From contig NZ_RAPV01000003.1 of the NCBI RefSeq assembly GCF_003610295.1, forward strand, positions 186,001 to 250,000: a DNA stretch of 64,000 bases, given 5' to 3'. The position numbers were made by a program, and so were the translations under genes. Positions 1-64,000 of this stretch are shown here, one piece after another. Source of the DNA: Paraburkholderia sp. BL23I1N1 (GTDB lineage Bacteria; Pseudomonadota; Gammaproteobacteria; Burkholderiales; Burkholderiaceae). The notes under the pieces were generated by a model, which was not told where the DNA came from, did no database searches, and saw only the letters and a list, made by a program, of their open reading frames with translations. Each line of letters opens with the position of its first letter. Positions within the stretch are counted from its first letter, which is position 1.

Positions 1-55
1 TTATTGCAACGCGCCCAATGCCGCGACGACGTTACACCCCGGATTTTTTGCTACG

Positions 56-85
56 CGCGGCGTGCGCTTTAACGCACACGCCGCG
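56..85 (-). terminator. GC-rich hairpin after parC, possible terminator
   Basis: A 9-bp perfect stem (CGCGGCGTG at 56-64 pairing with 77-85) around a 12-nt loop lies 45 bases past the parC stop. There is no U-tract on the parC strand, so this may be a Rho-assisted or pausing hairpin rather than an intrinsic terminator. Confidence 0.3.
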
Positions 86-129
86 TTCATGCCTGGCCCT
101 ACCCTACTTCCATTTCCTTCTTTTTGCTA

Positions 130-2454
130 TTACGCGGCGAGCACCGGACGCATACCGTCGAGCTTCATCTTGCTCTCAGGCGCACGCCCCTTGCGCGCCC
201 GTTTGCCGATATGCGGGGTGAGTGTGGCGCCGCTCAGCTTCTCTTCGTCGACACGGCCGCCGCGACGCGTGCCGATCAGCACCACGCCTGCCTTGTCGAT
301 GGACAGCGCTTGCAGCAGCGTTTCGTTGTCGTCGAGCGCCATTAGCGTGACGCCACGTCCACCACCCGAAAGCGTCTTCATCTCGTCGATGCCGAACACC
401 AGCAGGCGTCCACCTGAGGACAGACACGCAATGTGCGTCGCGGCCGGCAGCATCGGCATCGGCGCGAGCGGCGCAGCGCCCGCGTCGATCGTCATGAACG
501 ACTTGCCGGCCTTCACGCGGCTCACCATGTCGCCGACCTTGGCGATAAAGCCAAAACCGTTGCTCGATGCGAGCAGCAATGCCTGATCCGCGGAAGCCGC
601 GTAGTAATGCATCAGATGGCTGCCCGATTCGAGCTCGATCAACGACGTGACCGGCACGCCATCGCCCCGCCCGCCCGGCAGCATCGCAACCGCCACCGAA
701 TAGACGCGGCCATTGCTGCCCCACGCAACCAGCGTATCCGGCGTGCGGCACTGGAACGCCGCGTAGAGACCGTCGCCGGCCTTGAACGTGAAGCCCGCCA
801 CATCCAGACCGTGGCCCTTCAGCGCGCGTACCCAGCCCTTCTGCGACACCACCACCGTTACCGGTTCGTCGACCACGCGCGCTTCGAACGTGGCGCGCTT
901 TTCCTGCTGGATCAGCGTGCGGCGCTCGTCGCCGTATTGCTTCGCGTCGCCTTCGATTTCCTTGATGAGCAGACGCTTCATCGCGGATTCGCTGCCGAGC
1001 AGTTCTTCGAGCTTGGCCTTCTCGTCGCGCAGTTCGGACAGTTCCTTCTCGATCTTGATCTTCTCGAGCCGCGCCAACTGACGCAAACGGATTTCGAGAA
1101 TGTCTTCGGTCTGGCGATCGGAAAGACCGAACGCGGCCATCAGTGCGGCCTTCGGTTCGTCCGATTCGCGGATGATGCGGATGACTTCGTCGATGTTCAG
1201 GAAGACGATCATCCGGCCTTCGAGAATATGAATCCGGTCGTCGACCTTGCTCAAGCGATGACGCGTGCGGCGCGTGACCGTCGCGAAACGGAATGCGATC
1301 CACTCGTGGACGATCTCGCTCAAGCCCTTCTGACGCGGCCGGCCGTCGCCGCCCACCATCACCATATTGAGCGATGCGTTCGACTCGAGGCTCGTATGTG
1401 CGAGCAACGTGTTGACGAAATCGGTCTGATCGATGCGGCTCGACTTCGGCTCGAACACGAGACGCACCGGTGCATCCCGGCCCGACTCGTCGCGCACGGC
1501 GTCGAGCAGTGCGAGCATGGTCTGCTTGGTCTGCAACTGTTCGGGCGTGAGCGCCTTCTTGCCGAGCTTGATCTTCGGGTTGGTCTGCTCTTCGATTTCT
1601 TCGAGCACCTTCTGCGCGGCCGTGTTTGGCGGCAGTTCGGTGATCACGAGCTGCCACTGGCCGCGCGCGAGCTCTTCGATCTTCCAGCGGGCGCGCACCT
1701 TCAGGCTGCCGCGGCCGCTTTCGTAGGCTGCGGAAATCTCGGCGTCGCTCGAAATGATCTGGCCGCCGCCCGGGAAGTCCGGCCCGGCGATGTGTTGCAT
1801 CAACTCGGCGTGTTCGATCTTCGGATTGCGGATCATCGCGACGGCCGCTGCCGCCACTTCGCGCAGGTTGTGCGACGGGATTTCCGTGGCAAGGCCCACG
1901 GCAATGCCGGATGCGCCGTTCAGTAGCACGAAGGGCAGGCGCGCGGGTAACAGCTTCGGCTCTTCGAACTCACCGTCGTAGTTCTTCATGAAGTCGACCG
2001 TGCCCTGGTCGATCTCATCGAGCAACAGCTTCGCGATCGGTGTCAGGCGCGCTTCGGTGTACCGCATCGCCGCTGCGCCGTCGCCGTCGCGCGAACCGAA
2101 GTTGCCCTGGCCGTCGATCAGCGGATAGCGCATCGAGAAGTCTTGCGCGAGACGCACCAACGCGTCGTACGCCGACTGGTCGCCGTGCGGGTGGTACTTA
2201 CCCAGCACGTCGCCGACCACGCGCGCCGACTTGACGGGCTTGGCGTTGTCGCCGAGACCCATGTCGTTCATGGCGAACAGGATGCGGCGTTGCACCGGCT
2301 TCTGGCCGTCGCATACGTCCGGCAGCGCGCGGCCCTTGACCACGCTCACCGCGTAGTCGAGGTACTGGCGTTCCGCGTAATTGCCGAGCGTCAGGAAGTC
2401 GCCTTCCGGGGGCGGCGGCTCGGTGAAAAGGTCGAGAGTGTTATCGTCGTCCAT
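130..2454 (-). CDS. parC: DNA topoisomerase IV subunit A
   Basis: Cleavage and rejoining subunit of topoisomerase IV, which decatenates daughter chromosomes together with ParE. The 774 residues are a normal ParC length. The N-terminal GyrA/ParC core contains KYHPHGD (86-92) and the catalytic tyrosine in AMRYTEARL (Tyr132). The C-terminal third is the beta-pinwheel DNA-wrapping region and lacks a GyrA-box, as expected for ParC. parE lies just upstream on the same strand with a 64-base gap, so the two are probably co-transcribed. The quinolone-determining segment reads [10 protein letters not shown]: glutamine sits where E. coli has Ser80 and aspartate where it has Glu84. Confidence 0.97.
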
Positions 2455-2518
2455 CTAGATTCCGTATCCGTGTTTGGCGTGAAGTTTTCGTGCGAAACGT
2501 GAGCGCTTTAAAAGACGC

Positions 2519-4504
2519 TCAGATATCCGCTTCCACTTCGTTGCCCTTTTCTTCCAGCCAGCTGCGCCGCGACGCCGCTTCGCCCTTACCCATCAGCATC
2601 GTCATGCGCGCCACCGTAGCGTCATAGTCGAGCGCGCCGAGCGCCACCGGCGTCAGGCGCCGCGTGTCGGGATTCATCGTGGTGTCCCACAACTGCTCCG
2701 CGCTCATTTCGCCCAGGCCTTTGAAGCGGCTGATGGACCATTGCGTGTCTCGCACGCCATCTTTGCGCAACTTGTCGAGAATCGCTTCGAGCTCGCCTTC
2801 GTCGAGCGCGTAGAGCTTCTGCGCCGGCTTCTTGCCGCGCGCGGGCGCATCGACCCGGAACAGCGGCGGACGCGCCACGCACACATGCCCACGTTCGATC
2901 AGCTGCGGGAAATGCTTGAAGAACAGCGTGAGCAGCAGCACCTGGATGTGCGAACCGTCGACGTCAGCGTCCGACAAGATGCAGATCTTGCCGTAGCGCA
3001 GATTCGACAGATCGACCTTGTCGTCCGGGCTATGCGGATCGACGCCGATCGCCACCGAAATGTCGTGCACTTCGTTGTTGGCAAACAGGCGATCGCGCTC
3101 GGTTTCCCACGTGTTCAGCACCTTGCCGCGCAACGGCAAGATCGCCTGGTACTCCTTGTCGCGGCCCATCTTCGCCGAGCCGCCCGCCGAGTCGCCCTCG
3201 ACGAGGAACAGCTCGTTGCGGCCGATTTCCGTCGATTCGCAATCGGTCAGCTTGCCCGGCAGCACGGCTACGCCCGAGCTTTTGCGCTTCTCGACCTTCT
3301 GGCCGGCACGCGTACGCGCCTGGGCCTGTTTGATGACGAGGTCAGCGAGTTTCTTGCCATGCTCGACGTGCTGATTCAGCCACAGCTCCAAAGCCGGCCG
3401 CGAATAGGACGACACCAGCTTCACCGCGTCGCGGCTATTCAGGCGCTCCTTGATCTGCCCTTGGAATTGCGGATCGAGCACCTTCGCCGACAGCACGAAC
3501 GAGACACGCGCGAACACGTCTTCCGCCAGCAGCTTCACGCCCTTCGGCTGCAGGTTATGCAGCTCGACGAAGCTCTTCACCGCCTGGAACAGACCGTCGC
3601 GCAAACCGGATTCGTGCGTGCCGCCCGCGGGCGTCGGAATCAGATTGACGTACGACTCGCGCATCAGCGTGCCTTCTTCGCTCCACGCGACGACCCACGC
3701 GGCGCCTTCGCCTTCGGCAAACGTCTCTTCGGTGGCACGCGCGTTTTCGACATAGCGCTCGCCTTCGAACAGCGGAATCAGCAGATCGCTGCCGTTCATG
3801 CCTTCGAGCAGGTAGCCGCGCAAACCGTCTTCGTATTTCCAGGTTTGCTGCTCGCCGGTTTTCTCGTTGATCAGCGTGACTTCGACGCCCGGCAACAGCA
3901 CCGCTTTCGAGCGCAGCAGACGTTGCAATTCGCCGAGTGGCAGGTTCGGCGAATCGAAGTATTTCGGATTGGCCCACGCGGTGACGCGCGTGCCCGACTT
4001 CTTGTCGCCCTTCGTGGCGGGCCGCACTTCGAGTTCCTTGGCGACGTCGCCATTGGCGAAACTCAATTCGGCGATCTTGCCCTCGCGCCACACGGTGACG
4101 TCGAGGCGCGTGGACAGCGCGTTGGTGACCGACACGCCGACGCCGTGCAGGCCGCCCGAGAACGTGTAGGCGCCGCCGGCGGCTTTATCGAACTTGCCGC
4201 CCGCGTGCAGGCGCGTGAAAACGATTTCGACGACCGGCACGCCCTCTTCCGGATGCATGCCGAACGGAATGCCGCGGCCGTCGTCTTCGACCGAGACGGA
4301 ATGGTCCGCGTGCAGCGTAACCGTAATTTGCCGGCCGTGGCCGCCGAGGGCCTCGTCCGATGCGTTGTCGATAACTTCCTGAATGATGTGCAGCGGATTT
4401 TCGGTGCGGGTGTACATCCCGGGCCGTTGCTTGACCGGCTCCAGGCCCTTCAACACCTTGATCGACGCTTCGCTATACGCGGCGTTTGGCTTTTTCGTAG
4501 ACAT
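2519..4504 (-). CDS. parE: DNA topoisomerase IV subunit B
   Basis: ATPase subunit of topoisomerase IV, partner of the downstream ParC. The 661 residues contain a GHKL ATP-binding domain (EVIDNASDEAL near 43-53, DDGRGIP near 74-80, GGLHGVGVSVTNALS near 117-131). A TOPRIM domain follows, with EGDSAGGSAK and DADVDGSHI, the metal-binding acidic residues. The ending SWLEEKGNEVEADI is typical of ParE. The start used is the ATG at 4504. Its ribosome binding site is weak, and a palindromic segment lies just upstream. Confidence 0.97.
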   Translation of the reverse strand: MSTKKPNAAYSEASIKVLKGLEPVKQRPGMYTRTENPLHIIQEVIDNASDEALGGHGRQITVTLHADHSVSVEDDGRGIPFGMHPEEGVPVVEIVFTRLHAGGKFDKAAGGAYTFSGGLHGVGVSVTNALSTRLDVTVWREGKIAELSFANGDVAKELEVRPATKGDKKSGTRVTAWANPKYFDSPNLPLGELQRLLRSKAVLLPGVEVTLINEKTGEQQTWKYEDGLRGYLLEGMNGSDLLIPLFEGERYVENARATEETFAEGEGAAWVVAWSEEGTLMRESYVNLIPTPAGGTHESGLRDGLFQAVKSFVELHNLQPKGVKLLAEDVFARVSFVLSAKVLDPQFQGQIKERLNSRDAVKLVSSYSRPALELWLNQHVEHGKKLADLVIKQAQARTRAGQKVEKRKSSGVAVLPGKLTDCESTEIGRNELFLVEGDSAGGSAKMGRDKEYQAILPLRGKVLNTWETERDRLFANNEVHDISVAIGVDPHSPDDKVDLSNLRYGKICILSDADVDGSHIQVLLLTLFFKHFPQLIERGHVCVARPPLFRVDAPARGKKPAQKLYALDEGELEAILDKLRKDGVRDTQWSISRFKGLGEMSAEQLWDTTMNPDTRRLTPVALGALDYDATVARMTMLMGKGEAASRRSWLEEKGNEVEADI

Positions 4505-4530
4505 GGTTGACTCGGGTGCGTCGGTTCATC

Positions 4531-4567
4531 GTTGTCCACAGGTCCTGTGGACAGGTCCGTGGACAAT
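4531..4567. promoter_or_regulatory. Palindrome with DnaA-box-like half sites upstream of parE
   Basis: Two 10-bp arms, TGTCCACAGG and CCTGTGGACA, form an almost uninterrupted palindrome at 4533-4553. A further GTGGACAA half site follows at 4559-4566. TTGTCCACA at 4532-4540 differs by one base from the DnaA box TTATCCACA. The site lies 27-63 bases upstream of the parE start, in the likely leader or promoter. Function is inferred from position only. Confidence 0.35.
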
Positions 4568-4956
4568 GCGTTGAGTTTTCAAAAAAAGCGAAACGAAACA
4601 ACGGGGTTAGGTGGGGTGCCCGCAGTGCGGGCAAGCTGTTTTTATCGCCTGGCTTCCCGCAGGCGCGCTCGAAGGCGGCTCGACGCCGGTTCTACAGTCC
4701 GGCAACGGCCAGCCGGTGCGAACGCCGGGGGAAGCCTATTCGCGGGGTATTTTACTGATTTCGATACAGGCGGCAATTCACGTTGTGCGGAAGTGGCCGT
4801 TTGGATAAGGGCCGGCGCTCGGGTGCGGTCTATTATGAGACCGCGATAAGACCGTTGCGGGACCGTGAAAAAGCCGCGACGGGACCGCTGTGCAGCCGCG
4901 GCCCCCGACCTCGGCGTGAGATCGGCGCAACCTCTCGGATCGCGCCGCCCCATCCG
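4568..4956. other. Non-coding interval between parE and the ABC-F gene
   Basis: About 390 bases with no credible gene. Genes on both sides run leftwards, so this should hold the parE promoter and the tail of the ABC-F transcript. A run GTTTTCAAAAAAAGCG at 4576-4591 is the only AT-rich patch. I see no clear terminator. Confidence 0.4.
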
Positions 4957-6885
4957 TCACCTGCGTTTGTTTTCCAGCTCGTCCCAGCGTTCCAGCGCGA
5001 TCAGCAGTTCCTCGTCGATCGCGGCGTAGCGCGCGGTCAGACGCGTGCCTTCCTGCGCGTCTTTCGCGAAAATCGAACCATCTTCCAACTGAGCGCCAAT
5101 GGTTTTCTGCTCGGCTTCGAGTGCGGCAATTTTGGCTGGCAACGCCTCGAGTTCGCGCTGATCCTTGAACGACAACTTCGCGGCGCGCTGCGTATTGCGT
5201 GCCGCCGCGGCACCGCTGTCTTTCGACGCCACCTCCTTGGCGGCTTCTTTTTGCGCGTCCTGCGCCATCTGCTGCGAACGGTCGCGCTGAATCTGCCAGT
5301 CGGTAAAGCCGCCAACGTACTCGCGCCACTTGCCGCCGCCTTCCGAAGCGATCACCGAGGTCGCGACGTTGTCCAGAAACGCGCGATCGTGGCTGACCAG
5401 CAGTACGGTGCCGTCGTATTCGGTGAGCAGCTCTTCGAGCAGTTCGAGCGTCGGAATGTCGAGGTCGTTGGTGGGCTCATCGAGCACCAGCACATTGGCC
5501 GGACGCGCGAACAGACGCGCCAGCAGCAGGCGATTCCGCTCGCCGCCCGACAGCGACTTGACAGGCGAACGCGCGCGCTCCGGCGCGAACAGGAAGTCGC
5601 CGAGATAGCTCATTACGTGCTTCTTCTGGCCGTTGACTTCGACCCACTCGCTACCCGGGCTGATCGTATCGGCCAGGCTCTTTTCCAGATCGAGCTGCGC
5701 GCGCATCTGGTCGAAATACGCGACCTGCAGATTAGTGCCGATCCGCACCGTGCCTTCGTCCGGCGGCAACTCGCCGAGAATCATCTTCAGCAGCGTGGTC
5801 TTGCCTGCACCGTTCGGACCGACGAAACCGATCTTGTCGCCACGCATGACCGTGGCCGTGAACGTGTCGACCACCGTGCGCGAACCGTAGCGCTTGGTGA
5901 CGTCGGTCAGTTCGGCGACGATCTTGCCGGACTTCTCGCCCTGGCCCACGTCGAGCTTGACGTTGCCCTGCACATTGCGGCGTTCGGCGCGTTCATTGCG
6001 CATCTCCACGAGCCGTGCGATCCTGCCGACGCTACGCGTACGGCGCGCTTCCACGCCCTTGCGAATCCACACTTCTTCCTGGGCGAGCAGCTTGTCGAAC
6101 TTGGCCGCTTCCACTTGCTCGATCTCGAGCTGCTGCGCCTTTCTGGTCTGATAGGCGCTGAAATTGCCCGGATACGACAGCAAACGCCCGCGATCCAGTT
6201 CGACGATGCGCGTGGCGACGCGGTCGAGAAACGCGCGATCGTGGGTGATAAAGAGCAGACCCGCGCGCAGCGAAACCAGCAGTTCCTCGAGCCAGCGGAT
6301 GCCGTCGAAATCGAGGTGATTGGTTGGCTCGTCGAGCAGCAGCACGTCCGGCTGCACAACCAGCGCGCGCGCCAGCGCAACGCGCTTTTGCATCCCACCC
6401 GAGAGTGAGCCGACCCGCGCCTCGCCATTCAGACCGATCTGCTGCAGCGTGGTGGCCACGCGCGTGCTCCAGTTCCAGGCGTCCGAATGGTCGAGCTCAG
6501 ATTGCAGCGTGTTCATGCGCGACATCAGCGCGTCGTGCTCCGGGCCTTCCGGTTCGTCGGCAAGCTGATTGGCGACCGCGTCGTATTGATCCAGCAGCTC
6601 GCGGGCGTGGGTCAGGCCGGCGGCGACCGCTTCGAACACCGTGTCGTCCGTATCGAACTCCGGCTCCTGCGGCACGTAGACCGAGGTCAGACCCTGCTGG
6701 CGCGTGACGAGGCCATCGTCCGGCTTGGATAGATCGGCGACGATTTTCAGCAGCGACGACTTGCCCGCGCCGTTACGGCCGATCAGCCCAACGCGCTCGC
6801 CCGCTTCGAGAGAGAAATCCGCGTGATCGAGCAACGCGACGTGACCGAACGCCAGTTGCGCCCCGGTAATGGTGTAAAGCGACAT
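4957..6885 (-). CDS. uup: ABC-F family ATPase, Uup-like
   Basis: Soluble twin-ATPase of the ABC-F family, proteins that act on the ribosome or, for Uup, on DNA branch-migration and precise excision. The 642 residues hold two nucleotide-binding domains without membrane segments. The first has GRNGAGKSS, LSGGMQKR and LLLDEPTNHLD; the second has GPNGAGKTT, LSGGERNR and LVLDEPTNDLD. The linker is the charged interdomain helix pair. The C-terminus after about 540 is a basic and acidic coiled coil as in Uup. Uup is preferred over EttA or YheS because of this C-terminal extension. It is transcribed alone, upstream of parE. Confidence 0.9.
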   Translation of the reverse strand: MSLYTITGAQLAFGHVALLDHADFSLEAGERVGLIGRNGAGKSSLLKIVADLSKPDDGLVTRQQGLTSVYVPQEPEFDTDDTVFEAVAAGLTHARELLDQYDAVANQLADEPEGPEHDALMSRMNTLQSELDHSDAWNWSTRVATTLQQIGLNGEARVGSLSGGMQKRVALARALVVQPDVLLLDEPTNHLDFDGIRWLEELLVSLRAGLLFITHDRAFLDRVATRIVELDRGRLLSYPGNFSAYQTRKAQQLEIEQVEAAKFDKLLAQEEVWIRKGVEARRTRSVGRIARLVEMRNERAERRNVQGNVKLDVGQGEKSGKIVAELTDVTKRYGSRTVVDTFTATVMRGDKIGFVGPNGAGKTTLLKMILGELPPDEGTVRIGTNLQVAYFDQMRAQLDLEKSLADTISPGSEWVEVNGQKKHVMSYLGDFLFAPERARSPVKSLSGGERNRLLLARLFARPANVLVLDEPTNDLDIPTLELLEELLTEYDGTVLLVSHDRAFLDNVATSVIASEGGGKWREYVGGFTDWQIQRDRSQQMAQDAQKEAAKEVASKDSGAAAARNTQRAAKLSFKDQRELEALPAKIAALEAEQKTIGAQLEDGSIFAKDAQEGTRLTARYAAIDEELLIALERWDELENKRR

Positions 6886-7109
6886 GGAGAATTGGAGAAG
6901 ACAGCGATGAGTCGGAACTGCTCATTGTACCGGGCGCACGGGCGGGTGCCTGTATGCCGGAAGAGATAGGACGAATGGCCGGCTTGCAAAACGGATTCAG
7001 AGCGGCTTCTGGACAGACTGTAAGCAGACTCCGAGCGGGTATCGAGCAGCAAAGCGCGGCCGGGCGGTGCGTGCACACACCCGACCGGCCCTTCAGCCGT
7101 GCGACGTGC

Positions 7110-7511
7110 TTACTTCACGTGCACCGTGATGGTCTTGCTCATTGCCGGACCGTACGAGCGATGCGCGCCGTCGCCGAATTGCAGCGTTAGCGTATGGTCG
7201 CCTGGCGGTAGCGTCAGATCGGTTTCGGTCTGGCCCTTGCCGAAGTGAAGCGATTTGTCGGTGGCGGGAATCACTTCGCCCTTGGGAAGCGGCTTGCCGT
7301 CGATCAGCAGATGATGATGGCCCGTGTCTTCCGTCATCGTGCCGGCCGGCGCGACCGTCATACCGTCGACGCCGAACACGACGTGCACCGGATTGCTGAC
7401 GGTTGCACCGTCCGCGGGCTGCACGAAAGACACGCCTGCGGCTTGCGCCGCGCCCGATACGGCGAGCAACCCGGCCAGTACCGTTCCGGCCAACCATTTG
7501 TTCCTAAACAT
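7110..7511 (-). CDS. Secreted DUF4399 domain protein
   Basis: 133-residue exported protein. The ATG at 7511 is chosen because AAAGGAG lies just upstream; a longer frame to 7544 lacks this. It begins with a signal peptide (MFRNKWLAGTVLAGLLAVSGAAQA, cleavage after AQA). The mature part resembles DUF4399, a small beta-sandwich family: VSFVQPADGATVSNPVHVVFGV, then GHHHLLIDG and LTLPPGDHTLTLQFGDGAHRSYGP. The His-His-His and acidic residues could bind a metal, but function is unknown. It stands alone between the ABC-F gene and the rubredoxin gene. Confidence 0.85.
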   Translation of the reverse strand: MFRNKWLAGTVLAGLLAVSGAAQAAGVSFVQPADGATVSNPVHVVFGVDGMTVAPAGTMTEDTGHHHLLIDGKPLPKGEVIPATDKSLHFGKGQTETDLTLPPGDHTLTLQFGDGAHRSYGPAMSKTITVHVK

Positions 7512-7838
7512 CGTTTTTCTCCTTTTTGGGGAAACGAAAGTCATGCGCGGGCCATGCAGGCGTCGATGGAGGCATCAGTCGCCTGAGGCCGATCGTCGCA
7601 ACGCATGCCAGGTGCCCGCTGCGCCTGTCCAAAAAATGAGCTGCGGATCAAAGCATACACGCTGTGTATGACGGGGTCCGTCATGCGGGTGCGGACGCGT
7701 CTGACACGCATTGCGGTGCTGCCGCATCGGTAATTGGCGGTCCGTTTGACAAATTCCGGTAATATTGCGGGTCGCCGCCGTGCCCAAAAAAGGGGCAGAC
7801 TGGGCGGATCATTGCATTGGACCAAAGAAGAGTACGTC

Positions 7839-8030
7839 GTGAGCGAAGTAATTGAAGTGACTGAATATAAGAGCTGGGTCTGCCTGATTTGCGGGTGGAT
7901 CTACAACGAAGAAGAAGGCCTTCCCGAAGAAGGTATCGCCCCGGGCACGCGCTTCGCCGCGATTCCGGACGACTGGCGCTGCCCGCTGTGCGATGTAGGC
8001 AAAGCGGAATTTGCGGTGGTGGAATTCTGA
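7839..8030 (+). CDS. Rubredoxin
   Basis: 63-residue one-iron electron carrier. Two CxxC knuckles, CLIC (15-18) and CPLC, bind a single Fe(Cys)4 centre. The family signature ICGWIYNEEEGLPEEGIAPGTRFAAIPDDWRCPLC is complete. The start is the GTG at 7839, preceded by AAAGAAGAG; the longer upstream frame would add 35 unlikely residues. Partners are likely a flavoprotein reductase and an alkane hydroxylase or oxidative-stress enzyme encoded elsewhere. Confidence 0.95.
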   Translation: MSEVIEVTEYKSWVCLICGWIYNEEEGLPEEGIAPGTRFAAIPDDWRCPLCDVGKAEFAVVEF

Positions 8031-8096
8031 GTGAGCTCGATTGAACCGGAGGGGCGCTGCCTGATGTAATGCGGTAGTGCGCCGTGCGGTTCGCGC

Positions 8097-8132
8097 GGCC
8101 CAGCGGGTGATGCCCGCTGGGCCGTTTGCTTT
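8097..8132 (+). terminator. Intrinsic terminator after rubredoxin
   Basis: An 11-bp GC-rich stem (GGCCCAGCGGG, 8097-8107, with CCCGCTGGGCC, 8113-8123) and a short TGATG loop are followed by GTTTGCTTTG. It lies 67 bases past the rubredoxin stop. Confidence 0.75.
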
Positions 8133-8271
8133 GTGGGACGTGCGTTGCAGCCCTCCTCGCGGCTGGGCGTGTTTGATATACTCTGCGCCTCGCTGGCGAA
8201 TTTGGACTCGCCGGGTCCCGGCCGGGGCTGTTCGTCGGTGGGACTGCAGCGATTGTTGTGGTTTGGTCCTC

Positions 8272-8322
8272 TCCCCGTAGTTCAGGGGGTGGAATGACAG
8301 GCGCAAGGCCCGTCAAATATGG
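8272..8322 (+). pseudogene. tRNA-like 5' fragment, possible old attachment site
   Basis: CTCCCCGTAGTTCAGGGGGTGGAATGAC looks like the acceptor 5' strand, T8-A9 and D-arm of a tRNA (GTTC pairing with GAAT). No matching CGGGGAG acceptor strand or T-arm follows within 150 bases, so a functional tRNA is not supported. Two CTGTAGCA copies follow at 8335-8353. The fragment marks the point where core genes give way to accessory DNA, so an island junction is possible. Confidence 0.3.
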
Positions 8323-8563
8323 ATTGCTACCAATGCTGTAGCAAATCTGTAGCACACAAAATTTCCCTCTTAGAGCATCAGCCGGCAGTTACACAGTTCG
8401 GCTAGCGCGCTCATCTGACGACAATCGGCCAGTCTGAGACGTTCGACAGAGCCGCATAGATCGTCAACAATGCAATGGCTGTCTGGACGCTACCTATTGC
8501 ATTCAACTTGATGTAACCGATGGCGTCGTCGATTTGCTTCAGTGTCGATATCAGGATTCACGT

Positions 8564-9286
8564 ATGTCCCGCTCCGAACGACTCCTTCATCTCCTGCAAG
8601 TGTTACATCGTTATCGACGTCCTGTGCGTGGCCAAGCCCTGGCCGAGGAGCTCGGCGTGAGCATCCGCACGCTATACCGGGACATCGCCAGTTTGCAGGC
8701 GCAAGGAGCAATGATCGAGGGGGAACCGGGCGTTGGTTACGTTATGAAACCGGGTTTCATGCTGCCGCCCATGATGTTTCGCTCAGAGGAACTCGACGCC
8801 CTGGTTCTTGGCATGCGCTGGGTGGCCGATCGCTGCGACAAGCCGCTATCATCCGGTGCGCTGAGCGCGCTTGCGAAGATAGCCGCCATACTGCCCACTG
8901 AACTGCGTCGCGAATTGGAAGAGTCTTCGCTGCTGGTCGGCGCGCCGTTGAAGAGACCTGCCCACAAAGTCTCGCCTGACCTTCTGCGTGCCGCAGTCCG
9001 AGAAGAGCAGAAGCTCAATATTACCTACGTGGACGCCAGTGGTATTCACTCGCAGCGTGTCGTTTGGCCCTTTGCCCTGGTGTATTTCGACCAGGCGCGG
9101 GTCCTGATGTGTTGGTGCGAGCTTCGAGCTGATTTTCGGAATTTCCGTTCGGACCGGATCTCGAACGTCGAGCAATTGGAAGAGCGCTACCCCAAAAGAC
9201 GGTCAACACTGCTTCGTGAGTGGCGCAGGCTCAATCACGTCGCGAGCCGCACAATACTGCCAGAATCTGACAGTATCGACCATTAG
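8564..9286 (+). CDS. YafY/DeoR-type transcriptional regulator with WYL domain
   Basis: 240-residue regulator. The N-terminal winged helix-turn-helix (MSRSERLLHLLQVLHRYRRPVRGQALAEELGVSIRTLYRDIASLQ) is typical of the DeoR/YafY group. The C-terminal half is a WYL ligand-sensing domain (LNITYVDASGIHSQRVVWPFALVYFDQARVLMCWCEL), then FRSDRISNVEQLEERYPKRR. The start at 8564 follows CAGGA; the 10 residues upstream in frame are not conserved in style. The VOC protein gene starts 32 bases later and is the likely co-transcribed partner. Confidence 0.88.
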   Translation: MSRSERLLHLLQVLHRYRRPVRGQALAEELGVSIRTLYRDIASLQAQGAMIEGEPGVGYVMKPGFMLPPMMFRSEELDALVLGMRWVADRCDKPLSSGALSALAKIAAILPTELRRELEESSLLVGAPLKRPAHKVSPDLLRAAVREEQKLNITYVDASGIHSQRVVWPFALVYFDQARVLMCWCELRADFRNFRSDRISNVEQLEERYPKRRSTLLREWRRLNHVASRTILPESDSIDH

Positions 9287-9318
9287 ACTGAGCTTCCTTT
9301 CTTGGCGAGGAGCTCAAA

Positions 9319-9693
9319 ATGAAGTTCGCATCGGTTCGTGTTGTTACCCGGGATATCGATGGGCTGGTGGAGTTTTATCAAAGGCTTTCAGGTATCGAGG
9401 CTGTACGTCCGGCTGATGGATTTGCCGAAATGCGGTTCGACGGAGCGACGCTTGCGATTTCGTCTGAGCACCTGATTAAGCTTTTTAATGTCGGTGCTGC
9501 CACAGCGGCTGCGAATCAGTCGGCGATCCTGGAGTTTGAAGTGGAGGACGTTGACGCGGTGTTCGAACGGATGAATGCGTCCGGGACAAACATCGTGATG
9601 CCGACGGCGGTGATGCCGTGGGGCAATCGCTCGCTCCTGCTGCGCGACCCTGACGGGAATCTCGTCAACATATTTTCTCGCCCCAAGCGTTGA
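9319..9693 (+). CDS. VOC (glyoxalase/bleomycin-resistance) superfamily protein
   Basis: 124 residues forming one vicinal-oxygen-chelate module pair: MKFASVRVVTRDIDGLVEFYQRLSG at the start and LLRDPDGNLVNIFSRPKR at the end, the classic ending with the metal-ligand region. GAGGAGC precedes the ATG. These proteins are metal enzymes or resistance binders, and the substrate cannot be read from sequence. It is probably an operon with the YafY-type regulator upstream. Confidence 0.85.
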   Translation: MKFASVRVVTRDIDGLVEFYQRLSGIEAVRPADGFAEMRFDGATLAISSEHLIKLFNVGAATAAANQSAILEFEVEDVDAVFERMNASGTNIVMPTAVMPWGNRSLLLRDPDGNLVNIFSRPKR

Positions 9694-9705
9694 GAAAACC
9701 CGTCG

Positions 9706-9785
9706 TCACGGCTGCCCGCCGCGTCGTTGTTCGTTCGCGAACGGCCGCATCGGGAAGACCCGGGCGGCTCCTTCGGGTCGGCAAC
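9706..9785 (-). pseudogene. 3' part of a short ORF interrupted by the IS66 element
   Basis: If the IS66 element and one copy of its 8-bp duplication are removed, the minus strand reads one open frame of 61 codons from the ATG at 13342 (MSIKLRIWPNAINR...) to the TGA at 9706. This is the C-terminal part (...MRPFANEQRRGGQP). I recognise no family, and the frame may be fortuitous. Confidence 0.3.
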
Positions 9786-9902
9786 GTATCCGTCAGCGTA
9801 ACCCGTTAGAAGTGGGGATTTAGTACGAGACCAACAACGCCGCGAGATATCAGGACGAGGTGAGCGAGATCCCGCTGCGACAGTGCGACGGCTCTCTGGA
9901 TG

Positions 9903-10271
9903 TCAGAACGCGTAACCTTGATCGTGCCAGTAGTGCCAGTCAGCGACGGCGAGTCGTGTCGGTTTGTCGCTGTTCACCGGGACGATCTGAGCCAGGGGTG
10001 CCACCACGTCACGTTGGCCCCACCGGGCCCAAACGAAGATGCCAACCCGACATAGGTCTTCATGAGCGAGTCCGGCGACCGAGACGTGTTCACCCGGGTG
10101 CAGTGGTGAAGAGGCCATTGCCTGGCGAATGCCGGCCTCGAATGGAAACGTGAGCTGCTCTTCCAGATAGCAGTACCACGACGTCGCCCGCTCTTCCTCG
10201 GTATAGGCGTCGACCACCACTTCCATCTCAATGCGATGTTCACGTTTTGCGTCGATCTTGGGCTTGGCCAT
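9903..10271 (-). CDS. CcbP-like calcium-binding protein, IS66 passenger
   Basis: 122-residue acidic protein resembling the cyanobacterial calcium-binding protein CcbP family: RIEMEVVVDAYTEEERATSWYCYLEEQLTFPFEA, then a GEHVSVAGLAHEDLCRVGIFVWARWGQRDVVAPLAQIVPV beta-rich half. It lies inside the IS66 ends, 30 bases after the preceding passenger gene, as the last gene of the element's operon. Nothing suggests a role in transposition itself. It could buffer calcium or have been recruited as cargo. The family call is from motif memory. Confidence 0.75.
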   Translation of the reverse strand: MAKPKIDAKREHRIEMEVVVDAYTEEERATSWYCYLEEQLTFPFEAGIRQAMASSPLHPGEHVSVAGLAHEDLCRVGIFVWARWGQRDVVAPLAQIVPVNSDKPTRLAVADWHYWHDQGYAF

Positions 10272-10301
10272 GATGTTGTCTTCCGACCAGAGTTGATAGG
10301 G

Positions 10302-10793
10302 CTATAGATCAACGATACGCCGCAGCAGACCATAGGAAACGCGCCAGTGACCCTCGGAATCTGTCACAGCAATCGAGGCCGTTTTCGAGTTGAGTCTGAC
10401 GATGGTGCCGACACGCTCACTCAGGTGTTTGTCGGTGAAACCGACGGTGTCGCCGACGAGGAACTCTTCGCGTTGTGCGCGCGGTGGTGGCGGTGCCGGT
10501 TCAGAATGAATCGGGGCTGCGCTATCGGGAACGATCGCCGCGTACGGTAGCGCCCAGCGGCGCCGGCTCGCATTGTCCTGAACGACCGCCTGTGTTTGCC
10601 GAAGCTCAACGACGGTTCCCTGCAATGGAGGGGCCAGCGGGTTGTCTGCGATATAACTGATAGCCATGCCGAGGTGCAGGCGCTGCCGTACTTCCAGGAT
10701 GCGTCGGGGATCATCGAGCATTTTTCCGACGGCGAGATAAAGGCGATAGAGTTCGGCGCTGGGCGCCTGCCGAAGTGAGTCGAGAATGTCCAT
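10302..10793 (-). CDS. Hypothetical protein with two SH3-like repeats, IS66 passenger
   Basis: 163 residues. The ATG at 10793 is chosen because it falls 14 bases after the tnpC stop and gives a natural start (MDILDSLRQAPSAELYRLYLAVGKML); the longer frame runs into tnpC. An N-terminal helical part is followed by two similar beta modules of about 35 residues: GTVVELRQTQAVVQD...RRWALPYAAI and GTIVRLNSKTASIAVTD...HWRVSYGLLRRI, joined by a proline-rich linker. Such small SH3-like barrels bind nucleic acid or protein. Function is unknown, and the location within the element's operon is clear. Confidence 0.7.
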   Translation of the reverse strand: MDILDSLRQAPSAELYRLYLAVGKMLDDPRRILEVRQRLHLGMAISYIADNPLAPPLQGTVVELRQTQAVVQDNASRRRWALPYAAIVPDSAAPIHSEPAPPPPRAQREEFLVGDTVGFTDKHLSERVGTIVRLNSKTASIAVTDSEGHWRVSYGLLRRIVDL

Positions 10794-10807
10794 GAATGTG
10801 ATGTCGT

Positions 10808-12340
10808 TTAACGGGCGAGCGGCAACAGTTCGTGCACGCGATTGACAGGATACGATGGCAGCTTCTCGAGCGTGTCCTTGAGCCACGCGTACGGCTCGAA
10901 ACCGTTCAGGCGAGCCGTGCCGAGCAGCGAATACATCGTGGCGGTCGCGCGGGCGCCGCGCGGGGAGCCCGCGAAGAGCCAGTTCGCCCTTCCGAGGGCA
11001 ATGGGTCTGATTTGCCGCTCGAGAGCGTTGTTGTCCGGCAGCAGGATACCGCTCTCAGTGTAGCGAACGAGCGCCGGCCAGTGACGTAACGCATAGCCGA
11101 AGGCCTTTGCAAGCGGCGCCTGAGCCGGCAAACCGATGACGTTGCCTTCCAGCCATTGCCGGAACAGCACGAGTAGCGGCAGTGCCTCAGTTTGCCGCGC
11201 CGCATATTTGAGGTCAGGCGTCTGGTCCTTGATCCGCGACTCGATCGCATACAACTGCGTGATCCACTGCAGCGCCTGCGCCGCAAGTCCCGGTTTGCTT
11301 TGCGCCTTCGCGATTTCGAAGAAGCGTCGGCGGCAATGCGCCCAACATCCGACCTCGACGATATCTCCGGTTTCGTAGAGTGCGCCATGTCCACTGTATG
11401 CGTCCGCCTGCAGATAGCCTTTGTACTTTTGCAGGTAGCGCAGCGGATGCGAACCGGAGCGCGACTCAGCGAATTCGAACACGACCGCCGGCGGGTGGTC
11501 AACCCAGACCCCGTTCTCCTCGCGCTGCCCCGCACCCAGGTATCCCCATAATCGTGCGGTGCGCGTCGCCGTGCGACCCTTCTCGAGTAACGGCAGCGTT
11601 GTATCGTCCACGTGCATGCGCGGGGCCTGCAACTGGTGAGCCCGTAGCGGCGGCAGCAGCACTTCGAGCAGCTCGGCTGCCGCCAGCTTCCATTCACACA
11701 GCGTTGCCCGGGGCAGGTACACACCACGGCGCGCGTAGCGCGTCTCCTGGCGGTTCAAGGGAAGATGATCGACGTAGGTATTGACCAGGATGTTAGGCAG
11801 CAGGCTCGCGCTCGCATTGCTCTTCGGCAGCGGTGAAGGCTGGGCGCTCGCCGTCACGATGGTCGACTCACCATCCTTCTTCGCCGCGTATCTGAGGCGG
11901 ATATGCTCAATGACGGTGAGCCTGGATGGCTCGTAGTGCAGCGTCTCGCTGCGCTCTTCGCCGATGCATTCGAGTGAATCGAATGCCGCCTTCTGTTCGT
12001 CGCTCAGATCGTATTCAATGCGCGTGCGCGGCAGGTCCTTCGGCAGGGCAGGACGTCCCTTCCGGGTGTGGCCCGCAACCGGAACCTCGTCCGGCTCGGG
12101 CGGAACCGGTAACTCCGTAGCGGCATCGAATAGTTCCGCCTGGGCCGCCAGCCGCTCGGAGCTGACCCCGAAGCGCGCGCGGTTCGCCTGGGCAATCTGG
12201 TGCTGCAGGATTTCCAGCTGCTCCCACAGCACGCATGCCAGCCTGTTCTGTTCGAGCGCGAAGGCTTGCAGCGCATCGGGCTCGACCGGCAAATCCGCGA
12301 CAGTGATGGCGGTGGGCGGCATGGCTATCATGATGCCCAA
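10808..12340 (-). CDS. tnpC: IS66 transposase TnpC
   Basis: 510-residue DDE transposase of the IS66 family. An N-terminal leucine-rich helical region and an IS66 zinc-finger/helix-turn-helix area precede the catalytic domain, with the acidic residues in MHVDDTTLP, LQADAYSG and NALERQIRP. IS66 C-terminal motifs (LGTARLNGFEPYAWLKDTLEKLP) are present and no break is seen. The gap of 56 bases to tnpB and the order tnpA-tnpB-tnpC are standard. Confidence 0.95.
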   Translation of the reverse strand: MGIMIAMPPTAITVADLPVEPDALQAFALEQNRLACVLWEQLEILQHQIAQANRARFGVSSERLAAQAELFDAATELPVPPEPDEVPVAGHTRKGRPALPKDLPRTRIEYDLSDEQKAAFDSLECIGEERSETLHYEPSRLTVIEHIRLRYAAKKDGESTIVTASAQPSPLPKSNASASLLPNILVNTYVDHLPLNRQETRYARRGVYLPRATLCEWKLAAAELLEVLLPPLRAHQLQAPRMHVDDTTLPLLEKGRTATRTARLWGYLGAGQREENGVWVDHPPAVVFEFAESRSGSHPLRYLQKYKGYLQADAYSGHGALYETGDIVEVGCWAHCRRRFFEIAKAQSKPGLAAQALQWITQLYAIESRIKDQTPDLKYAARQTEALPLLVLFRQWLEGNVIGLPAQAPLAKAFGYALRHWPALVRYTESGILLPDNNALERQIRPIALGRANWLFAGSPRGARATATMYSLLGTARLNGFEPYAWLKDTLEKLPSYPVNRVHELLPLAR

Positions 12341-12396
12341 CTCGCGCGACGTTTACAAGCTCGGAGAGCGTTGTATCTGCGCAGGCAATAGCCAGT

Positions 12397-12744
12397 TCAG
12401 CTAACGCGCTTCACTGCGACGGCACGATGCGGCTCGCGCGCCGGGATCTCGATGCCCTCCAGCCAGGCGTTGAGTTCAGCGAGCGTGAAGCCACGTTGGG
12501 CGAGTGACGACGGTGATGGAAAATGTCCGTGTTCAAGCCGCTTGTACCAGAGCGCGAAACCGGTGCGGTCCCAATATAAGCACTTGACCTTCGTGCGGTC
12601 CCGACCAACGAACACGAACAGATTGCCAGAGGCCGGCTTCTGGGCTAGAAGCGGTTCGACCAGATACGACAGGGTGTCGATCGACTTGCGCATGTCGACC
12701 GGATCACGGCAGATGTAGGCACGAACGTCGGCGGCGATCAGCAA
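12397..12744 (-). CDS. tnpB: IS66 accessory protein TnpB
   Basis: 115-residue IS66 Orf2 family protein, required for transposition together with TnpC. Family signatures are VRAYICRDPVDMRKSIDTLSYLV, NLFVFVGRDRTKVKCLYWDRTGFALWYKRLE and FTLAELNAWLEGIE. Its start overlaps the end of tnpA by 7 bases, suggesting translational coupling. Confidence 0.95.
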   Translation of the reverse strand: MLIAADVRAYICRDPVDMRKSIDTLSYLVEPLLAQKPASGNLFVFVGRDRTKVKCLYWDRTGFALWYKRLEHGHFPSPSSLAQRGFTLAELNAWLEGIEIPAREPHRAVAVKRVS

Positions 12745-13148
12745 CGCGCACCTCCAAGCTGCCCGAGCACGAAGCGCACGATGCGCTCGGCGTGCGCGCC
12801 CGTCAGTTCGATGCGAACGCCGGCGAGGGACAGCGTCACCCGATCACGCGTAGACGACGTGTCCACTGTCGGTGATGGCACCGCTGGCGGCGCCCCGATG
12901 CCCGCATGGGAAACGACGAACGCCGCGTCAGGGGTGACCGCCAGCGGACGCTCGGTTTCATCCTCCACGTTCGATAGTTTCGTGCGCCACAGATCGAACG
13001 TACTGACCGCAAGTCCCTGCTCACGGCAGAAGTGACGCTCGCCAAGTCCGCTTCCTTTCCATGCCATGAACATCTCTCGCCAGAACGCCTCGCCCCGCCG
13101 AGGCCGCCGCGTGCCCGTCGATACAGTCTCTCCCGTGGTGTTCTCCAT
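12738..13148 (-). CDS. tnpA: IS66 accessory protein TnpA
   Basis: 136-residue first gene of the IS66 element. It carries a helix-turn-helix-like segment (FWREMFMAWKGSGLGERHFCREQGLAVSTFDLWRTKL) and a C-terminal part VRIELTGAHAERIVRFVLGQLGG found in IS66 TnpA proteins. The start at 13148 follows GGAGCACATGCG; the frame can extend to 13187 without a better site. The promoter must lie in the 80 bases between this gene and the right inverted repeat. Confidence 0.88.
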   Translation of the reverse strand: MENTTGETVSTGTRRPRRGEAFWREMFMAWKGSGLGERHFCREQGLAVSTFDLWRTKLSNVEDETERPLAVTPDAAFVVSHAGIGAPPAVPSPTVDTSSTRDRVTLSLAGVRIELTGAHAERIVRFVLGQLGGARC

Positions 13149-13228
13149 CGCATGTGCTCCGTCGTTACGATGGCTACACCTTCGCACCGCGCGTATGTGC
13201 GTTCAAGACGGGATGCGCTGACGGATAC

Positions 13229-13342
13229 TCGGCAACGGTCTCCGTTGAATCGCCGAGATCGGTGTTCGTTAACGCCGGTCTCGGCGATCGCGTTGCCGAT
13301 CCGGTTGATCGCATTCGGCCAAATCCGTAATTTGATGGACAT
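13229..13342 (-). pseudogene. 5' part of a short ORF interrupted by the IS66 element
   Basis: 38 codons from the ATG at 13342 to the IS66 boundary, in frame across the 8-bp duplication with the segment 9706-9785 on the other side. The peptide starts MSIKLRIWPNAINRIGNAIAE. No family is recognised. Confidence 0.3.
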
Positions 13343-13462
13343 CCACCACGTTTGACGTCCATTATTTATGTCTCAAGAATGGACAGGATGCCGATATGAG
13401 CAGCCCGACAGCAGGGGCTGCTCAGCCTGTCCATTTTCTCCAACTTTAGGGTACGGCCCAAA

Positions 13463-13714
13463 GTGGAAATGCACAAACGAATGCTCAAAAAGGGATCGTT
13501 TGAGGTGCCGTTGATCGTGCCACGCGGAAGCGATCTGCATTGGATCGAAGGCTTCCATCAAGTCAACGCCGCGATTGAGGAAGGCATCACGGTTGTGCCT
13601 ATTGGGACTTCGGTATCGCTTGCGCCGCAACTAAAGACGCTTGTTGGCGTGGCCCACCAGAACACGGACCCCAGCCCGTACGATTTCTCAGAGTGCGCAG
13701 CCATCGTGGTGTGA
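13463..13714 (+). pseudogene. ParB-like domain fragment
   Basis: 83 codons beginning at a GTG without a clear ribosome binding site. RMLKKGSFEVPLIVPRGSDLHWIEGFHQVNAAIEEGITVVPIGTS resembles the core of ParB/Srx-like domains (a V-P-[VL]-I-V strand, then the W-I-[ED]-G-x-H-x-V-x-A-A-I-E-x-G helix). The frame stays open upstream without a start, so this is probably the remains of a larger gene. Confidence 0.45.
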
Positions 13715-13907
13715 AGGTCCGTTGCTCCCGGCCGGTTAACAGGGGGCTGTAGTCAAGCTAATAGGATTGCGGGCAGGCCTTGCTGACCGATGAATCCTGA
13801 GCTGGAATCAGGATATTGGTGCCAGCCAGATACGCACATACAGCCCAACTCAGGACCTCTTGGTATCTTTTCTTGTGTGCCAAAGCGGAACGCTGCGGCT
13901 TTCCCAA

Positions 13908-15774
13908 ATCGGGATAGGGGCAGGCCTCGCGGCCCGACCCCTCCCACACCACCGTGCGTACGGGTCCGTACACGGCGGTTCGGATCGGTTAATCGACTAT
14001 GGCCTTAGTGATGGAAGCCCCAGCGAGCGAAGGTAGCGGTTTGACAAGGCGATGCCCAGCGCGGGACTGCAACTCAGCCGCCACGCATCGTGTGGCGAAC
14101 CGACCGTCTGGGCAGCAAGGTTTCGGCTGACGCCGCGTACTGTCAGCTCCCGGAATCTTGTGCGGCCCCGTTTCCACTGCTTCCAGAAGAAGCAGCGGAT
14201 GCGGCGGCGTATCCATTCATCCAGGCGTTGCAGAACGCTGGGCGTTTCGCAGAAACCGAAGTAGCCCCGCCACCCTGCCAGATAACGTTTCAGCGCGCCG
14301 ATCATCTGGTCGACGCTGACCCCGCGCGTGCGTTGAGTCAGTTCCCGGACCCGATCCTTGAAGCGAGCCAGTGCCTTGGGCGCAATGCGCCGTTTGATCT
14401 GCTCCCGCCCCGAGAAGGTGAAGCCCAGAAACTTCCGCGTGTGTGGCCGTGCGACGGCGCTCTTCGCTTCATTGACCTTCAGCTTCAGCTTGCCGGTGAG
14501 GAAGGCTTTCAGCCCCGCCATCACCCGCTGGCCCGCGCGTTCGCTGCGTACATAGACGTTACAATCGTCGGCGTACCTCACGAAACGCAGCCCGCGTCGC
14601 TCAAGCTCCCGGTCAAGATCGTCGAGCATCAGATTGGATAACAACGGCGACAGGGGACCACCCTGGGGGGTGCCCTCGTCCGTCGCACCAACCAGCCCGT
14701 GCTCCATCACGCCCGCCGTCAGGAAGGAGCGAATCAGCTTCAGAACGCGTCTGTCACTAACCCGTTTTGCCACCCGACTCATCAAGATGTCGTGGCTCAC
14801 GCGATCGAAGAATTTCTCCAGATCCAAATCTACAACCCATCGATACCCCGACTGGATGTAGCTTTGCGCCTGCGCCACTGCCTGATGCGCCGAGCGTCCC
14901 GGACGGAAACCGTAGCTGGAGTCCGAGAACGTCGGGTCCCACTGCCTTTGCAACACCTGCAAGACCGCCTGCTGGACGAATCGGTCAAGCGCAGAAGGGA
15001 TGCCGAGCTTGCGCACGCCACCGCCATCCGGCTTGGGTATCTCGACCCGTCTCACAGGTTGAGGCTGGTATGTGCCGTTCAGCAGCGTGGCCCGTATCGA
15101 CGGCCAATGCTCCCGCAGGTACGCCGGTAATGCCTGAACGGTCATCCCGTCCACGCCCGGTGCGCCCTTGTTAGCTTTCACACGCTTCAACGCCTGCTTC
15201 AGGTTCCCCCTTTCGCAGACTTCTTCCATCAGTCGGTCATATGCCGACGGGCTTTCAGACTCGGGGTTCGCCGCCATAGGTTCAGCCCCTCGATCAGCAG
15301 CCATCGGAGCTTCACCCCTGCCTCCGCTGTCGAGGACGCGATGCGTTTTCTGCTGCGCTCCCATGTCGAGTTCTCCGGCTTACTCGCCGCTCCTTTCCGT
15401 TCGGGCCTTCAGGCGTCGCCGCCCTAATATGCCCTCTGCTGACTCCTGCACGGTGGTCAACGGCCCTTGCGAGCCGCTCAGTCCTCATTTCAGGACGCCG
15501 TGCAGGCCTCCCGAGGTAAGCGCAACCGCCTTCCCCACACACCTGCCAGATCTACCACCCCAGCCCTTGATGGCTATGGACTTCGCAATCAATTGCTTGC
15601 TCGTCCGGCCAGGTAGGCCTCGCATCTGGTTTCTGTTCGTCAGGTCATGGCTTTGCTACACGCTTCCTTCAGACCCCGCCTCACGACGACGCCCTTGCGT
15701 TTCGCTAGTCCTTCACCACCATCAGGTTGGACAGGGGACTCACACCCCCAAGCTGTTGCGCATGCTCGGCGCAC
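13908..15774 (-). mobile_element. Group II intron, probably class IIC
   Basis: Complete retroelement of about 1867 bases read on the minus strand. The 5' end is GTGCGCCGAGCATGCGCAAC (starting at 15774), a typical GUGYG start followed by domain I. After the reverse transcriptase stop comes a domain V hairpin around 13938-13977 (GTGTACGG/CCGTACGCAC pairing) and domain VI ending CCTATCCCGAT at about 13908. Immediately upstream of the 5' end is a terminator hairpin with a T-tract. Insertion behind such terminators is the hallmark of class IIC introns. The encoded protein lacks an endonuclease domain, which also fits IIC. Ends are assigned by eye. Confidence 0.85.
13997..15364 (-). CDS. ltrA: Group II intron reverse transcriptase/maturase
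   Basis: 455-residue intron-encoded protein. The reverse transcriptase domain begins RLMEEVCERGNLKQALKRVKANKGAPGVDGMTV and includes SSYGFRPGRSAHQA, VVDLDLEKFFDRVSHDILM, TPQGGPLSPLLSNLMLDDLD and the catalytic RYADD box. A maturase X domain follows (IKRRIAPKALARFKDRVRELTQ...YLAGWRGYFGFCETP). There is no C-terminal HNH endonuclease, as in IIC introns, which rely on single-stranded or hairpin targets. All core motifs are intact. The start could be the ATG at 15364 or one of two internal ATGs within 30 codons. Confidence 0.95.
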   Translation of the reverse strand: MGAQQKTHRVLDSGGRGEAPMAADRGAEPMAANPESESPSAYDRLMEEVCERGNLKQALKRVKANKGAPGVDGMTVQALPAYLREHWPSIRATLLNGTYQPQPVRRVEIPKPDGGGVRKLGIPSALDRFVQQAVLQVLQRQWDPTFSDSSYGFRPGRSAHQAVAQAQSYIQSGYRWVVDLDLEKFFDRVSHDILMSRVAKRVSDRRVLKLIRSFLTAGVMEHGLVGATDEGTPQGGPLSPLLSNLMLDDLDRELERRGLRFVRYADDCNVYVRSERAGQRVMAGLKAFLTGKLKLKVNEAKSAVARPHTRKFLGFTFSGREQIKRRIAPKALARFKDRVRELTQRTRGVSVDQMIGALKRYLAGWRGYFGFCETPSVLQRLDEWIRRRIRCFFWKQWKRGRTRFRELTVRGVSRNLAAQTVGSPHDAWRLSCSPALGIALSNRYLRSLGLPSLRP

Positions 15775-15802
15775 AACAAAAACGCCACCTTGCGGTGGCA
15801 TT
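15775..15802 (-). terminator. Intrinsic terminator used as intron target
   Basis: On the minus strand GCCACC-GCAA-GGTGGC is followed by GTTTTTGTT. It terminates the small two-gene operon to its right. The intron's first base lies directly after the T-tract. Confidence 0.8.
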
Positions 15803-15830
15803 TTGCTCGGCCGGAAGAATATCGAACCGG

Positions 15831-16019
15831 TTACGATTCTGAGTCCGCAGTGCGCCTTGTCCGGACTCGCACCGTCGCGCGATACGTCTCGCGGGCGCTC
15901 TTCCCCGCAAGTGTGCCGCTCTCGGCCGCTGCCTCCGTACGCTGAAGGAGCACGGCCACCCCGCGTTTTTGCAGCGCAATCACCTTCGGGCGAAGCTTGC
16001 TAGATGCGTTCAAAGCCAT
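15831..16019 (-). CDS. Hypothetical 62-residue basic protein
   Basis: Small lysine/arginine-rich protein (MALNASSKLRPKVIALQKRGVAVLLQRTEAAAES...). Its ATG is preceded by a strong AAGGAGG site that lies within the 3' end of the preceding gene, and the two frames overlap by 20 bases. It ends 28 bases before the terminator. I recognise no family, but the coupling and ribosome binding site argue it is real. Confidence 0.6.
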   Translation of the reverse strand: MALNASSKLRPKVIALQKRGVAVLLQRTEAAAESGTLAGKSARETYRATVRVRTRRTADSES

Positions 16020-16554
16020 AAAAACCTCCTTCGTCAGATGCCGGCCGGGTCACACAGCGAAACGTTGCCCCCATTTCGCCGCGCTCAAATTTCCTAGCCA
16101 GCCTATTATATAACGCGTCCAGTTTCCCAGTCTGAGGCATGTAGAAGTATTGGGCCGTCGCCGGGAAGACGTCGGCATGCGCCAGGAGCGCCATACCGAG
16201 CGCCTCGCTGAACTGCCAGATCATCGCGGGATCCGGCAGCGGCCATTCGTCCGGGTAAAACATGGTCTCACGGTCTGCCTCGGCACGAAAGAATTTGACC
16301 AGCCGTGAATCGGGGGCTGGCACAAAGCCTCCGTTCCAAGCAGCGGCGGTCTCCCTCACAAACTGCTCGTCGTGTCCCGCGTAGGTCATCACATCAGCGA
16401 AAAATACGAGGTGCCGGGTCCCATCAAAGTCGATTCCGCTGGCCTCAATGGTCGCGTCGACCTGAACCGGCCCGGCGATGCGCAATATCCCGGGGCCGCC
16501 CGCGTCAGCCGGAAAAAGCGCCGCGAGCAGCGCGTCGCTTACATATTCAATCAT
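16000..16554 (-). CDS. Hypothetical protein, 184 residues
   Basis: Soluble acidic protein starting MIEYVSDALLAALFPADAGGPGILRIAG, with no signal peptide, membrane segment or recognised motif. It contains TRHLVFFADVMTYAGHDEQFVRETAAAWNGGFVPAPDSRL and a tail GATFRCVTRPASDEGGFYGFERI. The start at 16554 is preferred over 16572 because the upstream residues are not protein-like; neither has a strong ribosome binding site. It is the first gene of a two-gene operon. Confidence 0.65.
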   Translation of the reverse strand: MIEYVSDALLAALFPADAGGPGILRIAGPVQVDATIEASGIDFDGTRHLVFFADVMTYAGHDEQFVRETAAAWNGGFVPAPDSRLVKFFRAEADRETMFYPDEWPLPDPAMIWQFSEALGMALLAHADVFPATAQYFYMPQTGKLDALYNRLARKFERGEMGATFRCVTRPASDEGGFYGFERI

Positions 16555-16798
16555 TGGGCTGCACGCCTCCACTCACCAGATGCCGTCCATTTTCGCATTG
16601 TACGGGCCGAGTCAAGCGCATGTCGCTCCAGGGGGCAATCTCGCTAACGCGACGTCGCCAATGCGCGCTGGCCGGCGGTAGAGTTCGCCCGAGCGGAACC
16701 GGACCGCCAGGTCAATACGCACCTTCGCGGCTCGGGTCGAAGCTTACTGTACGAGCACGTTGGCTCGACGCCAAAGTGCCCGCGCCGCTCACCCGTGT

Positions 16799-17236
16799 CT
16801 AACTCTTCTTCGAGAAGACGCCTGGCAACCAGATCAGATCGCCGACGCCTGGACGATCGCGCTCGCATTCGAGGCACCAGAAAGCCGGCGCGGTACGCGT
16901 GGGATTCCGCGACACGGGCGAAGGTTTAAAGCTGAGCCCCGCGTGAACCTCGGGAACCGAGACGACAAACGAACTGTCGTTAGCGATCCACTGCCATTTG
17001 ACGGCGTAGGAGCCTTCCGGCGTCATCGCGTGAGTTCCCGATTCCCGTGCGACCGTCAGTGTGCCGTCGCCGCCGCTCGCATCCGGGCCGAAGCCGTTCA
17101 GCTTCAGCGTCGCTTTCAGTCCGGGGGGCGAGTTCTCGAGCGTGGACGTCGCCACAAGCGTGACCGGTCCGCGCGAGCATGCGCCGAGGCCAACCAGAAT
17201 GAGAGCGAAGGCGAGCCGACTGAGTTTATTCGTCAT
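16799..17236 (-). CDS. Putative lipoprotein
   Basis: 145 residues with an N-terminal signal peptide and lipobox (MTNKLSRLAFALILVGLGAC, Cys20 as lipid site). The mature part is polar and glycine-rich, with a CLEC knuckle near the end. No family is recognised. Its position between two unrelated hypotheticals gives no functional clue. Confidence 0.7.
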   Translation of the reverse strand: MTNKLSRLAFALILVGLGACSRGPVTLVATSTLENSPPGLKATLKLNGFGPDASGGDGTLTVARESGTHAMTPEGSYAVKWQWIANDSSFVVSVPEVHAGLSFKPSPVSRNPTRTAPAFWCLECERDRPGVGDLIWLPGVFSKKS

Positions 17237-17993
17237 CTATTTTCCATTCGATATTGAGGGAGAGCGGCCAAAGGGTGTCGCGGCCGATGACTGCGTTTTG
17301 GGTATCGGCGTAATGGCCGCTATTTGTAGAGAGGATTCAAAATATTTCGCGAGGCGCCGTCGGCGCGCCGGCGCGGCTGGCGCTTGCAGATCGTGATCCA
17401 CAACTTGCCCATGCAAGCGCGCGTCGCTCACGCAACTAAAGTTGCATGCACGTTTCCGGCCGCGACAAACCTCGCCTGGCCAGACGGCACGGGCCCTCGC
17501 GAGCGATTTCGGCTTCAACTAAAGTTGTGTCTACTGCGCCGGAAATTTCAAGGAAAGCTGTAACTTAGTGTGCGATTTCAACCAAAGTTGTGTCGCAATA
17601 GCAGGCAATGCGCTACTGGCGGCAGGTCCGCAGTCGTACGGAGCAGCCCAGGGCGACCAGAGCTTGACGGGAATCCCGGCGCGACAGGCCTCTGCAACCT
17701 CGTATCGGCGCATCGCCTCGCCAGCGCACCAGACGCGGGCTGCTTCAACGGGCGCTGAGTTGCTCTCCGACGGACTCATCCCGGCCAGTTTCGATCCTTC
17801 GCGCTCTGCCAACGAACGTCTCCTGACGAGCGATGAGCCGCCAGTGCGCAAAGCGGGGGGCGGGCGATTCGAGAGACGAGCCGGATCCACTTTAAGCGCT
17901 ATAGCCGTTTGGGTTGGCGCGCCCCTTTGTCTGTTTCACAGGTCGGTGTCGCTCGCGCCACGCCGGCCGCGCCGCGAGCTACGGTCGAAGTTG
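17237..17993. other. Non-coding interval with three CAACTAAAGTTG-type repeats
   Basis: No convincing gene. The interval holds the palindromes GCAACTAAAGTTGC (17434-17447), CAACTAAAGTTG (17516-17527) and CAACCAAAGTTG (17579-17590). The last two share the minus-strand context ACAACTTT(A/G)GTTGAA. They could be operators or ends of a degraded mobile element. Confidence 0.5.
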
Positions 17994-18140
17994 GGTGAAA
18001 CACCGGTTCGCGCTTCTGCTGGAAGGCCATTACGACCTCGACAAGGGCGACATCGCGCCGCACTCGCCCTGCAATTGTGTTTCGAACTCGAGCTGGGTGG
18101 CGAGGTCGTTCTCGTGCCACTGCCGCAGCGCGGCCTTTGA
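17994..18140 (-). pseudogene. Relic of an enoyl-CoA hydratase C-terminus
   Basis: The minus-strand frames read KAALRQWHENDLATQLEFETQLQGECGA and then, after a frameshift near 18060, VEVVMAFQQKREPVF. This is the typical helical C-terminus of enoyl-CoA hydratase/isomerase proteins. The rest of the gene is missing. Confidence 0.5.
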
Positions 18141-18440
18141 ACTGAGCATTGACGTGCGCGGGACTGGCAGCCAGCCGCGCCGCGAGGCGGATGCTTCAAC
18201 GGACAATGCATGTCGTCCACTGCACGCCAGATCAGGATCACCCAGCAACGCGAGCGCCGTGCCACGGAAACCCGACGATGCGCAGTTGCCACGTGACGCT
18301 GTCCGGAAGGGAGGGTGGTCTCCATTCCATCTCGGTCGGGTGCGGCCAACCACCGCTGGGCGGCGCGTCGCGGGTTACGGTCCCCGGCTCGCAGCCCAAA
18401 AAATTTGTTAGCCTGCGTCAGCATGTCGACCGCGCCGTAG
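18141..18440. other. Interval without recognised gene
   Basis: About 300 bases of high-GC sequence with overlapping open frames on both strands, none with protein-like content. It probably consists of decayed sequence upstream of the enoyl-CoA hydratase relic. Confidence 0.4.
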
Positions 18441-18929
18441 TCAGCTGCGTCGCAGTGAGGATTCCGGGTTGTCGTCGCGATCTTTACCGCTTCGCCGATT
18501 CTCGTCAAGGTCATCACAATTGTCGACGAAGGGAGAATCGGTGTCGCTGCCGCCAGCGCGCAGCGCGGCGCGCGCTTCTTCGGCCAGTTTTTCGTAATGT
18601 TTGCGGAAATGGCTCAAGTCTTTCTCTTCAAGCTCTTCAAGATCAAGCAGTGCGTTATGCGCGCCCTCCACCGCACGGATCAGCTCGTCAAGCTTGATCT
18701 GCATTGCGGCCGTGTCGCGGTTCTGTGTGTTCTGGATCAAGAAGACCATCAGGAACGTGACGATCGTGGTGGAGGTGTTGATCACGAGTTGCCACGTGTC
18801 GCTGTAGTGAAAGACCGGGCCAGTGACCGCCCACAGCATCACAAGGCCGGCTGCCACGACGAAGGTGGCTGGTCTGCCGGTCATTGTGGAAAAGTAGCTT
18901 GAGAATTTCGAAAACCATTTGGTGCTCAT
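18441..18929 (-). CDS. Low-affinity iron permease family membrane protein
   Basis: 162 residues starting MSTKWFSKFSSYFSTMTGRPATFVVAAGLVMLWAVTGP, then FHYSDTWQLVINTSTTIVTFLMVFLIQNTQNRDTAAMQIKLDELIRAVEGAHNALLDLEELEEKDL. This is the signature of the bacterial low-affinity iron permease-like family: two membrane helices (about 22-40 and 53-71), the NTQNRD motif and an acidic cytoplasmic helix. The start at 18929 is preceded by GGAGCTC on the minus strand. Actual iron transport is assumed from the family name only. Confidence 0.88.
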   Translation of the reverse strand: MSTKWFSKFSSYFSTMTGRPATFVVAAGLVMLWAVTGPVFHYSDTWQLVINTSTTIVTFLMVFLIQNTQNRDTAAMQIKLDELIRAVEGAHNALLDLEELEEKDLSHFRKHYEKLAEEARAALRAGGSDTDSPFVDNCDDLDENRRSGKDRDDNPESSLRRS

Positions 18930-19551
18930 GATGAGCTCCAGAAATCGGGTCAATATACGGGATGATGGCACAGACGGAGCAGTGTTTACTTTCCATCGGG
19001 GGTTTGCGCATGCGACCACCGGTTATGGTGGCTGTGCTTCTTCGCCGTTGACGGAGATGTGGGCTCCGCCTATTACCTCCGTGGGCGGTGCATGTCTTTC
19101 TGGCTCGCGAAGGTAGCCGCAAACGTTCGAGCGAGTTTCGGGAGAAACTGGCATGCCCTGAGTGAACGTTTCGGGCAGAGTTGACTGCCTCATAGGGCGA
19201 ATTATGTCGGTCGCGTTCTCCGGCACACTCTCCCACTACAATAACGGTAGGGTGCGACACGCGGCATGCGTGGCTGCAATTCGAATAAACCTGCCCTCGA
19301 GATGGCAGCACGCTCTCTTAACGTTGCGCTCGCATATTCGCTGCGTACGCCAGCGTACCATCCGCCCGCGCCTGTTCTCGCGATACAAATGAGGTCTCAC
19401 CAAAATTGCGCGGCCAGGCGGCCAGGCTGCCCACGAAGGCGTCGCCCCACAACGGGAGCGTTCCCCCGATTGAAGTCTGTCCCTGATTTGCGCGTAACAT
19501 ACGTACGCTGATCGGACCCTGGTATCCCAATTACACTTCGGAGACGCCTAC
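18930..19551. other. Divergent promoter interval
   Basis: About 620 bases between the iron-permease-like gene (leftwards) and the histidine kinase gene (rightwards). I see no gene. It should contain both promoters, but I cannot place them with confidence. Confidence 0.4.
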
Positions 19552-20679
19552 ATGCGACTTGCTGACTTCATCTCGCGCGACGGGGAACTGATTCTGGCGC
19601 AATGGGAGGCGTTTGCGGCTACCCTCCTGCCGGCGGCGGCAAACATGGAATCGTTGGCATTACGCAACCACGCGCAGCAGATCTTGCTAGCCGTGGCAAC
19701 GGACTTGCGGACTTCACAAACCAGGGAAGCCCAGCGCGCAAAATCATTGGGGCGGGGCCCCGGTCTGATCGATGCCACTGAAACCGCCGCGCAAACGCAC
19801 GCCCTTCTGCGGGCACGGGCCGGTTTCGATATCAACCAGCTCGCCGCCGAATATCGCGCACTGCGCGCAAGCGTGCTTCGCTTGTGGATGGACGATTGCC
19901 AACCCGAAGCGCCTGATCTGGACGACGCCATTCGCTTCAACGAAGCGATCGATCAGGCACTTGTCGAATCAGTCGCCTTTTTTAGTGCGCAGGTCGAGCA
20001 GAGTCGTAATCTCCTGCTTGGCATGCTGGGGCACGACATGCGCAGCCCGCTCCAGGCGATTCAGATGACAGCATCGTACCTTGAAGCGCTGAATGCCGGG
20101 GAGCGGGTATCCGAAGCCGCCGCCCGCCTGATACGTAGCGGAGCCCGGATGCAGGCGTTGCTTGATGACCTGACGGATTTCAACCGGACCAAACTGGGCT
20201 TGGGCATCAACCTAGCGTCCACGAGCGTCAATCTGGCGGATGTGCTTGCTGACGAGCTGGACGAGTTGCGCGCTGTGCATCCTGACAGGCAGATTGAGCT
20301 TCAGGTACGTGGCAATTTACAGGGAGTCTGGGACGGGCGGCGCATGCAGCAATTGCTTGCAAATCTGGTACTCAATGCCGTCAAGTACGGGGCACAGGAC
20401 ACTCCAGTGCGCGTGGTAGTTACCGGTGATGTAAGGCATGTCCGTATCGAAGTTAAAAACTCCGGAGCTGCCATCGAGCACGCAACGCTGGCGCGCATCT
20501 TCGATCCGCTGACGCGAGGGCCGGACCATCAGGGCGAAGCGGACCGGACGGATAGCCTCGGATTGGGGCTGTACATTGCAAGTGAAATCGCCAAGGCACA
20601 TCACGGTGCGATCGAGGCACGGTCCGACGAGATGGAGACCTCGTTTTCAGTGTCTCTCCCGCGTGCGACTGAACCGTAA
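19552..20679 (+). CDS. Soluble sensor histidine kinase with RsbRD-type N-terminus
   Basis: 375 residues with no membrane segments. The helical N-terminal region (about 1-150: ISRDGELILAQWEAFAATLLP...) resembles the RsbRD-like sensor domain, which can bind heme or other ligands. The dimerisation/phosphoacceptor segment is LLGMLGHDMRSPLQAIQM, with His161. The ATPase domain has an N-box NLVLNAVKYG (Asn275) and a G-box LGLGLYIASEIAKAHHG. No response regulator is adjacent, so it is an orphan. Low sequence complexity is absent and all kinase boxes are intact. Confidence 0.9.
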   Translation: MRLADFISRDGELILAQWEAFAATLLPAAANMESLALRNHAQQILLAVATDLRTSQTREAQRAKSLGRGPGLIDATETAAQTHALLRARAGFDINQLAAEYRALRASVLRLWMDDCQPEAPDLDDAIRFNEAIDQALVESVAFFSAQVEQSRNLLLGMLGHDMRSPLQAIQMTASYLEALNAGERVSEAAARLIRSGARMQALLDDLTDFNRTKLGLGINLASTSVNLADVLADELDELRAVHPDRQIELQVRGNLQGVWDGRRMQQLLANLVLNAVKYGAQDTPVRVVVTGDVRHVRIEVKNSGAAIEHATLARIFDPLTRGPDHQGEADRTDSLGLGLYIASEIAKAHHGAIEARSDEMETSFSVSLPRATEP

Positions 20680-20862
20680 TAGGCCGTTCACGGCCCGGCG
20701 TAACGAGGAGGGACGCCCCATTCGACATTGGTTATCGTGGGCACATGATGCGCGGAAAGCCGTCATTCATGTGTAGAGTCCAAATGGCACCTTTGGGTCG
20801 AGCTTGTGTGAAAACACGCTGATCGCCTAAACTGGATCAACTCATTCAGCATGGGTGACCGG

Positions 20863-21072
20863 ATGAAGCGATTCATAGAAGGTGAAGATCGCAAGCAGGT
20901 GACGCTGCTTCCAGAGTGCCTCGATGACTTCGTCGCAGAGGACAACCCGGTAAGGGTTATCGAGGCGTTTGTAGAAGAGCTTGACCTTGCATCACTGGGC
21001 TTCGATGGCGCGATGCCGTCGACTACAGGTCGCCCGTCCTATCATCCAGCAGTGCTACTGAAGATCTTCATC
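20863..21072 (+). pseudogene. IS1182-type transposase, N-terminal piece
   Basis: Codes for MKRFIEGEDRKQVTLLPECL... up to LLKIFI, the conserved start of IS1182-type transposases (PSYHPAVLLKIFIYGYLNR is expected). The frame then runs into the inverted segment and stops at 21117. Confidence 0.85.
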
Positions 21073-22305
21073 GTCTTCCTGAAGCCCAGGATTCTCAGCA
21101 CGCGCATGAGATTGTAGGCAAGTACGTTCAAGCTCATCTCGGTACCCACGTTGGGCAGCCTGCGCATCAGGAAGTGTGTGTAGCCCATCCAATGCTTGAA
21201 CGTTCCGAAGACATGTTCGACGGTTCGCCTGCGCACGGTCATCGCATCAGGTGTCTTGTCCAGCCGACGTTGAACTGCTTCCAGCACCGACTCATGCTCC
21301 CATCGACTTATCCGTCGTTGGTCGCTGGGCGTGCACTGTGATTTAATTTTGCATTGCGAACAGGCGCTGCTCCAGTATCGGTGTAGCTGCATCCCGTGTT
21401 CCTCGCTGGTGTAACGGTAAATTGCCCGTTCTCCAGCTGGACATTGGTATTCGTCGTCCCGCGCAATGTAGATGAAGTCTGCCTTGTCGAATCGGCCGTG
21501 GTATTTCGCACCTGATGTTGTCGGCTTCGGCAGCATGACCGCAATCCCCGCATCCGCGCACTCCTTGATCTGAGGCCCACTGTAGTAGCCACGATCGGCG
21601 ACTGCCCGCAGTCTGGTCTTACCCATCGCGTCGCGCGCAGCTTTTGCCATGGGGCTAAGCTGCGCCCGGTCGCTGCCAGAGTTTGTGACCTCGTGAGCGA
21701 CGATGAGGTGGTGTTTGGCGTCTACTGCTACCTGTACGTTGTAGCCCACCATTCCCGAGCCTTTGCCGCTAGTCGCCATGGAGCGTGCATCAGGATCGGT
21801 CGTCGAGAGCTGACCGTCAGGCTCAGTCTTGAGTTGCTCCTTGATCTGCTCGAGGTTTCGCATCTGCTCGCGCAAGCGCGCGATCTTGTCCTTCAGCCGG
21901 GTCGTCTTTGCTTCCAGCTCAGCGGGTTGCGTACGATCTGCGGTCTCCAGCGCGTTCAGATACCGCTGAATGCTCTCCTCGATCTGCTTCTGGCGCTTGT
22001 CGACCTTACCCTCGGTGAAGTTGCGATCGCGCGTATTGACTGCCTTGAATTTGCTGCCGTCAATGGCGACCAGCGCTTGCGAGAACAGCTTCAGCTCACG
22101 GCACAGCGTCACGAAGCGCCGACATACGTTGCGGATGCCTGCGCCGTTGTCACGACGGAAGTCAACAATGGTCTTGAAGTCCGGCGCGAGGCGACCCGTG
22201 AGCCACATCAATTCAACATTGCGTTGGCACTCCCGTTCCAGGCGACGATTCGATTGAACCCGGTTCAGGTAGCCATAGAAGGCAATGCGGCTGGTGGGTG
22301 CGTGA
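20863..22305. mobile_element. IS1182-type element with an internal inversion
   Basis: The first 70 codons of an IS1182-type transposase run rightwards from 20863 to about 21072. The remainder runs leftwards from about 22277 to 21073. The last codons (KAMRLVGA, stop at 22305) run rightwards again. Re-inverting 21073-22277 in silico restores one uninterrupted 480-codon frame (LLKIFI joined to YGYLNRV, and ILGFRKT joined to KAMRLVGA). I could not identify terminal inverted repeats or a target duplication. Confidence 0.75.
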
Positions 22306-22343
22306 GCGCCCCGTAGGTCCTGAAACAAAACCCTTAAGCTCAT
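21042..22343 (-). pseudogene. IS1182-type transposase, inverted main part
   Basis: A 433-codon frame whose true transposase part begins at about 22277 with YGYLNRVQSNRRLERECQRNVELMWLTGRLAPDFKTIVDF. It includes LVAIDGSKFKAVN, MVGYNVQVAVD, LRAVADRGYYSGPQIKEC and RRRTVEHVFGTFKHWMGYTHF. The first 22 codons derive from the flank and the last about 10 from the palindromic break region. The N-terminal 70 residues are detached on the opposite strand, so the product is probably inactive. Confidence 0.8.
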
Positions 22344-23128
22344 CTAAAACGTATCAGAGAGGTTCACCTTCCCGTCGTCGCCGTAATGGCCGCAAAGGCA
22401 GCCAAACGCGCCGCTGGGGGCAGCAGTCATGCGTTGTATTGTAATTCCATTGGGTTTCCACACAGCCTGGGTCGGGCGCGGCCGATCGCGTCGGACGGGT
22501 GTCGGCCACAAACCGCCATTCACATGCGTCGTCGGTCGGACGCTCAGGCGTCGGCTCCGCACCCCTAACCGGCCATCCGATTGTCAAAGACGAACGCTCC
22601 TTCATCGGCCTAAGCGGTCATCCATATGTTATCTGGTTTCGCGCCCAGCGATTGGCCGCTTCGCCAATTGTTGGAGCGGTGTCGTGCGCGCTGGCAACGT
22701 GGTCGGTCGTCGCGGATCGGCAGCCCTCGCAGCGCATTTTGTACAGACGCGGCATGGCGATCGACGGGTACCCCGACTTTCACCCGTGGCAGCAAGCGTT
22801 GCATTGACGCCACGTATACGTGGCAGGAAGATCGCAAAAAGTCTGCTGGCGCCCTACGAATTGATCAGAATCTCGCCGGCTGATATCGCCTGCCATCAGG
22901 CGGCCATTAAATAAGTCTGGATATTCGTGCGCAGGGCCGCAGATATAGCACTCAGGCGGTCTATAAAATGATCTTTCCTGCGCGCCGGCCGCACTGTTTT
23001 GCAGCGCATCTCATTTCGCTAGCATCACAGGTCATAGCCTAGACCTTGTCCTCAGAATGCGAAGAGTCGTCTGTTTCGATTAAGGATGTCGAACTTAGTG
23101 AAACCCTGAATCGTTCAAGGATCACCAG
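22344..23128. other. Interval of intergenic repeat-like sequence
   Basis: About 780 bases with no supported gene. It resembles decayed non-coding repeat DNA. The last 100 bases should carry the promoter of the SLOG operon. An AGGATCACCAG ribosome binding region precedes 23129. Confidence 0.4.
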
Positions 23129-24808
23129 ATGAAGACGCTCCAGGTTCCCTTCCTTGTCGCAGCCATCGGGTGCCGCCACGTTCTGATTGAAGACGAAGCA
23201 CGCCTGCGGGATGCCGTCGAAACCGAACTCTGCAGGCTGGCGAAATGCGCGATCTCCCTTCACCCCTGCCTCCTTACCAGCCTAGCCGATGGAGCCAGCC
23301 AATTGGCCGCCGATGTCGCACTGAAGTTAGGCTGGAAGGTGATGGCGATATTGCCAATGGCCTTGAGCGACTATGAGCGCGAATTCGCCACGCCGGCATC
23401 TTTGGCACGTTTCCGGGCGTTGTTAGCGCAATGTTCCCAGCACCTCGAGCTGCCTGTTCCGTCCTCGATCGACGCAGACGTTTCGGGACAGCGCGCCCAG
23501 CAGTATCGTGATCTCGGGAGGTTTTTCGTCCGGCATGCGCAGATCGTCATCGCGCTGTGGGACGGTTGGGCCGAAGACGGCGAAGCGGGAGATCCGGCCG
23601 AAGTTGTGCGTTTTGCGCGTGAGGGTGTGGCCAATCCGGTTAGCGGTGGACTGCCCTCGGAAGACTGCGCACCGGTATCGCATATTCTTTGCCGGTCGCA
23701 CTGGAATCCATCTGGCACAGCCCGGGAAGAAATTGACCTAGATGCCGGCGTTGTGGAGCCGAATCGGCGCGTGATTGATTCGATGCGGAAATTCGTTGGG
23801 TCTGCCCATGACTGTTCAAGGAAATGGCACGACGTAGTCGAGACGAGCAAGCAGCACTTGTTGGGCAAGCCGCCTCACGCGATGCGCCTGCCAGAGTCGC
23901 TTGAGCCGCTAGTCGAGCTGTACGGCCTTGCCGATACCGACGCGATAATGGCGCAATCATTACGCCGCAATTCTGTTTTCGTGATTCTTGGCATCGTCTT
24001 ACTGGCAGTATTGAGTCACGAGTTCTATACCGGCCTCGTACCCACGCAGTGGATGGTGCTGGCCTATCTGGCCGGATTGCTCGGCGCATTTGCCGTGCAC
24101 CGCTGGGCGTTCAAGCGTCGTCGTTGCGACGAACGCTACCTCGACTATCGTGCGCTTGCCGAAGGACTGCGCGTACAACTGTTCTGGTCCATTGCCGGAG
24201 AAGAGACCAAGGTCTCCGATCACTACTTGCTCCATCAAGCCACCGAACTCGGCTGGATACGCGTGACGCTACGTAATCTTGCGCTGTCGATTCCTCCGCC
24301 CACGGATTCCGGCAGCGAAGCGAGCCGGTTCGGCGAAATCCGCAAACGCTGGCTTGAAGACCAGCGCAATTATTTTGTCGGCCGCGACTCAAAATTGGGC
24401 AAGGCACACTATCACGATGCGCGGGCCAAGGGCTGGAACCGGGCGGCGCTCGCAGTCTTCTTCATTGGGCTCGTGGTGATATCGCCGTGCCTGATTAGCG
24501 ATATCATCAAACTTGATCATCATGTGCGGGAATGGCTATTGGTAGCGTCGACACTCGCAATTGGCCTTGCCGGCATCTTCAAGGCCGTCGAAAAAGTGAA
24601 TGCGCATGAAGAAACGAGTCTGCGTTACCTGCGTATGGGCCGGCTCTATGACCTTGCACTGAAAGAATTCAACGCGGCGATGAGCACTGCCGACTTGTCC
24701 AGAGCCCGGCACTGTTTGACCGCGATCGGACGTGAGGCGCTGGCGGAGAACGCCGAATGGCTACTGCTTCATCGGGACCGTCCGTTCGAGGTTCCGGTGG
24801 GGAGTTAA
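23129..24808 (+). CDS. SLOG-like sensor fused to four membrane helices
   Basis: 559 residues. Residues 5-165 look like a SLOG/Rossmann-type nucleotide-ligand domain: AAIGCRHVL, LADGASQLAADVALKLGWKVMAILPM, a run QYRDLGRFFVRHAQIVIALWDG and the PAEVVRFA helix. The second half has two helix pairs (about 282-297 with 307-325, and 439-457 with 468-486) separated by a charged helical region, like the SLATT-type membrane effectors found beside SLOG and SMODS domains. It is first in an operon with a PGDYG-like protein and a patatin. A likely role is ligand-gated membrane permeabilisation during phage infection; this is inference from domain families. Confidence 0.7.
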   Translation: MKTLQVPFLVAAIGCRHVLIEDEARLRDAVETELCRLAKCAISLHPCLLTSLADGASQLAADVALKLGWKVMAILPMALSDYEREFATPASLARFRALLAQCSQHLELPVPSSIDADVSGQRAQQYRDLGRFFVRHAQIVIALWDGWAEDGEAGDPAEVVRFAREGVANPVSGGLPSEDCAPVSHILCRSHWNPSGTAREEIDLDAGVVEPNRRVIDSMRKFVGSAHDCSRKWHDVVETSKQHLLGKPPHAMRLPESLEPLVELYGLADTDAIMAQSLRRNSVFVILGIVLLAVLSHEFYTGLVPTQWMVLAYLAGLLGAFAVHRWAFKRRRCDERYLDYRALAEGLRVQLFWSIAGEETKVSDHYLLHQATELGWIRVTLRNLALSIPPPTDSGSEASRFGEIRKRWLEDQRNYFVGRDSKLGKAHYHDARAKGWNRAALAVFFIGLVVISPCLISDIIKLDHHVREWLLVASTLAIGLAGIFKAVEKVNAHEETSLRYLRMGRLYDLALKEFNAAMSTADLSRARHCLTAIGREALAENAEWLLLHRDRPFEVPVGS

Positions 24809-24857
24809 TCCCCTTGCTCCGCGAATCCTGGTTCGGCAAGAAAGTCCAATAAAGTCG

Positions 24858-24968
24858 ATGCTGCATGCCAACCTTTTGAGGCTGGGCACAATGGGAAGCC
24901 TGCACATGATGCTCAACGAGTTGCCTGATTCCGAGCCGCCTGGCCCGCTAACGGTGGAGGTGGGATGA
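24858..24968 (+). CDS. Possible 36-residue leader peptide
   Basis: ATG at 24858 to TGA at 24968 (MLHANLLRLGTMGSLHMMLN...). The stop overlaps the start of the next gene in ATGATGA fashion, which would couple translation. There is no strong ribosome binding site of its own, so it may be chance. Confidence 0.25.
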   Translation: MLHANLLRLGTMGSLHMMLNELPDSEPPGPLTVEVG

Positions 24969-25357
24969 TGAAAGCCGTCAAGAAACCGATTCCGGTTCAG
25001 GTCGAATTCGCGTCGGCATCAGCCGAAATTCGAACCGAAGAAGGGCCGGTCCAGTGTGTGAGCGGCGACGCGTTGATGACAGGCGCGGCCGGCGAGCGTT
25101 GGCCGATCGAGCGCAGCCGGTTCGAAGCAACCTATGAGCCCGTTGCACCCACCCGAATGGGCGAGAACGGCGCATATCTGAAAAGGATCGAGACCGTCGA
25201 CGCGCAGCAAACCGCTACTGAGGTGGAGATCGATCTTGGCCCGGGCCAGGGCACGCTGTGCGCGAAACCGGGCGACTGGATCATCACCTCAAACGACGGA
25301 CATCGGTGGGTCGTGGCCAGCGACATCTTCCAGAAGACCTACGACATAAAGAGCTGA
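24965..25357 (+). CDS. PGDYG-type domain protein
   Basis: 130 residues. GGAGGTGGG precedes the tandem ATG start. Two halves each look like short beta modules: PVQVEFASASAEIRTEEGPVQCVSGDALMTGAAGERWPIERSRFEATYEPV and LCAKPGDWIITSNDGHRWVVASDIFQKTYD. The KPGDW(I/Y) motif is that of the PGDYG family. The start ends 7 bases before the patatin gene, so the three genes form one operon. The biochemical role of PGDYG domains is unknown; here it is likely an accessory or regulator of the SLOG and patatin proteins. Confidence 0.65.
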   Translation: MMKAVKKPIPVQVEFASASAEIRTEEGPVQCVSGDALMTGAAGERWPIERSRFEATYEPVAPTRMGENGAYLKRIETVDAQQTATEVEIDLGPGQGTLCAKPGDWIITSNDGHRWVVASDIFQKTYDIKS

Positions 25358-25364
25358 TTGACGC

Positions 25365-26495
25365 ATGGACGCCCTCAATCAAAGGAAGTTGCTCGCCATC
25401 GACGGCGGCGGCATTCGCGGATTGCTCGCCGTGCGCGTGTTGAGTCGCATCGAAGCCATTCTGCGCGATCAGAGCGGTCGTCCCGACCTCGTCCTGGCCG
25501 ACTACTTCGACTACATTGCCGGCACCAGTGCCGGCGCCATTCTTGCCGCCGGTCTGGCGCTCGGAATGAGCATGCAACAACTGGATGCGCTTTTCACCAG
25601 CGATGCACGCGCGATGTTTGCGCCAACGGCCAATATCGTTAAGCGCATGCTGTTTGCCCGCTATGACGCTTCCGCGCTGCGCAATTGTCTGCAGGAAATC
25701 TTCGGCGTTGACACGACACTCGGATCGAACCGGCTCAGAACCCTGGTGATGCTGGTCATGCTCAACGCGCGGACGAACTCGCCGTGGCCAGTTAGCAGTA
25801 ATCCGAAGGCCAAATATAACGACGCGCAGTATGGGGTGGAAAGCAATCTGAATTTTCCACTTTGGCAGTTGGTTCGGGCCAGCACCGCTGCGCCGTATTT
25901 CTTCGAACCGGAACGGATTCGCGTCGGGACTCAGGATTACCTCTTTTACGACGGCGCGCTGTCATCGCTAAACAATCCGGCTTTCAAGCTGTTCCAGATG
26001 GCCACCCTGCCGTGCTATCGGCTCGAATGGCTCACCGGCGCGGATCGGATGCTGTTGGTGTCGGTAGGGACCGGCCTTTTTCCCAAGGAAATACACAAGC
26101 AGACGCTGGCCGAAAAGCAGGTTGCGTCAACCCTCTTGATCGCCATGCAATCCCTGATGTTCGCCAGCACCACCGAGGTCGATATGCAATGCCGTGGCTT
26201 TGCACGTGTTCTGGCCGGCGACGACATCGACGGCGAGGTGGGAAACTTGAGCAGCGAGGCGCCGATCGGCGGCACGCCGCTTTTCTCCTACATGCGCTAT
26301 AACGCCCTCTTGACCCCTGAAGGACTGGAAGCGATCGGCTGCGCGGACCTGGCAAACAATGCTTTCAGACTGGACGACGTCAACGCAATGGCAGCCTGTT
26401 CTGAAATAGGCGAGGCAGTCGGCCGGTTGCAGGTCAAACCGGAGCATTTTGCAAGTTTCCCGCCGACCGCTGAGGCTGGCGGCAGAATGTGCTAG
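25365..26495 (+). CDS. Patatin-like phospholipase, CapV-like effector
   Basis: 376-residue lipid acyl hydrolase. The oxyanion motif is DGGGIRG (13-19), the nucleophile Ser55 is in GTSAG, and the catalytic Asp196 is in YDGALS, so the Ser-Asp dyad is complete. No signal peptide. Patatins of this size act as membrane-degrading effectors in CBASS (CapV), where a cyclic nucleotide switches them on. No CD-NTase is encoded here; the upstream SLOG protein is the only candidate sensor. The gene follows PGDYG by 7 bases and converges with the kinase/TIR operon, 88 bases away. Confidence 0.88.
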
Positions 26496-26583
26496 CTGCG
26501 AGCAACACGACTGAGCGCGACTCGCCGCCTTTCGTGGAATCTGTGCTCCGATCGCCCCCGATCTTGCGTCACCGTCACCGGAC

Positions 26584-28902
26584 TCACGTTTGCGCGGAAG
26601 GTGGCGCGCGCGTGATTTGCCGCGGACCGAGCGGCTCTTCAATACGGATCGTTTCCGCACTGTGTGATTCCTGCTCGACCTCGAGCGAGACCTCTTTCAG
26701 TTGCTTCTTGACCTCCTCGATACGCCTGGTGATCTGCTCTCTCGGGTTGCTGACGAATCCGTCGCCGTCGTCGGAAACTCTGGAGCGTTGCGCCAAAAGG
26801 TTTTTGAGTTCAGCGGTAAGGGCATCCATCTCGAGAACCGCGACGTCGCCCAACAGGGGATAGTGCACGGATAGCAGCAATGGGTGAAGAATCACACACA
26901 GCCCAAGCTGTTCGCTCATTCGCTGCGCGAAATGCGCAATGACGATTCGCCGGACGTCGTGCGAGTGGAGGGCGGCGCGCGGGGTGTTCATGACGATGCT
27001 TTTCAGTAGTTCCAGGCAATCTCTGAGCGTGGATTTAATCAGCGCTTTATGCTGTTCGACGTCCAGGCGTTTCGCGTTGAGGTAGAAACTCGTCCAGTTC
27101 TGCTGGTCCACCGATTCCACGAAAACCGATGCGTGCGCGTTGATGGTAATGGTGGTCTGGGTGCCGGGCCGCTGGATGAAAAGCGGAATCTCCTCGGAGA
27201 AGGGGAGGCGTGTCAGCTCATTCATCCGGTCTATGATGGGGTCCTTGCCCGGCTCGAGCCGGAACGTGATCGCCTCGAGTCCATAGGTTCTGGCGAGTAC
27301 TTCGTTGACCGCCTGAAGCACTCTGGCGGGCAAGTCCACGCTGCGTGCGGGCTGCACCGCATCGTGAATCGATCCGTCTGCTTCCTTGGCCACCGGGACG
27401 CCGTTGACGTACGGCGAACTGTAGTAATCCAGCGCGCTCTCCGAACTGAGTGCAGTACGAACAGCGTCTGCAATCGACGTTTTGACCCGGTCTTCGAACT
27501 TATCATAGGCCGACAGCGCTCGCGCGAACGTGTCGCCACCTTGCTTATAAACGCGCACGTCTGCCTTGATCCTGACAACGGCCTTGATGGTCGGATCCTG
27601 AAGTCCGTACTCATCCTCGTCAATCGGGATGGGGTGACCCTGAATAAAGTCGATCTGGGGAATCGCGAGAATCGCTGCCACTGAAACGATTCTATAGCCC
27701 ACCTGCGCGGCCGAGGCCGCGATGCTCGCAGTGATCGACCTGGAGAATTCGAGGTCTCCGTCCACGCCGTTAAGATAGTTTCCGATCACCTCCTCGAACC
27801 GTTTGTTCAGCAGGTACGCCTTCGAGGCTTCGGCGGCGTAGTTCGGCAGAAAATCCTTGGGTATGGGCGCGCCGTTTGCCTCCCAGCGGTCGCGGTCGAT
27901 AAGCTTGTACTGGATTGCGTGCTCGACTTCGATGCCATCGCCCTTTACGCCGTTGACCGGGTAGTGCGCTTTGAATCTGATCGTGGTTTCGGCGGGCGCC
28001 GCCTCGGCATCCAGCACAGGATAAAGAATCAGCGTCTGTACGATGCGTCCGGTTCCGGGACCGAGCGCGAGGGACAGCTTTCGGGCCAGCTCGCTACAAA
28101 ATGCCGGCGTCGCTCCGCAGATATTGACCCATGTTTCCTTCGACAGCTCCTCGGCAAGCAGCGCTCGAAACCACGCCTCGACAGGTTGAATCTGGTTGGG
28201 CATCCATGGATTCCTGAGCCGGGCGCCAGACTGACGGCCCTCGACCGTACCGTCGTAGGTTAGCCGTGCGACTGAGCTTTGCTCAGTCATACCCCATACA
28301 AGTCGCGCCTTATAGCCGATCCTGTTGCTCTGCAGCATGTCTGACGTGCGCACTGTCAGCGAATTGGACGGGTCGTTGAAATCGATGGATTCGCGCGAGT
28401 CGGCCACCACCGCCGTGATCAAAACGTTCTCAATCGGAAAGTTCTGTTCGGTCAGCGCGTCCTTGATTGCCGTGCACCACGGCCCCCAGCCCGGACGTTT
28501 GTCCCAGCGCCTCGCGAACGTATCCTGGATATCGCGGCCGTATCGTGCGGTGGCGTTGCCAATCGCCTGTTTGAACGTGGTGTCGAAGTCGAAATCGATC
28601 TTGAGCGCGCGCTGCAGGAACCTACGCGCCGCGTCGGGGTTGGATTCCACTACGCCTTCAAGGCGAACGATGCAGCGCATGACGCGCGTGGTCGACGTAC
28701 TCATGTCCGGGACGTCGAGCTTGACCTCCGTGACGAACCGCCGGTTTGCGAATACGCGTACAACTTCCCGGTCCGAAAACATGCCAAGGATTGTGCCGAT
28801 CCTGCGGGCCGCGCGCTCGATCGGGAATTGCCACTCATCCCGGGTCACGGACGGCGGCTTCTTCCCCTTCGGAACAAACTCGAACAGCGACTGGATATCC
28901 AT
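26584..28902 (-). CDS. 772-residue protein with tandem band-7/SPFH-like repeats
   Basis: No close family recognised. Reading by eye shows about five units of 100-170 residues, each with a beta-rich strand pair, a helix pair and an ending like [YF]GxxIxxVxI. Examples are ARRWDKRPGWGPWCTAIKDALTEQNFPIENVLITAV, FCSELARKLSLALGPGTGRIVQTLILYPV, FSRSITASIAASAAQVGYRIVSVAAI, VLQAVNEVLARTYGLEAITFRLEP and IVIAHFAQRMSEQLGLCVILHP. That pattern suggests degenerate SPFH/band-7 modules. The C-terminus (690-740) is a coiled coil. It is the last gene of the kinase/TIR operon, 77 bases after the 921-residue gene. The SPFH call is inference. Confidence 0.55.
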   Translation of the reverse strand: MDIQSLFEFVPKGKKPPSVTRDEWQFPIERAARRIGTILGMFSDREVVRVFANRRFVTEVKLDVPDMSTSTTRVMRCIVRLEGVVESNPDAARRFLQRALKIDFDFDTTFKQAIGNATARYGRDIQDTFARRWDKRPGWGPWCTAIKDALTEQNFPIENVLITAVVADSRESIDFNDPSNSLTVRTSDMLQSNRIGYKARLVWGMTEQSSVARLTYDGTVEGRQSGARLRNPWMPNQIQPVEAWFRALLAEELSKETWVNICGATPAFCSELARKLSLALGPGTGRIVQTLILYPVLDAEAAPAETTIRFKAHYPVNGVKGDGIEVEHAIQYKLIDRDRWEANGAPIPKDFLPNYAAEASKAYLLNKRFEEVIGNYLNGVDGDLEFSRSITASIAASAAQVGYRIVSVAAILAIPQIDFIQGHPIPIDEDEYGLQDPTIKAVVRIKADVRVYKQGGDTFARALSAYDKFEDRVKTSIADAVRTALSSESALDYYSSPYVNGVPVAKEADGSIHDAVQPARSVDLPARVLQAVNEVLARTYGLEAITFRLEPGKDPIIDRMNELTRLPFSEEIPLFIQRPGTQTTITINAHASVFVESVDQQNWTSFYLNAKRLDVEQHKALIKSTLRDCLELLKSIVMNTPRAALHSHDVRRIVIAHFAQRMSEQLGLCVILHPLLLSVHYPLLGDVAVLEMDALTAELKNLLAQRSRVSDDGDGFVSNPREQITRRIEEVKKQLKEVSLEVEQESHSAETIRIEEPLGPRQITRAPPSAQT

Positions 28903-28979
28903 GTTGCTTTTCTCTCGATGTGAAATGCTCTAGCCTGGGTCGCGCGAGCGCTGAAGCCGTCACGCAGCAGTCCCGGCCT

Positions 28980-31745
28980 TCAGCCCAACGCCTTCAGGCA
29001 ATCGACGAACACCTTCAAGGTGGCCGTGCGATCATCCAATGCTGCTTTGGCCTGTTCCAGATCGACCTGCGGGAACTGGGTTCTTTTAATCCGATGCCAG
29101 TTCGATAGCAGTGGCCAACAGTCGTCCACGCGTTTGAGCAATGCCTGTGCGCGTGATTGCGATCCTTCACGAGTAGTCAGCCACGCGCGCAAGGTGTTCG
29201 AAAACACGAAGTCACTGGAGCTGGCAGCGCCTGCCTCCGGGTGCGCAGAAATGCGATGTGTCATCGCCATGAGAACTACCACAGGCAGCATCGCGAGTAA
29301 CGGTCGAATGGCGGCGCTGAATCGAATCAGCCAGGGATGAGGGTCCGGGTCCTGTTTCACGAGGCCTTCCCAATACCACCCGTTTGAAAATTGTGGCGTC
29401 TCGGGATGGTTCGGGTCGAGGCCCATTTGCAAGGCGAGCCAATGACTCAGCGCATCGTGTTCGGCAGCGCCAAACGACCCACTGGCGAACACCACATCGG
29501 CGACCTGGCGTGTGATGTACCACAGCGTTCGCTCTTCAGCGAACACGTTGTCGTGGGTGTCCGTTAGCGAGCGTGCATTCAGATATTCCCGGTTGAGCCA
29601 GTATGAAACGTACGAGCTCGATAGCAGGCGAATCAGGCTGGTCTCGCGCTGTTCAGCCGCGACGTCGCCGGGTTCATAGGAGGCCCACGGTTCGACAGCC
29701 GACCAGTTCAGCCCCCACACGGCGCGATTCAGATAATGTGCACACGTTTCAGTGAGCAGGATCACGTCGGCATTCGTCGGCGGCTCAACCTTGATCCAAT
29801 CGTAGCAGCGAACAATGTTGTCGATCAGGCTGACCAGCAGCGTGAGGCTGTCGAAGCCTGCTAATGGGATCGGCCATGTCTCGTTTTTCTCGCCAGGATG
29901 AAAGTGCTGGCGCAAGGTGTTCACGAGTGCCGCGCGCGCGTCGTCATCGTCGTGGGTCCGGGTACGGAACAGGCTTCGATACATCTCGAGTGTAATGCGG
30001 CGCGGATACTGCGTGTACAGATGCCAGAACAGAAGCGCCGTGCTTTCGGCGAGTAACTGGCGGGGCAGCACCACGTCCGGCATGGGGGCGGGCGAACACA
30101 GCGAACGGATCACTTCCAGCAGGCGGTCGTCAGGTGAGGCGCCCGCGAGTTCGGCGATCAGAGCCGGTGTCCGTCCAACGGAGCGCCGTAGCGCAAGTTC
30201 GTGGTGGGCTGCCTGGGCCGCTTCGGACACACCGGGCCGGGGCGTGCTCTGGCCTTGAAGGTCGCCATAGACGAGCCGCTTCAGCCGCTCGGCGGCCGCG
30301 GCCGGGTCTTCATGAACAAGTGTCCGAATCGCGCCAAGCTCGAGGTCCATGAATTGCTTGGCAATCGTGTTCGATGTATGGCCGTGTGCGAGCCGATGGC
30401 CGAGATGACGCATGTAGCGTTCGCGCAGCAACGGTGCCTCACGCTCGAACATTATCTGGAACATCCGGGCCCGACCGAGGCTGTCGACTTCCATTTCGCC
30501 GTCCCGATCCTGCGTTCCAGCCAGCTCCGCGATGGGGGAACCACGCCCGGCCGGTGTAAACCGGATGCTGCACTTATCGAGAATCCGGTCTGTGATGCCG
30601 TCGAACCTGCGAACGCGATTCGACGGATACCGTTTCGAAGGGGTTTCAGATGCGAGTTCGTCGCCGAGCTCGATGATCTGATCGGCGGTCATCTGCGGAA
30701 AATGCGAGACCAGAAACAGGCAGGCGGCTTCGCGGGGGGAGTCTTCGTCGCCATCGAGAACACACGCGTGAAAGAGCGCCGACGATTGCTCATTTTCCAG
30801 TGATTTCGACTGCCACGCCCGCTGGATGAATGCGACATGGCCTGGCATGTTCAGGCTCGTCAGTATGGCGTCGAGCGACCACGTCCGGTGCATGTTCAGA
30901 ACCAGATTTTCAAGGCCACGTTCTTCGTCGAGATCGAGCGATGCCTCGATGCCGAGGTTGCGGATCGTCTGTACGACGATCTCGAATGCACGATCCGAGA
31001 CGTTAAGCAAGATCGGCAATGAGTCGGCTTGCCCCTTCGTGCGAACATTGTCTGCCAGGGTCAGGCATATCAGGCCATGTCGCAGCGCGGGTGCGGGGGA
31101 CGAAGACGCGAGCAGTACCCCGCTCGCGTGGTCGACGTTTTCCGCATCCCAGGCGAGCATGAGCAATGGGCCGTCCGGTGGGGTCAGCTCCTGGCATTTG
31201 CGAAGGAAGTCGCGTGGACGACGGTGCATGCGCGTCGCACTGCTCAGCCGCTCACTGCCCGACGGTGGCGAGTCGCGCGGCACATAAATTTCCGGCGACG
31301 CAAACAGTTCAGCGGCAGCAAACCCCAGCAGACGCTCGTACGCTGCGATGATCCCCGTGCGTCCGCACGTGAGGGGAGGATCGAGCACCTTGCGCAACGC
31401 GGCGACGACTGCGCGCCAAAGCGAGTCATCAATGCCGAGTCTGAACCGGAACGAAGAGAGTGCCTCGGTCGCGGAGAAGCTGGTGTACAGACTGAGAAAG
31501 GCACGTGCCTGATCGGACCCCGGACCCGCTGCTGTCGCGGGTCCCGGTCCCGTCCCTGCCGCCGCTCCCGCTCCCGCTCCCGCGCCTGCTCCCGCTCCCG
31601 CCCCTGCGCTCGCCGCCGGGCCGGCAGCATCTTTTGAACTATCAGGTGGCGCGCCAGTTGTCGATTGATTGCCGCCGGACGCGGTGTTACCGGCGGGTTT
31701 GCTCTCGTTGTGCGCTTGTGCGGCACTCGTTGATTCGTCAGTCAT
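28980..31745 (-). CDS. Large uncharacterised protein of the kinase/TIR operon
   Basis: 921 residues, not recognised. The first 80 are a disordered Ser/Ala/Gly linker, including a long alternating Gly-Ala stretch with Pro. The rest is soluble and mainly helical, with a possible single hydrophobic segment at about 836-852 (AIRPLLAMLPVVVLMAM). There is a short acidic region with DRDGEMEVD. No P-loop, protease or nuclease motif was seen. Its start overlaps the TIR gene end by 8 bases, so it is translated from the same message and probably forms a complex with its neighbours. The low-complexity DNA at 31545-31620 may be prone to slippage. Confidence 0.75.
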   Translation of the reverse strand: MTDESTSAAQAHNESKPAGNTASGGNQSTTGAPPDSSKDAAGPAASAGAGAGAGAGAGAGAAAGTGPGPATAAGPGSDQARAFLSLYTSFSATEALSSFRFRLGIDDSLWRAVVAALRKVLDPPLTCGRTGIIAAYERLLGFAAAELFASPEIYVPRDSPPSGSERLSSATRMHRRPRDFLRKCQELTPPDGPLLMLAWDAENVDHASGVLLASSSPAPALRHGLICLTLADNVRTKGQADSLPILLNVSDRAFEIVVQTIRNLGIEASLDLDEERGLENLVLNMHRTWSLDAILTSLNMPGHVAFIQRAWQSKSLENEQSSALFHACVLDGDEDSPREAACLFLVSHFPQMTADQIIELGDELASETPSKRYPSNRVRRFDGITDRILDKCSIRFTPAGRGSPIAELAGTQDRDGEMEVDSLGRARMFQIMFEREAPLLRERYMRHLGHRLAHGHTSNTIAKQFMDLELGAIRTLVHEDPAAAAERLKRLVYGDLQGQSTPRPGVSEAAQAAHHELALRRSVGRTPALIAELAGASPDDRLLEVIRSLCSPAPMPDVVLPRQLLAESTALLFWHLYTQYPRRITLEMYRSLFRTRTHDDDDARAALVNTLRQHFHPGEKNETWPIPLAGFDSLTLLVSLIDNIVRCYDWIKVEPPTNADVILLTETCAHYLNRAVWGLNWSAVEPWASYEPGDVAAEQRETSLIRLLSSSYVSYWLNREYLNARSLTDTHDNVFAEERTLWYITRQVADVVFASGSFGAAEHDALSHWLALQMGLDPNHPETPQFSNGWYWEGLVKQDPDPHPWLIRFSAAIRPLLAMLPVVVLMAMTHRISAHPEAGAASSSDFVFSNTLRAWLTTREGSQSRAQALLKRVDDCWPLLSNWHRIKRTQFPQVDLEQAKAALDDRTATLKVFVDCLKALG

Positions 31746-32964
31746 GATCGTGCCGTGTCAACGGTTCGACGAGTACGACCGCAGCGGCTGCGCTCCGCTC
31801 TGATTGTCGTGCTAGCTGACCGCCTTCATTCAGGTACCAGAAGTTCGACGCCCCGGCGACGAGACCCAGCTGATAGAGCGTTGCGCGCGGCAACGCATAC
31901 ACTTCGCGAAGGCGCTGCGCCTGTCTCGCGTCAGGAAGCGAGAGTCCGAACTGGCCAACCTCGTTTTGCAAGTGACGCACCGATGCTTCATCGACTGCCA
32001 GCGACCCCGCGTTGTCGGGCCGTGCCCCCCCGAGCGGCATGTACTCCTGCCAGAAGCTGGCCCGGGATGTCGCGAGCGGGCCGCTCGACACCCAGAAACC
32101 TTGCGCTGCATCGTCGCTGGGCCAGATCAGCGTCATGGGCAGCGCAAGGCTCTCGTTCTGGCAGATCGTTCGCCCCTCGGTCATCTGCCGCGCGAGGCTG
32201 CGTTGCTCGGCCCATTCTTGTGGAAGATCTCGCGCAGCCCAACCTTGCAGTGCGGCCGTCGAATCAATAGTGGGCCGTCGCTTGATGAACTGGTCGTGCC
32301 AGTAACGCTTGAAGTCCGGCAAATCCGTGGCGAGAAAGTCGAGCAACTCGGGGCGCTTGATTTTCAGCAGCTCAAAGATGTGCTCGTACTGCAGCTTCAC
32401 GACCCTCATTGCGGCGTGGGCCGCGCTTTCATAAAACCCTGCGTCGGGCAACGCACCCTCCCGGGGAACGGAAAAGTCGAGTGGAGCAACGATATTGGAG
32501 AGGTCCCAATCACGATGGATCAACTGGGCGTTCGGACCGCTGACGCTTTGCCACTGATCGGGCGACATGGGGTGCCAGCGAATCGGCACGATCATGGATT
32601 TCCGCAGTTCATCGAGGGTGGCCTCAGAGCAGCCCTCGATGAAACGATTGGCGACGCGATCAACCCGGCTGCGGAACAACTCCATCTCGAAGATGCACAT
32701 CGGGCTGAAGATCCATAGCGGCGACTGGTTCCAGAAAAACAGGATCGACGAGCCGGCTGCGCGGACCAGTTCCGCGCTCCAGTCGGCGCCTGGGCGAATG
32801 CCCCGCTCTTCATCCGTATCCTTGAAAATTGTGATCGAGGCGGGTAACACGACCTCGGCGAGCCGTCTTTCCATGGACTGGAATAACGCATCGAGCCCCG
32901 GTCCGCCGCGCTTGCGTGGATAACTCCAGAAGGCGGTGACGAGGTTACTCTGCGGCCGGTTCAT
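31738..32964 (-). CDS. TIR-domain protein
   Basis: 408 residues. Residues 8-130 form a TIR domain: VTAFWSYPRKRGGPGLDALFQSMERRLAEV, ITIFKDTDEERGIRPGADWSAELVRAAGSSILFFW, and SPMCIFEMELF, with Glu93 at the position of the catalytic glutamate of NAD-cleaving TIRs. The C-terminal 150 residues (GFWVSSGPLATSRASFWQEY...LSLPDARQAQRLREVYAL...GASNFWYLNEGGQ) vaguely recall the FGE-sulfatase/C-type-lectin fold, which I cannot confirm. The start ATGA overlaps the kinase stop. Expected role: an effector depleting NAD or making a signalling nucleotide once the kinase or sensor is triggered (inference). Confidence 0.82.
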   Translation of the reverse strand: MNRPQSNLVTAFWSYPRKRGGPGLDALFQSMERRLAEVVLPASITIFKDTDEERGIRPGADWSAELVRAAGSSILFFWNQSPLWIFSPMCIFEMELFRSRVDRVANRFIEGCSEATLDELRKSMIVPIRWHPMSPDQWQSVSGPNAQLIHRDWDLSNIVAPLDFSVPREGALPDAGFYESAAHAAMRVVKLQYEHIFELLKIKRPELLDFLATDLPDFKRYWHDQFIKRRPTIDSTAALQGWAARDLPQEWAEQRSLARQMTEGRTICQNESLALPMTLIWPSDDAAQGFWVSSGPLATSRASFWQEYMPLGGARPDNAGSLAVDEASVRHLQNEVGQFGLSLPDARQAQRLREVYALPRATLYQLGLVAGASNFWYLNEGGQLARQSERSAAAAVVLVEPLTRHDHD

Positions 32965-34595
32965 TGGCTGGCTCCGGAGGACCCGTCAAGCGCATCGCAC
33001 GCACCCGGCGCGGCGGGTGAAGAGTTTTCATCAGAGATAAGGGCTGGCTGACTGGCGACGTTGACCGTGAACTGATACGTCACGCAGCCGTGGTTGGTCG
33101 CCCCAGGTCGCGCGACCCGGAATAGAACGGTCACGCTTACCGCACACGTAGGCGACTGGGGATCGCACGTGGTGGTTTGAGTCGAGGGGACCGGCTTGTA
33201 GTCCCGCTCCGGCCACCGGTTGAAAAGATACGGAAAAAATACGTTGGGTTGCGAGTTGCGCTGGCCGCGGTAAGTCACCGCTGACGCCGCGTACAGTTTT
33301 ATCACGTCATCCGGATGGCCTTGCGGCGCGTTGATCGCGTCGAACCATCGGCTAATAACGGCATCAGCGCGTTGGTCCGGCGTGCCGGCATCGCTGCCGG
33401 CCGATGCATGCTGCGAGCTCCTGAGCACGATGACGGCCAGCGCGCCCGCGGCGGCCACGACAAACGCAATAAACAGGCGGTTCTTTCGAGCCTGCGCCGG
33501 TATGGGGGGCCGCTGGGAGGATGCCTGATTTCCGGTCGTGTGACCGCGTTGCGCCGACGGCATGGGCGCCGCGTTGCCTGTTGCTCCGGTATGTGCAGCG
33601 GCTTCGGCCGATGGCCTGGCCGGCCGCGACGAGGCTTGTGGACCGCTGAATTCGGCCGAACCAGGCGCCTCGAGGGCCAACTCGCACCACGGACAGCCGC
33701 TCGCCATATCAGAACGGTATGTGTGCGTTTTCTCCACAGCGCACGTACGCATCGAGGATGCCATTGCCGCTAGCTCGCGCGACCAGCGTTCGGCATCCGG
33801 GCGCGGCGTGGAGCGTGTGCTGGAGGGATCAGTAGCCTGCCTGAAACACGCCACAAGGCCCGGTGACAGCATGTTCGCCGTAACGTGAAGCGTGGGGTGG
33901 GCGCGCCCGCCACGCGAGAGCTCCCCGTTGAAAAGCGCCGCCCAGTCGCCCACATCCTTTTGGGTCGGCTCGTCATTGAGGAACACGAGTTCAAAAATCA
34001 GCCGTGCCAGCGTGAAGTTGTCATGGTCGATCGTTCGCGCGGTGCTTTCGACCTGTCCGGTTTTCAGTTCAGGCGGCGGCCACTGCAGCGCTGCCGCTGA
34101 ATCCGCTGGATCGATAGCTTCCCCTTCTAGGAGGAAACTGTCGCATCGCGTGAGTATCAGTTCGTTGTCCATGCTGATTAGCACGTTGTGCAAATCGAGG
34201 TCTCCGACCAGCATATTCTCGGCGTGCACGGCAGCAACGCATTGGGCCAGTTGCTCGGCGAAGCGCATCATGCCGCGCCAGTCGAGGTTGGGAAAACTCG
34301 CTTGACGCTTCGCCCGCGGTATCAGATGCGCGAGTGTCGATTGATGCGCGACGAACGGAACGATGACGGCGTCTCTATCGTGGAACGTAAACGTGCCCGC
34401 GGGCCAGGCACAACGCGCACGGAGCCGGGACGAGCCGGACGAGATCAGGCGATTAATGCGGTCCAGCCGGGTCTGATTGCCGGACGTCCGATACATCTTG
34501 AGCAGCGTATCGTCGTTCTCGAGACTATATAAATCGGACTGCCTGCCTGCACTCACGCGCTCGCGCAACTTCAGTTGTTCGTTATCAAACACCAT
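32961..34595 (-). CDS. Protein kinase with zinc knuckle, membrane helix and NTF2-like tail
   Basis: 544 residues. The kinase domain (about 10-290) has an invariant lysine (Lys33, LLKMY), catalytic loop GDLDLHNVLI (Asp132, Asn137) and metal-binding Asp152 in CDSF instead of DFG. The DSF form and the following WPPPEL motif match the kinases of TerY-P type conflict systems. A CPWC knuckle (301-304) follows, then a Pro/Ala/Ser linker, a membrane helix (373-392) and a C-terminal SnoaL/NTF2-like domain (about 408-530). It is first in a four-gene operon, overlapping the TIR gene by 4 bases. No partner phosphatase or vWA protein is present in the window. Confidence 0.85.
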   Translation of the reverse strand: MVFDNEQLKLRERVSAGRQSDLYSLENDDTLLKMYRTSGNQTRLDRINRLISSGSSRLRARCAWPAGTFTFHDRDAVIVPFVAHQSTLAHLIPRAKRQASFPNLDWRGMMRFAEQLAQCVAAVHAENMLVGDLDLHNVLISMDNELILTRCDSFLLEGEAIDPADSAAALQWPPPELKTGQVESTARTIDHDNFTLARLIFELVFLNDEPTQKDVGDWAALFNGELSRGGRAHPTLHVTANMLSPGLVACFRQATDPSSTRSTPRPDAERWSRELAAMASSMRTCAVEKTHTYRSDMASGCPWCELALEAPGSAEFSGPQASSRPARPSAEAAAHTGATGNAAPMPSAQRGHTTGNQASSQRPPIPAQARKNRLFIAFVVAAAGALAVIVLRSSQHASAGSDAGTPDQRADAVISRWFDAINAPQGHPDDVIKLYAASAVTYRGQRNSQPNVFFPYLFNRWPERDYKPVPSTQTTTCDPQSPTCAVSVTVLFRVARPGATNHGCVTYQFTVNVASQPALISDENSSPAAPGACDALDGSSGASQ

Positions 34596-35442
34596 ACGCA
34601 GCGGCTCCGATCAGGTACTGATTCGCCTCTTTCGAACCACGGAACGACTATCAGGCAAGGTCTGGCTCCGGCGGCAGATACCTCGGGGCGCCAAGTCGGT
34701 CGACGTCGTTGGAGAATCAACATCGGAAACATGGACACAAGTCCGGGTTAGGGTACGAGCATCGGTTCGGTAAGCAATGTGCGGCAACCCACACAGAAAA
34801 CCTTTAATAGATTCTCATCTCAGCAATGCCCGCGACTCGGGGGAAGCAAACGTACGCGAGCAAGCCCGACATCGCGGCTGAGCAGCCCATCTGTGGTCTG
34901 AACAACAATCACATTGGAGTTCGCGAGCCTGTGTACGTGTCGGAGACTTCGCCCAGAGCGAAGCGCGTGACGAAGCTACTACGGGCCTTGGAGAAGATCG
35001 CATTTCTCTTCATCGCCATGTCCCCAGCCTATAAGTCGCGCAAAAGACGGCCATTTTAAGGTTCGACCCACCCGCTCGCTCCGGGTCGATCGGGATTCGG
35101 GACTTCGCTCGTAAGCAACAATTCGTTGCGGACTGGCCACGAACGCCTGCGCCTGAAAGCAGCGGCCGACGATATGACGACCGTGTTCCGTGCTCGAATG
35201 TCCGTTGCCATTCGAAGCATCAAACAACGCCCAATTCAAGCTTTGCACCGATCGCGGATAAGATCAAATGCCGCCTGAAGCGGAACTACCCGGCAGCGGA
35301 CATTCATCGGCAAACCGCGCCGACCGTCCGCTTCGCCCGAACTCCCGTCTCCCTACGCGAACCGACGAACGGCCGTTGTACCTTGAAAGCTGCCGTACAT
35401 GTTGCGCTGGGTCGACGGGCTGCTATGGGTCGCTATGTAAAC
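34596..35442. other. Interval upstream of the kinase operon
   Basis: About 850 bases without a supported gene. The first part should hold the promoter of the kinase/TIR operon. The rest looks like decayed intergenic repeat DNA. Confidence 0.4.
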
Positions 35443-35467
35443 CTCTGCATAGAGCAGAGATTTTTTT
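35443..35467 (+). terminator. Orphan intrinsic terminator
   Basis: Stem CTCTGC-ATAGA-GCAGAG followed by ATTTTTTT. No gene on the plus strand reads into it, so it may end an unannotated small RNA or be left over from a lost gene. Confidence 0.55.
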
Positions 35468-35810
35468 GGTTGGCGATCGCGGCTACTGACGCGTGTACAG
35501 GCCGGTCGGGGCCAGTCCGCGATCGGTAATCAAAAAAATGTTTGTGCTAAACCGCTCCGCAGGCGCTGGCGTCTATGGGCATTGAATGATCGTCGCGGTG
35601 ATTTGCGATACCCGGCGCGTGGCCATCGCACGCCGGAAGCGGGCGGGCTGACGGAGCCGGTTGCGCGAAGACAGCGGGAATGCGGACGTCAATGGGTAAG
35701 GAATGCGGAGTTTCGCGGCATTGTGATGGTGCGATGACGCCAAAGTACGAGTGGGTTCGCGCTGGCCGCGTGGGGGAAGACCAACGTGCTCGGGGTGGTG
35801 CTGATACCGG

Positions 35811-37019
35811 TCAGTGCACATGGCTCGGGTCAGGGGGAGCCCGCGGCAGGATGCCAGGCACACCGCCTTCGATACGGACCATGTGGCCCTTGCCGCACAC
35901 GGGGCAATCGCGCAGTGACCTGCCGGTGAGCCGTTGGTAACGGTCACGGTAGTCTTTCGCGATGGCGGGTAACGCAGCGGCGGGAGGCTCGACGCCGAGC
36001 AGCCGCCGGCAGGTCGCCAGTCGCGCTGCCCGATGACAATTGGCGAGCCACCCGTAGCTGCGGATACGCTTGAAGCCGTCGGGCAGCACGTGCAGCACGA
36101 AGCGGCGGATGAACTCGTCAGCCGTCAGGGTCATGGTCCTGTGGCGGGCTTCGTGACGGTAGTCCTTCCAGCGGAACAGGACCGAATTGCCATCAAAGCG
36201 CAGCAACCGGTTATTCGAGATGGCGACGCGATGCGTGTAGCGGCCCAGGTAATCGAGCACCTGTGCAGCGCCGCCAAACGGTGGTTTCGCGTAGACGACC
36301 CACTCCGCGTGAGCAGCGGGCGCGAGCCAGGCGGCGAACGCTCGCGGGTCACGTAACGGCTCGAGCTGGCCATGGAAGCGCAGCGCGCCGGCGTCGAACG
36401 CGCGGCGCAGCTGGTCGAGAAAGAGCCGCCGGAAGAGCCGCGAGAGCACCCGCACGGGCAGGAAGAAGCCGGGCCGGCAGGCGATCCAGCGCTCGCCGTC
36501 CGGGGCAATGCCGCCGCCGGGTACGACGCAATGCACGTGCGGATGGTGCAGCAGGTTCTGCCCCCACGTGTGCAGGACCGTGATGAAGCCGATCTCCGCG
36601 CCCAGGTGTTTCGGATCGGCGGCGATCGTACGCAGCGTCTCGGCGCTGGTGCGAAACAGCAGATCGTAGAGCGTCTTCTTGTTCTGGTACGCGAGCGCGG
36701 CGACGGGCTCGGGGAGTGTGAAGACGACGTGGAAGTATTCGACCGCGGGAAGCAGCTCGGCGCGCCGGCGTTCGAGCCATTGCGCGCGGGCGAGCGACTG
36801 GCACTTCGGACAGCAGCGATGGCGACACGAGTCGTAGGCAATGCGCTGATGGCCGCAGGCATCGCACTGCTCGACATGACCGCCGAGCGCGGCGGTGCGG
36901 CACAGCTCGATGGCGCTCATCGCGCGGTGCTGGGCACGACTGAGGGCGTCGGCGTGGGTCTGCCGGTAGTGAGGGCCGCAGCGGCGGAAGATGTCCGCCA
37001 CCTCGAGCGCCGGTCGCAT
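35811..37019 (-). CDS. IS91-family HUH transposase
   Basis: 402 residues from the ATG at 37019. The N-terminal zinc-binding region is EQCDACGHQRIAYDSCRHRCCPKCQSLARAQWLERR. The HUH motif is HPHVHCVVPGGG. The catalytic tyrosine region is YLGRYTHRVAISNNRLL. A second zinc knuckle (CPVCGKGHM) lies near the end. It catalyses rolling-circle style transposition. It starts 9 bases after the recombinase relic. A longer frame to 37109 overlaps that gene and is less likely. Confidence 0.93.
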   Translation of the reverse strand: MRPALEVADIFRRCGPHYRQTHADALSRAQHRAMSAIELCRTAALGGHVEQCDACGHQRIAYDSCRHRCCPKCQSLARAQWLERRRAELLPAVEYFHVVFTLPEPVAALAYQNKKTLYDLLFRTSAETLRTIAADPKHLGAEIGFITVLHTWGQNLLHHPHVHCVVPGGGIAPDGERWIACRPGFFLPVRVLSRLFRRLFLDQLRRAFDAGALRFHGQLEPLRDPRAFAAWLAPAAHAEWVVYAKPPFGGAAQVLDYLGRYTHRVAISNNRLLRFDGNSVLFRWKDYRHEARHRTMTLTADEFIRRFVLHVLPDGFKRIRSYGWLANCHRAARLATCRRLLGVEPPAAALPAIAKDYRDRYQRLTGRSLRDCPVCGKGHMVRIEGGVPGILPRAPPDPSHVH

Positions 37020-37027
37020 CGCCGGCT

Positions 37028-37907
37028 TCAGAAGTACTCGGGCGCAGGCGGCTGGGAGGGAGTGGGTGCGGGATGCGGCAGCAGGTCGAAGGGACTGGTG
37101 GTGGCGCACACGGTGCTCGTCGCCAGCTTGAGGTACCGTGCCGTGGTCGCCATGCTGCGATGACCCATCAGCAGCTGGATCCGGCGTACATCGGCACCGG
37201 TTTCCAGCAGATGAGTGGCGAACGCGTGCCTCAGGGAATGTGGTGTAACGGGTTTCGTGATGCCGCTGCGCTCACGTGCAAGCTGGCATGCGTCGCCCAC
37301 GGCATGGCGGCTGATGGGCCGCCCCGGAATGCTGCCTGGAAAGAGCCATTCCCTCGGGTGGGGCGTCCTGCCAGTAAAGTCGCAGGACCTCGAGCAGACG
37401 CGGCGAGAGCATTACGTAGCGGTCCTTACGGCCTTTACCCTGGCGGACACGGATCATCATCCGCTGGCTGTCGATATCGGTGACCTTCAGATGCACGACT
37501 TCGGAGACACGCAGGCCGGCCGCATAGGCCGTCATCAGGATGGCGCGCTGCTTCAGGCTGGGAATCGACTCGAAGAAACGCGTGACTTCCTCGAAGCTCA
37601 GGATGACCGGCAGCTTCACGGGCCGTTTGGGCAACGGGAAATCCTCGTCACTCCAGTCCCGCCTGAGCGTGATGCGGTACAGGAAGCGCAGCGAGCCTAC
37701 GGCCAGTTGGACACTGGCTGGCGCGAGCTTGCGTTCGTTGGTCAGGTGGATAATCCAGGCACGGATCTCTTCGGGACCGAGCACCTCGGGTGAGCGCCGG
37801 AAGTGTCGGGCGAAACTGGAAACCTGCAGGAGATAGGTCTTCTGCGTGTTGACAGCAAGGTTGCGGATCTGCATGTCGTGCAGCATGCGTTGGCGGAGCA
37901 GTGTCAT
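37028..37907 (-). pseudogene. Frameshifted tyrosine recombinase of the IS91-type element
   Basis: Starts MTLLRQRMLHDMQIRNLAVNTQKTYLLQVSSFARHF after a good GGAGG site. It has the SAM-like N-terminus and the catalytic Arg in AAGLRVSEVVHLKVTDID. The frame breaks at about 37350, where an extra T in CCATTCCCTC (plus strand) disrupts the expected EGWLFPGS. The other frame continues with [39 protein letters not shown], with the HxxR, H and catalytic Tyr. Removing one base restores a full-length recombinase of about 290 residues. Confidence 0.9.
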
Positions 37908-38077
37908 GGCGAACCTCCAGGAGACAGGGGATGGCATGCCCGGTCGGGCACCTCCATGCTGCTCCTGGCCGCCTGCTCGTCCCTTCCTCGTGCCCCGGCA
38001 TCCGATAACCGTCCTGACCGAACGCCAGGCACTGACCCCCGCTTCCCTCCCACTACCGCGTCAGCGGTTTAGTACAG

Positions 38078-38459
38078 CGACCCCTATGCGCAGATCGAAA
38101 CTATGCGCACCTACCGTCGGATTGACGATGACGAGAGCATCCGACCTCACGTCATCTGCACATAGTTTCGGCGTCGGGCAGTCCGGTGGCAGTTTGTCGG
38201 GCTCCCGATGTGAACCATATTGAAATCCGAGAGTGCCAGCGGCGGAAGCGCATTCTCCTTCATTAAAGGATTGATCTCGCTGACGCGTAAGTGTTCGTCG
38301 TGATTCTGGTAGAGGTCTGAGCGATTACGACCCGGTGTCGGAATGGAAACTATGTTTAGAACCACGGTTGTCAACTTCGCTGAAAGCCGCGTTGCCGCTG
38401 GTGTGGTTGCGGCCCTTCGGTACGAAATGCGCATAGTTTCGATGTGCGCATAGGGGTCG
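38078..38459. mobile_element. MITE-like element with 32-bp inverted ends
   Basis: A 382-bp unit bounded by near-perfect inverted repeats: CGACCCCTATGCGCA(G/C)AT at 38078 continues with CGAAACTATGCGCA, and the right end is its reverse complement up to 38459. Related ATAGTTTCG/CGAAACTAT motifs recur inside at about 38162 and 38346. There is no gene within. Multiple terminal copies of one motif recall IS21-type ends, so it may be a deletion derivative. No target duplication was identified. Its left end is one base from the IS91-type element. Confidence 0.7.
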
Positions 38460-38889
38460 AGCGCCGCCGATCGCAGTCGTGCAAGGCGGGGGTAAGGATG
38501 CGCATTGCATGAGGCGGCACGCGGCCAGTTTCAACCCTTCGGAGAAGGATCACAATCGTCCGCTGCAGTGGGCGAGTTGGGACAATCGCACGATGAACTC
38601 TTCGCCTCCCGCTCGTTCCTATAGCTCGTCTAGCGCACGTGGAAACCTTGGGTCCCCGCAATACAAATGACCGCTCGCCGACGCCCTCCGACTTTATAGG
38701 GCCAGGCATGAATTCCCTTCGCGGGCGACGCTACACCAAACTTTCAACAGACGTCTATTGGCAGGGAGTATCGTGGCCTGGTTCAGATAAAATGGTAGCC
38801 GCGGTTAAGCAGACAGACAGCGATCTCGTCTATCCATTGAGCAGCCCTTCACGCGTTAATCGAATTTTAGTTTTACCGGGAGAAGGTCA
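38460..38889. other. Interval before the P-loop ATPase gene
   Basis: 430 bases with no supported gene. The AT-richer last 100 bases probably carry the ATPase promoter. GGGAGAAGG at 38878-38886 is its ribosome binding site. Confidence 0.4.
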
Positions 38890-40401
38890 TTGAATCACGG
38901 AAATAACAATATGATTAGAAAGGATGTGTTGGCTGGCGCGGGGTTCGGTAGCAGGATTGCAGAGGATGAAGGCGATCATTTGCACTCTTACTTCGTTGAG
39001 ACGGATCAATGGAGAAGGCTGCTTTCCGGCGAAGTCGACATTGTGTTCGGCGCGAAAGGTGCCGGAAAGAGTGCCCTGTACTCGCTATTGGTCGCTAAGA
39101 AAGATGAGCTTCGTCTGGGGAGACGCACACTATTTCTTGCAGCGGAAAATCCTCGCGGAACACCAGCGTTTCGTGATCTGACTGCTGAACCGCCGTTGTC
39201 GGAGGAGCAGTTTCGAGGACTCTGGAAGCTCTATTTTTTGTCGATTGCGGCCGACTATCTTCGACACCAGTTGACGTCGCAGAATATGAAGAATGCGGCC
39301 GCATTGAGCGTAATCCATGTCCTCACGGAACACGGACTTCTTGCGCCGGGTGTGACGTTGCTATCGCGGCTGAGAGCGGCACTCGGATATATGCGGAGAT
39401 TCATACCCCATGTCGAAGGTGGCGTGACAGATCCACACTCGGGCCTGACCTTTACCGGCAAGATCACTTTGGGTGAGCCCACCAGCGAGCAACGGGGTGC
39501 TGGATATCGGTCGCTCGACGACCTGTTATCACAGCTGAATCTTGGGTTTCAGCAAGTGAACATTACCGTTTGGCTTGTGTTGGACAGGCTGGACGTCGCA
39601 TTTGCAGAATCGGACGCTCTGGAGGGTAACGCACTACGGGCGTTGTTTAGGACATATCTCGATACACTCGCGCTCTCGCATATCAAGACGAAAATCTTTC
39701 TTCGGGACGATATCTGGAACAAAATTGTTGCCGGGGGTTTTAGGGAGGCGAGTCACGTAACGCGTTCGTTAACGCTTTCGTGGAGTCAGCAATCTCTTCT
39801 CAATCTCATTGTTCGGCGCATTCTCTCAAATGAAGCTGTTTGCACCTATTACGGCGTCAATCGTATTGAGGTTCTAGCCACCGCAGAGCTTCAGCGCGAA
39901 TTCTTCTACAAAGTGTTCCCGGAACAAATCGATATTGGCAAGAACAGACCTAGGACCCTAGATTGGATGCTTTCGCGAACGGCTGATGGAAGCAAGCGCA
40001 CGACCCCTAGGGAGTTGATCCATCTGCTTTTGGCCGCACGCGAAGAGCAGCTTAAACTCACTGAACTCGGCAATTCTGAGCCTGAAGACAACCTTCTCAT
40101 TGGGAAGACTGCGATTCGTTTGGCGCTGCCCGCCGTTTCAAAGGCGCGCTATGAGCAGACGCTATGCGCAGAGAATCCAGGATTGCAGCCGTTCCTGCAT
40201 AAATTGGAGCGGGAAAAGGCGCAGCAGTCGCTCGTTTCACTGGCGGCTCTATGGAACTGTCCGGTTGAAAAATCCTCCGAAATTGCGGAAAAGCTCGTTG
40301 AGGCGGGATTCTTCGAGCGGCGCGGTGCAAAAGATGCGCCGATCTTTTGGGTCCCAATGCTATACCGAGATGCGTTGGACCTGGTGCAGGGCGCTGCGTG
40401 A
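38890..40401 (+). CDS. P-loop ATPase, Sll1717-like, putative conflict-system NTPase
   Basis: 503 residues from a TTG start chosen for the GGGAGAAGG site 3 bases upstream (ATG at 38911 is the alternative). The Walker A is VFGAKGAGKSALYSLL, the Walker B-like strand is NITVWLVLDRLDVAF, and a helical C-terminal half ends in a winged-helix-like segment (SLAALWNCPVEKSSEIAEKLVEAGFFERR). This architecture matches the stand-alone P-loop ATPases annotated as Sll1717 family, often seen in defence islands. The gene is less GC-rich than the core genes and is alone between mobile elements, so it was probably acquired horizontally. Confidence 0.75.
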   Translation: MNHGNNNMIRKDVLAGAGFGSRIAEDEGDHLHSYFVETDQWRRLLSGEVDIVFGAKGAGKSALYSLLVAKKDELRLGRRTLFLAAENPRGTPAFRDLTAEPPLSEEQFRGLWKLYFLSIAADYLRHQLTSQNMKNAAALSVIHVLTEHGLLAPGVTLLSRLRAALGYMRRFIPHVEGGVTDPHSGLTFTGKITLGEPTSEQRGAGYRSLDDLLSQLNLGFQQVNITVWLVLDRLDVAFAESDALEGNALRALFRTYLDTLALSHIKTKIFLRDDIWNKIVAGGFREASHVTRSLTLSWSQQSLLNLIVRRILSNEAVCTYYGVNRIEVLATAELQREFFYKVFPEQIDIGKNRPRTLDWMLSRTADGSKRTTPRELIHLLLAAREEQLKLTELGNSEPEDNLLIGKTAIRLALPAVSKARYEQTLCAENPGLQPFLHKLEREKAQQSLVSLAALWNCPVEKSSEIAEKLVEAGFFERRGAKDAPIFWVPMLYRDALDLVQGAA

Positions 40402-40527
40402 ACTAGCGCAGACCGCACGGCTCTTGACTGACCGAAGATCAATGAGCACTAGATCCAATGGCCAGAAGCGACCGTCTCACACATGTCTGGAAGCGGCCGA
40501 TCGTAAGTTTCCTGCGATCGGCCGCAA

Positions 40528-40568
40528 TGGGTCGAAATGAGCCCGACGTATCAGGCAGCACCCGGCCA
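40528..40568 (+). repeat. 41-nt dispersed intergenic repeat, copy 1
   Basis: The segment beginning TGGGTCGAAATGAGCCCGAC is identical over 41 bases to the reverse complement of 56738-56778. It is intergenic in both places. Confidence 0.85.
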
Positions 40569-40685
40569 TGAAGCGCCATTCGCTTCACCGTTGGTCAGAC
40601 ATTCAGACGTCGTTTCTAGTCAGGAACCGGCCATTCCACTCGAAACGGTGAAGTGTTGCTCGTCGTCGGAGGACCCCGCCAAGAG

Positions 40686-42171
40686 CATCGTCTTATACAC
40701 AAGTCTGGCCTCCGCAACGGTAGGCCGGAACAAACCGTCGTCGAGCAATGAGATAGACCGGGGCTTGTAAACTTTCGGCGCGCCGCGTTTACTCTCGCTT
40801 TTTGCGTGAACGCCTTGGCCCTGGAAGCACCGTACTGGACGGAAACCGAATTTGCTGACCTCGACCTTGGCGACGCGCGCCTGAACAAGCGAGCGAGGAC
40901 ATTGATGGAACGATTGGCGGCCAAGCCGACGGCTGGCGTGCCGCAGGCGTGTCGGGGCTGGGGCGAGACGATGGCGGCGTACCGCTTCTTCGACAACGGC
41001 GAGGTCGAGTGGAGTGCGATTCTGGAGCCACACTGGCGGCAGACCGAGCAACGAATGGCCGCTCAGTCGGTCGTGTTGTGCCTGCAGGACACCACGGAAC
41101 TGGATTTCAACGGCCGGCAGGCCGCGGGCCTTGGGCCACTGTCTTACGAGATGCAGCGCGGGATGTATTTGCACCCGACCTATGCGGTGACGCCTGAGCG
41201 GGTGCCGCTGGGTGTACTCGACGCGTGGATGTGGGCGCGTGAGCCCAAGGACGCGCAGGGCAAGCGCGGCGGCCTCAAGGAAAGCCTGCGCTGGATCGAG
41301 GGTTACGAGCGGGTAGCGGAAACGGCATCGAGCCTGCCGTACACGCGACTGGTGTACGTCGCTGATCGCGAGGCAGACATGCTCGCGCTGATGGTGCGGG
41401 CGCAGGAGTTGGGCACGCCGGCGGATTGGCTGATTCGCTCGACCCACGACCGCGCGCTGCCCGAGGGAGCCAAGCTGTGGACGGCGACGACAGAAGACGC
41501 ACCGCTCGGCGAGATTGCCTTCACGATGGGCTCGCGTCACGGCGTGAAGGCGCGCCAGGTGCGTCAGCACGTATGGTTGCGGCGCATCGAACTGCCGGCA
41601 GGCGTGGGTCAAAGCGTAGCGGCCACGTGTCTGGTGGCGCGTGAGTTTGATGCACCAAGCGGCGTCAAGCCGATCGAATGGCGCTTGCTTACCAACCGCG
41701 AAGCCACGACGCTGAAGGAAGCGATTGAACTGATCGACTGGTATCGGGCACGCTGGGAAATCGAGATCCTGTTCAACGTGCTGAAGAACGGTTGTCGTGT
41801 CGAGGCGCTGCAACTGGGCGCGATCGAACGGCTCGAGCGCGCGCTGGCGCTGTTTCTGGTCGTGGCTTGGCGAATCGTCCATCTGATGCACAGGGGCCGC
41901 AGTTGCCCCGATCTGGATGCCGAACTGTTCTTCGATGTCGACGAAATTCGCGGCGCGTATTTGCTGACCGACGTCAAGCAGCCGGCCAAGCCCAAGCTCA
42001 ACGAGGTGCTGCGCTTGATCGCGCGCCTGGGCGGATTCCTCGGCCGCAAGGGCGATGGCGAACCCGGCGCGAAAGCTATTTGGCTGGGACTCAAAGAGGT
42101 TCATGTCGCTGCCAAGACATTGCAGAAGTTACGTGCCGGCGGTCACGCTGGAGATTGTGTATAAGCCGATG
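40686..42171 (+). mobile_element. Complete IS4-family (Tn5/IS50-like) insertion sequence
   Basis: 1486-bp element. The left end CATCGTCTTATACACAAGT (40686) and the reverse complement of the right end (CATCGGCTTATACACAA, to 42171) share the Tn5 core CTTATACACAA. It is flanked by a perfect 9-bp direct repeat, CGCCAAGAG (40677-40685 and 42172-42180), as expected for Tn5-like transposition. One intact transposase gene. The intact ends and duplication suggest a recent insertion. Confidence 0.95.
40806..42164 (+). CDS. IS4-family Tn5-like transposase
   Basis: 452 residues from a GTG. The N-terminal Tnp_DNA-binding region is MNALALEAPYWTETEFADLDLGDARLNKRARTLMERLAAKP. The catalytic domain holds VLCLQDTTELDF, LVYVADREADML and the YREK-type region IDWYRARWEIEILFNVLKNGCRVEALQL with its glutamate. 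The stop codon TAA falls inside the right inverted repeat. No break in the frame. Confidence 0.94.
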   Translation: MNALALEAPYWTETEFADLDLGDARLNKRARTLMERLAAKPTAGVPQACRGWGETMAAYRFFDNGEVEWSAILEPHWRQTEQRMAAQSVVLCLQDTTELDFNGRQAAGLGPLSYEMQRGMYLHPTYAVTPERVPLGVLDAWMWAREPKDAQGKRGGLKESLRWIEGYERVAETASSLPYTRLVYVADREADMLALMVRAQELGTPADWLIRSTHDRALPEGAKLWTATTEDAPLGEIAFTMGSRHGVKARQVRQHVWLRRIELPAGVGQSVAATCLVAREFDAPSGVKPIEWRLLTNREATTLKEAIELIDWYRARWEIEILFNVLKNGCRVEALQLGAIERLERALALFLVVAWRIVHLMHRGRSCPDLDAELFFDVDEIRGAYLLTDVKQPAKPKLNEVLRLIARLGGFLGRKGDGEPGAKAIWLGLKEVHVAAKTLQKLRAGGHAGDCV

Positions 42172-42312
42172 CGCCAAGAGATGCAGCCCTTGGGCGGTCG
42201 TGTGCGGCTGTAAGCCCAACGAATAGGGATTTCTGTCAAATTAAACGATTCTTGAAAACCTGATCGGCGAGTGGCATAGTCCACTTGCCGATCAGTAACA
42301 TCCGCTAGCCGA

Positions 42313-42708
42313 TTAGACATCTAGGCTGTTTTTCAACGATACCCCCGCCTGAATGATAGAGGCCGGGTTGCCTGTACTTATCGCTGCTACTAGTGCAACA
42401 ATCGAAGCCACCACGTCTACGGCATTCTGAATTTGGCTGGCAGTTGCCACCGCATCTTTCAACTCCTGAATGCTCGAATTAATTTCGGCTACTGCCTGAT
42501 CGGCCTCGTTACCGGCAATAACGATTAGCTGGCCCTCCAGATTTGAAACGTAATTAATAAGTTCGAAGTCGTATTGGACTAGTTGCTTGAAGTTAGAATC
42601 GGCCTGTCCGGCAGGTGTTTTGAGGTATGATCTCAGATTTTGTTCAATCGAATTTATCTCGTCAACTAGATTCTGGATTGCGGCAGCTTCCTGCGCGGGA
42701 TCAGACAT
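42313..42708 (-). CDS. Hypothetical helical protein
   Basis: 131 residues, acidic and almost wholly helical, with a C-terminal hydrophobic stretch (AVDVVASIVALVAAISTGNPASIIQAGVSLKNSL) that could insert into or lie on a membrane. It follows the lipoprotein gene by 15 bases on the same strand, so the two are probably co-expressed. No family recognised. Its AT-richer composition differs from the core genes. Confidence 0.65.
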   Translation of the reverse strand: MSDPAQEAAAIQNLVDEINSIEQNLRSYLKTPAGQADSNFKQLVQYDFELINYVSNLEGQLIVIAGNEADQAVAEINSSIQELKDAVATASQIQNAVDVVASIVALVAAISTGNPASIIQAGVSLKNSLDV

Positions 42709-42723
42709 GTTTGCCTCACAACG

Positions 42724-43605
42724 TTAGTTAATAAATGCCTTTCTAAAGCTGACTTGTACCGCATACGCCTGTTTTGCATAAGAGACAACTGAGTCGCTTA
42801 TCTCGTGAAATGATGGGTTGACGACATCTGCTGCGGCCGCATCCAATGCAGTACCCATTGAAGCTAGCGCTTTGTTATATGCATCAACCGCTTGTCGGCG
42901 CTGGGACAGCGATGATTGAATATCAGTCATACGCAGTAAGTATTCTTGTACTGCGAGCCTCTCATTTGATGCGACGACGCTCACGGCAGTAATTGCGACA
43001 TCATATGCTTTGCCCTCTTGCGCCAGCTGCGCATCATAGTCATGCACCGCGGAACGAATGGCCGCTGAAATCTCTTTTGCGGCCTTTACGTTTTGGGGTG
43101 ATAGGGCGTCCGCGATCTTAGCGTGCCTGTACACCTCAAGTGCAGCTGTGCCAACAAAACCAACGATTGCTTCGACCGCGCTCTTTTGATCAGCGGTTAC
43201 TGCAGTTAACTTCGCTGAGTTGAGGCTGGATAGAATGCCATCTACATCTTTAACTTCTCCGTTTACAGTCACATAGTTATCTTGAGATATTGCACTCAAA
43301 GCTGACGCGTAGTTTTCGAGGACGCTGTTGTATGCCAATATCCGCTTTGTTTGAGCTTCGGCTACAGAGCAGTCCGTTTGCGACGCTTCCGCCTCTGAGG
43401 CCGCCGCATCCATTTTTGCGACACGATAAAACTCAATTTCGGCGGCCATGCGCCGGGAGCATGTACCTTGATCGTCATTGAGTAACAGGGAAGTGGAGTT
43501 CGTTACGGTCGAAGTAGCTGAAGCGAAAGTCCGAACGCTAGCGAGATTTGAGCACGCACATATCCACGGTGCAAAAATCAATACCAGTACGAGATTTCTT
43601 TTCAC
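42724..43605 (-). CDS. Putative lipoprotein, helical
   Basis: 293 residues. The signal peptide MKRNLVLVLIFAPWICAC has Cys18 as a plausible lipid site (WICAC). The mature protein is rich in Ala, Ser and Glu with long predicted helices. Two further Cys residues (about 49 and 79) could form a disulfide. AAGGAGTATTTGTTG precedes the ATG on the minus strand. With the downstream 131-residue gene it forms a two-gene unit of unknown function, perhaps a surface or toxin/immunity-like pair; this is a guess. Confidence 0.7.
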   Translation of the reverse strand: MKRNLVLVLIFAPWICACSNLASVRTFASATSTVTNSTSLLLNDDQGTCSRRMAAEIEFYRVAKMDAAASEAEASQTDCSVAEAQTKRILAYNSVLENYASALSAISQDNYVTVNGEVKDVDGILSSLNSAKLTAVTADQKSAVEAIVGFVGTAALEVYRHAKIADALSPQNVKAAKEISAAIRSAVHDYDAQLAQEGKAYDVAITAVSVVASNERLAVQEYLLRMTDIQSSLSQRRQAVDAYNKALASMGTALDAAAADVVNPSFHEISDSVVSYAKQAYAVQVSFRKAFIN

Positions 43606-43916
43606 AACAAATACTCCTTGAGGTTAGTTGGAGCGATCTTTCGGTGAAATGCTGTGAAAGCGAGTGCGCGTAAAACAATATATTCGCGGGACCCAAGTAC
43701 ACTTTGGCATCGCGACCAACTCGTTTTCCTATGCACCGGAAAACCGCAAGCTGTTTATATGCCCGCGCCGGCCGGCCTTCTCCTCGAAAAGCTACACGGA
43801 TTTAATTGTTACTTAGTGGAAAACAGAACTGCACCATTGAACTCAATGGATTTGTCACTTTTCAGCACCCGGCACAGCACCCTGAGCAGCGCCCTGTAGG
43901 GCTTCCGGTACTCCAG
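43606..43916. other. Interval between two leftward genes
   Basis: 311 bases. A short open frame at 43654-43899 on the plus strand looks non-coding. It probably carries the promoter of the lipoprotein gene. Confidence 0.35.
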
Positions 43917-44567
43917 TCACGCCAGCGGCTCCCCTGCCGCTGCACCTACTGCAGCGGCGACTCCGCCTGCCGCCGCTGAGGTTGCAGTCCTCGCCCCGAG
44001 GTAGAAGCTGGTCACCGCGCTCATCAGGGTGCCCGAGGTCACCAATAACTGGTTCGCAAAATCGGTAACTTCCTGCGGATTAGGATTTCGATAGGTAATG
44101 GTGTAGCTGGCAGTTGGGTCGGAAGCGCCACCGGAGCCTCTTCCGGGATTTTGGATAATCTGCAGATCCGGCGCGCTTGCGTGACTCTCCATGAATTTAT
44201 CTCGATCTGCTTGGGATACGTTTTCAATTCGGTTGCGTGGCCCTCCAACCGAGATTCCTTGATATAGAAATACCGTCAATGCCGCAAACAAAACAACCAA
44301 AGAAAGTGCGATTACCGCTCTGATCGATCCCCCCGGCAATGCTAACGCCTGATCCTTATCAGTTAGGCCGAAATACTGGAATATCGTCGCTACACAGGTC
44401 AAGACTATCAGCAGTACCGTGACTCCGCCAATCGATAAAACGGGTAGTCTCACCGAGTCTGGAACGTTCGTATCGGAGATTAACCATACAAACGTACCTG
44501 CCGCCGCAATCGAACCGATAACGATCGCCAAGGCAACAGACGCTCCGAATTCACTGAATTTGCGCAT
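43917..44567 (-). CDS. Hypothetical membrane protein, four hydrophobic segments
   Basis: 216 residues from the ATG at 44567, preceded by ATGGAGCAGGCG. Hydrophobic helices lie at about 11-31 (ALAIVIGSIAAAGTFVWLI), 44-64 (GGVTVLLIVLTCVATIFQYF), 80-102 (AVIALSLVVLFAALTVFLYQG) and the C-terminal Ala/Gly-rich 180-210. A soluble loop of about 75 residues separates the last two. No family recognised. Together with the lipoprotein gene it suggests an envelope-associated island. Confidence 0.65.
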   Translation of the reverse strand: MRKFSEFGASVALAIVIGSIAAAGTFVWLISDTNVPDSVRLPVLSIGGVTVLLIVLTCVATIFQYFGLTDKDQALALPGGSIRAVIALSLVVLFAALTVFLYQGISVGGPRNRIENVSQADRDKFMESHASAPDLQIIQNPGRGSGGASDPTASYTITYRNPNPQEVTDFANQLLVTSGTLMSAVTSFYLGARTATSAAAGGVAAAVGAAAGEPLA

Positions 44568-45619
44568 CGCCTGCTCCATTTGTATTCAATACTCAAGCGA
44601 CAAGACTGTCCGTTCTTGATATGCGCTTTGACTGACCAGCGGACTCGGCAATTCGCATCCAAGCCCGGCCTGCAAACGCATCGACAACTGAGTCTAGGCG
44701 TTCGCTCGCCTCGCGCAAGGTCTCGAATTATTTGAATGTTCGACACCGAACAGATCCGTCCTATTCGAGAAGATCAAATTCCGCATCGTACTTTCCGCTA
44801 CCACGGGTTCTTACGGGTTAACGAACTGTCAGATAGGGCCTTGTGCGATCGACCAAATTGCAGGGAAGATCTGAGCTGTGGCCGTAGCGATCTACCACTT
44901 TTGTTTCTGGATCCCAGATGCAATTGCGCTCGGGCCTTCAGCGCCTTATTCGCTATCGACTGCGACGGGCCCAGTGGTCCCGAATTGAGCAACAACCATC
45001 CCGCAAGAGACACCAATAATGTCCAAGCTCGTTATATATCGGCTCGCGCAGTGGCAGCATGGTTCGGCTCCTGCTGGAGAACGAGGCGGATTGCCTCATT
45101 CGCCAACATAAACCGCGCGACCGGCCTTGCCCTGACCAACAGCGACGGGCCGGAGCCCCTACCGCGCGAGCGGTTTCGTTCTTCGGCCATCTGCGGACGT
45201 TGCGGGTCCAGCCTGGAGGACATTCCGTAGTCCCTTTTTCACCCGAAAGCTGACATCGGAAAGAGCAGAGAGCCGCTCTAAGCAATTACAGTGGGAGCAA
45301 ATTTTTGGAAGGTTCCTTGACTAGTCATTCAATCACGGAGCCATGCGCGCTAGCGTGCCTTAATTAGAGTTCGCGCTTCGGGCCAGTCACCCGTCGCTCG
45401 ACGTAACGCTTCACTGGCTTGCTAGGGCGTGGCGTATAGGACATCCATCGCATAGCTGATGCGCGCCTGCTCGTAAGCGACGTGCGTGCGATAGCGCACA
45501 TATAACTGCGTTCGGGATAACACTTTAGAGGCTGCAACGGTACCGTGGAGATAGCCACAACGCTCGGCCTGTCATCGATAGTTGAAGTCCTGAGTGGAAG
45601 CATCGGAGAGAAAATAGTC
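44568..45619. other. Interval with decayed sequence
   Basis: About 1 kb with no supported gene. The minus strand at 45395-45500 reads RTQLYVRYRTHVAYEQARISYAMDVLYATP and then a stop, possibly a relic of a coding C-terminus. The rest is intergenic-repeat-like. Confidence 0.35.
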
Positions 45620-46135
45620 ATGGACAGCATTTTCGATATTGCGACTTCAGTATCGACACCGCTCGCGCTGGGAGGTTTTCTAGCGGCTGTCGTGTTTTTT
45701 ATATTTCGCCAGGTTATCGCAAAAGATATATTTCCCCAATTAACCGATGTCCTCGGGGCCGATATTATTCGACGAATAATTGATCGACTTTTTATCTTGG
45801 CTCTTGTAACAACTGTTCTTGGAATCGGCGCGTATGCATATATAAAAACAATCGGAGAGGGTCCGATTCCTAGCATACCTCATAATGCATTCTCGGCTGG
45901 TAACGGTGACATCTTTGTTAGAACAGGAGCGAACACGTGGAATGAGATTTCTCCCCCAAGGACCGATCCATCATTTACTTTCGAAGAGTCAGGCCGTACC
46001 AGCGATGAATTGCTTTTGTACGATAAAAGTAGAGACATGCATGTTCGTTTTCCAATTCCATCAGGTACTGCGACATGGCGCGTAGGGGAGTCAGGTCCTT
46101 GGACGAATTGGTACGTGGTGACCTATCACAAATAA
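45620..46135 (+). CDS. Hypothetical membrane-anchored protein
   Basis: 171 residues from the ATG at 45620 (GGAGAG lies 9 bases upstream; a GTG at 45545 would add 25 residues). Two membrane helices at about 15-32 and 57-76 are followed by a soluble C-terminal region with a repeat-like beta pattern (GDIFVRTGANTWNEISPP...ELLLYDKSRDMHVRFPIPSGTATWRVGESGPWTNWYVV). It is AT-rich compared with the core genes, and no family is recognised. Confidence 0.6.
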   Translation: MDSIFDIATSVSTPLALGGFLAAVVFFIFRQVIAKDIFPQLTDVLGADIIRRIIDRLFILALVTTVLGIGAYAYIKTIGEGPIPSIPHNAFSAGNGDIFVRTGANTWNEISPPRTDPSFTFEESGRTSDELLLYDKSRDMHVRFPIPSGTATWRVGESGPWTNWYVVTYHK

Positions 46136-46438
46136 TGAGTGGGTACTTTTAAAAATGCATTCAAACTGAATCGCATGTCGCATGCATGGTACCGTTTGTA
46201 ACGGCTGACAAACACGCAGGCGCTTCGTTCGAGCCGCGAAGACCTCAGAAGGTTGAGAGCGAACTGTCGTGGGCATGCCGCTCCAATCAGCGCTGGCCAC
46301 TTTCGGCCAGGAACGGACGCTCGACATGTGAGGCGGGAATGCTGACAATTCCGCGAGGTCCGAGGGACAATCGACATCCTTTCGTGTAAGCGTCACTTGG
46401 CGCGTTACACCGTTCTTCATCCCAGCCGGAGATCAAGA
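46136..46438. other. Interval without gene
   Basis: About 300 bases, partly intergenic-repeat-like (46270-46340). Nothing else seen. Confidence 0.35.
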
Positions 46439-46849
46439 GTGTCTTTGCATAACGTTGTGTCGCTGCCATTCACGTTACTGAATCGCGGTCAGCTCGGTGC
46501 CGCAGGCGTGCTTTTCTTCTTCTACGCGGTAATTCTCGCCTGTATTGCCAAAGGGTTGTTCGAGATTGTCAACTTCGCTGGTGTGAAGACCCAGACCGGA
46601 ATTGCCAAGGTCTTAGCAAAACGGATCGTGCCCGCTCATTGGGAGTGGCAAACTCGTGGACGCTATTTGACGCGTGTCTATGTGGAGGAATACGAGATAC
46701 TGGATTTGGTTATCAACGGCCGAAAGATGGCGTATCGACCGATTCCGTGGATTATGGAGCGAACCACAGGAAACACGACGGAGCCAGTCCAGTTCAAGGC
46801 TGCCCGATTCAATAGCAAAGTACAGATCACAAAATTCAAATACCTTTAG
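46439..46849 (+). CDS. Hypothetical protein with one membrane helix
   Basis: 136 residues from the GTG at 46439, chosen because CCGGAGATC lies 8 bases upstream. A hydrophobic segment at about 20-40 (GAAGVLFFFYAVILACIAKGLFEIV) precedes a soluble domain VKTQTGIAKVLAKRIVPAHWEWQTRGRYLTRVYVEEYEILDLVINGRKMAYRPIPWI. The soluble part resembles small beta-barrel proteins of unknown function. No partner gene is close. Confidence 0.6.
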   Translation: MSLHNVVSLPFTLLNRGQLGAAGVLFFFYAVILACIAKGLFEIVNFAGVKTQTGIAKVLAKRIVPAHWEWQTRGRYLTRVYVEEYEILDLVINGRKMAYRPIPWIMERTTGNTTEPVQFKAARFNSKVQITKFKYL

Positions 46850-46945
46850 TCGAGGGAGATTCCATCAAAACGGCTGCGCCCACATACCGGCCTATGTTAA
46901 AGATCGATGCGTCTCCCAACGGCCGCTCTTGAGAAGGCCGAAGGT

Positions 46946-46968
46946 CGGCTCAGGGTCGACCTGAGCCG
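46946..46968. repeat. 23-nt hairpin repeat, copy 1
   Basis: Stem CGGCTCAGG and CCTGAGCCG around loop GTCGA. An exact reverse-complement copy lies at 53732-53754. Could act as a REP-like element or bidirectional terminator. Confidence 0.75.
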
Positions 46969-47148
46969 TTCAAAGTCACTTTGTCGGCGCGATGGTCAGG
47001 TGAGGCAACCGCCCTAAACGGCTTTGCAGGCCGCCAGCTTTCAATTACGATCAACGTGTTACCGACATTGACCACTCACACTAACCGCTCGGCAAACTCG
47101 GCTACGCACAACTCACCAGCATGGACGGACCGCTCGCGACCGAGGTCG

Positions 47149-47220
47149 TGTGAAAACGCGAAAGTACTCGGTTTTCGGGTGTCGTTTTACCCTTCCCGAG
47201 ATGCTGCCAAGCCAGCACAG
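47149..47220 (+). repeat. Dispersed ~72-nt repeat, copy 1
   Basis: Contains GTGTGAAAACGCGAAAG then CGGTTTTCGGGTGTCG. The minus strand of 50640-50712 carries a related segment with the same CGGGTGTCG core. Confidence 0.6.
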
Positions 47221-47448
47221 CGCGATTTGAAGGGGCGATTTTTGAGGAAGCCGCATGTGGCGTGCATTGTCACACGGCCTCGACCCGTTGTTGCCGTTCA
47301 ACCAAGGCCGCGTCAAGGTCGACCTCTTAACGACAGCGGCCATTCGCGCTAAATTCCGCTCAATGGATCATTGGTCAAAGCCGCGAGCTTGGACGAGCGA
47401 CTTGATGTGGCTAGGTTAGTGGTGATCCAGCAACGGGCGAAGATAGCC

Positions 47449-47874
47449 CTAAAGCGCTTCCGCAAGTTTCCAGACTGGACACGGCTTGCGACATAGGCCG
47501 TCAAAGCCAATCTGCCGGATATCGCGCGCTGTCTCTTCGGGGAAGATGTTAGTCATTGCGACAATCAGGACACCATCGAAGGCGGCGTCGCCGGCTGCCT
47601 GCCGGACGAACCGGAAGTCGTCGGCATGACACAGGCGCGTGTCGATCAGCAACACGCGCGGCTTCCAATGCTCAAGCATCAGTTCCAGATTTTCCATGGT
47701 CGACGTGGCGACGGCCACAAAACCTTTCAACCTGAGCAGCAACGCCATGGATTCCCCGACCGAAACTTCGGCATGGGCCACGACCATGCTTTGAGAATCG
47801 ACGGCACTGGTGGGACTCTTCAGACGCCACAGGGCGAACTGTCCCTCATCTTCGTGAGGTGGGCGTTGGGTCAT
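47449..47874 (-). CDS. Receiver-domain (CheY-like) protein
   Basis: 141 residues from the ATG at 47874 (MTQRPPHEDEGQF...). A single receiver domain covers about 25-141: SMVVAHAEVSVGESMALLLRLKGF, phospho-acceptor Asp in VLLIDTRL and the conserved Lys in GLCRKPC. The usual acidic pair near the N-terminus is missing (VVAHAE instead of VVDD), so metal binding and phosphorylation may be impaired. No output domain and no kinase nearby. It may be a single-domain adaptor. Confidence 0.75.
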   Translation of the reverse strand: MTQRPPHEDEGQFALWRLKSPTSAVDSQSMVVAHAEVSVGESMALLLRLKGFVAVATSTMENLELMLEHWKPRVLLIDTRLCHADDFRFVRQAAGDAAFDGVLIVAMTNIFPEETARDIRQIGFDGLCRKPCPVWKLAEAL

Positions 47875-48210
47875 TGGCGTGAGGGACGTAAGGCCCACTT
47901 TGGTTGGGCTGCGACGGACAACGGGGGAACCGAAGCCGGAGAGTCGGTTCAGCCAGGCTGGTAGATGATTTCACATCGCTGGATGGTCGTCAGTGCCAAT
48001 CCGATACTGATCTTTTACGCCTTGCGCGCGGTTCCGTGTGGTTTTTTTGCGACCATCGCACCCTTTTGGCGTCGCGCCAGATGACGTCCTGCAAGCATCG
48101 GCGGAAATACGGAAAATCATCATACAAAATACCCGATTTTCATCCGCGCCAAGCCTGGATAGGATGCGGAAACACGTCAGCTTTCCCAGCGTTCGGCGTG
48201 TGTGTTTGTT
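47875..48210. other. Interval without gene
   Basis: About 335 bases between the receiver gene and the terminator/intron fragment. No supported gene. Confidence 0.35.
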
Positions 48211-48238
48211 CGCCGCGGCATCGTCCGCGGCTCTTTTT
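48211..48238 (+). terminator. Intrinsic terminator before intron fragment
   Basis: Stem GCCGCGG-CATCGT-CCGCGGC followed by TCTTTTT. The GTGCG start of the intron-like sequence lies two bases later. Confidence 0.75.
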
Positions 48239-48239
48239 G

Positions 48240-48282
48240 GTGCGCCGAGCATGCGCAACAGCTTGGGGGTGGAAGTCCCCTT
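48240..48282 (+). mobile_element. 5' fragment of a group IIC-like intron
   Basis: The first ~30 bases, from GTGCGCCGAGCATGCGCAAC on, are identical to the 5' end of the intron at 15774; identity falls off after AAGTCCCCT. No reverse transcriptase follows. It is directly behind a terminator hairpin, the same target context. Probably a truncated insertion product. Confidence 0.8.
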
Positions 48283-48529
48283 CTGTCCACCTCACCCGCA
48301 GCGTCGCCTAGCGGAAGGCAACCCCGACTCCTTTCGAACGATTTTTATAACTCACGACGTTTCGGCATGACTTATCCGTGACTGTGACGCTCAGATGACT
48401 GAGCGGGAAGCCGACATTCGACTCGCCGATCCAACGCGAAGACGAAGGGCCGGAAATGGCCGGATCCCAGCCGGCCGCTCGCCGTACTGGTATCAACTCG
48501 GCCAACAGCGCGTACGCCCCCCTCGAGAA

Positions 48530-49579
48530 TCAGTGCGCCTGGCCCGCGGCCCTGGTTTTCCTGTCCTGCGTATAGTGCCCGCGTCGACGCGCGTGCACCC
48601 GCTGTCGAAGCGGCCAGACGAAGCGATTAAACGTGTGCATCAGCACAAGCTGATCCCACAGACGCGCGGCACTGAATGTGTCGCGGCGGGCCTGCCGTTC
48701 CAGCAGTTCCTTGCAGCCTGGCAAATGAAGCAGCGAGCAGCCCCTGAACCATCGCAGATCCCGGTGTGTGTTGCCTGACCAGTGCCGGCCTACAAGCCGG
48801 TGTGCGCCGACGTCGATAACCTGGTGACCGCGCTCGCACAGAAGGTTAAGTGCGGCGGACATGAACACCTCGTCACCATGATGGTTCAGCTCCGGCATGG
48901 ACCCGATATATCGATGGAAGCACTCACGCGCGCACGGCACAAGTTCTTCAATGACGCCGGCTGAAGCCAGTAACAGTTCGCCACCGAACCATCTCGGGTT
49001 GGCAAGGCGCCTGCCGGCGACTGTCTCCAGATCGGCCATGACGCGCGCGTTGCCGTACGCAGAAAACTCCTGGTCCGAGATGTCGAATGCGCCGACACCC
49101 GTCGCCTGACAGCGTCGCAGCAGGTCCACATCCAATGGCAGCAGTGCAACCATATCGGTGTCAAGCAGCATCAGGAGCGCGTCTTTGGGAAGGCTGCGTC
49201 CAGCCTGCTCCAGCAGGTCAAGCTTGAAATGTGCGCTGTAGAAACGCGTGCTTTTGGGCAGCGTGATTGACGGGCTGACCGGCACGAGCCGGGGACGCAT
49301 GTCGTGGCCGAAGTTCATGAGGTGACGCTCGATGTCGTCGGGAACGTTCGTAACGATCGTCAACTGCGGCAGACCCAGAGCAAGCAGACTGCGGTTGAGG
49401 GTGATAGCCTGGTCCACATAACAGAAAGGACTGCGACGCCTGCAGTTGGGACTTCCCGCGCTCTGTTCGTCGATGTAGATGAGCGCGCTCGGAACAATGC
49501 GGACTCGTGGATCCGTTGTCATCGATAGGTGCGCCCGTCTGCCGTGGTGGCCGCATCGCAAAATCACCGTATCCGACAT
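48530..49579 (-). CDS. Putative glycosyltransferase (GT-A type)
   Basis: 349 residues. The start at 49579 is set by AGAGGAG on the minus strand. A GT-A like order is visible: RIVPSALIYID at the start, YVDQAITLNRSLLALGLPQLTIVTNVPDD, FYSAHFKLDLLEQAG and the DxD motif in LLMLLDTDMVALLPLD (about residues 137-152), then FGGELLLASAGVIEEL and NHHGDEVFMSAAL. It probably transfers a sugar to a surface polymer or small acceptor; the substrate is unknown. It lies 98 bases downstream of a receiver-domain gene on the same strand. Confidence 0.72.
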   Translation of the reverse strand: MSDTVILRCGHHGRRAHLSMTTDPRVRIVPSALIYIDEQSAGSPNCRRRSPFCYVDQAITLNRSLLALGLPQLTIVTNVPDDIERHLMNFGHDMRPRLVPVSPSITLPKSTRFYSAHFKLDLLEQAGRSLPKDALLMLLDTDMVALLPLDVDLLRRCQATGVGAFDISDQEFSAYGNARVMADLETVAGRRLANPRWFGGELLLASAGVIEELVPCARECFHRYIGSMPELNHHGDEVFMSAALNLLCERGHQVIDVGAHRLVGRHWSGNTHRDLRWFRGCSLLHLPGCKELLERQARRDTFSAARLWDQLVLMHTFNRFVWPLRQRVHARRRGHYTQDRKTRAAGQAH

Positions 49580-49677
49580 GAACTCCTCTGCTTTTGCATA
49601 CGCACGGGGACGAACAGCAACCGCCAGTTTCTTGACGCTGCGCTGACTGGCGGCCATGCACCCGCCGCGGCAGGCAA

Positions 49678-50112
49678 TCATTGAGCGAGCGTTGCAAGCA
49701 GTGCAATCACCTGGTTGAGTGGTTGCGTTTTCTGCACGTAACCGTCAAATCTGTCGTCCGTCAGGTGCTCGCGTACCTCCGTTTCGTCCATCATGGTACG
49801 GGCGATGATTGCAATACCGCAGGTACGCGGGTCGTCGCGCAGCGCGCGGGCGGCTTCGAAGCCGCGACATTCCGGCATGGAGATGTCCATCAGCACGAGA
49901 TGCGGCACCCATGCAATCCCGATCGCAATCGCTTCCCTTCCGCCACACGCGGTGCAACACTCCATGTCCTCCAGTGAAAGGAAGGCCGCCAGTGCGTGAG
50001 CAGCGTTCTGGTTGTCGTCGACGACGAGCACGCGCAGTTTCGCGCCACTGAGGGGGATGCGACGTGCTGTCCGGGGCCGGAGCCCAGGGCGAACCGGATC
50101 CGAAACCTGCAT
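49678..50112 (-). CDS. Single-domain response regulator
   Basis: 144 residues from the ATG at 50112 (GGAGAATTGATC precedes). A full receiver domain: acidic pair in LRVLVVDDNQNAA, phospho-acceptor Asp in HLVLMDISMPECRGFEAAR and Lys in GYVQKTQPLNQVI. The switch Thr is in IIARTMMDE. No output domain. It probably works with a hybrid kinase elsewhere. The glycosyltransferase downstream may be regulated with it. Confidence 0.88.
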   Translation of the reverse strand: MQVSDPVRPGLRPRTARRIPLSGAKLRVLVVDDNQNAAHALAAFLSLEDMECCTACGGREAIAIGIAWVPHLVLMDISMPECRGFEAARALRDDPRTCGIAIIARTMMDETEVREHLTDDRFDGYVQKTQPLNQVIALLATLAQ

Positions 50113-50837
50113 GATCAATTCTCCGACATACACGGCTTTCGCATTTGCCGTGCCAGGCGAGAACGCCCGCTGCGACGCGTAGGGAGGACGCAGTAAGACG
50201 TTTTTTTGTGCGCCTGGGCGTGAATGCCCTCACCAGTGTCGGTAATCACATTTTCAGGGCCGGAGTCACACGCTGTGATCCTGTTGGTGCAGCTTGTAAA
50301 AATGACACGGGAATGACCGTCGTCGGCGTGAATGACTATCAAGAGCCAGTGCCGCTGCACATGGAGCACCCGAGAAACGAACGGGACAAATGGCAAGCGA
50401 CATTGGTTCGCATGGCCGCTCGCCATCACTCAACGGTCGTTGGCAGTGCGACCGTGAAGGACCGTTTGTGGCCGACTGTACGCGTTCAGCCGCAACTACC
50501 ATAGCCGACATTCAAAAGCATTCACTGCGCCTACGGCAGCTTTGCGGCGTCGTAGCTTTGTGAGTGCAACCGGCCGAGATGGAATGGACACCGCCCTCCC
50601 TCCGGGGAATTGGGCGCGAAAGTCGACCCACCAGAATGCTCTGTATCGGCTTCGCGGCACTTGGGGAGAGGTAAAGCGACACCCGAAAACCAGGCAATTT
50701 CGAGTTTTGACACACCCTCTGCCGATTCTGACCCATGCGGTCGGCATAGGCAGCCTGAACCTTGCAAGGTTGCGACCGACAGTACGCGATCCGCTTCTTT
50801 TGGTCGGTCTCAGGCAGCCGGGGACGCTGCGCTGGGA
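50113..50837. other. Interval with dispersed repeat
   Basis: About 725 bases with no supported gene. Holds the second copy of the ~72-nt repeat (50640-50712, minus strand). Confidence 0.4.
50640..50712 (-). repeat. Dispersed ~72-nt repeat, copy 2
   Basis: Reverse-strand relative of 47149-47220; both share GGTTTTCGGGTGTCG and a downstream TTTACC patch. Confidence 0.6.
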
Positions 50838-51041
50838 CTACTGGCTCGCGCCGGACGCGGCTCCGCTCATGCCTCCCGCAGCGGCTCCGCCGCTCGCGGC
50901 TGACGGTGCGCTCATTGCGCCCGTGCTGCCAGCATCAGCTCCTGAGCCGCCGCTGTTGTCGGCGCGCTTGCAGCCTGCTGCGCCCATCGTCAACATCGCG
51001 ATTGCCGTGATTATCATGACGTTCCTGAAATTCGAGTTCAT
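50838..51041 (-). CDS. Small putative lipoprotein
   Basis: 67 residues from the ATG at 51041 (GGGAGAATTTGCG upstream). Signal peptide MNSNFRNVMIITAIAMLTMGAAGC gives a lipobox with Cys24. The mature part is short and Gly/Ser/Ala-rich, a spacer-like tail. A longer frame upstream to 51209 is unlikely. A similar small lipoprotein may exist at 52369-52512. Confidence 0.7.
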   Translation of the reverse strand: MNSNFRNVMIITAIAMLTMGAAGCKRADNSGGSGADAGSTGAMSAPSAASGGAAAGGMSGAASGASQ

Positions 51042-51579
51042 CGCAAATTCTCCCGTATGGTTCGCCCCGGTCGCCGTCCGGCTCCTTTGGTGGCAAGCGA
51101 GCGTGGATCCGGCGAGGCGCGCGGCGGTACGCCAACATTTCAAATGCATGTTTTCATTGACGGTGCCCGCTGCTTGATAACGCAAGGCGCAGAGTATACG
51201 GTGACGCAATAAACATGCCCCAAAATGCGTCGCGATCGTGCGGTTCTCACACGGTCCGTAGTGTTTTGCACAAATTGCAACGCCGCGTAAAAAGACGCTG
51301 CCTAGATGTTTCTTCTATCAGCAGCTACGGGATCGAGCCGACAACATCGCGGGAGTTACCTTTTCTTCGCCGGAGCCAACGCAGTATGGCTATGACACCG
51401 CGTGCTGTCGTATTGGCGAACGACTGGGGAGCCGAGGTACAGAATGTCGCCGATTTCCACATGCGACCCTAACCTTCGATAATCTCGCGGACTATAACGA
51501 TAGTCATGCAGCGGACGTCCGGCGAGTGACCAATCGGCTCTGGCCCCTGTCCCGCAGGACTGGTCTTCCGGAGTCCAGA
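51042..51579. other. Interval between lipoprotein and ACT-like genes
   Basis: About 540 bases with no supported gene; divergent promoters expected. Confidence 0.35.
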
Positions 51580-51906
51580 ATGCAATCGACCGACGGCCAA
51601 ATTGAGGTGTCACCGAACGATCCCATCATGCAGGTGATGTCAGACCGGGACCGCGCACCGGTCCAATGCGATCGTTACCGGCTCACCGTGCGTGCAAAGG
51701 CAGGGGACCTGAGGGTTGTTGCTGCCTGGCAGGTTCTCGGTTGCGAGGCACACCATGCGGACCACGTTCGGGTCCGCGTCGATCGCCGTCACGGCTACGA
51801 AGAAATGACCATTACGTTCGCGGCCGTGTCACCCCATACACTCGCAGCTATGGTCGATCGTCTGATCGCGTTACCGTGGGCGCTCGATGCGTATTTTTAC
51901 CCATAA
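51580..51906 (+). CDS. ACT-like domain protein
   Basis: 108 residues from the ATG at 51580 (CCGGAGTCCAG upstream). The last 75 residues have an ACT-like beta-alpha-beta pattern: RYRLTVRAKAGDLRVVAAWQVLGCEAHHADHVRVRVDRRHGYEEMTITFAAVSPHTLAAMVDRLIALPWALDAYF. Such domains bind amino acids and regulate enzymes; no enzyme partner is attached. Converges with the DUF3022-like gene 8 bases away. Confidence 0.6.
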   Translation: MQSTDGQIEVSPNDPIMQVMSDRDRAPVQCDRYRLTVRAKAGDLRVVAAWQVLGCEAHHADHVRVRVDRRHGYEEMTITFAAVSPHTLAAMVDRLIALPWALDAYFYP

Positions 51907-51914
51907 GGGTTGCC

Positions 51915-52304
51915 TCAGGGGTAAGAACTCCCATTGTCCTGTGTATCCAGAAGCGCGTCGTCGACGTCCAGCTCGATCGAGCAGTCGCCTTCTACTGGCG
52001 GTCGCTTGTACTGTTCGTCAAAGCGTTGCCGGACGAAAGTCCCCAGCCGATTCCGGATCGCCCTGCGTTGGGCGGTGTTCATCGCGGCGTAGCGATCAAT
52101 TTGTGGTTCCGCAAATCTGATCGCGATGACGCAGCGCGAATCCAGTGACGTATCGCGTTCTGACTCGACAACCCAGGATAGCTGAAACTGCACGTGGGAT
52201 CCTTCCTCATAACATTTCACCGACGGTGCCTTTGGTGAGGTGAATACCCCTGCCAATCCCAGTTCGATCGCTTCGATTCGCTGCTCCCGGTCAATCGGCC
52301 TCAT
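51915..52304 (-). CDS. DUF3022-like protein
   Basis: 129 residues after an excellent CAGGAGG site. MRPIDREQRIEAIELGLAGVFTSPKAPSVKCYEEGSHVQFQLSWVVESERDTSLDSRCVIAIRFAEPQIDRYAAMNTAQRRAIRNRLGTFVRQRFDEQY matches my memory of the Burkholderia-specific DUF3022 family. Soluble. Function unknown. Confidence 0.75.
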   Translation of the reverse strand: MRPIDREQRIEAIELGLAGVFTSPKAPSVKCYEEGSHVQFQLSWVVESERDTSLDSRCVIAIRFAEPQIDRYAAMNTAQRRAIRNRLGTFVRQRFDEQYKRPPVEGDCSIELDVDDALLDTQDNGSSYP

Positions 52305-52368
52305 GATTGTTTCCTCCTGTATTCCGTCATCTGACAGGCGTCTCGCGCGCCGGACTCGCCAGAAGAAC

Positions 52369-52512
52369 TCAGGAACTCATGCCCGCCCTCGGCGATGATG
52401 CACCGTTGCCATTGCTGTTGTGTCCGCCCGGAAAAGTGATTCCGCTGTCGTCCTTGCGCGAGCATCCGCTACACGAAGCGGCAATAACAACAATGAGTAG
52501 AATTTTCGTCAA
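52369..52512 (-). CDS. Possible 47-residue lipoprotein
   Basis: Starting at TTG 52512: LTKILLIVVIAASCSGC gives a lipobox, then a short polar tail with Gly/Asn/Ser. No clear ribosome binding site, so the start and even the gene are uncertain. Confidence 0.4.
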   Translation of the reverse strand: MTKILLIVVIAASCSGCSRKDDSGITFPGGHNSNGNGASSPRAGMSS

Positions 52513-52657
52513 TGTGCTGGCCGTGAGAAATGAGCTGCACGCTGTTCGCGACACGTTCCAGCGGCAACATGTTGCCGCTGCGGCTACACGACGAGGTGGC
52601 CAGGACCAGAGTGAATTGTCACGATAGTTATTCAATGCCTGCATACGTGCGTCTCGG

Positions 52658-52858
52658 CTACCAGTGACCTGTCGATATGCAGGCAGGCCGAAATCTGGTA
52701 TGTCGATTGCGCTCCTGCAACACCGTCATCCGGACCGCCTCTGCAAACCGTTGCAATGCCTCCTTCGTGCCGGAAACGCTGGTGTATTCATCGTGCCCGA
52801 TCCTGCCATCCAGCAGTACCGAGAATCCTGAATCGCGCGCCATCTCGAGTACGTCCAT
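52658..52858 (-). CDS. Small conserved hypothetical protein
   Basis: 66 residues from the ATG at 52858 with CGGGGAG upstream. MDVLEMARDSGFSVLLDGRIGHDEYTSVSGTKEALQRFAEAVRMTVLQERNR is typical of short Burkholderiaceae proteins. Soluble alpha/beta. Function unknown. Confidence 0.65.
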   Translation of the reverse strand: MDVLEMARDSGFSVLLDGRIGHDEYTSVSGTKEALQRFAEAVRMTVLQERNRHTRFRPACISTGHW

Positions 52859-53227
52859 TTTCAATCTCCCCGGCACCTTGTCCAGTTTCTACACCTGTCG
52901 CCCAGCATGATCAATGCCGCGAGAGATTTCCGCCGCGCTGACTATCACGATGGCAATGTTGCGCTGCAGGGTTGAAGGGCGCTGGGGATCGCTCGGTTCG
53001 GCGCCCGGCCTGAAAGGCTATTTTTTGTTTTCGTAGACAGCAGGAATCACAGTCGGGCCGCGCAAGGTCTATAACTGAATCGGTACTCCAGGGTGAACGT
53101 CTGCCCAGCTACCGCGGGCACGGACGTCCACGAGCTTTTGACAGGGGAAGGAGGTTTGGCGATTACGACCGGCGAATCCATGCTTTGCCTTTTCGAATCC
53201 CGATTAGCCTGAGTATCGGAGGTAATC
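52859..53227. other. Interval without gene
   Basis: About 370 bases. Two genes diverge from it, so it should contain both promoters. No other feature seen. Confidence 0.35.
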
Positions 53228-53515
53228 ATGAAATGCGGGTACCGTGGGTGGATCATCGACGCGACTCCCGACTTCTCCCTTGGGAAATTCTTCGCACACG
53301 CGCGCCTGGTCCGCGTTTCAGCTGACGAAGAAGTTGATGGTGAAATGCACATCGAGCGTGATCTTTCGTACTTCGATACGGAGGAAGAAGCGATCGAAGT
53401 TGCCCAACAATGGGCGTTCGGATGGATCTGCGAGCGCGACGGCAGCGGCGATGAAACGCAGAACGAGACGCCATCATCCCGGAGCGACATTCCGGAAGCA
53501 ATTCCATCCAGATGA
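53228..53515 (+). CDS. Small conserved hypothetical protein
   Basis: 95 residues after GGAGGTAATC. MKCGYRGWIIDATPDFSLGKFFAHARLVRVSADEEVDGEMHIERDLSYFDTEEEAIEVAQQWAFGWICERDG is a compact alpha/beta protein of a Burkholderiaceae-type hypothetical family. The stop overlaps the start of a possible downstream small membrane protein (ATGA). Confidence 0.7.
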   Translation: MKCGYRGWIIDATPDFSLGKFFAHARLVRVSADEEVDGEMHIERDLSYFDTEEEAIEVAQQWAFGWICERDGSGDETQNETPSSRSDIPEAIPSR

Positions 53516-53706
53516 AATGCCGGATGCGCCGCGATCGCACAGAATTATTCGCGTGGCTCACGGCGATAGTGGTGCTCGGATTGATCTGGACATTTTGGCC
53601 CATCCGGCAGGATGGGCCGCTTCCAACAACGTCACGCTCGACGCTTCTATCATCGGATTTTTGCGGGAGAGCAGCCGTTCCGCCTCGTCCCTCGCCTGTC
53701 GGGTAA
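53512..53706 (+). CDS. Possible small membrane protein
   Basis: 64 codons overlapping the previous gene by 4 bases. One membrane helix (LFAWLTAIVVLGLIWTFWPI). The C-terminal half looks like read-through into repeat DNA, so it may be a chance frame. Confidence 0.35.
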   Translation: MKCRMRRDRTELFAWLTAIVVLGLIWTFWPIRQDGPLPTTSRSTLLSSDFCGRAAVPPRPSPVG

Positions 53707-53731
53707 TGGCCGCCCAGAGCCCGACGACGGC

Positions 53732-53754
53732 CGGCTCAGGTCGACCCTGAGCCG
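53732..53754. repeat. 23-nt hairpin repeat, copy 2
   Basis: Exact reverse complement of 46946-46968: same stem CGGCTCAGG/CCTGAGCCG with loop TCGAC. Confidence 0.75.
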
Positions 53755-53886
53755 ACGTTGGACCCAGCACTACCAATTCGACAGCTTCCGAGTTACAGCG
53801 GTCATTCACTTCTGTTAGTCACTCGGGGTGTCATCGGCCGAATCAAACCAAGTTCACCTGCCGCGGGGTATTAGTCCGGTTTCCCC

Positions 53887-54672
53887 TCATCCCTTGCCGA
53901 GTGGGGGCCGACCGGGGAATCCCGCCATATTGCTCAATTGGGCAAGCTCATTCGCCGCCTCGCGCAGCAGTACCGAATACTCGTGAATCTTCTCGGCGGT
54001 CAGCCGCACGCGCGGACCGGCCAAACTGATAACGCCGACGCAGCGCGAGCCACTTACCACGGGCGCCGCCACCGCTGACATGCGCGGAGCAAACACCTCG
54101 TCGATCATCGCGTAACCACGCACGCGCGCAGCGTGCAGGAAACCCAGCAGTGCTTTGATCGTCGTCGGCGCATTGGGTCCGAACTCATTCGGCATTCCGA
54201 AGCCCTGCTTCAAAACGAGTGCGATCGCCTGTTCGTCGGTCATCGTCATGAGCCACGCGTGTCCGGTCGACGTGCATGAAAGTCGTGCTGCCTGGCCCAT
54301 GTCGGGATCGTAGCGAAAGCCGATGCGCTGTCCGTCCGCCTTACCCACCCAGATAATTGCCTCGCCGTCCACCAGTGACAGCCGCGCCAGTTCACCGGTC
54401 TGCGCGGCGACGCGTTCGATGATTGGCTGCGCAATATCTGCGATGCCCGTCAGGCTCAGGAATTCGAGCCCGTTCGACGTCATGCGCATTGTCAGAATGT
54501 AGCGACTGTGATCGACCAGTTGCCTGACATACCCGCCTTCAACGAGTTCGGTGAGCAGGCGGTGGCACGTGCTGCGCGGCAGAGACAATGCGTCGGCAAT
54601 GGCCACGAGGCCTGCGCCTTCGCCTTGCGACGCCAGCAAATCGAGAATTCTCAGGCCGTTTTTGAGCGACAT
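53887..54672 (-). CDS. IclR-family transcriptional regulator
   Basis: 261 residues from the ATG at 54672. The N-terminal winged helix-turn-helix is LKNGLRILDLLASQGEGAGLVAIADALSLPRSTCHRLLTELVEGGYV. The C-terminal effector-binding GAF-like domain contains VGKADGQRIGFRYDPDMGQAARLSCTSTGHAWL and GVISLAGPRVRLTAEKIHEYSVLLREAANELAQLS. It is divergent from an MFS transporter and dehydroquinase-like gene, so it probably controls them in response to a shikimate/quinate-like or aromatic acid. Confidence 0.93.
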   Translation of the reverse strand: MSLKNGLRILDLLASQGEGAGLVAIADALSLPRSTCHRLLTELVEGGYVRQLVDHSRYILTMRMTSNGLEFLSLTGIADIAQPIIERVAAQTGELARLSLVDGEAIIWVGKADGQRIGFRYDPDMGQAARLSCTSTGHAWLMTMTDEQAIALVLKQGFGMPNEFGPNAPTTIKALLGFLHAARVRGYAMIDEVFAPRMSAVAAPVVSGSRCVGVISLAGPRVRLTAEKIHEYSVLLREAANELAQLSNMAGFPGRPPLGKG

Positions 54673-54702
54673 TTCTCGCCATATCCTACGATGTGAAACG
54701 CA

Positions 54703-54717
54703 GTTCCGGTGCGGAAC
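54703..54717. promoter_or_regulatory. Palindrome in the IclR/MFS promoter region, probable operator
   Basis: GTTCCG-GTG-CGGAAC is a perfect inverted repeat 31 bases upstream of the IclR start, in the 128-base divergent region. It resembles IclR-type operators in size. Confidence 0.5.
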
Positions 54718-54760
54718 GCCCCTCCTTTGCAGCGCAAACAATAGCATTTGTTCGTCGCCA

Positions 54761-54774
54761 GAAACGAACGTTTC
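54761..54774. promoter_or_regulatory. Second palindrome upstream of the MFS gene
   Basis: GAAACG-AA-CGTTTC, 26 bases before the transporter start. Possible second operator or promoter-overlapping site. Confidence 0.4.
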
Positions 54775-54800
54775 AACATATCGAGAATTCAGGAGACAAC

Positions 54801-56144
54801 ATGTCATTTTTTGCTGATTCAGACCTCGCCGCGGGAGAACAGTCCGCGCAGGCCCACTTGATGGCGCGTCGCGCGGTGGCCGGCGCAACCGTCGGTACAG
54901 CGCTCGAATGGTTCGACTTCGCGTTGTATGGCGTGGTCGCGGCCACGATCTTTCCGAAGCTGTTTTTCCCGTCCCTCGACCCAACCGCCGCGCTGCTCGC
55001 TTCGCTGGCGAGTTTTTGGGCCGGGCTCGCCGCACGTCCGCTGGGGGCCGTGATCTGCGGGATGCTCGGCGACCGTTGGGGACGCCGAAAACTGATGCTA
55101 ATCACTGTCTCGGTGATGGGCGCGTCATCGTTCCTGATGGGATTGCTGCCCACCTATCACCAGGTTGGCATCCTGGCGCCGACACTGCTGGTTACATTGC
55201 GGATCGTCCAGGGTTTCGCCCTTGGTGGGGAATCGACCGGCGCGCAACTGATGGCGGTGGAGCATGCGTCAGCAGCGCGACGTGGTTGGTATTCGGGCCT
55301 GCTCGGCATCTGCTCGCCGCTCAGCCAGATCCTCGCCAATTTCGCGCTCTTTACGCTGGCCTCCCTGCTTTCGTCGAACGACTTTGATTCCTGGGGATGG
55401 CGAATCCCGTTCCTCGCAAGCTTTGTCCTTGTGTTACTGGGCATCTACATCCGCAGGAAGGTTAGCGAGACACCGGCCTTCGAGGCACTCAAAAAGAGTG
55501 GCGCGGGCGCACGCGCAGCCAATCCGCTCGGGATTGTGTTCAAGTACCACTGGCGCACCACGCTTCGCCTGACGTTGTTCTTTTGCGGGCCGGCTGCGCT
55601 GTTTTATCTGATCGTGGTTTTCTCTCTCAGCTATCTGACCAAGCACCTCGGCGTGCCCAGGCAGACCGGTTTCATGGTGTTGATGATCGCCAATGTCTGC
55701 GCCATCGTGGGCGCGCTGGCGGGCGGCTATCTGAGCGATCGGATTGGACGCAAACGTGCGCTGATGATCGGCTCGTTCTGCACGCTAATCTGCTGCCTGG
55801 TCTATTTTCCGGTTCTCAACCAAAACTCGATTGCGATGACAATGGCCGTGATGGGCGCGTTCCTCGGCTTCACACAATTTCAAAGTGGTATCCAGCCGGT
55901 ATGGTTCGCGGAGTCCTTTCCAACCGAGGCACGCTACACAGGCTCTGCACTGTCGTACTCAGGAGCGAACCTGCTCACAGGCGGCCCAATGCCGATTGTC
56001 GCTGTGGCGCTGCTCAATGCCTTTCACGGTTCCCCGTGGGCCATCGTAGCTGTATGTGGCTCGCTGAATCTGGTCTCCTTCCTCATGATCGCGGTATCCC
56101 GGGAAACCAAAGGCACCGCCCTGGAACCCTCCTCTACACATTGA
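54801..56144 (+). CDS. MFS metabolite:H+ symporter
   Basis: 447 residues after AGGAGACAAC. Twelve-helix major facilitator of the metabolite:proton symporter type (KgtP/ShiA/ProP group): ATVGTALEWFDFALYG near the first helix, FWAGLAARPLGAVICGMLGDRWGRRKLML as the loop 2-3 signature, LRIVQGFALGGESTGAQLMAVEHA, and AGGYLSDRIGRKRALMIGS between helices 8 and 9. It likely imports an organic acid. The dehydroquinase-like gene follows 4 bases later, so a quinate/shikimate-related acid is a fair guess. Confidence 0.93.
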   Translation: MSFFADSDLAAGEQSAQAHLMARRAVAGATVGTALEWFDFALYGVVAATIFPKLFFPSLDPTAALLASLASFWAGLAARPLGAVICGMLGDRWGRRKLMLITVSVMGASSFLMGLLPTYHQVGILAPTLLVTLRIVQGFALGGESTGAQLMAVEHASAARRGWYSGLLGICSPLSQILANFALFTLASLLSSNDFDSWGWRIPFLASFVLVLLGIYIRRKVSETPAFEALKKSGAGARAANPLGIVFKYHWRTTLRLTLFFCGPAALFYLIVVFSLSYLTKHLGVPRQTGFMVLMIANVCAIVGALAGGYLSDRIGRKRALMIGSFCTLICCLVYFPVLNQNSIAMTMAVMGAFLGFTQFQSGIQPVWFAESFPTEARYTGSALSYSGANLLTGGPMPIVAVALLNAFHGSPWAIVAVCGSLNLVSFLMIAVSRETKGTALEPSSTH

Positions 56145-56148
56145 AACC

Positions 56149-56595
56149 ATGACCCGAAAACTCTACATCCTCAATGGCTCCAATCTGAACATGCTGGGCG
56201 TAAGGGAGCCTCACATCTACGGCAGCACCACGCTGAAGGACATCGAACAGAACTGCCTGACACTCGCCGACGCGCTCAAGTTCGACTGCGTCTTCCGTCA
56301 GACCAACAGCGAAAGCGAACTGATCGAATGGATCCAGGAAGCGTTCCTGCAGGACGCCGCGCTGATCATCAATCCGGCCGGCTTTTCGTTCGGTCGCATT
56401 CCGGTGCTCGACGCGGTCAAGCTCATTCAACGGCCGGTAGTGGAATTGCATATCACCAATATCCACAAGCGTTCGGAAGAATATCGTCACTCGACGATCT
56501 CGGTGGCGGCCACCGCGGTGATCTGCGGGGCAGGAGCGAACGGATATTTGCTAGCGATCCGCGCGATTGAAGATCTGTGGGGCAACCAGACGTGA
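56149..56595 (+). CDS. aroQ: Type II dehydroquinase-like enzyme
   Basis: 148 residues, the normal AroQ size. It should convert 3-dehydroquinate to 3-dehydroshikimate. Key residues are present in standard numbering: Asn12, Arg19, Tyr24 (REPHIYG), Asn75, Asp88, Glu99, His101 (ELHITN) and Arg113. The substrate-lid segment, normally NPxAYTHTSVA, reads NPAGFSFGRIPVLDA, so the substrate-binding His81 is Phe81 and the Thr-Ser are Gly-Arg. Being coupled to an IclR regulator and a transporter, it is likely a catabolic paralogue, possibly with a changed substrate. Confidence 0.88.
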   Translation: MTRKLYILNGSNLNMLGVREPHIYGSTTLKDIEQNCLTLADALKFDCVFRQTNSESELIEWIQEAFLQDAALIINPAGFSFGRIPVLDAVKLIQRPVVELHITNIHKRSEEYRHSTISVAATAVICGAGANGYLLAIRAIEDLWGNQT

Positions 56596-57378
56596 GCCGG
56601 CCCCTCAATTTATGAAGCACGCGGGCTCCCTGAGGGAGCCTGCTTCGGCCGACATGCGCGCATCGAGCATCGGCGGGTTTTCGGAGCTGACCAGCCGTTC
56701 GAGTGACCGTTGCATGGCTCTGGCGAGTGGCAGAAATTGGCCGGGTGCTGCCTGATACGTCGGGCTCATTTCGACCCACAAGCGCCATTAAGCTTGAGCC
56801 AATGGATGGCGGCTTTCGGCACAACATGGGACGCTGGCAGTCGACGCCGGGTTTGTCGATCGAGCCTATCCGCGCATGCCTCCGGTCTCAATCACGACGT
56901 TAGCCTGGATGCTCCAGACAGGCGACTGGTGACGCCTGAGGCGCTGCAGCAACTGCCCCACGAAATGCGGAAGCGCCTCGACACGGACGTACGTTATGCG
57001 GGAAACACGTTGCACTTCAGATTCGGGGCACCTACTATTGTCAGGCAAGCTGAGTTGTCGTTTACCCTCTTGAACGACCTCACGACAAGCCGTCGAACCA
57101 TACGTCTGAAAATCTTCAAACGCCTTTACCGGCGGGGGCGCACGCCCACACACGTGCAGGTGGCGGCCCACAGTCCGAATGCAATTGTAAGAAAAATGTT
57201 AAATCCCACATATTGATCGTGTCGATGGGGACACAGTAAGATGATCTCCCGGGCGCGGTCGGCATCCGGTTAGCGTGAATCATGCGTGAAAGTCGCATTT
57301 CGCGAGACACGGTTCTAGTCGTCGCGCGAGAACGGTTGAGCTTTCCGGCAAATTGACACCTATCAACAGGAGACAAAG
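56596..57378. other. Interval with repeats and a hairpin
   Basis: About 780 bases without a convincing gene. GGCTCCC-TGA-GGGAGCC (56624-56640) may end the AroQ transcript, though no T-tract follows. 56738-56778 is the 41-nt repeat. An open frame around 56900-57200 (DAPDRRLVTPEALQQLPHEM...) could be a relic. Confidence 0.4.
56738..56778 (-). repeat. 41-nt dispersed intergenic repeat, copy 2
   Basis: Identical over 41 bases to the reverse complement of 40528-40568. Confidence 0.85.
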
Positions 57379-57576
57379 ATGCTGAGCCCCCATGAGTTCG
57401 CAACCCTGATGCTGATCAAGGACGCGCCCGATCAACTCGGGCTGGATCGTGCGGAGCTGGATATTTTGCTCGAACACCAACTCGTCGCACTGGAAACACT
57501 TCCATCCGGCCAGCAACGCCCCCAGATAACCAGCGACGGCGTTTCCATACTCAAAGCTGTCACGCGGTTCGGCTAA
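57379..57576 (+). CDS. Small conserved hypothetical protein
   Basis: 65 residues after ACAGGAGACAAAG. MLSPHEFATLMLIKDAPDQLGLDRAELDILLEHQLVALETLPSGQQRPQITSDGVSILKAV looks like a compact winged-helix-like protein, as in short conserved Burkholderia genes. It could bind DNA or a protein partner. Stands alone. Confidence 0.75.
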   Translation: MLSPHEFATLMLIKDAPDQLGLDRAELDILLEHQLVALETLPSGQQRPQITSDGVSILKAVTRFG

Positions 57577-57833
57577 TGACTTTCGTTAGCGGATCATTGT
57601 CCGCCCTATAAAATCCAGCGCCCAACTCCACGGGGCAAGCAATGCAGTTCCTTATCATCGGAATAAGCGGGTCCTCAATAGTTCGATAAGTACTACTATT
57701 AAATGTCCTGGCGCGTGCAATGCGCAGTCCGCGTTGCGCTCGTGTTTTCCGCCAGTCCGTCCACATGACCGCCGCGCACCTCATTGCTATCCGATTGATC
57801 GGAAAGGTGCCAGGTCGCCTCAGGAGTTTCGCG

Positions 57834-58400
57834 ATGAACCTATCGACCCCGGAGCAGATTGCAGCATCCCAGAAGGCCAACCTTGATACCGCTTACGGGC
57901 TCGCCACCAAGGTAGTCGAGGGGATTGAAAAGCTGGCCGAACTGAATCTGAAAACGATCCAGTCGACGCTGGCCGAAACCCAGCAGAACGCGCTGAAAGC
58001 GTTCTCCGTCAAGGATCCGCAGGAGTGGCTCGCGCTGCAAGCCGCTCTCGTTGCGCCGACGGCGGAAAAAATGCAGTCATACAGCCGTCAGCTGTTCGAG
58101 ATCATGTCAGCCACCCAGGGCAAATTCGCGCAGGTCGCGCAGACGCAATACGAAGCGTACAACCGCCGGGTGCAAACGCTCGTCGAGGAAGTTGCCAGGA
58201 GCGCACCGGCGGGTTCCGAAGCCGCCATCGCCGGATGGAAGTCGGCGATGGGCGCCACCCATGCGCTGGTCGAATCCCTGCAGAAAACCAGTCAGCAGGC
58301 GGTGCAGGTCGCCGGAAGCAGCTTTGACGCCGTCGCGACCGCTGCGTCAAAGACTGCCCAGCGCACTGCCGAGCAAGCGTCGGCGGGCACCAGGCGATAG
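57834..58400 (+). CDS. phaP: Phasin family protein
   Basis: 188 residues from the ATG at 57834 (CAGGAGTTTCGCG upstream). The helical phasin signature is clear: TPEQIAASQKANLDTAYGLATKVVEGIEKLAELNLKTIQSTLAETQQNALKAFSVKDPQEWLALQAALVAPTAEKMQSYSRQLFEI. It coats polyhydroxybutyrate granules. The reductase phaB follows 154 bases later; no PHA synthase is in the window, so this is a second-site granule pair. Confidence 0.93.
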   Translation: MNLSTPEQIAASQKANLDTAYGLATKVVEGIEKLAELNLKTIQSTLAETQQNALKAFSVKDPQEWLALQAALVAPTAEKMQSYSRQLFEIMSATQGKFAQVAQTQYEAYNRRVQTLVEEVARSAPAGSEAAIAGWKSAMGATHALVESLQKTSQQAVQVAGSSFDAVATAASKTAQRTAEQASAGTRR

Positions 58401-58554
58401 TGCCCGAAGCGGGCCCGGCGCCCGCGTCAGTCAGTCCAATCAGTTGCGTCATACAAAGGAATCCTGTTGATGTTGACGCATCTGGACGGCCATCAGGCGA
58501 GCATCGCCGTTCCGCGTGAGCGAGGATCGCCTCCTTTTACTGGAGACAGGTGAG

Positions 58555-59298
58555 ATGACGAAACAGGTTGCCTTGGTCACAGGCGGAATGGGCGGACTCG
58601 GTGAAGCGATCAGCATCAGACTGCACGACGCCGGCTATGCAGTCCTGGTCACCTGCTCGCCGCAGAATACCGGTGCGGACAGCTGGCTGGCCCGCATGGA
58701 AGCCGACGGGCGGCAGTTCCGCGCGTATGCCGTCGATGTCGCCGACTACGATTCGTGTCAGCTATGCGCCGAGCGGATCAAGGCGGAAGTCGGCCCAGTC
58801 GACATCCTGATCAATAACGCCGGCATCACACGGGATGCGGGCTTCAGGAAACTCGACAAAGTCAATTGGGATGCGGTGATCCGCACCAATCTCGACTCGG
58901 TGTTCAACATGACGAAGCCGTGGTGCGACAGCATGGTTGAACGGGGCTGGGGTCGCATCATCAACGTGTCGTCGATCATTGGCAGCAAGGGCGGTTTCGG
59001 TCAGACGAACTATGCGGCCGCCAAAGCGGGCATGCACGGCTTCACGAAGTCACTGGCGCTCGAAGTGGCGAAGAAAGGCGTCACGGTCAACACGATCTCG
59101 CCCGGCTATATCGCCACGAAGATGGTCACAGCAGTGCCACAGGACATTCTGGACAGCAGGATCATTCCGCAGATTCCGGTCGGCCGCCTCGGGCAGCCGG
59201 ACGAAGTGGCCGCGCTGGTTCTGTACCTGTGCTCCCGTGAGGCGGCTTTCGTGACCGGCGCCAACATCGCGATCAATGGCGGCCAGCACCTGCAGTGA
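58555..59298 (+). CDS. phaB: Acetoacetyl-CoA reductase
   Basis: 247-residue short-chain dehydrogenase that reduces acetoacetyl-CoA to (R)-3-hydroxybutyryl-CoA with NADPH for polyhydroxybutyrate synthesis. The start at 58555 follows GGAGACAGG. The cofactor motif is TGGMGGLGEAI; INNAGIT, catalytic Ser in INVSSIIGSKGGFGQ and YxxxK in NYAAAKAGMHGFTK are all present. GQTNYAAAKAG is diagnostic of PhaB. Probably co-transcribed with the phasin gene. Confidence 0.93.
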   Translation: MTKQVALVTGGMGGLGEAISIRLHDAGYAVLVTCSPQNTGADSWLARMEADGRQFRAYAVDVADYDSCQLCAERIKAEVGPVDILINNAGITRDAGFRKLDKVNWDAVIRTNLDSVFNMTKPWCDSMVERGWGRIINVSSIIGSKGGFGQTNYAAAKAGMHGFTKSLALEVAKKGVTVNTISPGYIATKMVTAVPQDILDSRIIPQIPVGRLGQPDEVAALVLYLCSREAAFVTGANIAINGGQHLQ

Positions 59299-59448
59299 AA
59301 CAACCAGGCTTGCAGCCGGGCGGCGGAGGTGAGCTGGCATGCAGCCGGTTCACTGCACAACAGGGATGGCGATGGAAGCCTGCGGCCCGGATGGACGGGC
59401 TCCGGTGGATCGCCTGGGTCGGTAACGGCAACCGCGCAGGAGAGCCAA

Positions 59449-59607
59449 ATGAGCGACTCGTGGGTAGGCATTGTGATGGGTTCGATTGTGCTGATGATCG
59501 CATCAGTGCTCGTGGCCGGCCACTATCGGCGCGAGCACCGTCGACGACAGCTCCTCCGGAACCTGGACCACCACGACTGGTCCCACTGGACCCGGACCCG
59601 ACATTGA
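59449..59607 (+). CDS. Small single-helix membrane protein
   Basis: 52 residues after CAGGAGAGCC. MSDSWVGIVMGSIVLMIASVLVAGHYRREHRRRQLLRNLDHHDWSHW: one membrane helix (5-23) then a basic cytoplasmic tail. Function unknown. Confidence 0.6.
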   Translation: MSDSWVGIVMGSIVLMIASVLVAGHYRREHRRRQLLRNLDHHDWSHWTRTRH

Positions 59608-59658
59608 CAATGTGGCGGGCGATGAAGCGAGAAGATGAGCCTTCTGGGCGAGGTAGCT

Positions 59659-59919
59659 ATGTCTCGGCACGACCATGCGCAGCAGGAATTGGATCATATC
59701 GAGGCCGTGATTTCCCAGTTGGAACACCTAGGTGTCAGCCACCGGACAGAACATTCAAGTGCCGTGATGCACGTGGAATATTGGCGAACGCGCATTCGCA
59801 CGGTACTGGCGCTTCCTGATGTGCCTCGTCGCGTTGTGGAACAGGGTTCGGCACTACTGGCAAGACTGGATCGGCTTCACCCTGCGCCGCGTGATACCAC
59901 CATGCATGACCGAAAGTAG
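59659..59919 (+). CDS. Small conserved hypothetical protein
   Basis: 86 residues from the ATG at 59659 (GAGGTAGC upstream; an ATG at 59635 adds 8 residues). Helical, His-rich start: MSRHDHAQQELDHIEAVISQLEHLGVSHRTEHSSAVMHVEYWRTRIRTVLALPDVPRRVVEQGSALLARLDRL. Function unknown. Confidence 0.6.
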   Translation: MSRHDHAQQELDHIEAVISQLEHLGVSHRTEHSSAVMHVEYWRTRIRTVLALPDVPRRVVEQGSALLARLDRLHPAPRDTTMHDRK

Positions 59920-59985
59920 GCGGTACCCCAACCCACCGCCGACGTTGCCTTCGTCCAACGTTCAATCATCGCGATGAAGTACGTT

Positions 59986-60249
59986 TCACGGGGCAAGCGT
60001 GTCGTCTACGACCCGCTGTCCGGCGCTGAACCCTGCCATGAGCGCCTCGGCTTCCGTCGCGAAGTGCCGATGATTGGCTGCTATCAGGCGTATTGGCGCA
60101 ACCGTCGGTCGAGTAGCGCCAATCATTTTGATCTGCACGACGGTGATAAAACCACGCGGTGGCAGCAATGTAACGTTGCCAGACGCTTCCCACACTGGTT
60201 CAAGCTCCACCGCGATCTCGAAGCCCCTGTACGTATAGATTCTTTTCAT
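59986..60249 (-). CDS. Small conserved hypothetical protein
   Basis: 87 residues. MKRIYTYRGFEIAVELEPVWEASGNVTLLPPRGFITVVQIKMIGATRPTVAPIRLIAANHRHFATEAEALMAGFSAGQRVVDDTL is a beta-rich small protein typical of Burkholderiaceae. The ribosome binding site is weak. Confidence 0.7.
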   Translation of the reverse strand: MKRIYTYRGFEIAVELEPVWEASGNVTLLPPRGFITVVQIKMIGATRPTVAPIRLIAANHRHFATEAEALMAGFSAGQRVVDDTLAP

Positions 60250-60728
60250 CTGTCTATTTGAATTGCGACCCCGCTGTCTCGCACTCTACGAGATCAATTC
60301 TTCGACGTGGGTCCCTTCTCCCGTTCCGTAACGGAGGGTTCGCGGAAAGTGTTGAGCAATTTTTTCAGGGGCCGCCATATTGACCTTTCTTTCAAAGTCG
60401 GGGCTGGTGGGCCGCACGGATGACAATATGCCCTCAATACCGCTACGGCAAATGATCGGCGTCACTGGCGAGCGTTGTCGAGGCATCGCCGCGTCGAAGG
60501 GCCGCTCGCCCCTCATGGGTTGACGTTCGCGAACAGATCGTGTCGGGCCGTTCATGGCCGCACCCGGTCCTCTCGAATCTTAAAGTCTCTCCCCATCCAT
60601 CTGCCTATGTCGGGCACGAGGGACCCAAAGCGGACAGGCTGGCGAGACCTGCTACAAACAAGCTAGGACATTGTCGATTTCCGATCATCAGATTCGTCGT
60701 TAGTGAACCCCATTCAAAGGATCCCCCC
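60250..60728. other. Interval without gene
   Basis: About 480 bases between divergent genes. No supported gene or clear repeat. Confidence 0.35.
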
Positions 60729-61100
60729 ATGAAATACCTCGGCCTGGCGTACTTCTCCCCCGAAAAATTCGCCGCGATGGCGCCAGACGAAATCAAGGAA
60801 CTGGTGAGCCAGTGTCCGGCATTGGACGAGAAGATGCGCGCTACCGGCAAGGTTCTGATTTCCGCCTCCCTTGGCGATCTGGACAAGTGGAAAACGCTTC
60901 GCCCGCGCACTGGAGAGACGAGCATCGCCGATGGGCCTTACACCGAGTCGAAGGAAGTCGTGGGCGGCCTGTTCATCATCGAGGCGGACAGCGTTGACGA
61001 GGCGTTACGCATCGCGTCCATGCACCCGGCTGCCACACTGGGCGAAGAAGGCGGATGGGCCGTGGAGCTTATCCCCTTAGACTTCTATCTGGCGCGTTGA
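60729..61100 (+). CDS. YciI/DGPF-domain protein
   Basis: 123 residues starting MKYLGLAYFSPEKFAAMAPDEIKELVSQCPALDEKMRATGKV, then the family's DGPF-type motif ADGPYTESKEVVGGLFIIEADSVDEALRIASMHPAA. It is a small ferredoxin-like fold related to YciI, often near sigma factors or used as an accessory enzyme. No sigma factor is next to it. The start lacks a strong ribosome binding site (AAAGGAT lies 7 bases upstream). Confidence 0.9.
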   Translation: MKYLGLAYFSPEKFAAMAPDEIKELVSQCPALDEKMRATGKVLISASLGDLDKWKTLRPRTGETSIADGPYTESKEVVGGLFIIEADSVDEALRIASMHPAATLGEEGGWAVELIPLDFYLAR

Positions 61101-61631
61101 GGATTTGGACGCCTGTCTCAGGAAGGCGTTGGCGTTCCTTTCACCACAGACACCTTCACTGCGTCGGGAGTCATCGCGGCGATGTCCGCTGCTGGCCGGA
61201 AACGGTGGATCGGGCAGCCCGATTAAGCAGCACACACTGATAAACTCGTGCAACAAAGCAACTTTGTATCCGACCATGCCCGAATCCACTATCACGCCAG
61301 CCGCCGGATCATCTGTTGCCCATTCGCCCGTGATGCAGCAGCACCTGCGGTCTGCCAGCTAAAGGTTTGAACGACGACCTACGCGATCGGCTACGCTCGT
61401 CAATTTCCTGTCCGCCCGCTATCGACCCAACTTAGCCGATGACCGATTGCGGTCAAGGGACGCGCCTAGTCTCGGAAAGAGACATTGGTTTGAGAGACGG
61501 ACCAACCTACCTCTGACGGCCATTTCGCGAAGTCCTTGCCCGACGGCGCCATATCGCCCGGCGCTACCTTTGGTTCCCATCCGACCTCTTCATTTCGGCG
61601 TGGAGCGATTTCTTACGCCGTATCCGTCGGC
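61101..61631. other. Interval before the Tn7-like element
   Basis: About 530 bases with no supported gene. Confidence 0.35.
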
Positions 61632-62414
61632 TGTGAACCGACAATACTGTTTGACACATTGCTCTCTGTTTAATCAAGCACATAGAGCCGTCATCCGCGG
61701 CGCAAAACTCAAATAGAGTTTGACACATTCGCATCGTCATACAAGACGCCATCGAGCTTACGACAATAGTTTTCGACACAATTTTTTCAACATCAGGTTC
61801 CGAATACGGACGTTGAACCCCCGGACAGGCCGCACTCACGCCCGTCACATGGCTGCTGTAGCCAAGTCACTCCAACGGCGCCAACTTGAGATGACGTTCG
61901 ATGCTCGCCACGAGTTTGCCGACCGCATCGCTCGAATCGGTCTCCGTAGATTGAGAGCCATGAACATAGGTGGAAAGGCCGCGGATTTGCTTCGCGGCAA
62001 TCCTGATAGATTCCTGCGAAGGCAAGCTGAAAAACATAGACGCGACTGGAAAGCACCTTATCGCCTCGGCACGTGCGAGCAGGTCGCAAGAGCTTCGCAT
62101 CAATGCTTCGTAGGCCTTCTGGGACCGCTCCTCATTTCTTGCTGCCGGCGTAAGTATCGTTGCTGCATGAAACGCCAAATTGAACCTGACCTCACCGACA
62201 GCCTGCTTCAGTTCGTGTACCGGCTCGATAAGAATCTTCGAAACAAGCTGTCCGATAACGTAGACGATCACGCCTCCCACGATCGTGATGACCGAGGTTG
62301 CGAGTGATGACATTGGAGGCCTCCGGGAAGTCGACTGATCTGAGTCTTGTGTCAAACTCTGTTGTTTTGCGTCAAGGTCTATTGTCTTGTGTCGAACTCT
62401 ATTGTTCGTTCACA
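61632..62414. mobile_element. Tn7-like mini-transposon with one cargo gene
   Basis: 783-bp element. Both ends start TGTGAAC when read inwards (61632 and, on the minus strand, 62414), flanked by a perfect 5-bp direct repeat TCGGC (61627-61631, 62415-62419), the Tn7 duplication length. Each end has three copies of an ACAATAnnGTTTGACACA-type site. The left copies are spaced out (61641, 61711, 61763). The right copies are packed exactly 20 bp apart (62348, 62368, 62388), just as the TnsB sites of Tn7 are arranged. No transposition genes are inside; one cargo gene is. It must be mobilised in trans. Confidence 0.85.
61867..62313 (-). CDS. Membrane-anchored hypothetical protein, cargo of the Tn7-like element
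   Basis: 148 residues from the ATG at 62313 (CCGGAGGCC upstream). One membrane helix (about 6-26: SVITIVGGVIVYVIGQLVSKIL) is followed by a helical cytoplasmic domain (EVRFNLAFHAATILTPAARNEERSQKAYEALMRSSCDLLARAEAIRCF...SQESIRIAAKQIRGLSTYVHG). I do not know its function. As the only cargo of a mini-transposon it is a candidate defence or fitness gene. Transcribed inwards from the right end. Confidence 0.7.
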   Translation of the reverse strand: MSSLATSVITIVGGVIVYVIGQLVSKILIEPVHELKQAVGEVRFNLAFHAATILTPAARNEERSQKAYEALMRSSCDLLARAEAIRCFPVASMFFSLPSQESIRIAAKQIRGLSTYVHGSQSTETDSSDAVGKLVASIERHLKLAPLE

Positions 62415-62492
62415 TCGGCAACCCGATTCGATATTTTCCAACGTGAGCGACTATGTTTCGTAGCTCAAATCGCATGGGTCACTGCCGCCATA

Positions 62493-62669
62493 CTAGATCG
62501 AATTATTCTCGGATTGCCGCTCCCCAACTTCCCGATTCTCCGTCACGGCTCGGCGAACCGCTTCCAAAAGGTCGAGGCGCGCCTCGGGGTCGGGGATTTC
62601 GATCAGCTTGCGCGGAGCCTTGACGTGGGGCTTCAGCGTCACACCGTAAAGTTTTTGCGGCGCAGTCAT
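62493..62669 (-). CDS. Possible 58-residue hypothetical protein
   Basis: MTAPQKLYGVTLKPHVKAPRKLIEIPDPEARLDLLEAVRRAVTENREVGERQSENNSI. Protein-like composition and a natural start, but only a weak GGAA ribosome site. It follows another small frame on the same strand. Confidence 0.4.
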   Translation of the reverse strand: MTAPQKLYGVTLKPHVKAPRKLIEIPDPEARLDLLEAVRRAVTENREVGERQSENNSI

Positions 62670-62738
62670 AGTTCGTTTCCGGCTTCGATTACAGCTAATT
62701 CGTACGGCAGGCTCGGTCTTGCTTCTGATTTCGGAAAA

Positions 62739-62921
62739 TCAGGCTTTCGGAATTTTACTGAGTTGGGAACTATGGACTCCGTGCGTCGCGCGTCTCCAGG
62801 CTTCGTCGGCACGTTGCTGGGCTGATTTCACGGTATATGCGACCCCTTGCTTGCCCTTCGGACCTGGCGAAAACGCCGAAGTCAGACCGGAAAATGTCCG
62901 GCGGACGGTCTTGGTGACCAT
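62739..62921 (-). CDS. Possible 60-residue hypothetical protein
   Basis: MVTKTVRRTFSGLTSAFSPGPKGKQGVAYTVKSAQQRADEAWRRATHGV... is basic and soluble. It ends 69 bases before the small gene at 62669. No strong ribosome site and no recognised family; it may be a pair with that gene. Confidence 0.35.
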   Translation of the reverse strand: MVTKTVRRTFSGLTSAFSPGPKGKQGVAYTVKSAQQRADEAWRRATHGVHSSQLSKIPKA

Positions 62922-63239
62922 GGCGCGCTCTGCGTTTGTATCGGAATCATAAGTCTAGGTCTTTACGTGCAACCTGCGATACTGTACGTTTACACAGCAC
63001 TTTGGCGGCTCCACCATGGACGCGAGAAGACGCCTCGAGCGAAACCTCGCCCGTAATCACGCCGCGCCAAGGGAGTCACAGCCAATCCGCTACGCCCTTA
63101 AGAGAGTGCTAATTGGATCAGGGGAAACTCGCCGGATTATCCGCAGCCTTCGGCATCAGCAACAAGAGCCGAGGCGCACGGGAGTCGCCAGAGCAGACCC
63201 AGTACGAACAGGATGCGTTCGTCCGTCAGGAGGATTGAA

Positions 63240-63458
63240 ATGACAGATGACCTGCGACGACAACTCTGCGAAGTTGAGCAAGCCCTGGTGGCGCTTGAGG
63301 GCGTGATTGAAGTGCGAAGGGAGTACATTTCGCTGCTTCAGCGTTTGGGATCTCGTGACAAGGATCTAGCGTCCCTCGACGCGCTTATGACCGCCTGGTC
63401 ACGTCTGCAGTCGCAGCGAGACTGCCTCGCCGCCGCTATCGCCGGCAGGGCCCGGTGA
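63240..63458 (+). CDS. Small helical hypothetical protein
   Basis: 72 residues after GGAGGATTGAA. MTDDLRRQLCEVEQALVALEGVIEVRREYISLLQRLGSRDKDLASLDALMTAWSRLQSQRDCLAAAIAG is a coiled-coil pair. It could be an adaptor. Function unknown. Confidence 0.6.
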   Translation: MTDDLRRQLCEVEQALVALEGVIEVRREYISLLQRLGSRDKDLASLDALMTAWSRLQSQRDCLAAAIAGRAR

Positions 63459-63483
63459 CTAGTACAACATCCCGTAAATACGT

Positions 63484-63783
63484 TTAATAATTATCAGGCT
63501 GCAAATAAGGCTGCAGGAGCGTGACGACCACATCGGCCATTTCGTCGAGCGAACCCGTGCCCGGCAGCGGTTCCCAACGCCCACTATGGCTGCGAAAGGC
63601 GGCGCCATATCGATTGCGGCCGAGCTCGGTGAGGCGCGCCACGACGGTTGGCTCGTCATTATCCAGACGTTTGATCAGCAAGTGGCGCCCGTAGGCTTGC
63701 GTGACGATCTGCTCATGACCGAGCAGGCTGCGCAGTTGACGCTGCAGTTCAGCAGCGTGGTGTTTGGCGGGTACAGCTGGCAT
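63484..63783 (-). CDS. Hypothetical protein, 99 residues
   Basis: Start at 63783 follows GAGGAACGCAG. MPAVPAKHHAAELQRQLRSLLGHEQIVTQAYGRHLLIKRLDNDEPTVVARLTELGRNRYGAAFRSHSGRWEPLPGTGSLDEMADVVVTLLQPYLQPDNY. Soluble alpha/beta. It lies 13 bases downstream of the IS630 transposase end and may be unrelated to it. Confidence 0.65.
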   Translation of the reverse strand: MPAVPAKHHAAELQRQLRSLLGHEQIVTQAYGRHLLIKRLDNDEPTVVARLTELGRNRYGAAFRSHSGRWEPLPGTGSLDEMADVVVTLLQPYLQPDNY

Positions 63784-63796
63784 CTGCGTTCCTCGA

Positions 63797-64000
63797 TTAC
63801 GATGCACCGCTTTGCAGCGGATAGCCCCGGAAACTCCATTTGAAGGGGCGTGCGGCCTGATTGTGCTCGCCGACGAACTGCCCGGTGCGCTCGCGCAGGT
63901 GCGCGGTGCTGGTGTGGCTGGCATGGCGCAGCACCCGGCGCGTATAACGGGCAAACCAGAGTTCGATCTGATTGACCCAGCTTGCGTGCAACGGCGTGAA
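63797..64000 (-). CDS. IS630-family transposase, partial at window end
   Basis: The last 67 codons of a DDE transposase whose gene continues past the window. HASWVNQIELWFARYTRRVLRHASHTSTAHLRERTGQFVGEHNQAARPFKWSFRGYPL is the IS630 C-terminal signature, with the WxNxxE region holding the third acidic residue. Nothing can be said about completeness. Confidence 0.9.
   Translation of the reverse strand, partial: FTPLHASWVNQIELWFARYTRRVLRHASHTSTAHLRERTGQFVGEHNQAARPFKWSFRGYPLQSGAS

What the first reader, a model, noticed from the sequence alone, without database searches (positions are those of the whole stretch)
26584..34595. Four-gene kinase/TIR/large-protein/SPFH-like operon, a candidate uncharacterised conflict system
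Seen: four leftward genes, two of the three junctions overlapping (4 and 8 bases). They encode a kinase with DSF motif, CPWC knuckle, membrane helix and NTF2-like tail; a TIR protein with Glu93; an unrecognised 921-residue protein; and a 772-residue repeat protein. Known: TerY-P kinases and NAD-cleaving TIRs occur in anti-phage systems. Inference: the kinase gates a TIR effector scaffolded by the two large proteins. I know of no described system with this exact set, and no vWA or PP2C partner is present.
Basis: partly seen in the sequence, partly recalled or inferred. Interest (0 to 1): 0.85.

Follow-up and report, generated by a model that had tools for sequence, protein, structure and literature searches.

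The report
Kinase-TIR-SPFH membrane conflict system
A rare gene cassette in a few relatives of Paraburkholderia appears to combine a signalling kinase, a likely NAD-cutting TIR protein, a prohibitin-like membrane-scaffold protein and two membrane-attacking effectors; it looks like a new assembly of known immune parts, and its function is untested.

Summary
The four leftward genes are real and intact at the stated coordinates. The unit is larger than reported: with Caballeronia udeis the conserved block is window 23117-34660 and adds three convergent genes, SLOG-SLATT-like (559 aa), PGDYG (130 aa) and a CBASS-like patatin (376 aa). P. unamae keeps the four-gene operon plus a 53-bp patatin remnant.

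The window and all three named loci carry the trio with a kinase beside it. Best explanation: a membrane-associated, phosphorylation-controlled TIR alarm feeding SLOG-SLATT and patatin effectors (Thoeris/CBASS-like logic). Anti-phage function is inferred, not shown. New variant of a known kind.

The parts
32961..34595 (-). TerY-P-type protein kinase (544 aa): kinase domain, C/H/CPWC zinc knuckle, one membrane helix, tail beyond the helix
   Evidence: ORF; plasmid relatives are kinases behind vWA and PP2C genes in 6 of 7 opened, of 50 records matched; residues; helix
31738..32964 (-). TIR-like protein (408 aa) with invariant W84, C90, E93, E95 and a C-terminal region of unknown fold
   Evidence: NCBIfam FxsC_Nterm matches 9 of 9 members at E up to 0.01, best 3.8e-7, the window's at 21 bits against a cut-off of 130; Pfam TIR_2 matches 6 of 9 at E up to 0.1, best 4.5e-4, not the window's own; alignment
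28980..31745 (-). 921-aa mostly helical protein, no recognised family
   Evidence: No Pfam, NCBIfam or PADLOC match up to E 1; 2 relatives found in 5.8 billion proteins with a single-sequence query and a 33% relative in Aquabacterium; AlphaFold model poor, pLDDT 46.6
26584..28902 (-). 772-aa protein with SPFH (prohibitin/stomatin) fold and a C-terminal helical hairpin
25365..26495 (+). Patatin-like phospholipase (376 aa), convergent with the operon
   Evidence: Pfam Patatin 2.1e-23; PADLOC phospholipase effector 1.1e-40; conserved in C. udeis, 53-bp remnant in P. unamae
24965..25357 (+). PGDYG-family protein (130 aa)
   Evidence: Pfam PGDYG 3.8e-19; conserved at the same place in C. udeis, 68% over 128 residues
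23129..24808 (+). SLOG-SLATT-like membrane protein (559 aa), four hydrophobic segments
   Evidence: Pfam DUF4231 at 24.6 bits, cut-off 24.7, and in 7 of 7 family members at E up to 0.1; SLATT_3 weak; hydropathy; N-terminal part aligns weakly (E 0.010) with the SLOG part of a Rhodococcus SLOG-patatin protein
23117..34660 (.). Block conserved at DNA level with C. udeis, the likely functional unit
   Evidence: Five blastn pieces between 23117 and 34660 at 67-76% identity to L004; with P. unamae two pieces between 26603 and 34793

Best explanation
The locus is a membrane-associated conflict (probably abortive-infection) system that combines a TerY-P-type phosphorylation switch with nucleotide-signal effectors. 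Proposed working: the SPFH protein oligomerises at the inner membrane and, with the 921-aa helical protein, forms a platform that holds the TIR protein inactive. The membrane-anchored kinase (in Aquabacterium a kinase with a PP2C phosphatase and a vWA protein) changes the phosphorylation of that platform when an envelope or infection signal arrives. The TIR protein then uses Glu93 to cleave NAD+, giving either a messenger or NAD+ loss. The neighbouring SLOG-SLATT protein senses the nucleotide product and opens the membrane, and the patatin phospholipase attacks lipids, killing or arresting the infected cell. Shown here: gene set, conservation, co-occurrence on few loci, kinase kinship, SPFH fold of a predicted model, a SLOG-patatin fusion in Rhodococcus. 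Inferred: every arrow between proteins, NADase activity, the trigger, and defence itself.
For: TIR, 921 and 772 with a kinase beside them in the window and 3 of 3 named loci. Two further TIR and 772 pairs that could not be opened report equal contig lengths, 9568 and 39032. The kinase is related to TerY-P kinases, and Aquabacterium carries a full triad beside the trio. SPFH fold. TIR Glu invariant in 9 of 9. The patatin resembles CBASS effectors, and SLATT is a predicted nucleotide-responsive pore (passages of PMC7159879 and PMC9503650). A full-length SLOG-SLATT relative turned up in 2 of 388 family genomes, the same two in which the 921-aa family turned up (2 of 398). A SLOG-patatin fusion in Rhodococcus couples these two domain types. 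dN/dS below 0.3 for the six genes measured against P. unamae or C. udeis (PGDYG not measured).
Against: No experiment. TIR matches of the window protein stay far below the curated cut-off, and no TIR structure was found by profile in the PDB. Two of the three named relatives (P. unamae, Aquabacterium) lack a close SLOG-SLATT. The Aquabacterium kinase is 21% identical in the aligned domain, does not reach E 1e-3 against the window kinase, and did not group with it, so the kinase link rests on two separate associations. A fourth genome, G929, has a 131-position match to the 772 profile with an internal stop and no TIR, 921 or kinase relative in the 20 kb around it. The SLOG assignment of the window protein is weak.
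Confidence: 0.42

Rival explanations
1. Two independent neighbours: the kinase-TIR-921-772 operon is one system in which the TIR directly depletes NAD+, and SLOG-SLATT, PGDYG and patatin form a second, separate effector system that sits beside it.
For: The two halves are convergent; Aquabacterium and P. unamae have the operon families without a close SLOG-SLATT; patatin relatives occur with a DUF4231 gene or a fused SLOG domain, and TPR-S, in Rhizobium and Rhodococcus, where no member of the operon was looked for or seen in the annotated or ORF tables.
Against: P. unamae keeps a 53-bp patatin remnant directly beside the 772 gene, so the neighbourhood predates the split of these three loci; the full-length SLOG-SLATT relative was found only in the two genomes in which the 921-aa family was found.
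Confidence: 0.3
2. A stress-response rather than anti-phage system: the TerY-P kinase and SPFH protein watch the envelope (tellurite, membrane stress) and the TIR acts as a metabolic regulator.
For: TerY-P triads are tied to tellurite resistance and proposed metal sensing as well as defence (PMC11090510 passages); that SPFH proteins are ordinary membrane-stress scaffolds is recalled.
Against: A patatin resembling CBASS effectors and a SLATT-like neighbour, rarity and transposase genes on both sides fit conflict genes better.
Confidence: 0.18
3. The TIR-like protein is not an enzyme but a structural TIR adaptor, and the whole set assembles a membrane-bound signalosome whose output is the patatin and SLATT proteins only.
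For: TIR matches are sub-threshold; no homologous TIR structure found.
Against: W84, C90, E93 and E95 invariant in 9 of 9, down to 30% identity.
Confidence: 0.1

Closest known systems
TerY-P phosphorylation triad (vWA, PP2C, kinase with zinc ribbon)
   Same: Kinase kinship and zinc knuckle; complete triad at the Aquabacterium relative
   Different: Window, P. unamae and C. udeis stretches have the kinase alone; TIR, 921 and SPFH partners are not mentioned for TerY-P in the passages read
Thoeris (TIR messenger to SLOG-bearing effector; definition recalled)
   Same: TIR gene near a membrane protein with a weakly supported SLOG domain
   Different: No SIR2-SLOG ThsA; extra kinase, SPFH and 921 proteins; effector is SLATT-like
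CBASS phospholipase effectors (CapV type; name recalled)
   Same: Patatin resembling this effector group
   Different: No cyclic-nucleotide synthase among the 8 proteins scanned
GAP1-N2 GTPase-centric systems with kinase, PP2C and vWA (PMC7159879, section 29 read)
   Same: Kinase with zinc ribbon or membrane helices beside PP2C and vWA; SLATT effectors; membrane theme
   Different: No GTPase or GAP1 component recognised; that theme is described as restricted to actinobacteria
SPFH proteins (prohibitin, stomatin, flotillin, HflK/C) and major vault protein
   Same: SPFH fold; vault protein also appears in the structural list

Membership tests
TerY-P triad | Kinase of the triad family with C-terminal zinc-binding motif | tested here: met
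   tblastn E 2e-27 (H18) and 2e-22 (H28) to kinases directly behind vWA and PP2C genes; C/H/CPxC residues aligned in 11 of 11 kinases compared
TerY-P triad | TerY-like vWA gene adjacent | tested here: not met
   tblastn of 4 vWA proteins: none in window, L002, L014, L004; controls L003, L046, L052 hit. Met at Aquabacterium L003
TerY-P triad | PP2C phosphatase gene adjacent | tested here: not met
   tblastn of 4 PP2C proteins: none in window, L002, L014, L004; controls hit. Met at Aquabacterium L003
TIR NADase | TIR domain by family model | tested here: inconclusive
   TIR_2 6 of 9 (E up to 0.1) and FxsC_Nterm 9 of 9 members (E up to 0.01); the window protein has 21 bits against FxsC cut-off 130 and no TIR_2 match
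TIR NADase | Catalytic glutamate conserved | tested here: met
   E93 invariant in 9 of 9; its equation with the catalytic Glu rests on the recalled C-x-x-E motif
TIR NADase | NAD+ cleavage | not testable with these tools
   Needs enzyme assay
SPFH superfamily | SPFH fold | tested here: met
Thoeris | ThsA with SIR2-SLOG or TM-Macro (recalled) | tested here: not met
   No SIR2 or Macro match in the seven genes of the block plus one neighbour
CBASS | CD-NTase | tested here: not met
   No CD-NTase match in the seven genes of the block plus one neighbour; the rest of the window was not scanned for it
CBASS | Known effector type | tested here: inconclusive
   PADLOC phospholipase effector 1.1e-40, but NCBIfam CBASS_lipase 113 bits against cut-off 200
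GAP1-N2 systems | GTPase plus GAP1 proteins | tested here: inconclusive
   No GAP1 or GTPase Pfam match up to E 1 in the four operon proteins; distant forms not excluded

The most novel reading that the evidence does not exclude
A prohibitin/vault-like SPFH cage at the bacterial membrane, switched by a TerY-P kinase, physically encloses or clusters a TIR enzyme and releases a nucleotide alarm to a SLOG-SLATT pore and a patatin lipase: a bacterial membrane-raft-gated TIR immune complex, with the 921-aa family as a new sensor.
Probability: 0.18. Interest if true: 0.87.

Novelty: new variant of a known kind. Interest (0 to 1): 0.62.

Why it matters
If true, it ties phosphorylation triads, TIR signalling and SPFH membrane scaffolds into one cassette, and would give a function to two protein families (921 and 772) that no library used here names. 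It makes the question of what TerY-P kinases phosphorylate in conflict systems directly testable, because the candidate substrates are encoded next door.

Tried and rejected
Viral contigs: TIR and 772 alignments found no relative. Plasmid collection: 921, 772 and two TIR proteins found nothing; phage collection with the C. udeis SLOG-SLATT found nothing. PDB sequence profiles of TIR, 772, 921 and SLOG-SLATT gave no meaningful relative; the kinase profile gave ordinary kinases. The AlphaFold model of the 921-aa protein was too poor to search, so its fold is open. Internal repeats of the 772-aa protein: five segments cut by eye from the predicted strands and helices, compared by hhalign, best probability 6.8%; five repeats are not claimed. 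VIA-align is a second look at Foldseek's own matches; families missing from its list are not excluded. Own-genome searches with the Aquabacterium vWA and PP2C found nothing but had no positive control, so partners elsewhere in the genome are not excluded. Two kinase searches over 380 family genomes failed; instead the kinase tail alone was searched (9 of 378 match, 2 full length, 7 weak at E 6e-4 to 1e-3 over at most 71 residues). Tree of 11 kinases: the window clade and Aquabacterium are long branches and not sisters; nothing more is built on it. The Rhizobium DUF4231 protein shows no pairwise similarity to the window's SLOG-SLATT protein (best E 2.8). Promoter and terminator scan gave no more sites than shuffles. 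Rejected: that the set equals Thoeris, CBASS or a GAP1-N2 system (membership table). Literature searches were in the held PMC library only; Gao et al. 2020, Anantharaman et al. 2012 and Burroughs et al. 2015 were not read, only met through others' text. Papers seen: PMC7159879 section 29 and passages; PMC9503650, PMC11090510 and PMC7699616 passages; the rest as listings.
Full report
What is there. The four ORFs are at the stated coordinates with overlaps of 4 and 8 bases and a 77-base gap. Downstream and convergent lie a patatin gene (88-base gap), a PGDYG gene and a 559-aa SLOG-SLATT-like gene. Transposase genes lie on both sides: a DDE transposase at 21042-22343, an IS91-type Y2 transposase with a tyrosine recombinase at 35811-37937 and a Tn5-type transposase at 40806-42164.

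How common. A single-sequence search of about 5.8 billion proteins found 2 relatives of the 921-aa protein and 8 of the 772-aa protein; a TIR-family profile found 9, one of them the window's own. These searches score only candidates that share short words and miss distant relatives (the 33% Aquabacterium 921 relative was not). Genome counts: 772 profile in 1 of 399 genomes of the order, the window's own, and in 2 of 399 of the Aquabacterium family, one being Aquabacterium itself and the other, G929, a 131-position match with an internal TAG; 921 profile in 2 of 398 genomes of the window's family, the second being the C. udeis record.

Co-occurrence. A pattern scan of named species genomes with the 772 alignment gave 120 candidate stretches, of which three encode a relative: P. 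unamae, C. udeis and A. humicola. All three, and the window, have TIR, 921 and 772 in this order, and a kinase next to them. In P. unamae and C. udeis the kinase leads the operon as in the window; in A. humicola it is convergent and followed by PP2C and vWA genes (Pfam PP2C_2 7.6e-35, VWA 1.2e-8). The window kinase does not find the Aquabacterium kinase at E 1e-3, so these may be two recruitments from one broad family. Against: the 20 kb around the G929 match has no TIR, 921 or kinase relative, and single 772 sequences do not match there either, so it is a remnant or a doubtful relative.

The wider unit. Against C. udeis, blastn pieces cover window 23117-34660 including patatin, PGDYG and SLOG-SLATT; as proteins these are 83%, 68% and 72% identical. 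Against P. unamae homology runs from 26603 to 34793 in two pieces, and directly beyond the 772 gene a 53-bp piece matches the inside of the window's patatin gene (25911-25963), so P. unamae lost that side. Of 388 family genomes 6 match the SLOG-SLATT protein: 2 at full length (the window's genome and C. udeis, the two found with the 921 profile in the separate draw) and 4 distantly. P. unamae has only a distant 153-residue match elsewhere and A. humicola none. dN/dS against P. unamae or C. udeis lies between about 0.09 and 0.29 for the kinase, TIR, 921, 772, patatin and SLOG-SLATT genes; against Aquabacterium it is 0.36-0.54 for TIR, 921 and 772, with saturated dS. PGDYG was not measured.

The kinase. 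Pfam and NCBIfam see it only weakly. A tblastn of plasmids matched 50 records; the 15 rows listed cover about residues 4-317. I opened 7 of the 50: in 6 a vWA gene and a PP2C gene lie directly upstream; in one (H22) the upstream genes are annotated as hypothetical. The C/H/CPxC pattern is shared by 11 of 11 kinases aligned. No vWA or PP2C gene was found in the 64-kb window or the P. unamae and C. udeis stretches, while the same queries hit three control loci.

The TIR protein. FxsC_Nterm matches 9 of 9 members and TIR_2 6 of 9, the window protein itself only FxsC_Nterm at 21 bits against a cut-off of 130. W84, C90, E93 and E95 are invariant in 9 of 9; that E93 corresponds to the catalytic glutamate is recalled from known TIR motifs. 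No solved TIR structure was found by profile.

The convergent effectors. The patatin resembles CBASS phospholipase effectors, below NCBIfam's cut-off. Of 37 plasmid records matched I opened 5: one has DUF4231 and TPR-S neighbours, one is a SLOG-patatin fusion next to a TPR-S protein (the SLOG model match, 20.3 bits, is below its cut-off of 28.2), three show neither in the stretch opened. The SLOG part of that fusion aligns with the N-terminal part of the window's SLOG-SLATT protein only at E 0.010, and with a distant member of the same family (L028) at 2e-7. SLATT is described as a predicted nucleotide-responsive pore in PMC7159879 and PMC9503650 (passages).

Reading. The parts argue for a phosphorylation-controlled membrane system with a TIR signal and two membrane effectors. 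The kinase gating, scaffold and messenger steps are inference. Published context: TerY-P modules act in defence and accompany CoCoNuT systems (PMC11090510 and PMC7699616 passages), and a group of actinobacterial GAP1-N2 systems pairs kinase, PP2C and vWA, with SLATT among GAP1-N2 effectors (PMC7159879 section 29). I found no paper with this set in searches, which cover the held PMC library only.

Verdict. New variant of a known kind; interest 0.62.

Noticed in passing
L014 1708-1760 (P. unamae): A 53-bp patatin remnant sits next to the 772 gene, whose reading frame runs on to 787 aa there; shows loss of the patatin side.
   Followed up: yes
L048 4410-6092 (Rhodococcus sp. JS3073 plasmid): SLOG(YAcAr)-patatin fusion protein beside a TPR-S protein.
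   Followed up: partly
L042 5169-9587 (Rhizobium leguminosarum plasmid): DUF4231, muramidase, patatin and TPR-S genes in a row, with two annotated TIR genes nearby.
   Followed up: partly
L013 (G929:C13:11000-30900): A broken match to the 772 C-terminal region lies in a stretch rich in TIR-like, CHAT-like and patatin-like genes (judged by eye); no operon relative there.
   Followed up: partly
window 38890-40401: P-loop ATPase of the Sll1717 family (NCBIfam 183 bits, cut-off 75); also matches the PADLOC defence candidate PDC-M28C at 5.3e-16.
   Followed up: no
L027 and L029 (G505, G675): Pairs of distant SLOG-SLATT relatives of 610-631 aa flank a 1117-aa protein that looks alike, by eye, in the two genomes.
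   Followed up: no
L003 2-1588: A patatin-like protein (Pfam 1.3e-6) lies about 4.4 kb upstream of the Aquabacterium trio, on the opposite strand.
   Followed up: no
window 26590-26660: The 772 family ends in a conserved tail (I754, E755 and P757 invariant in 9 of 9) that might be a docking motif.
   Followed up: no
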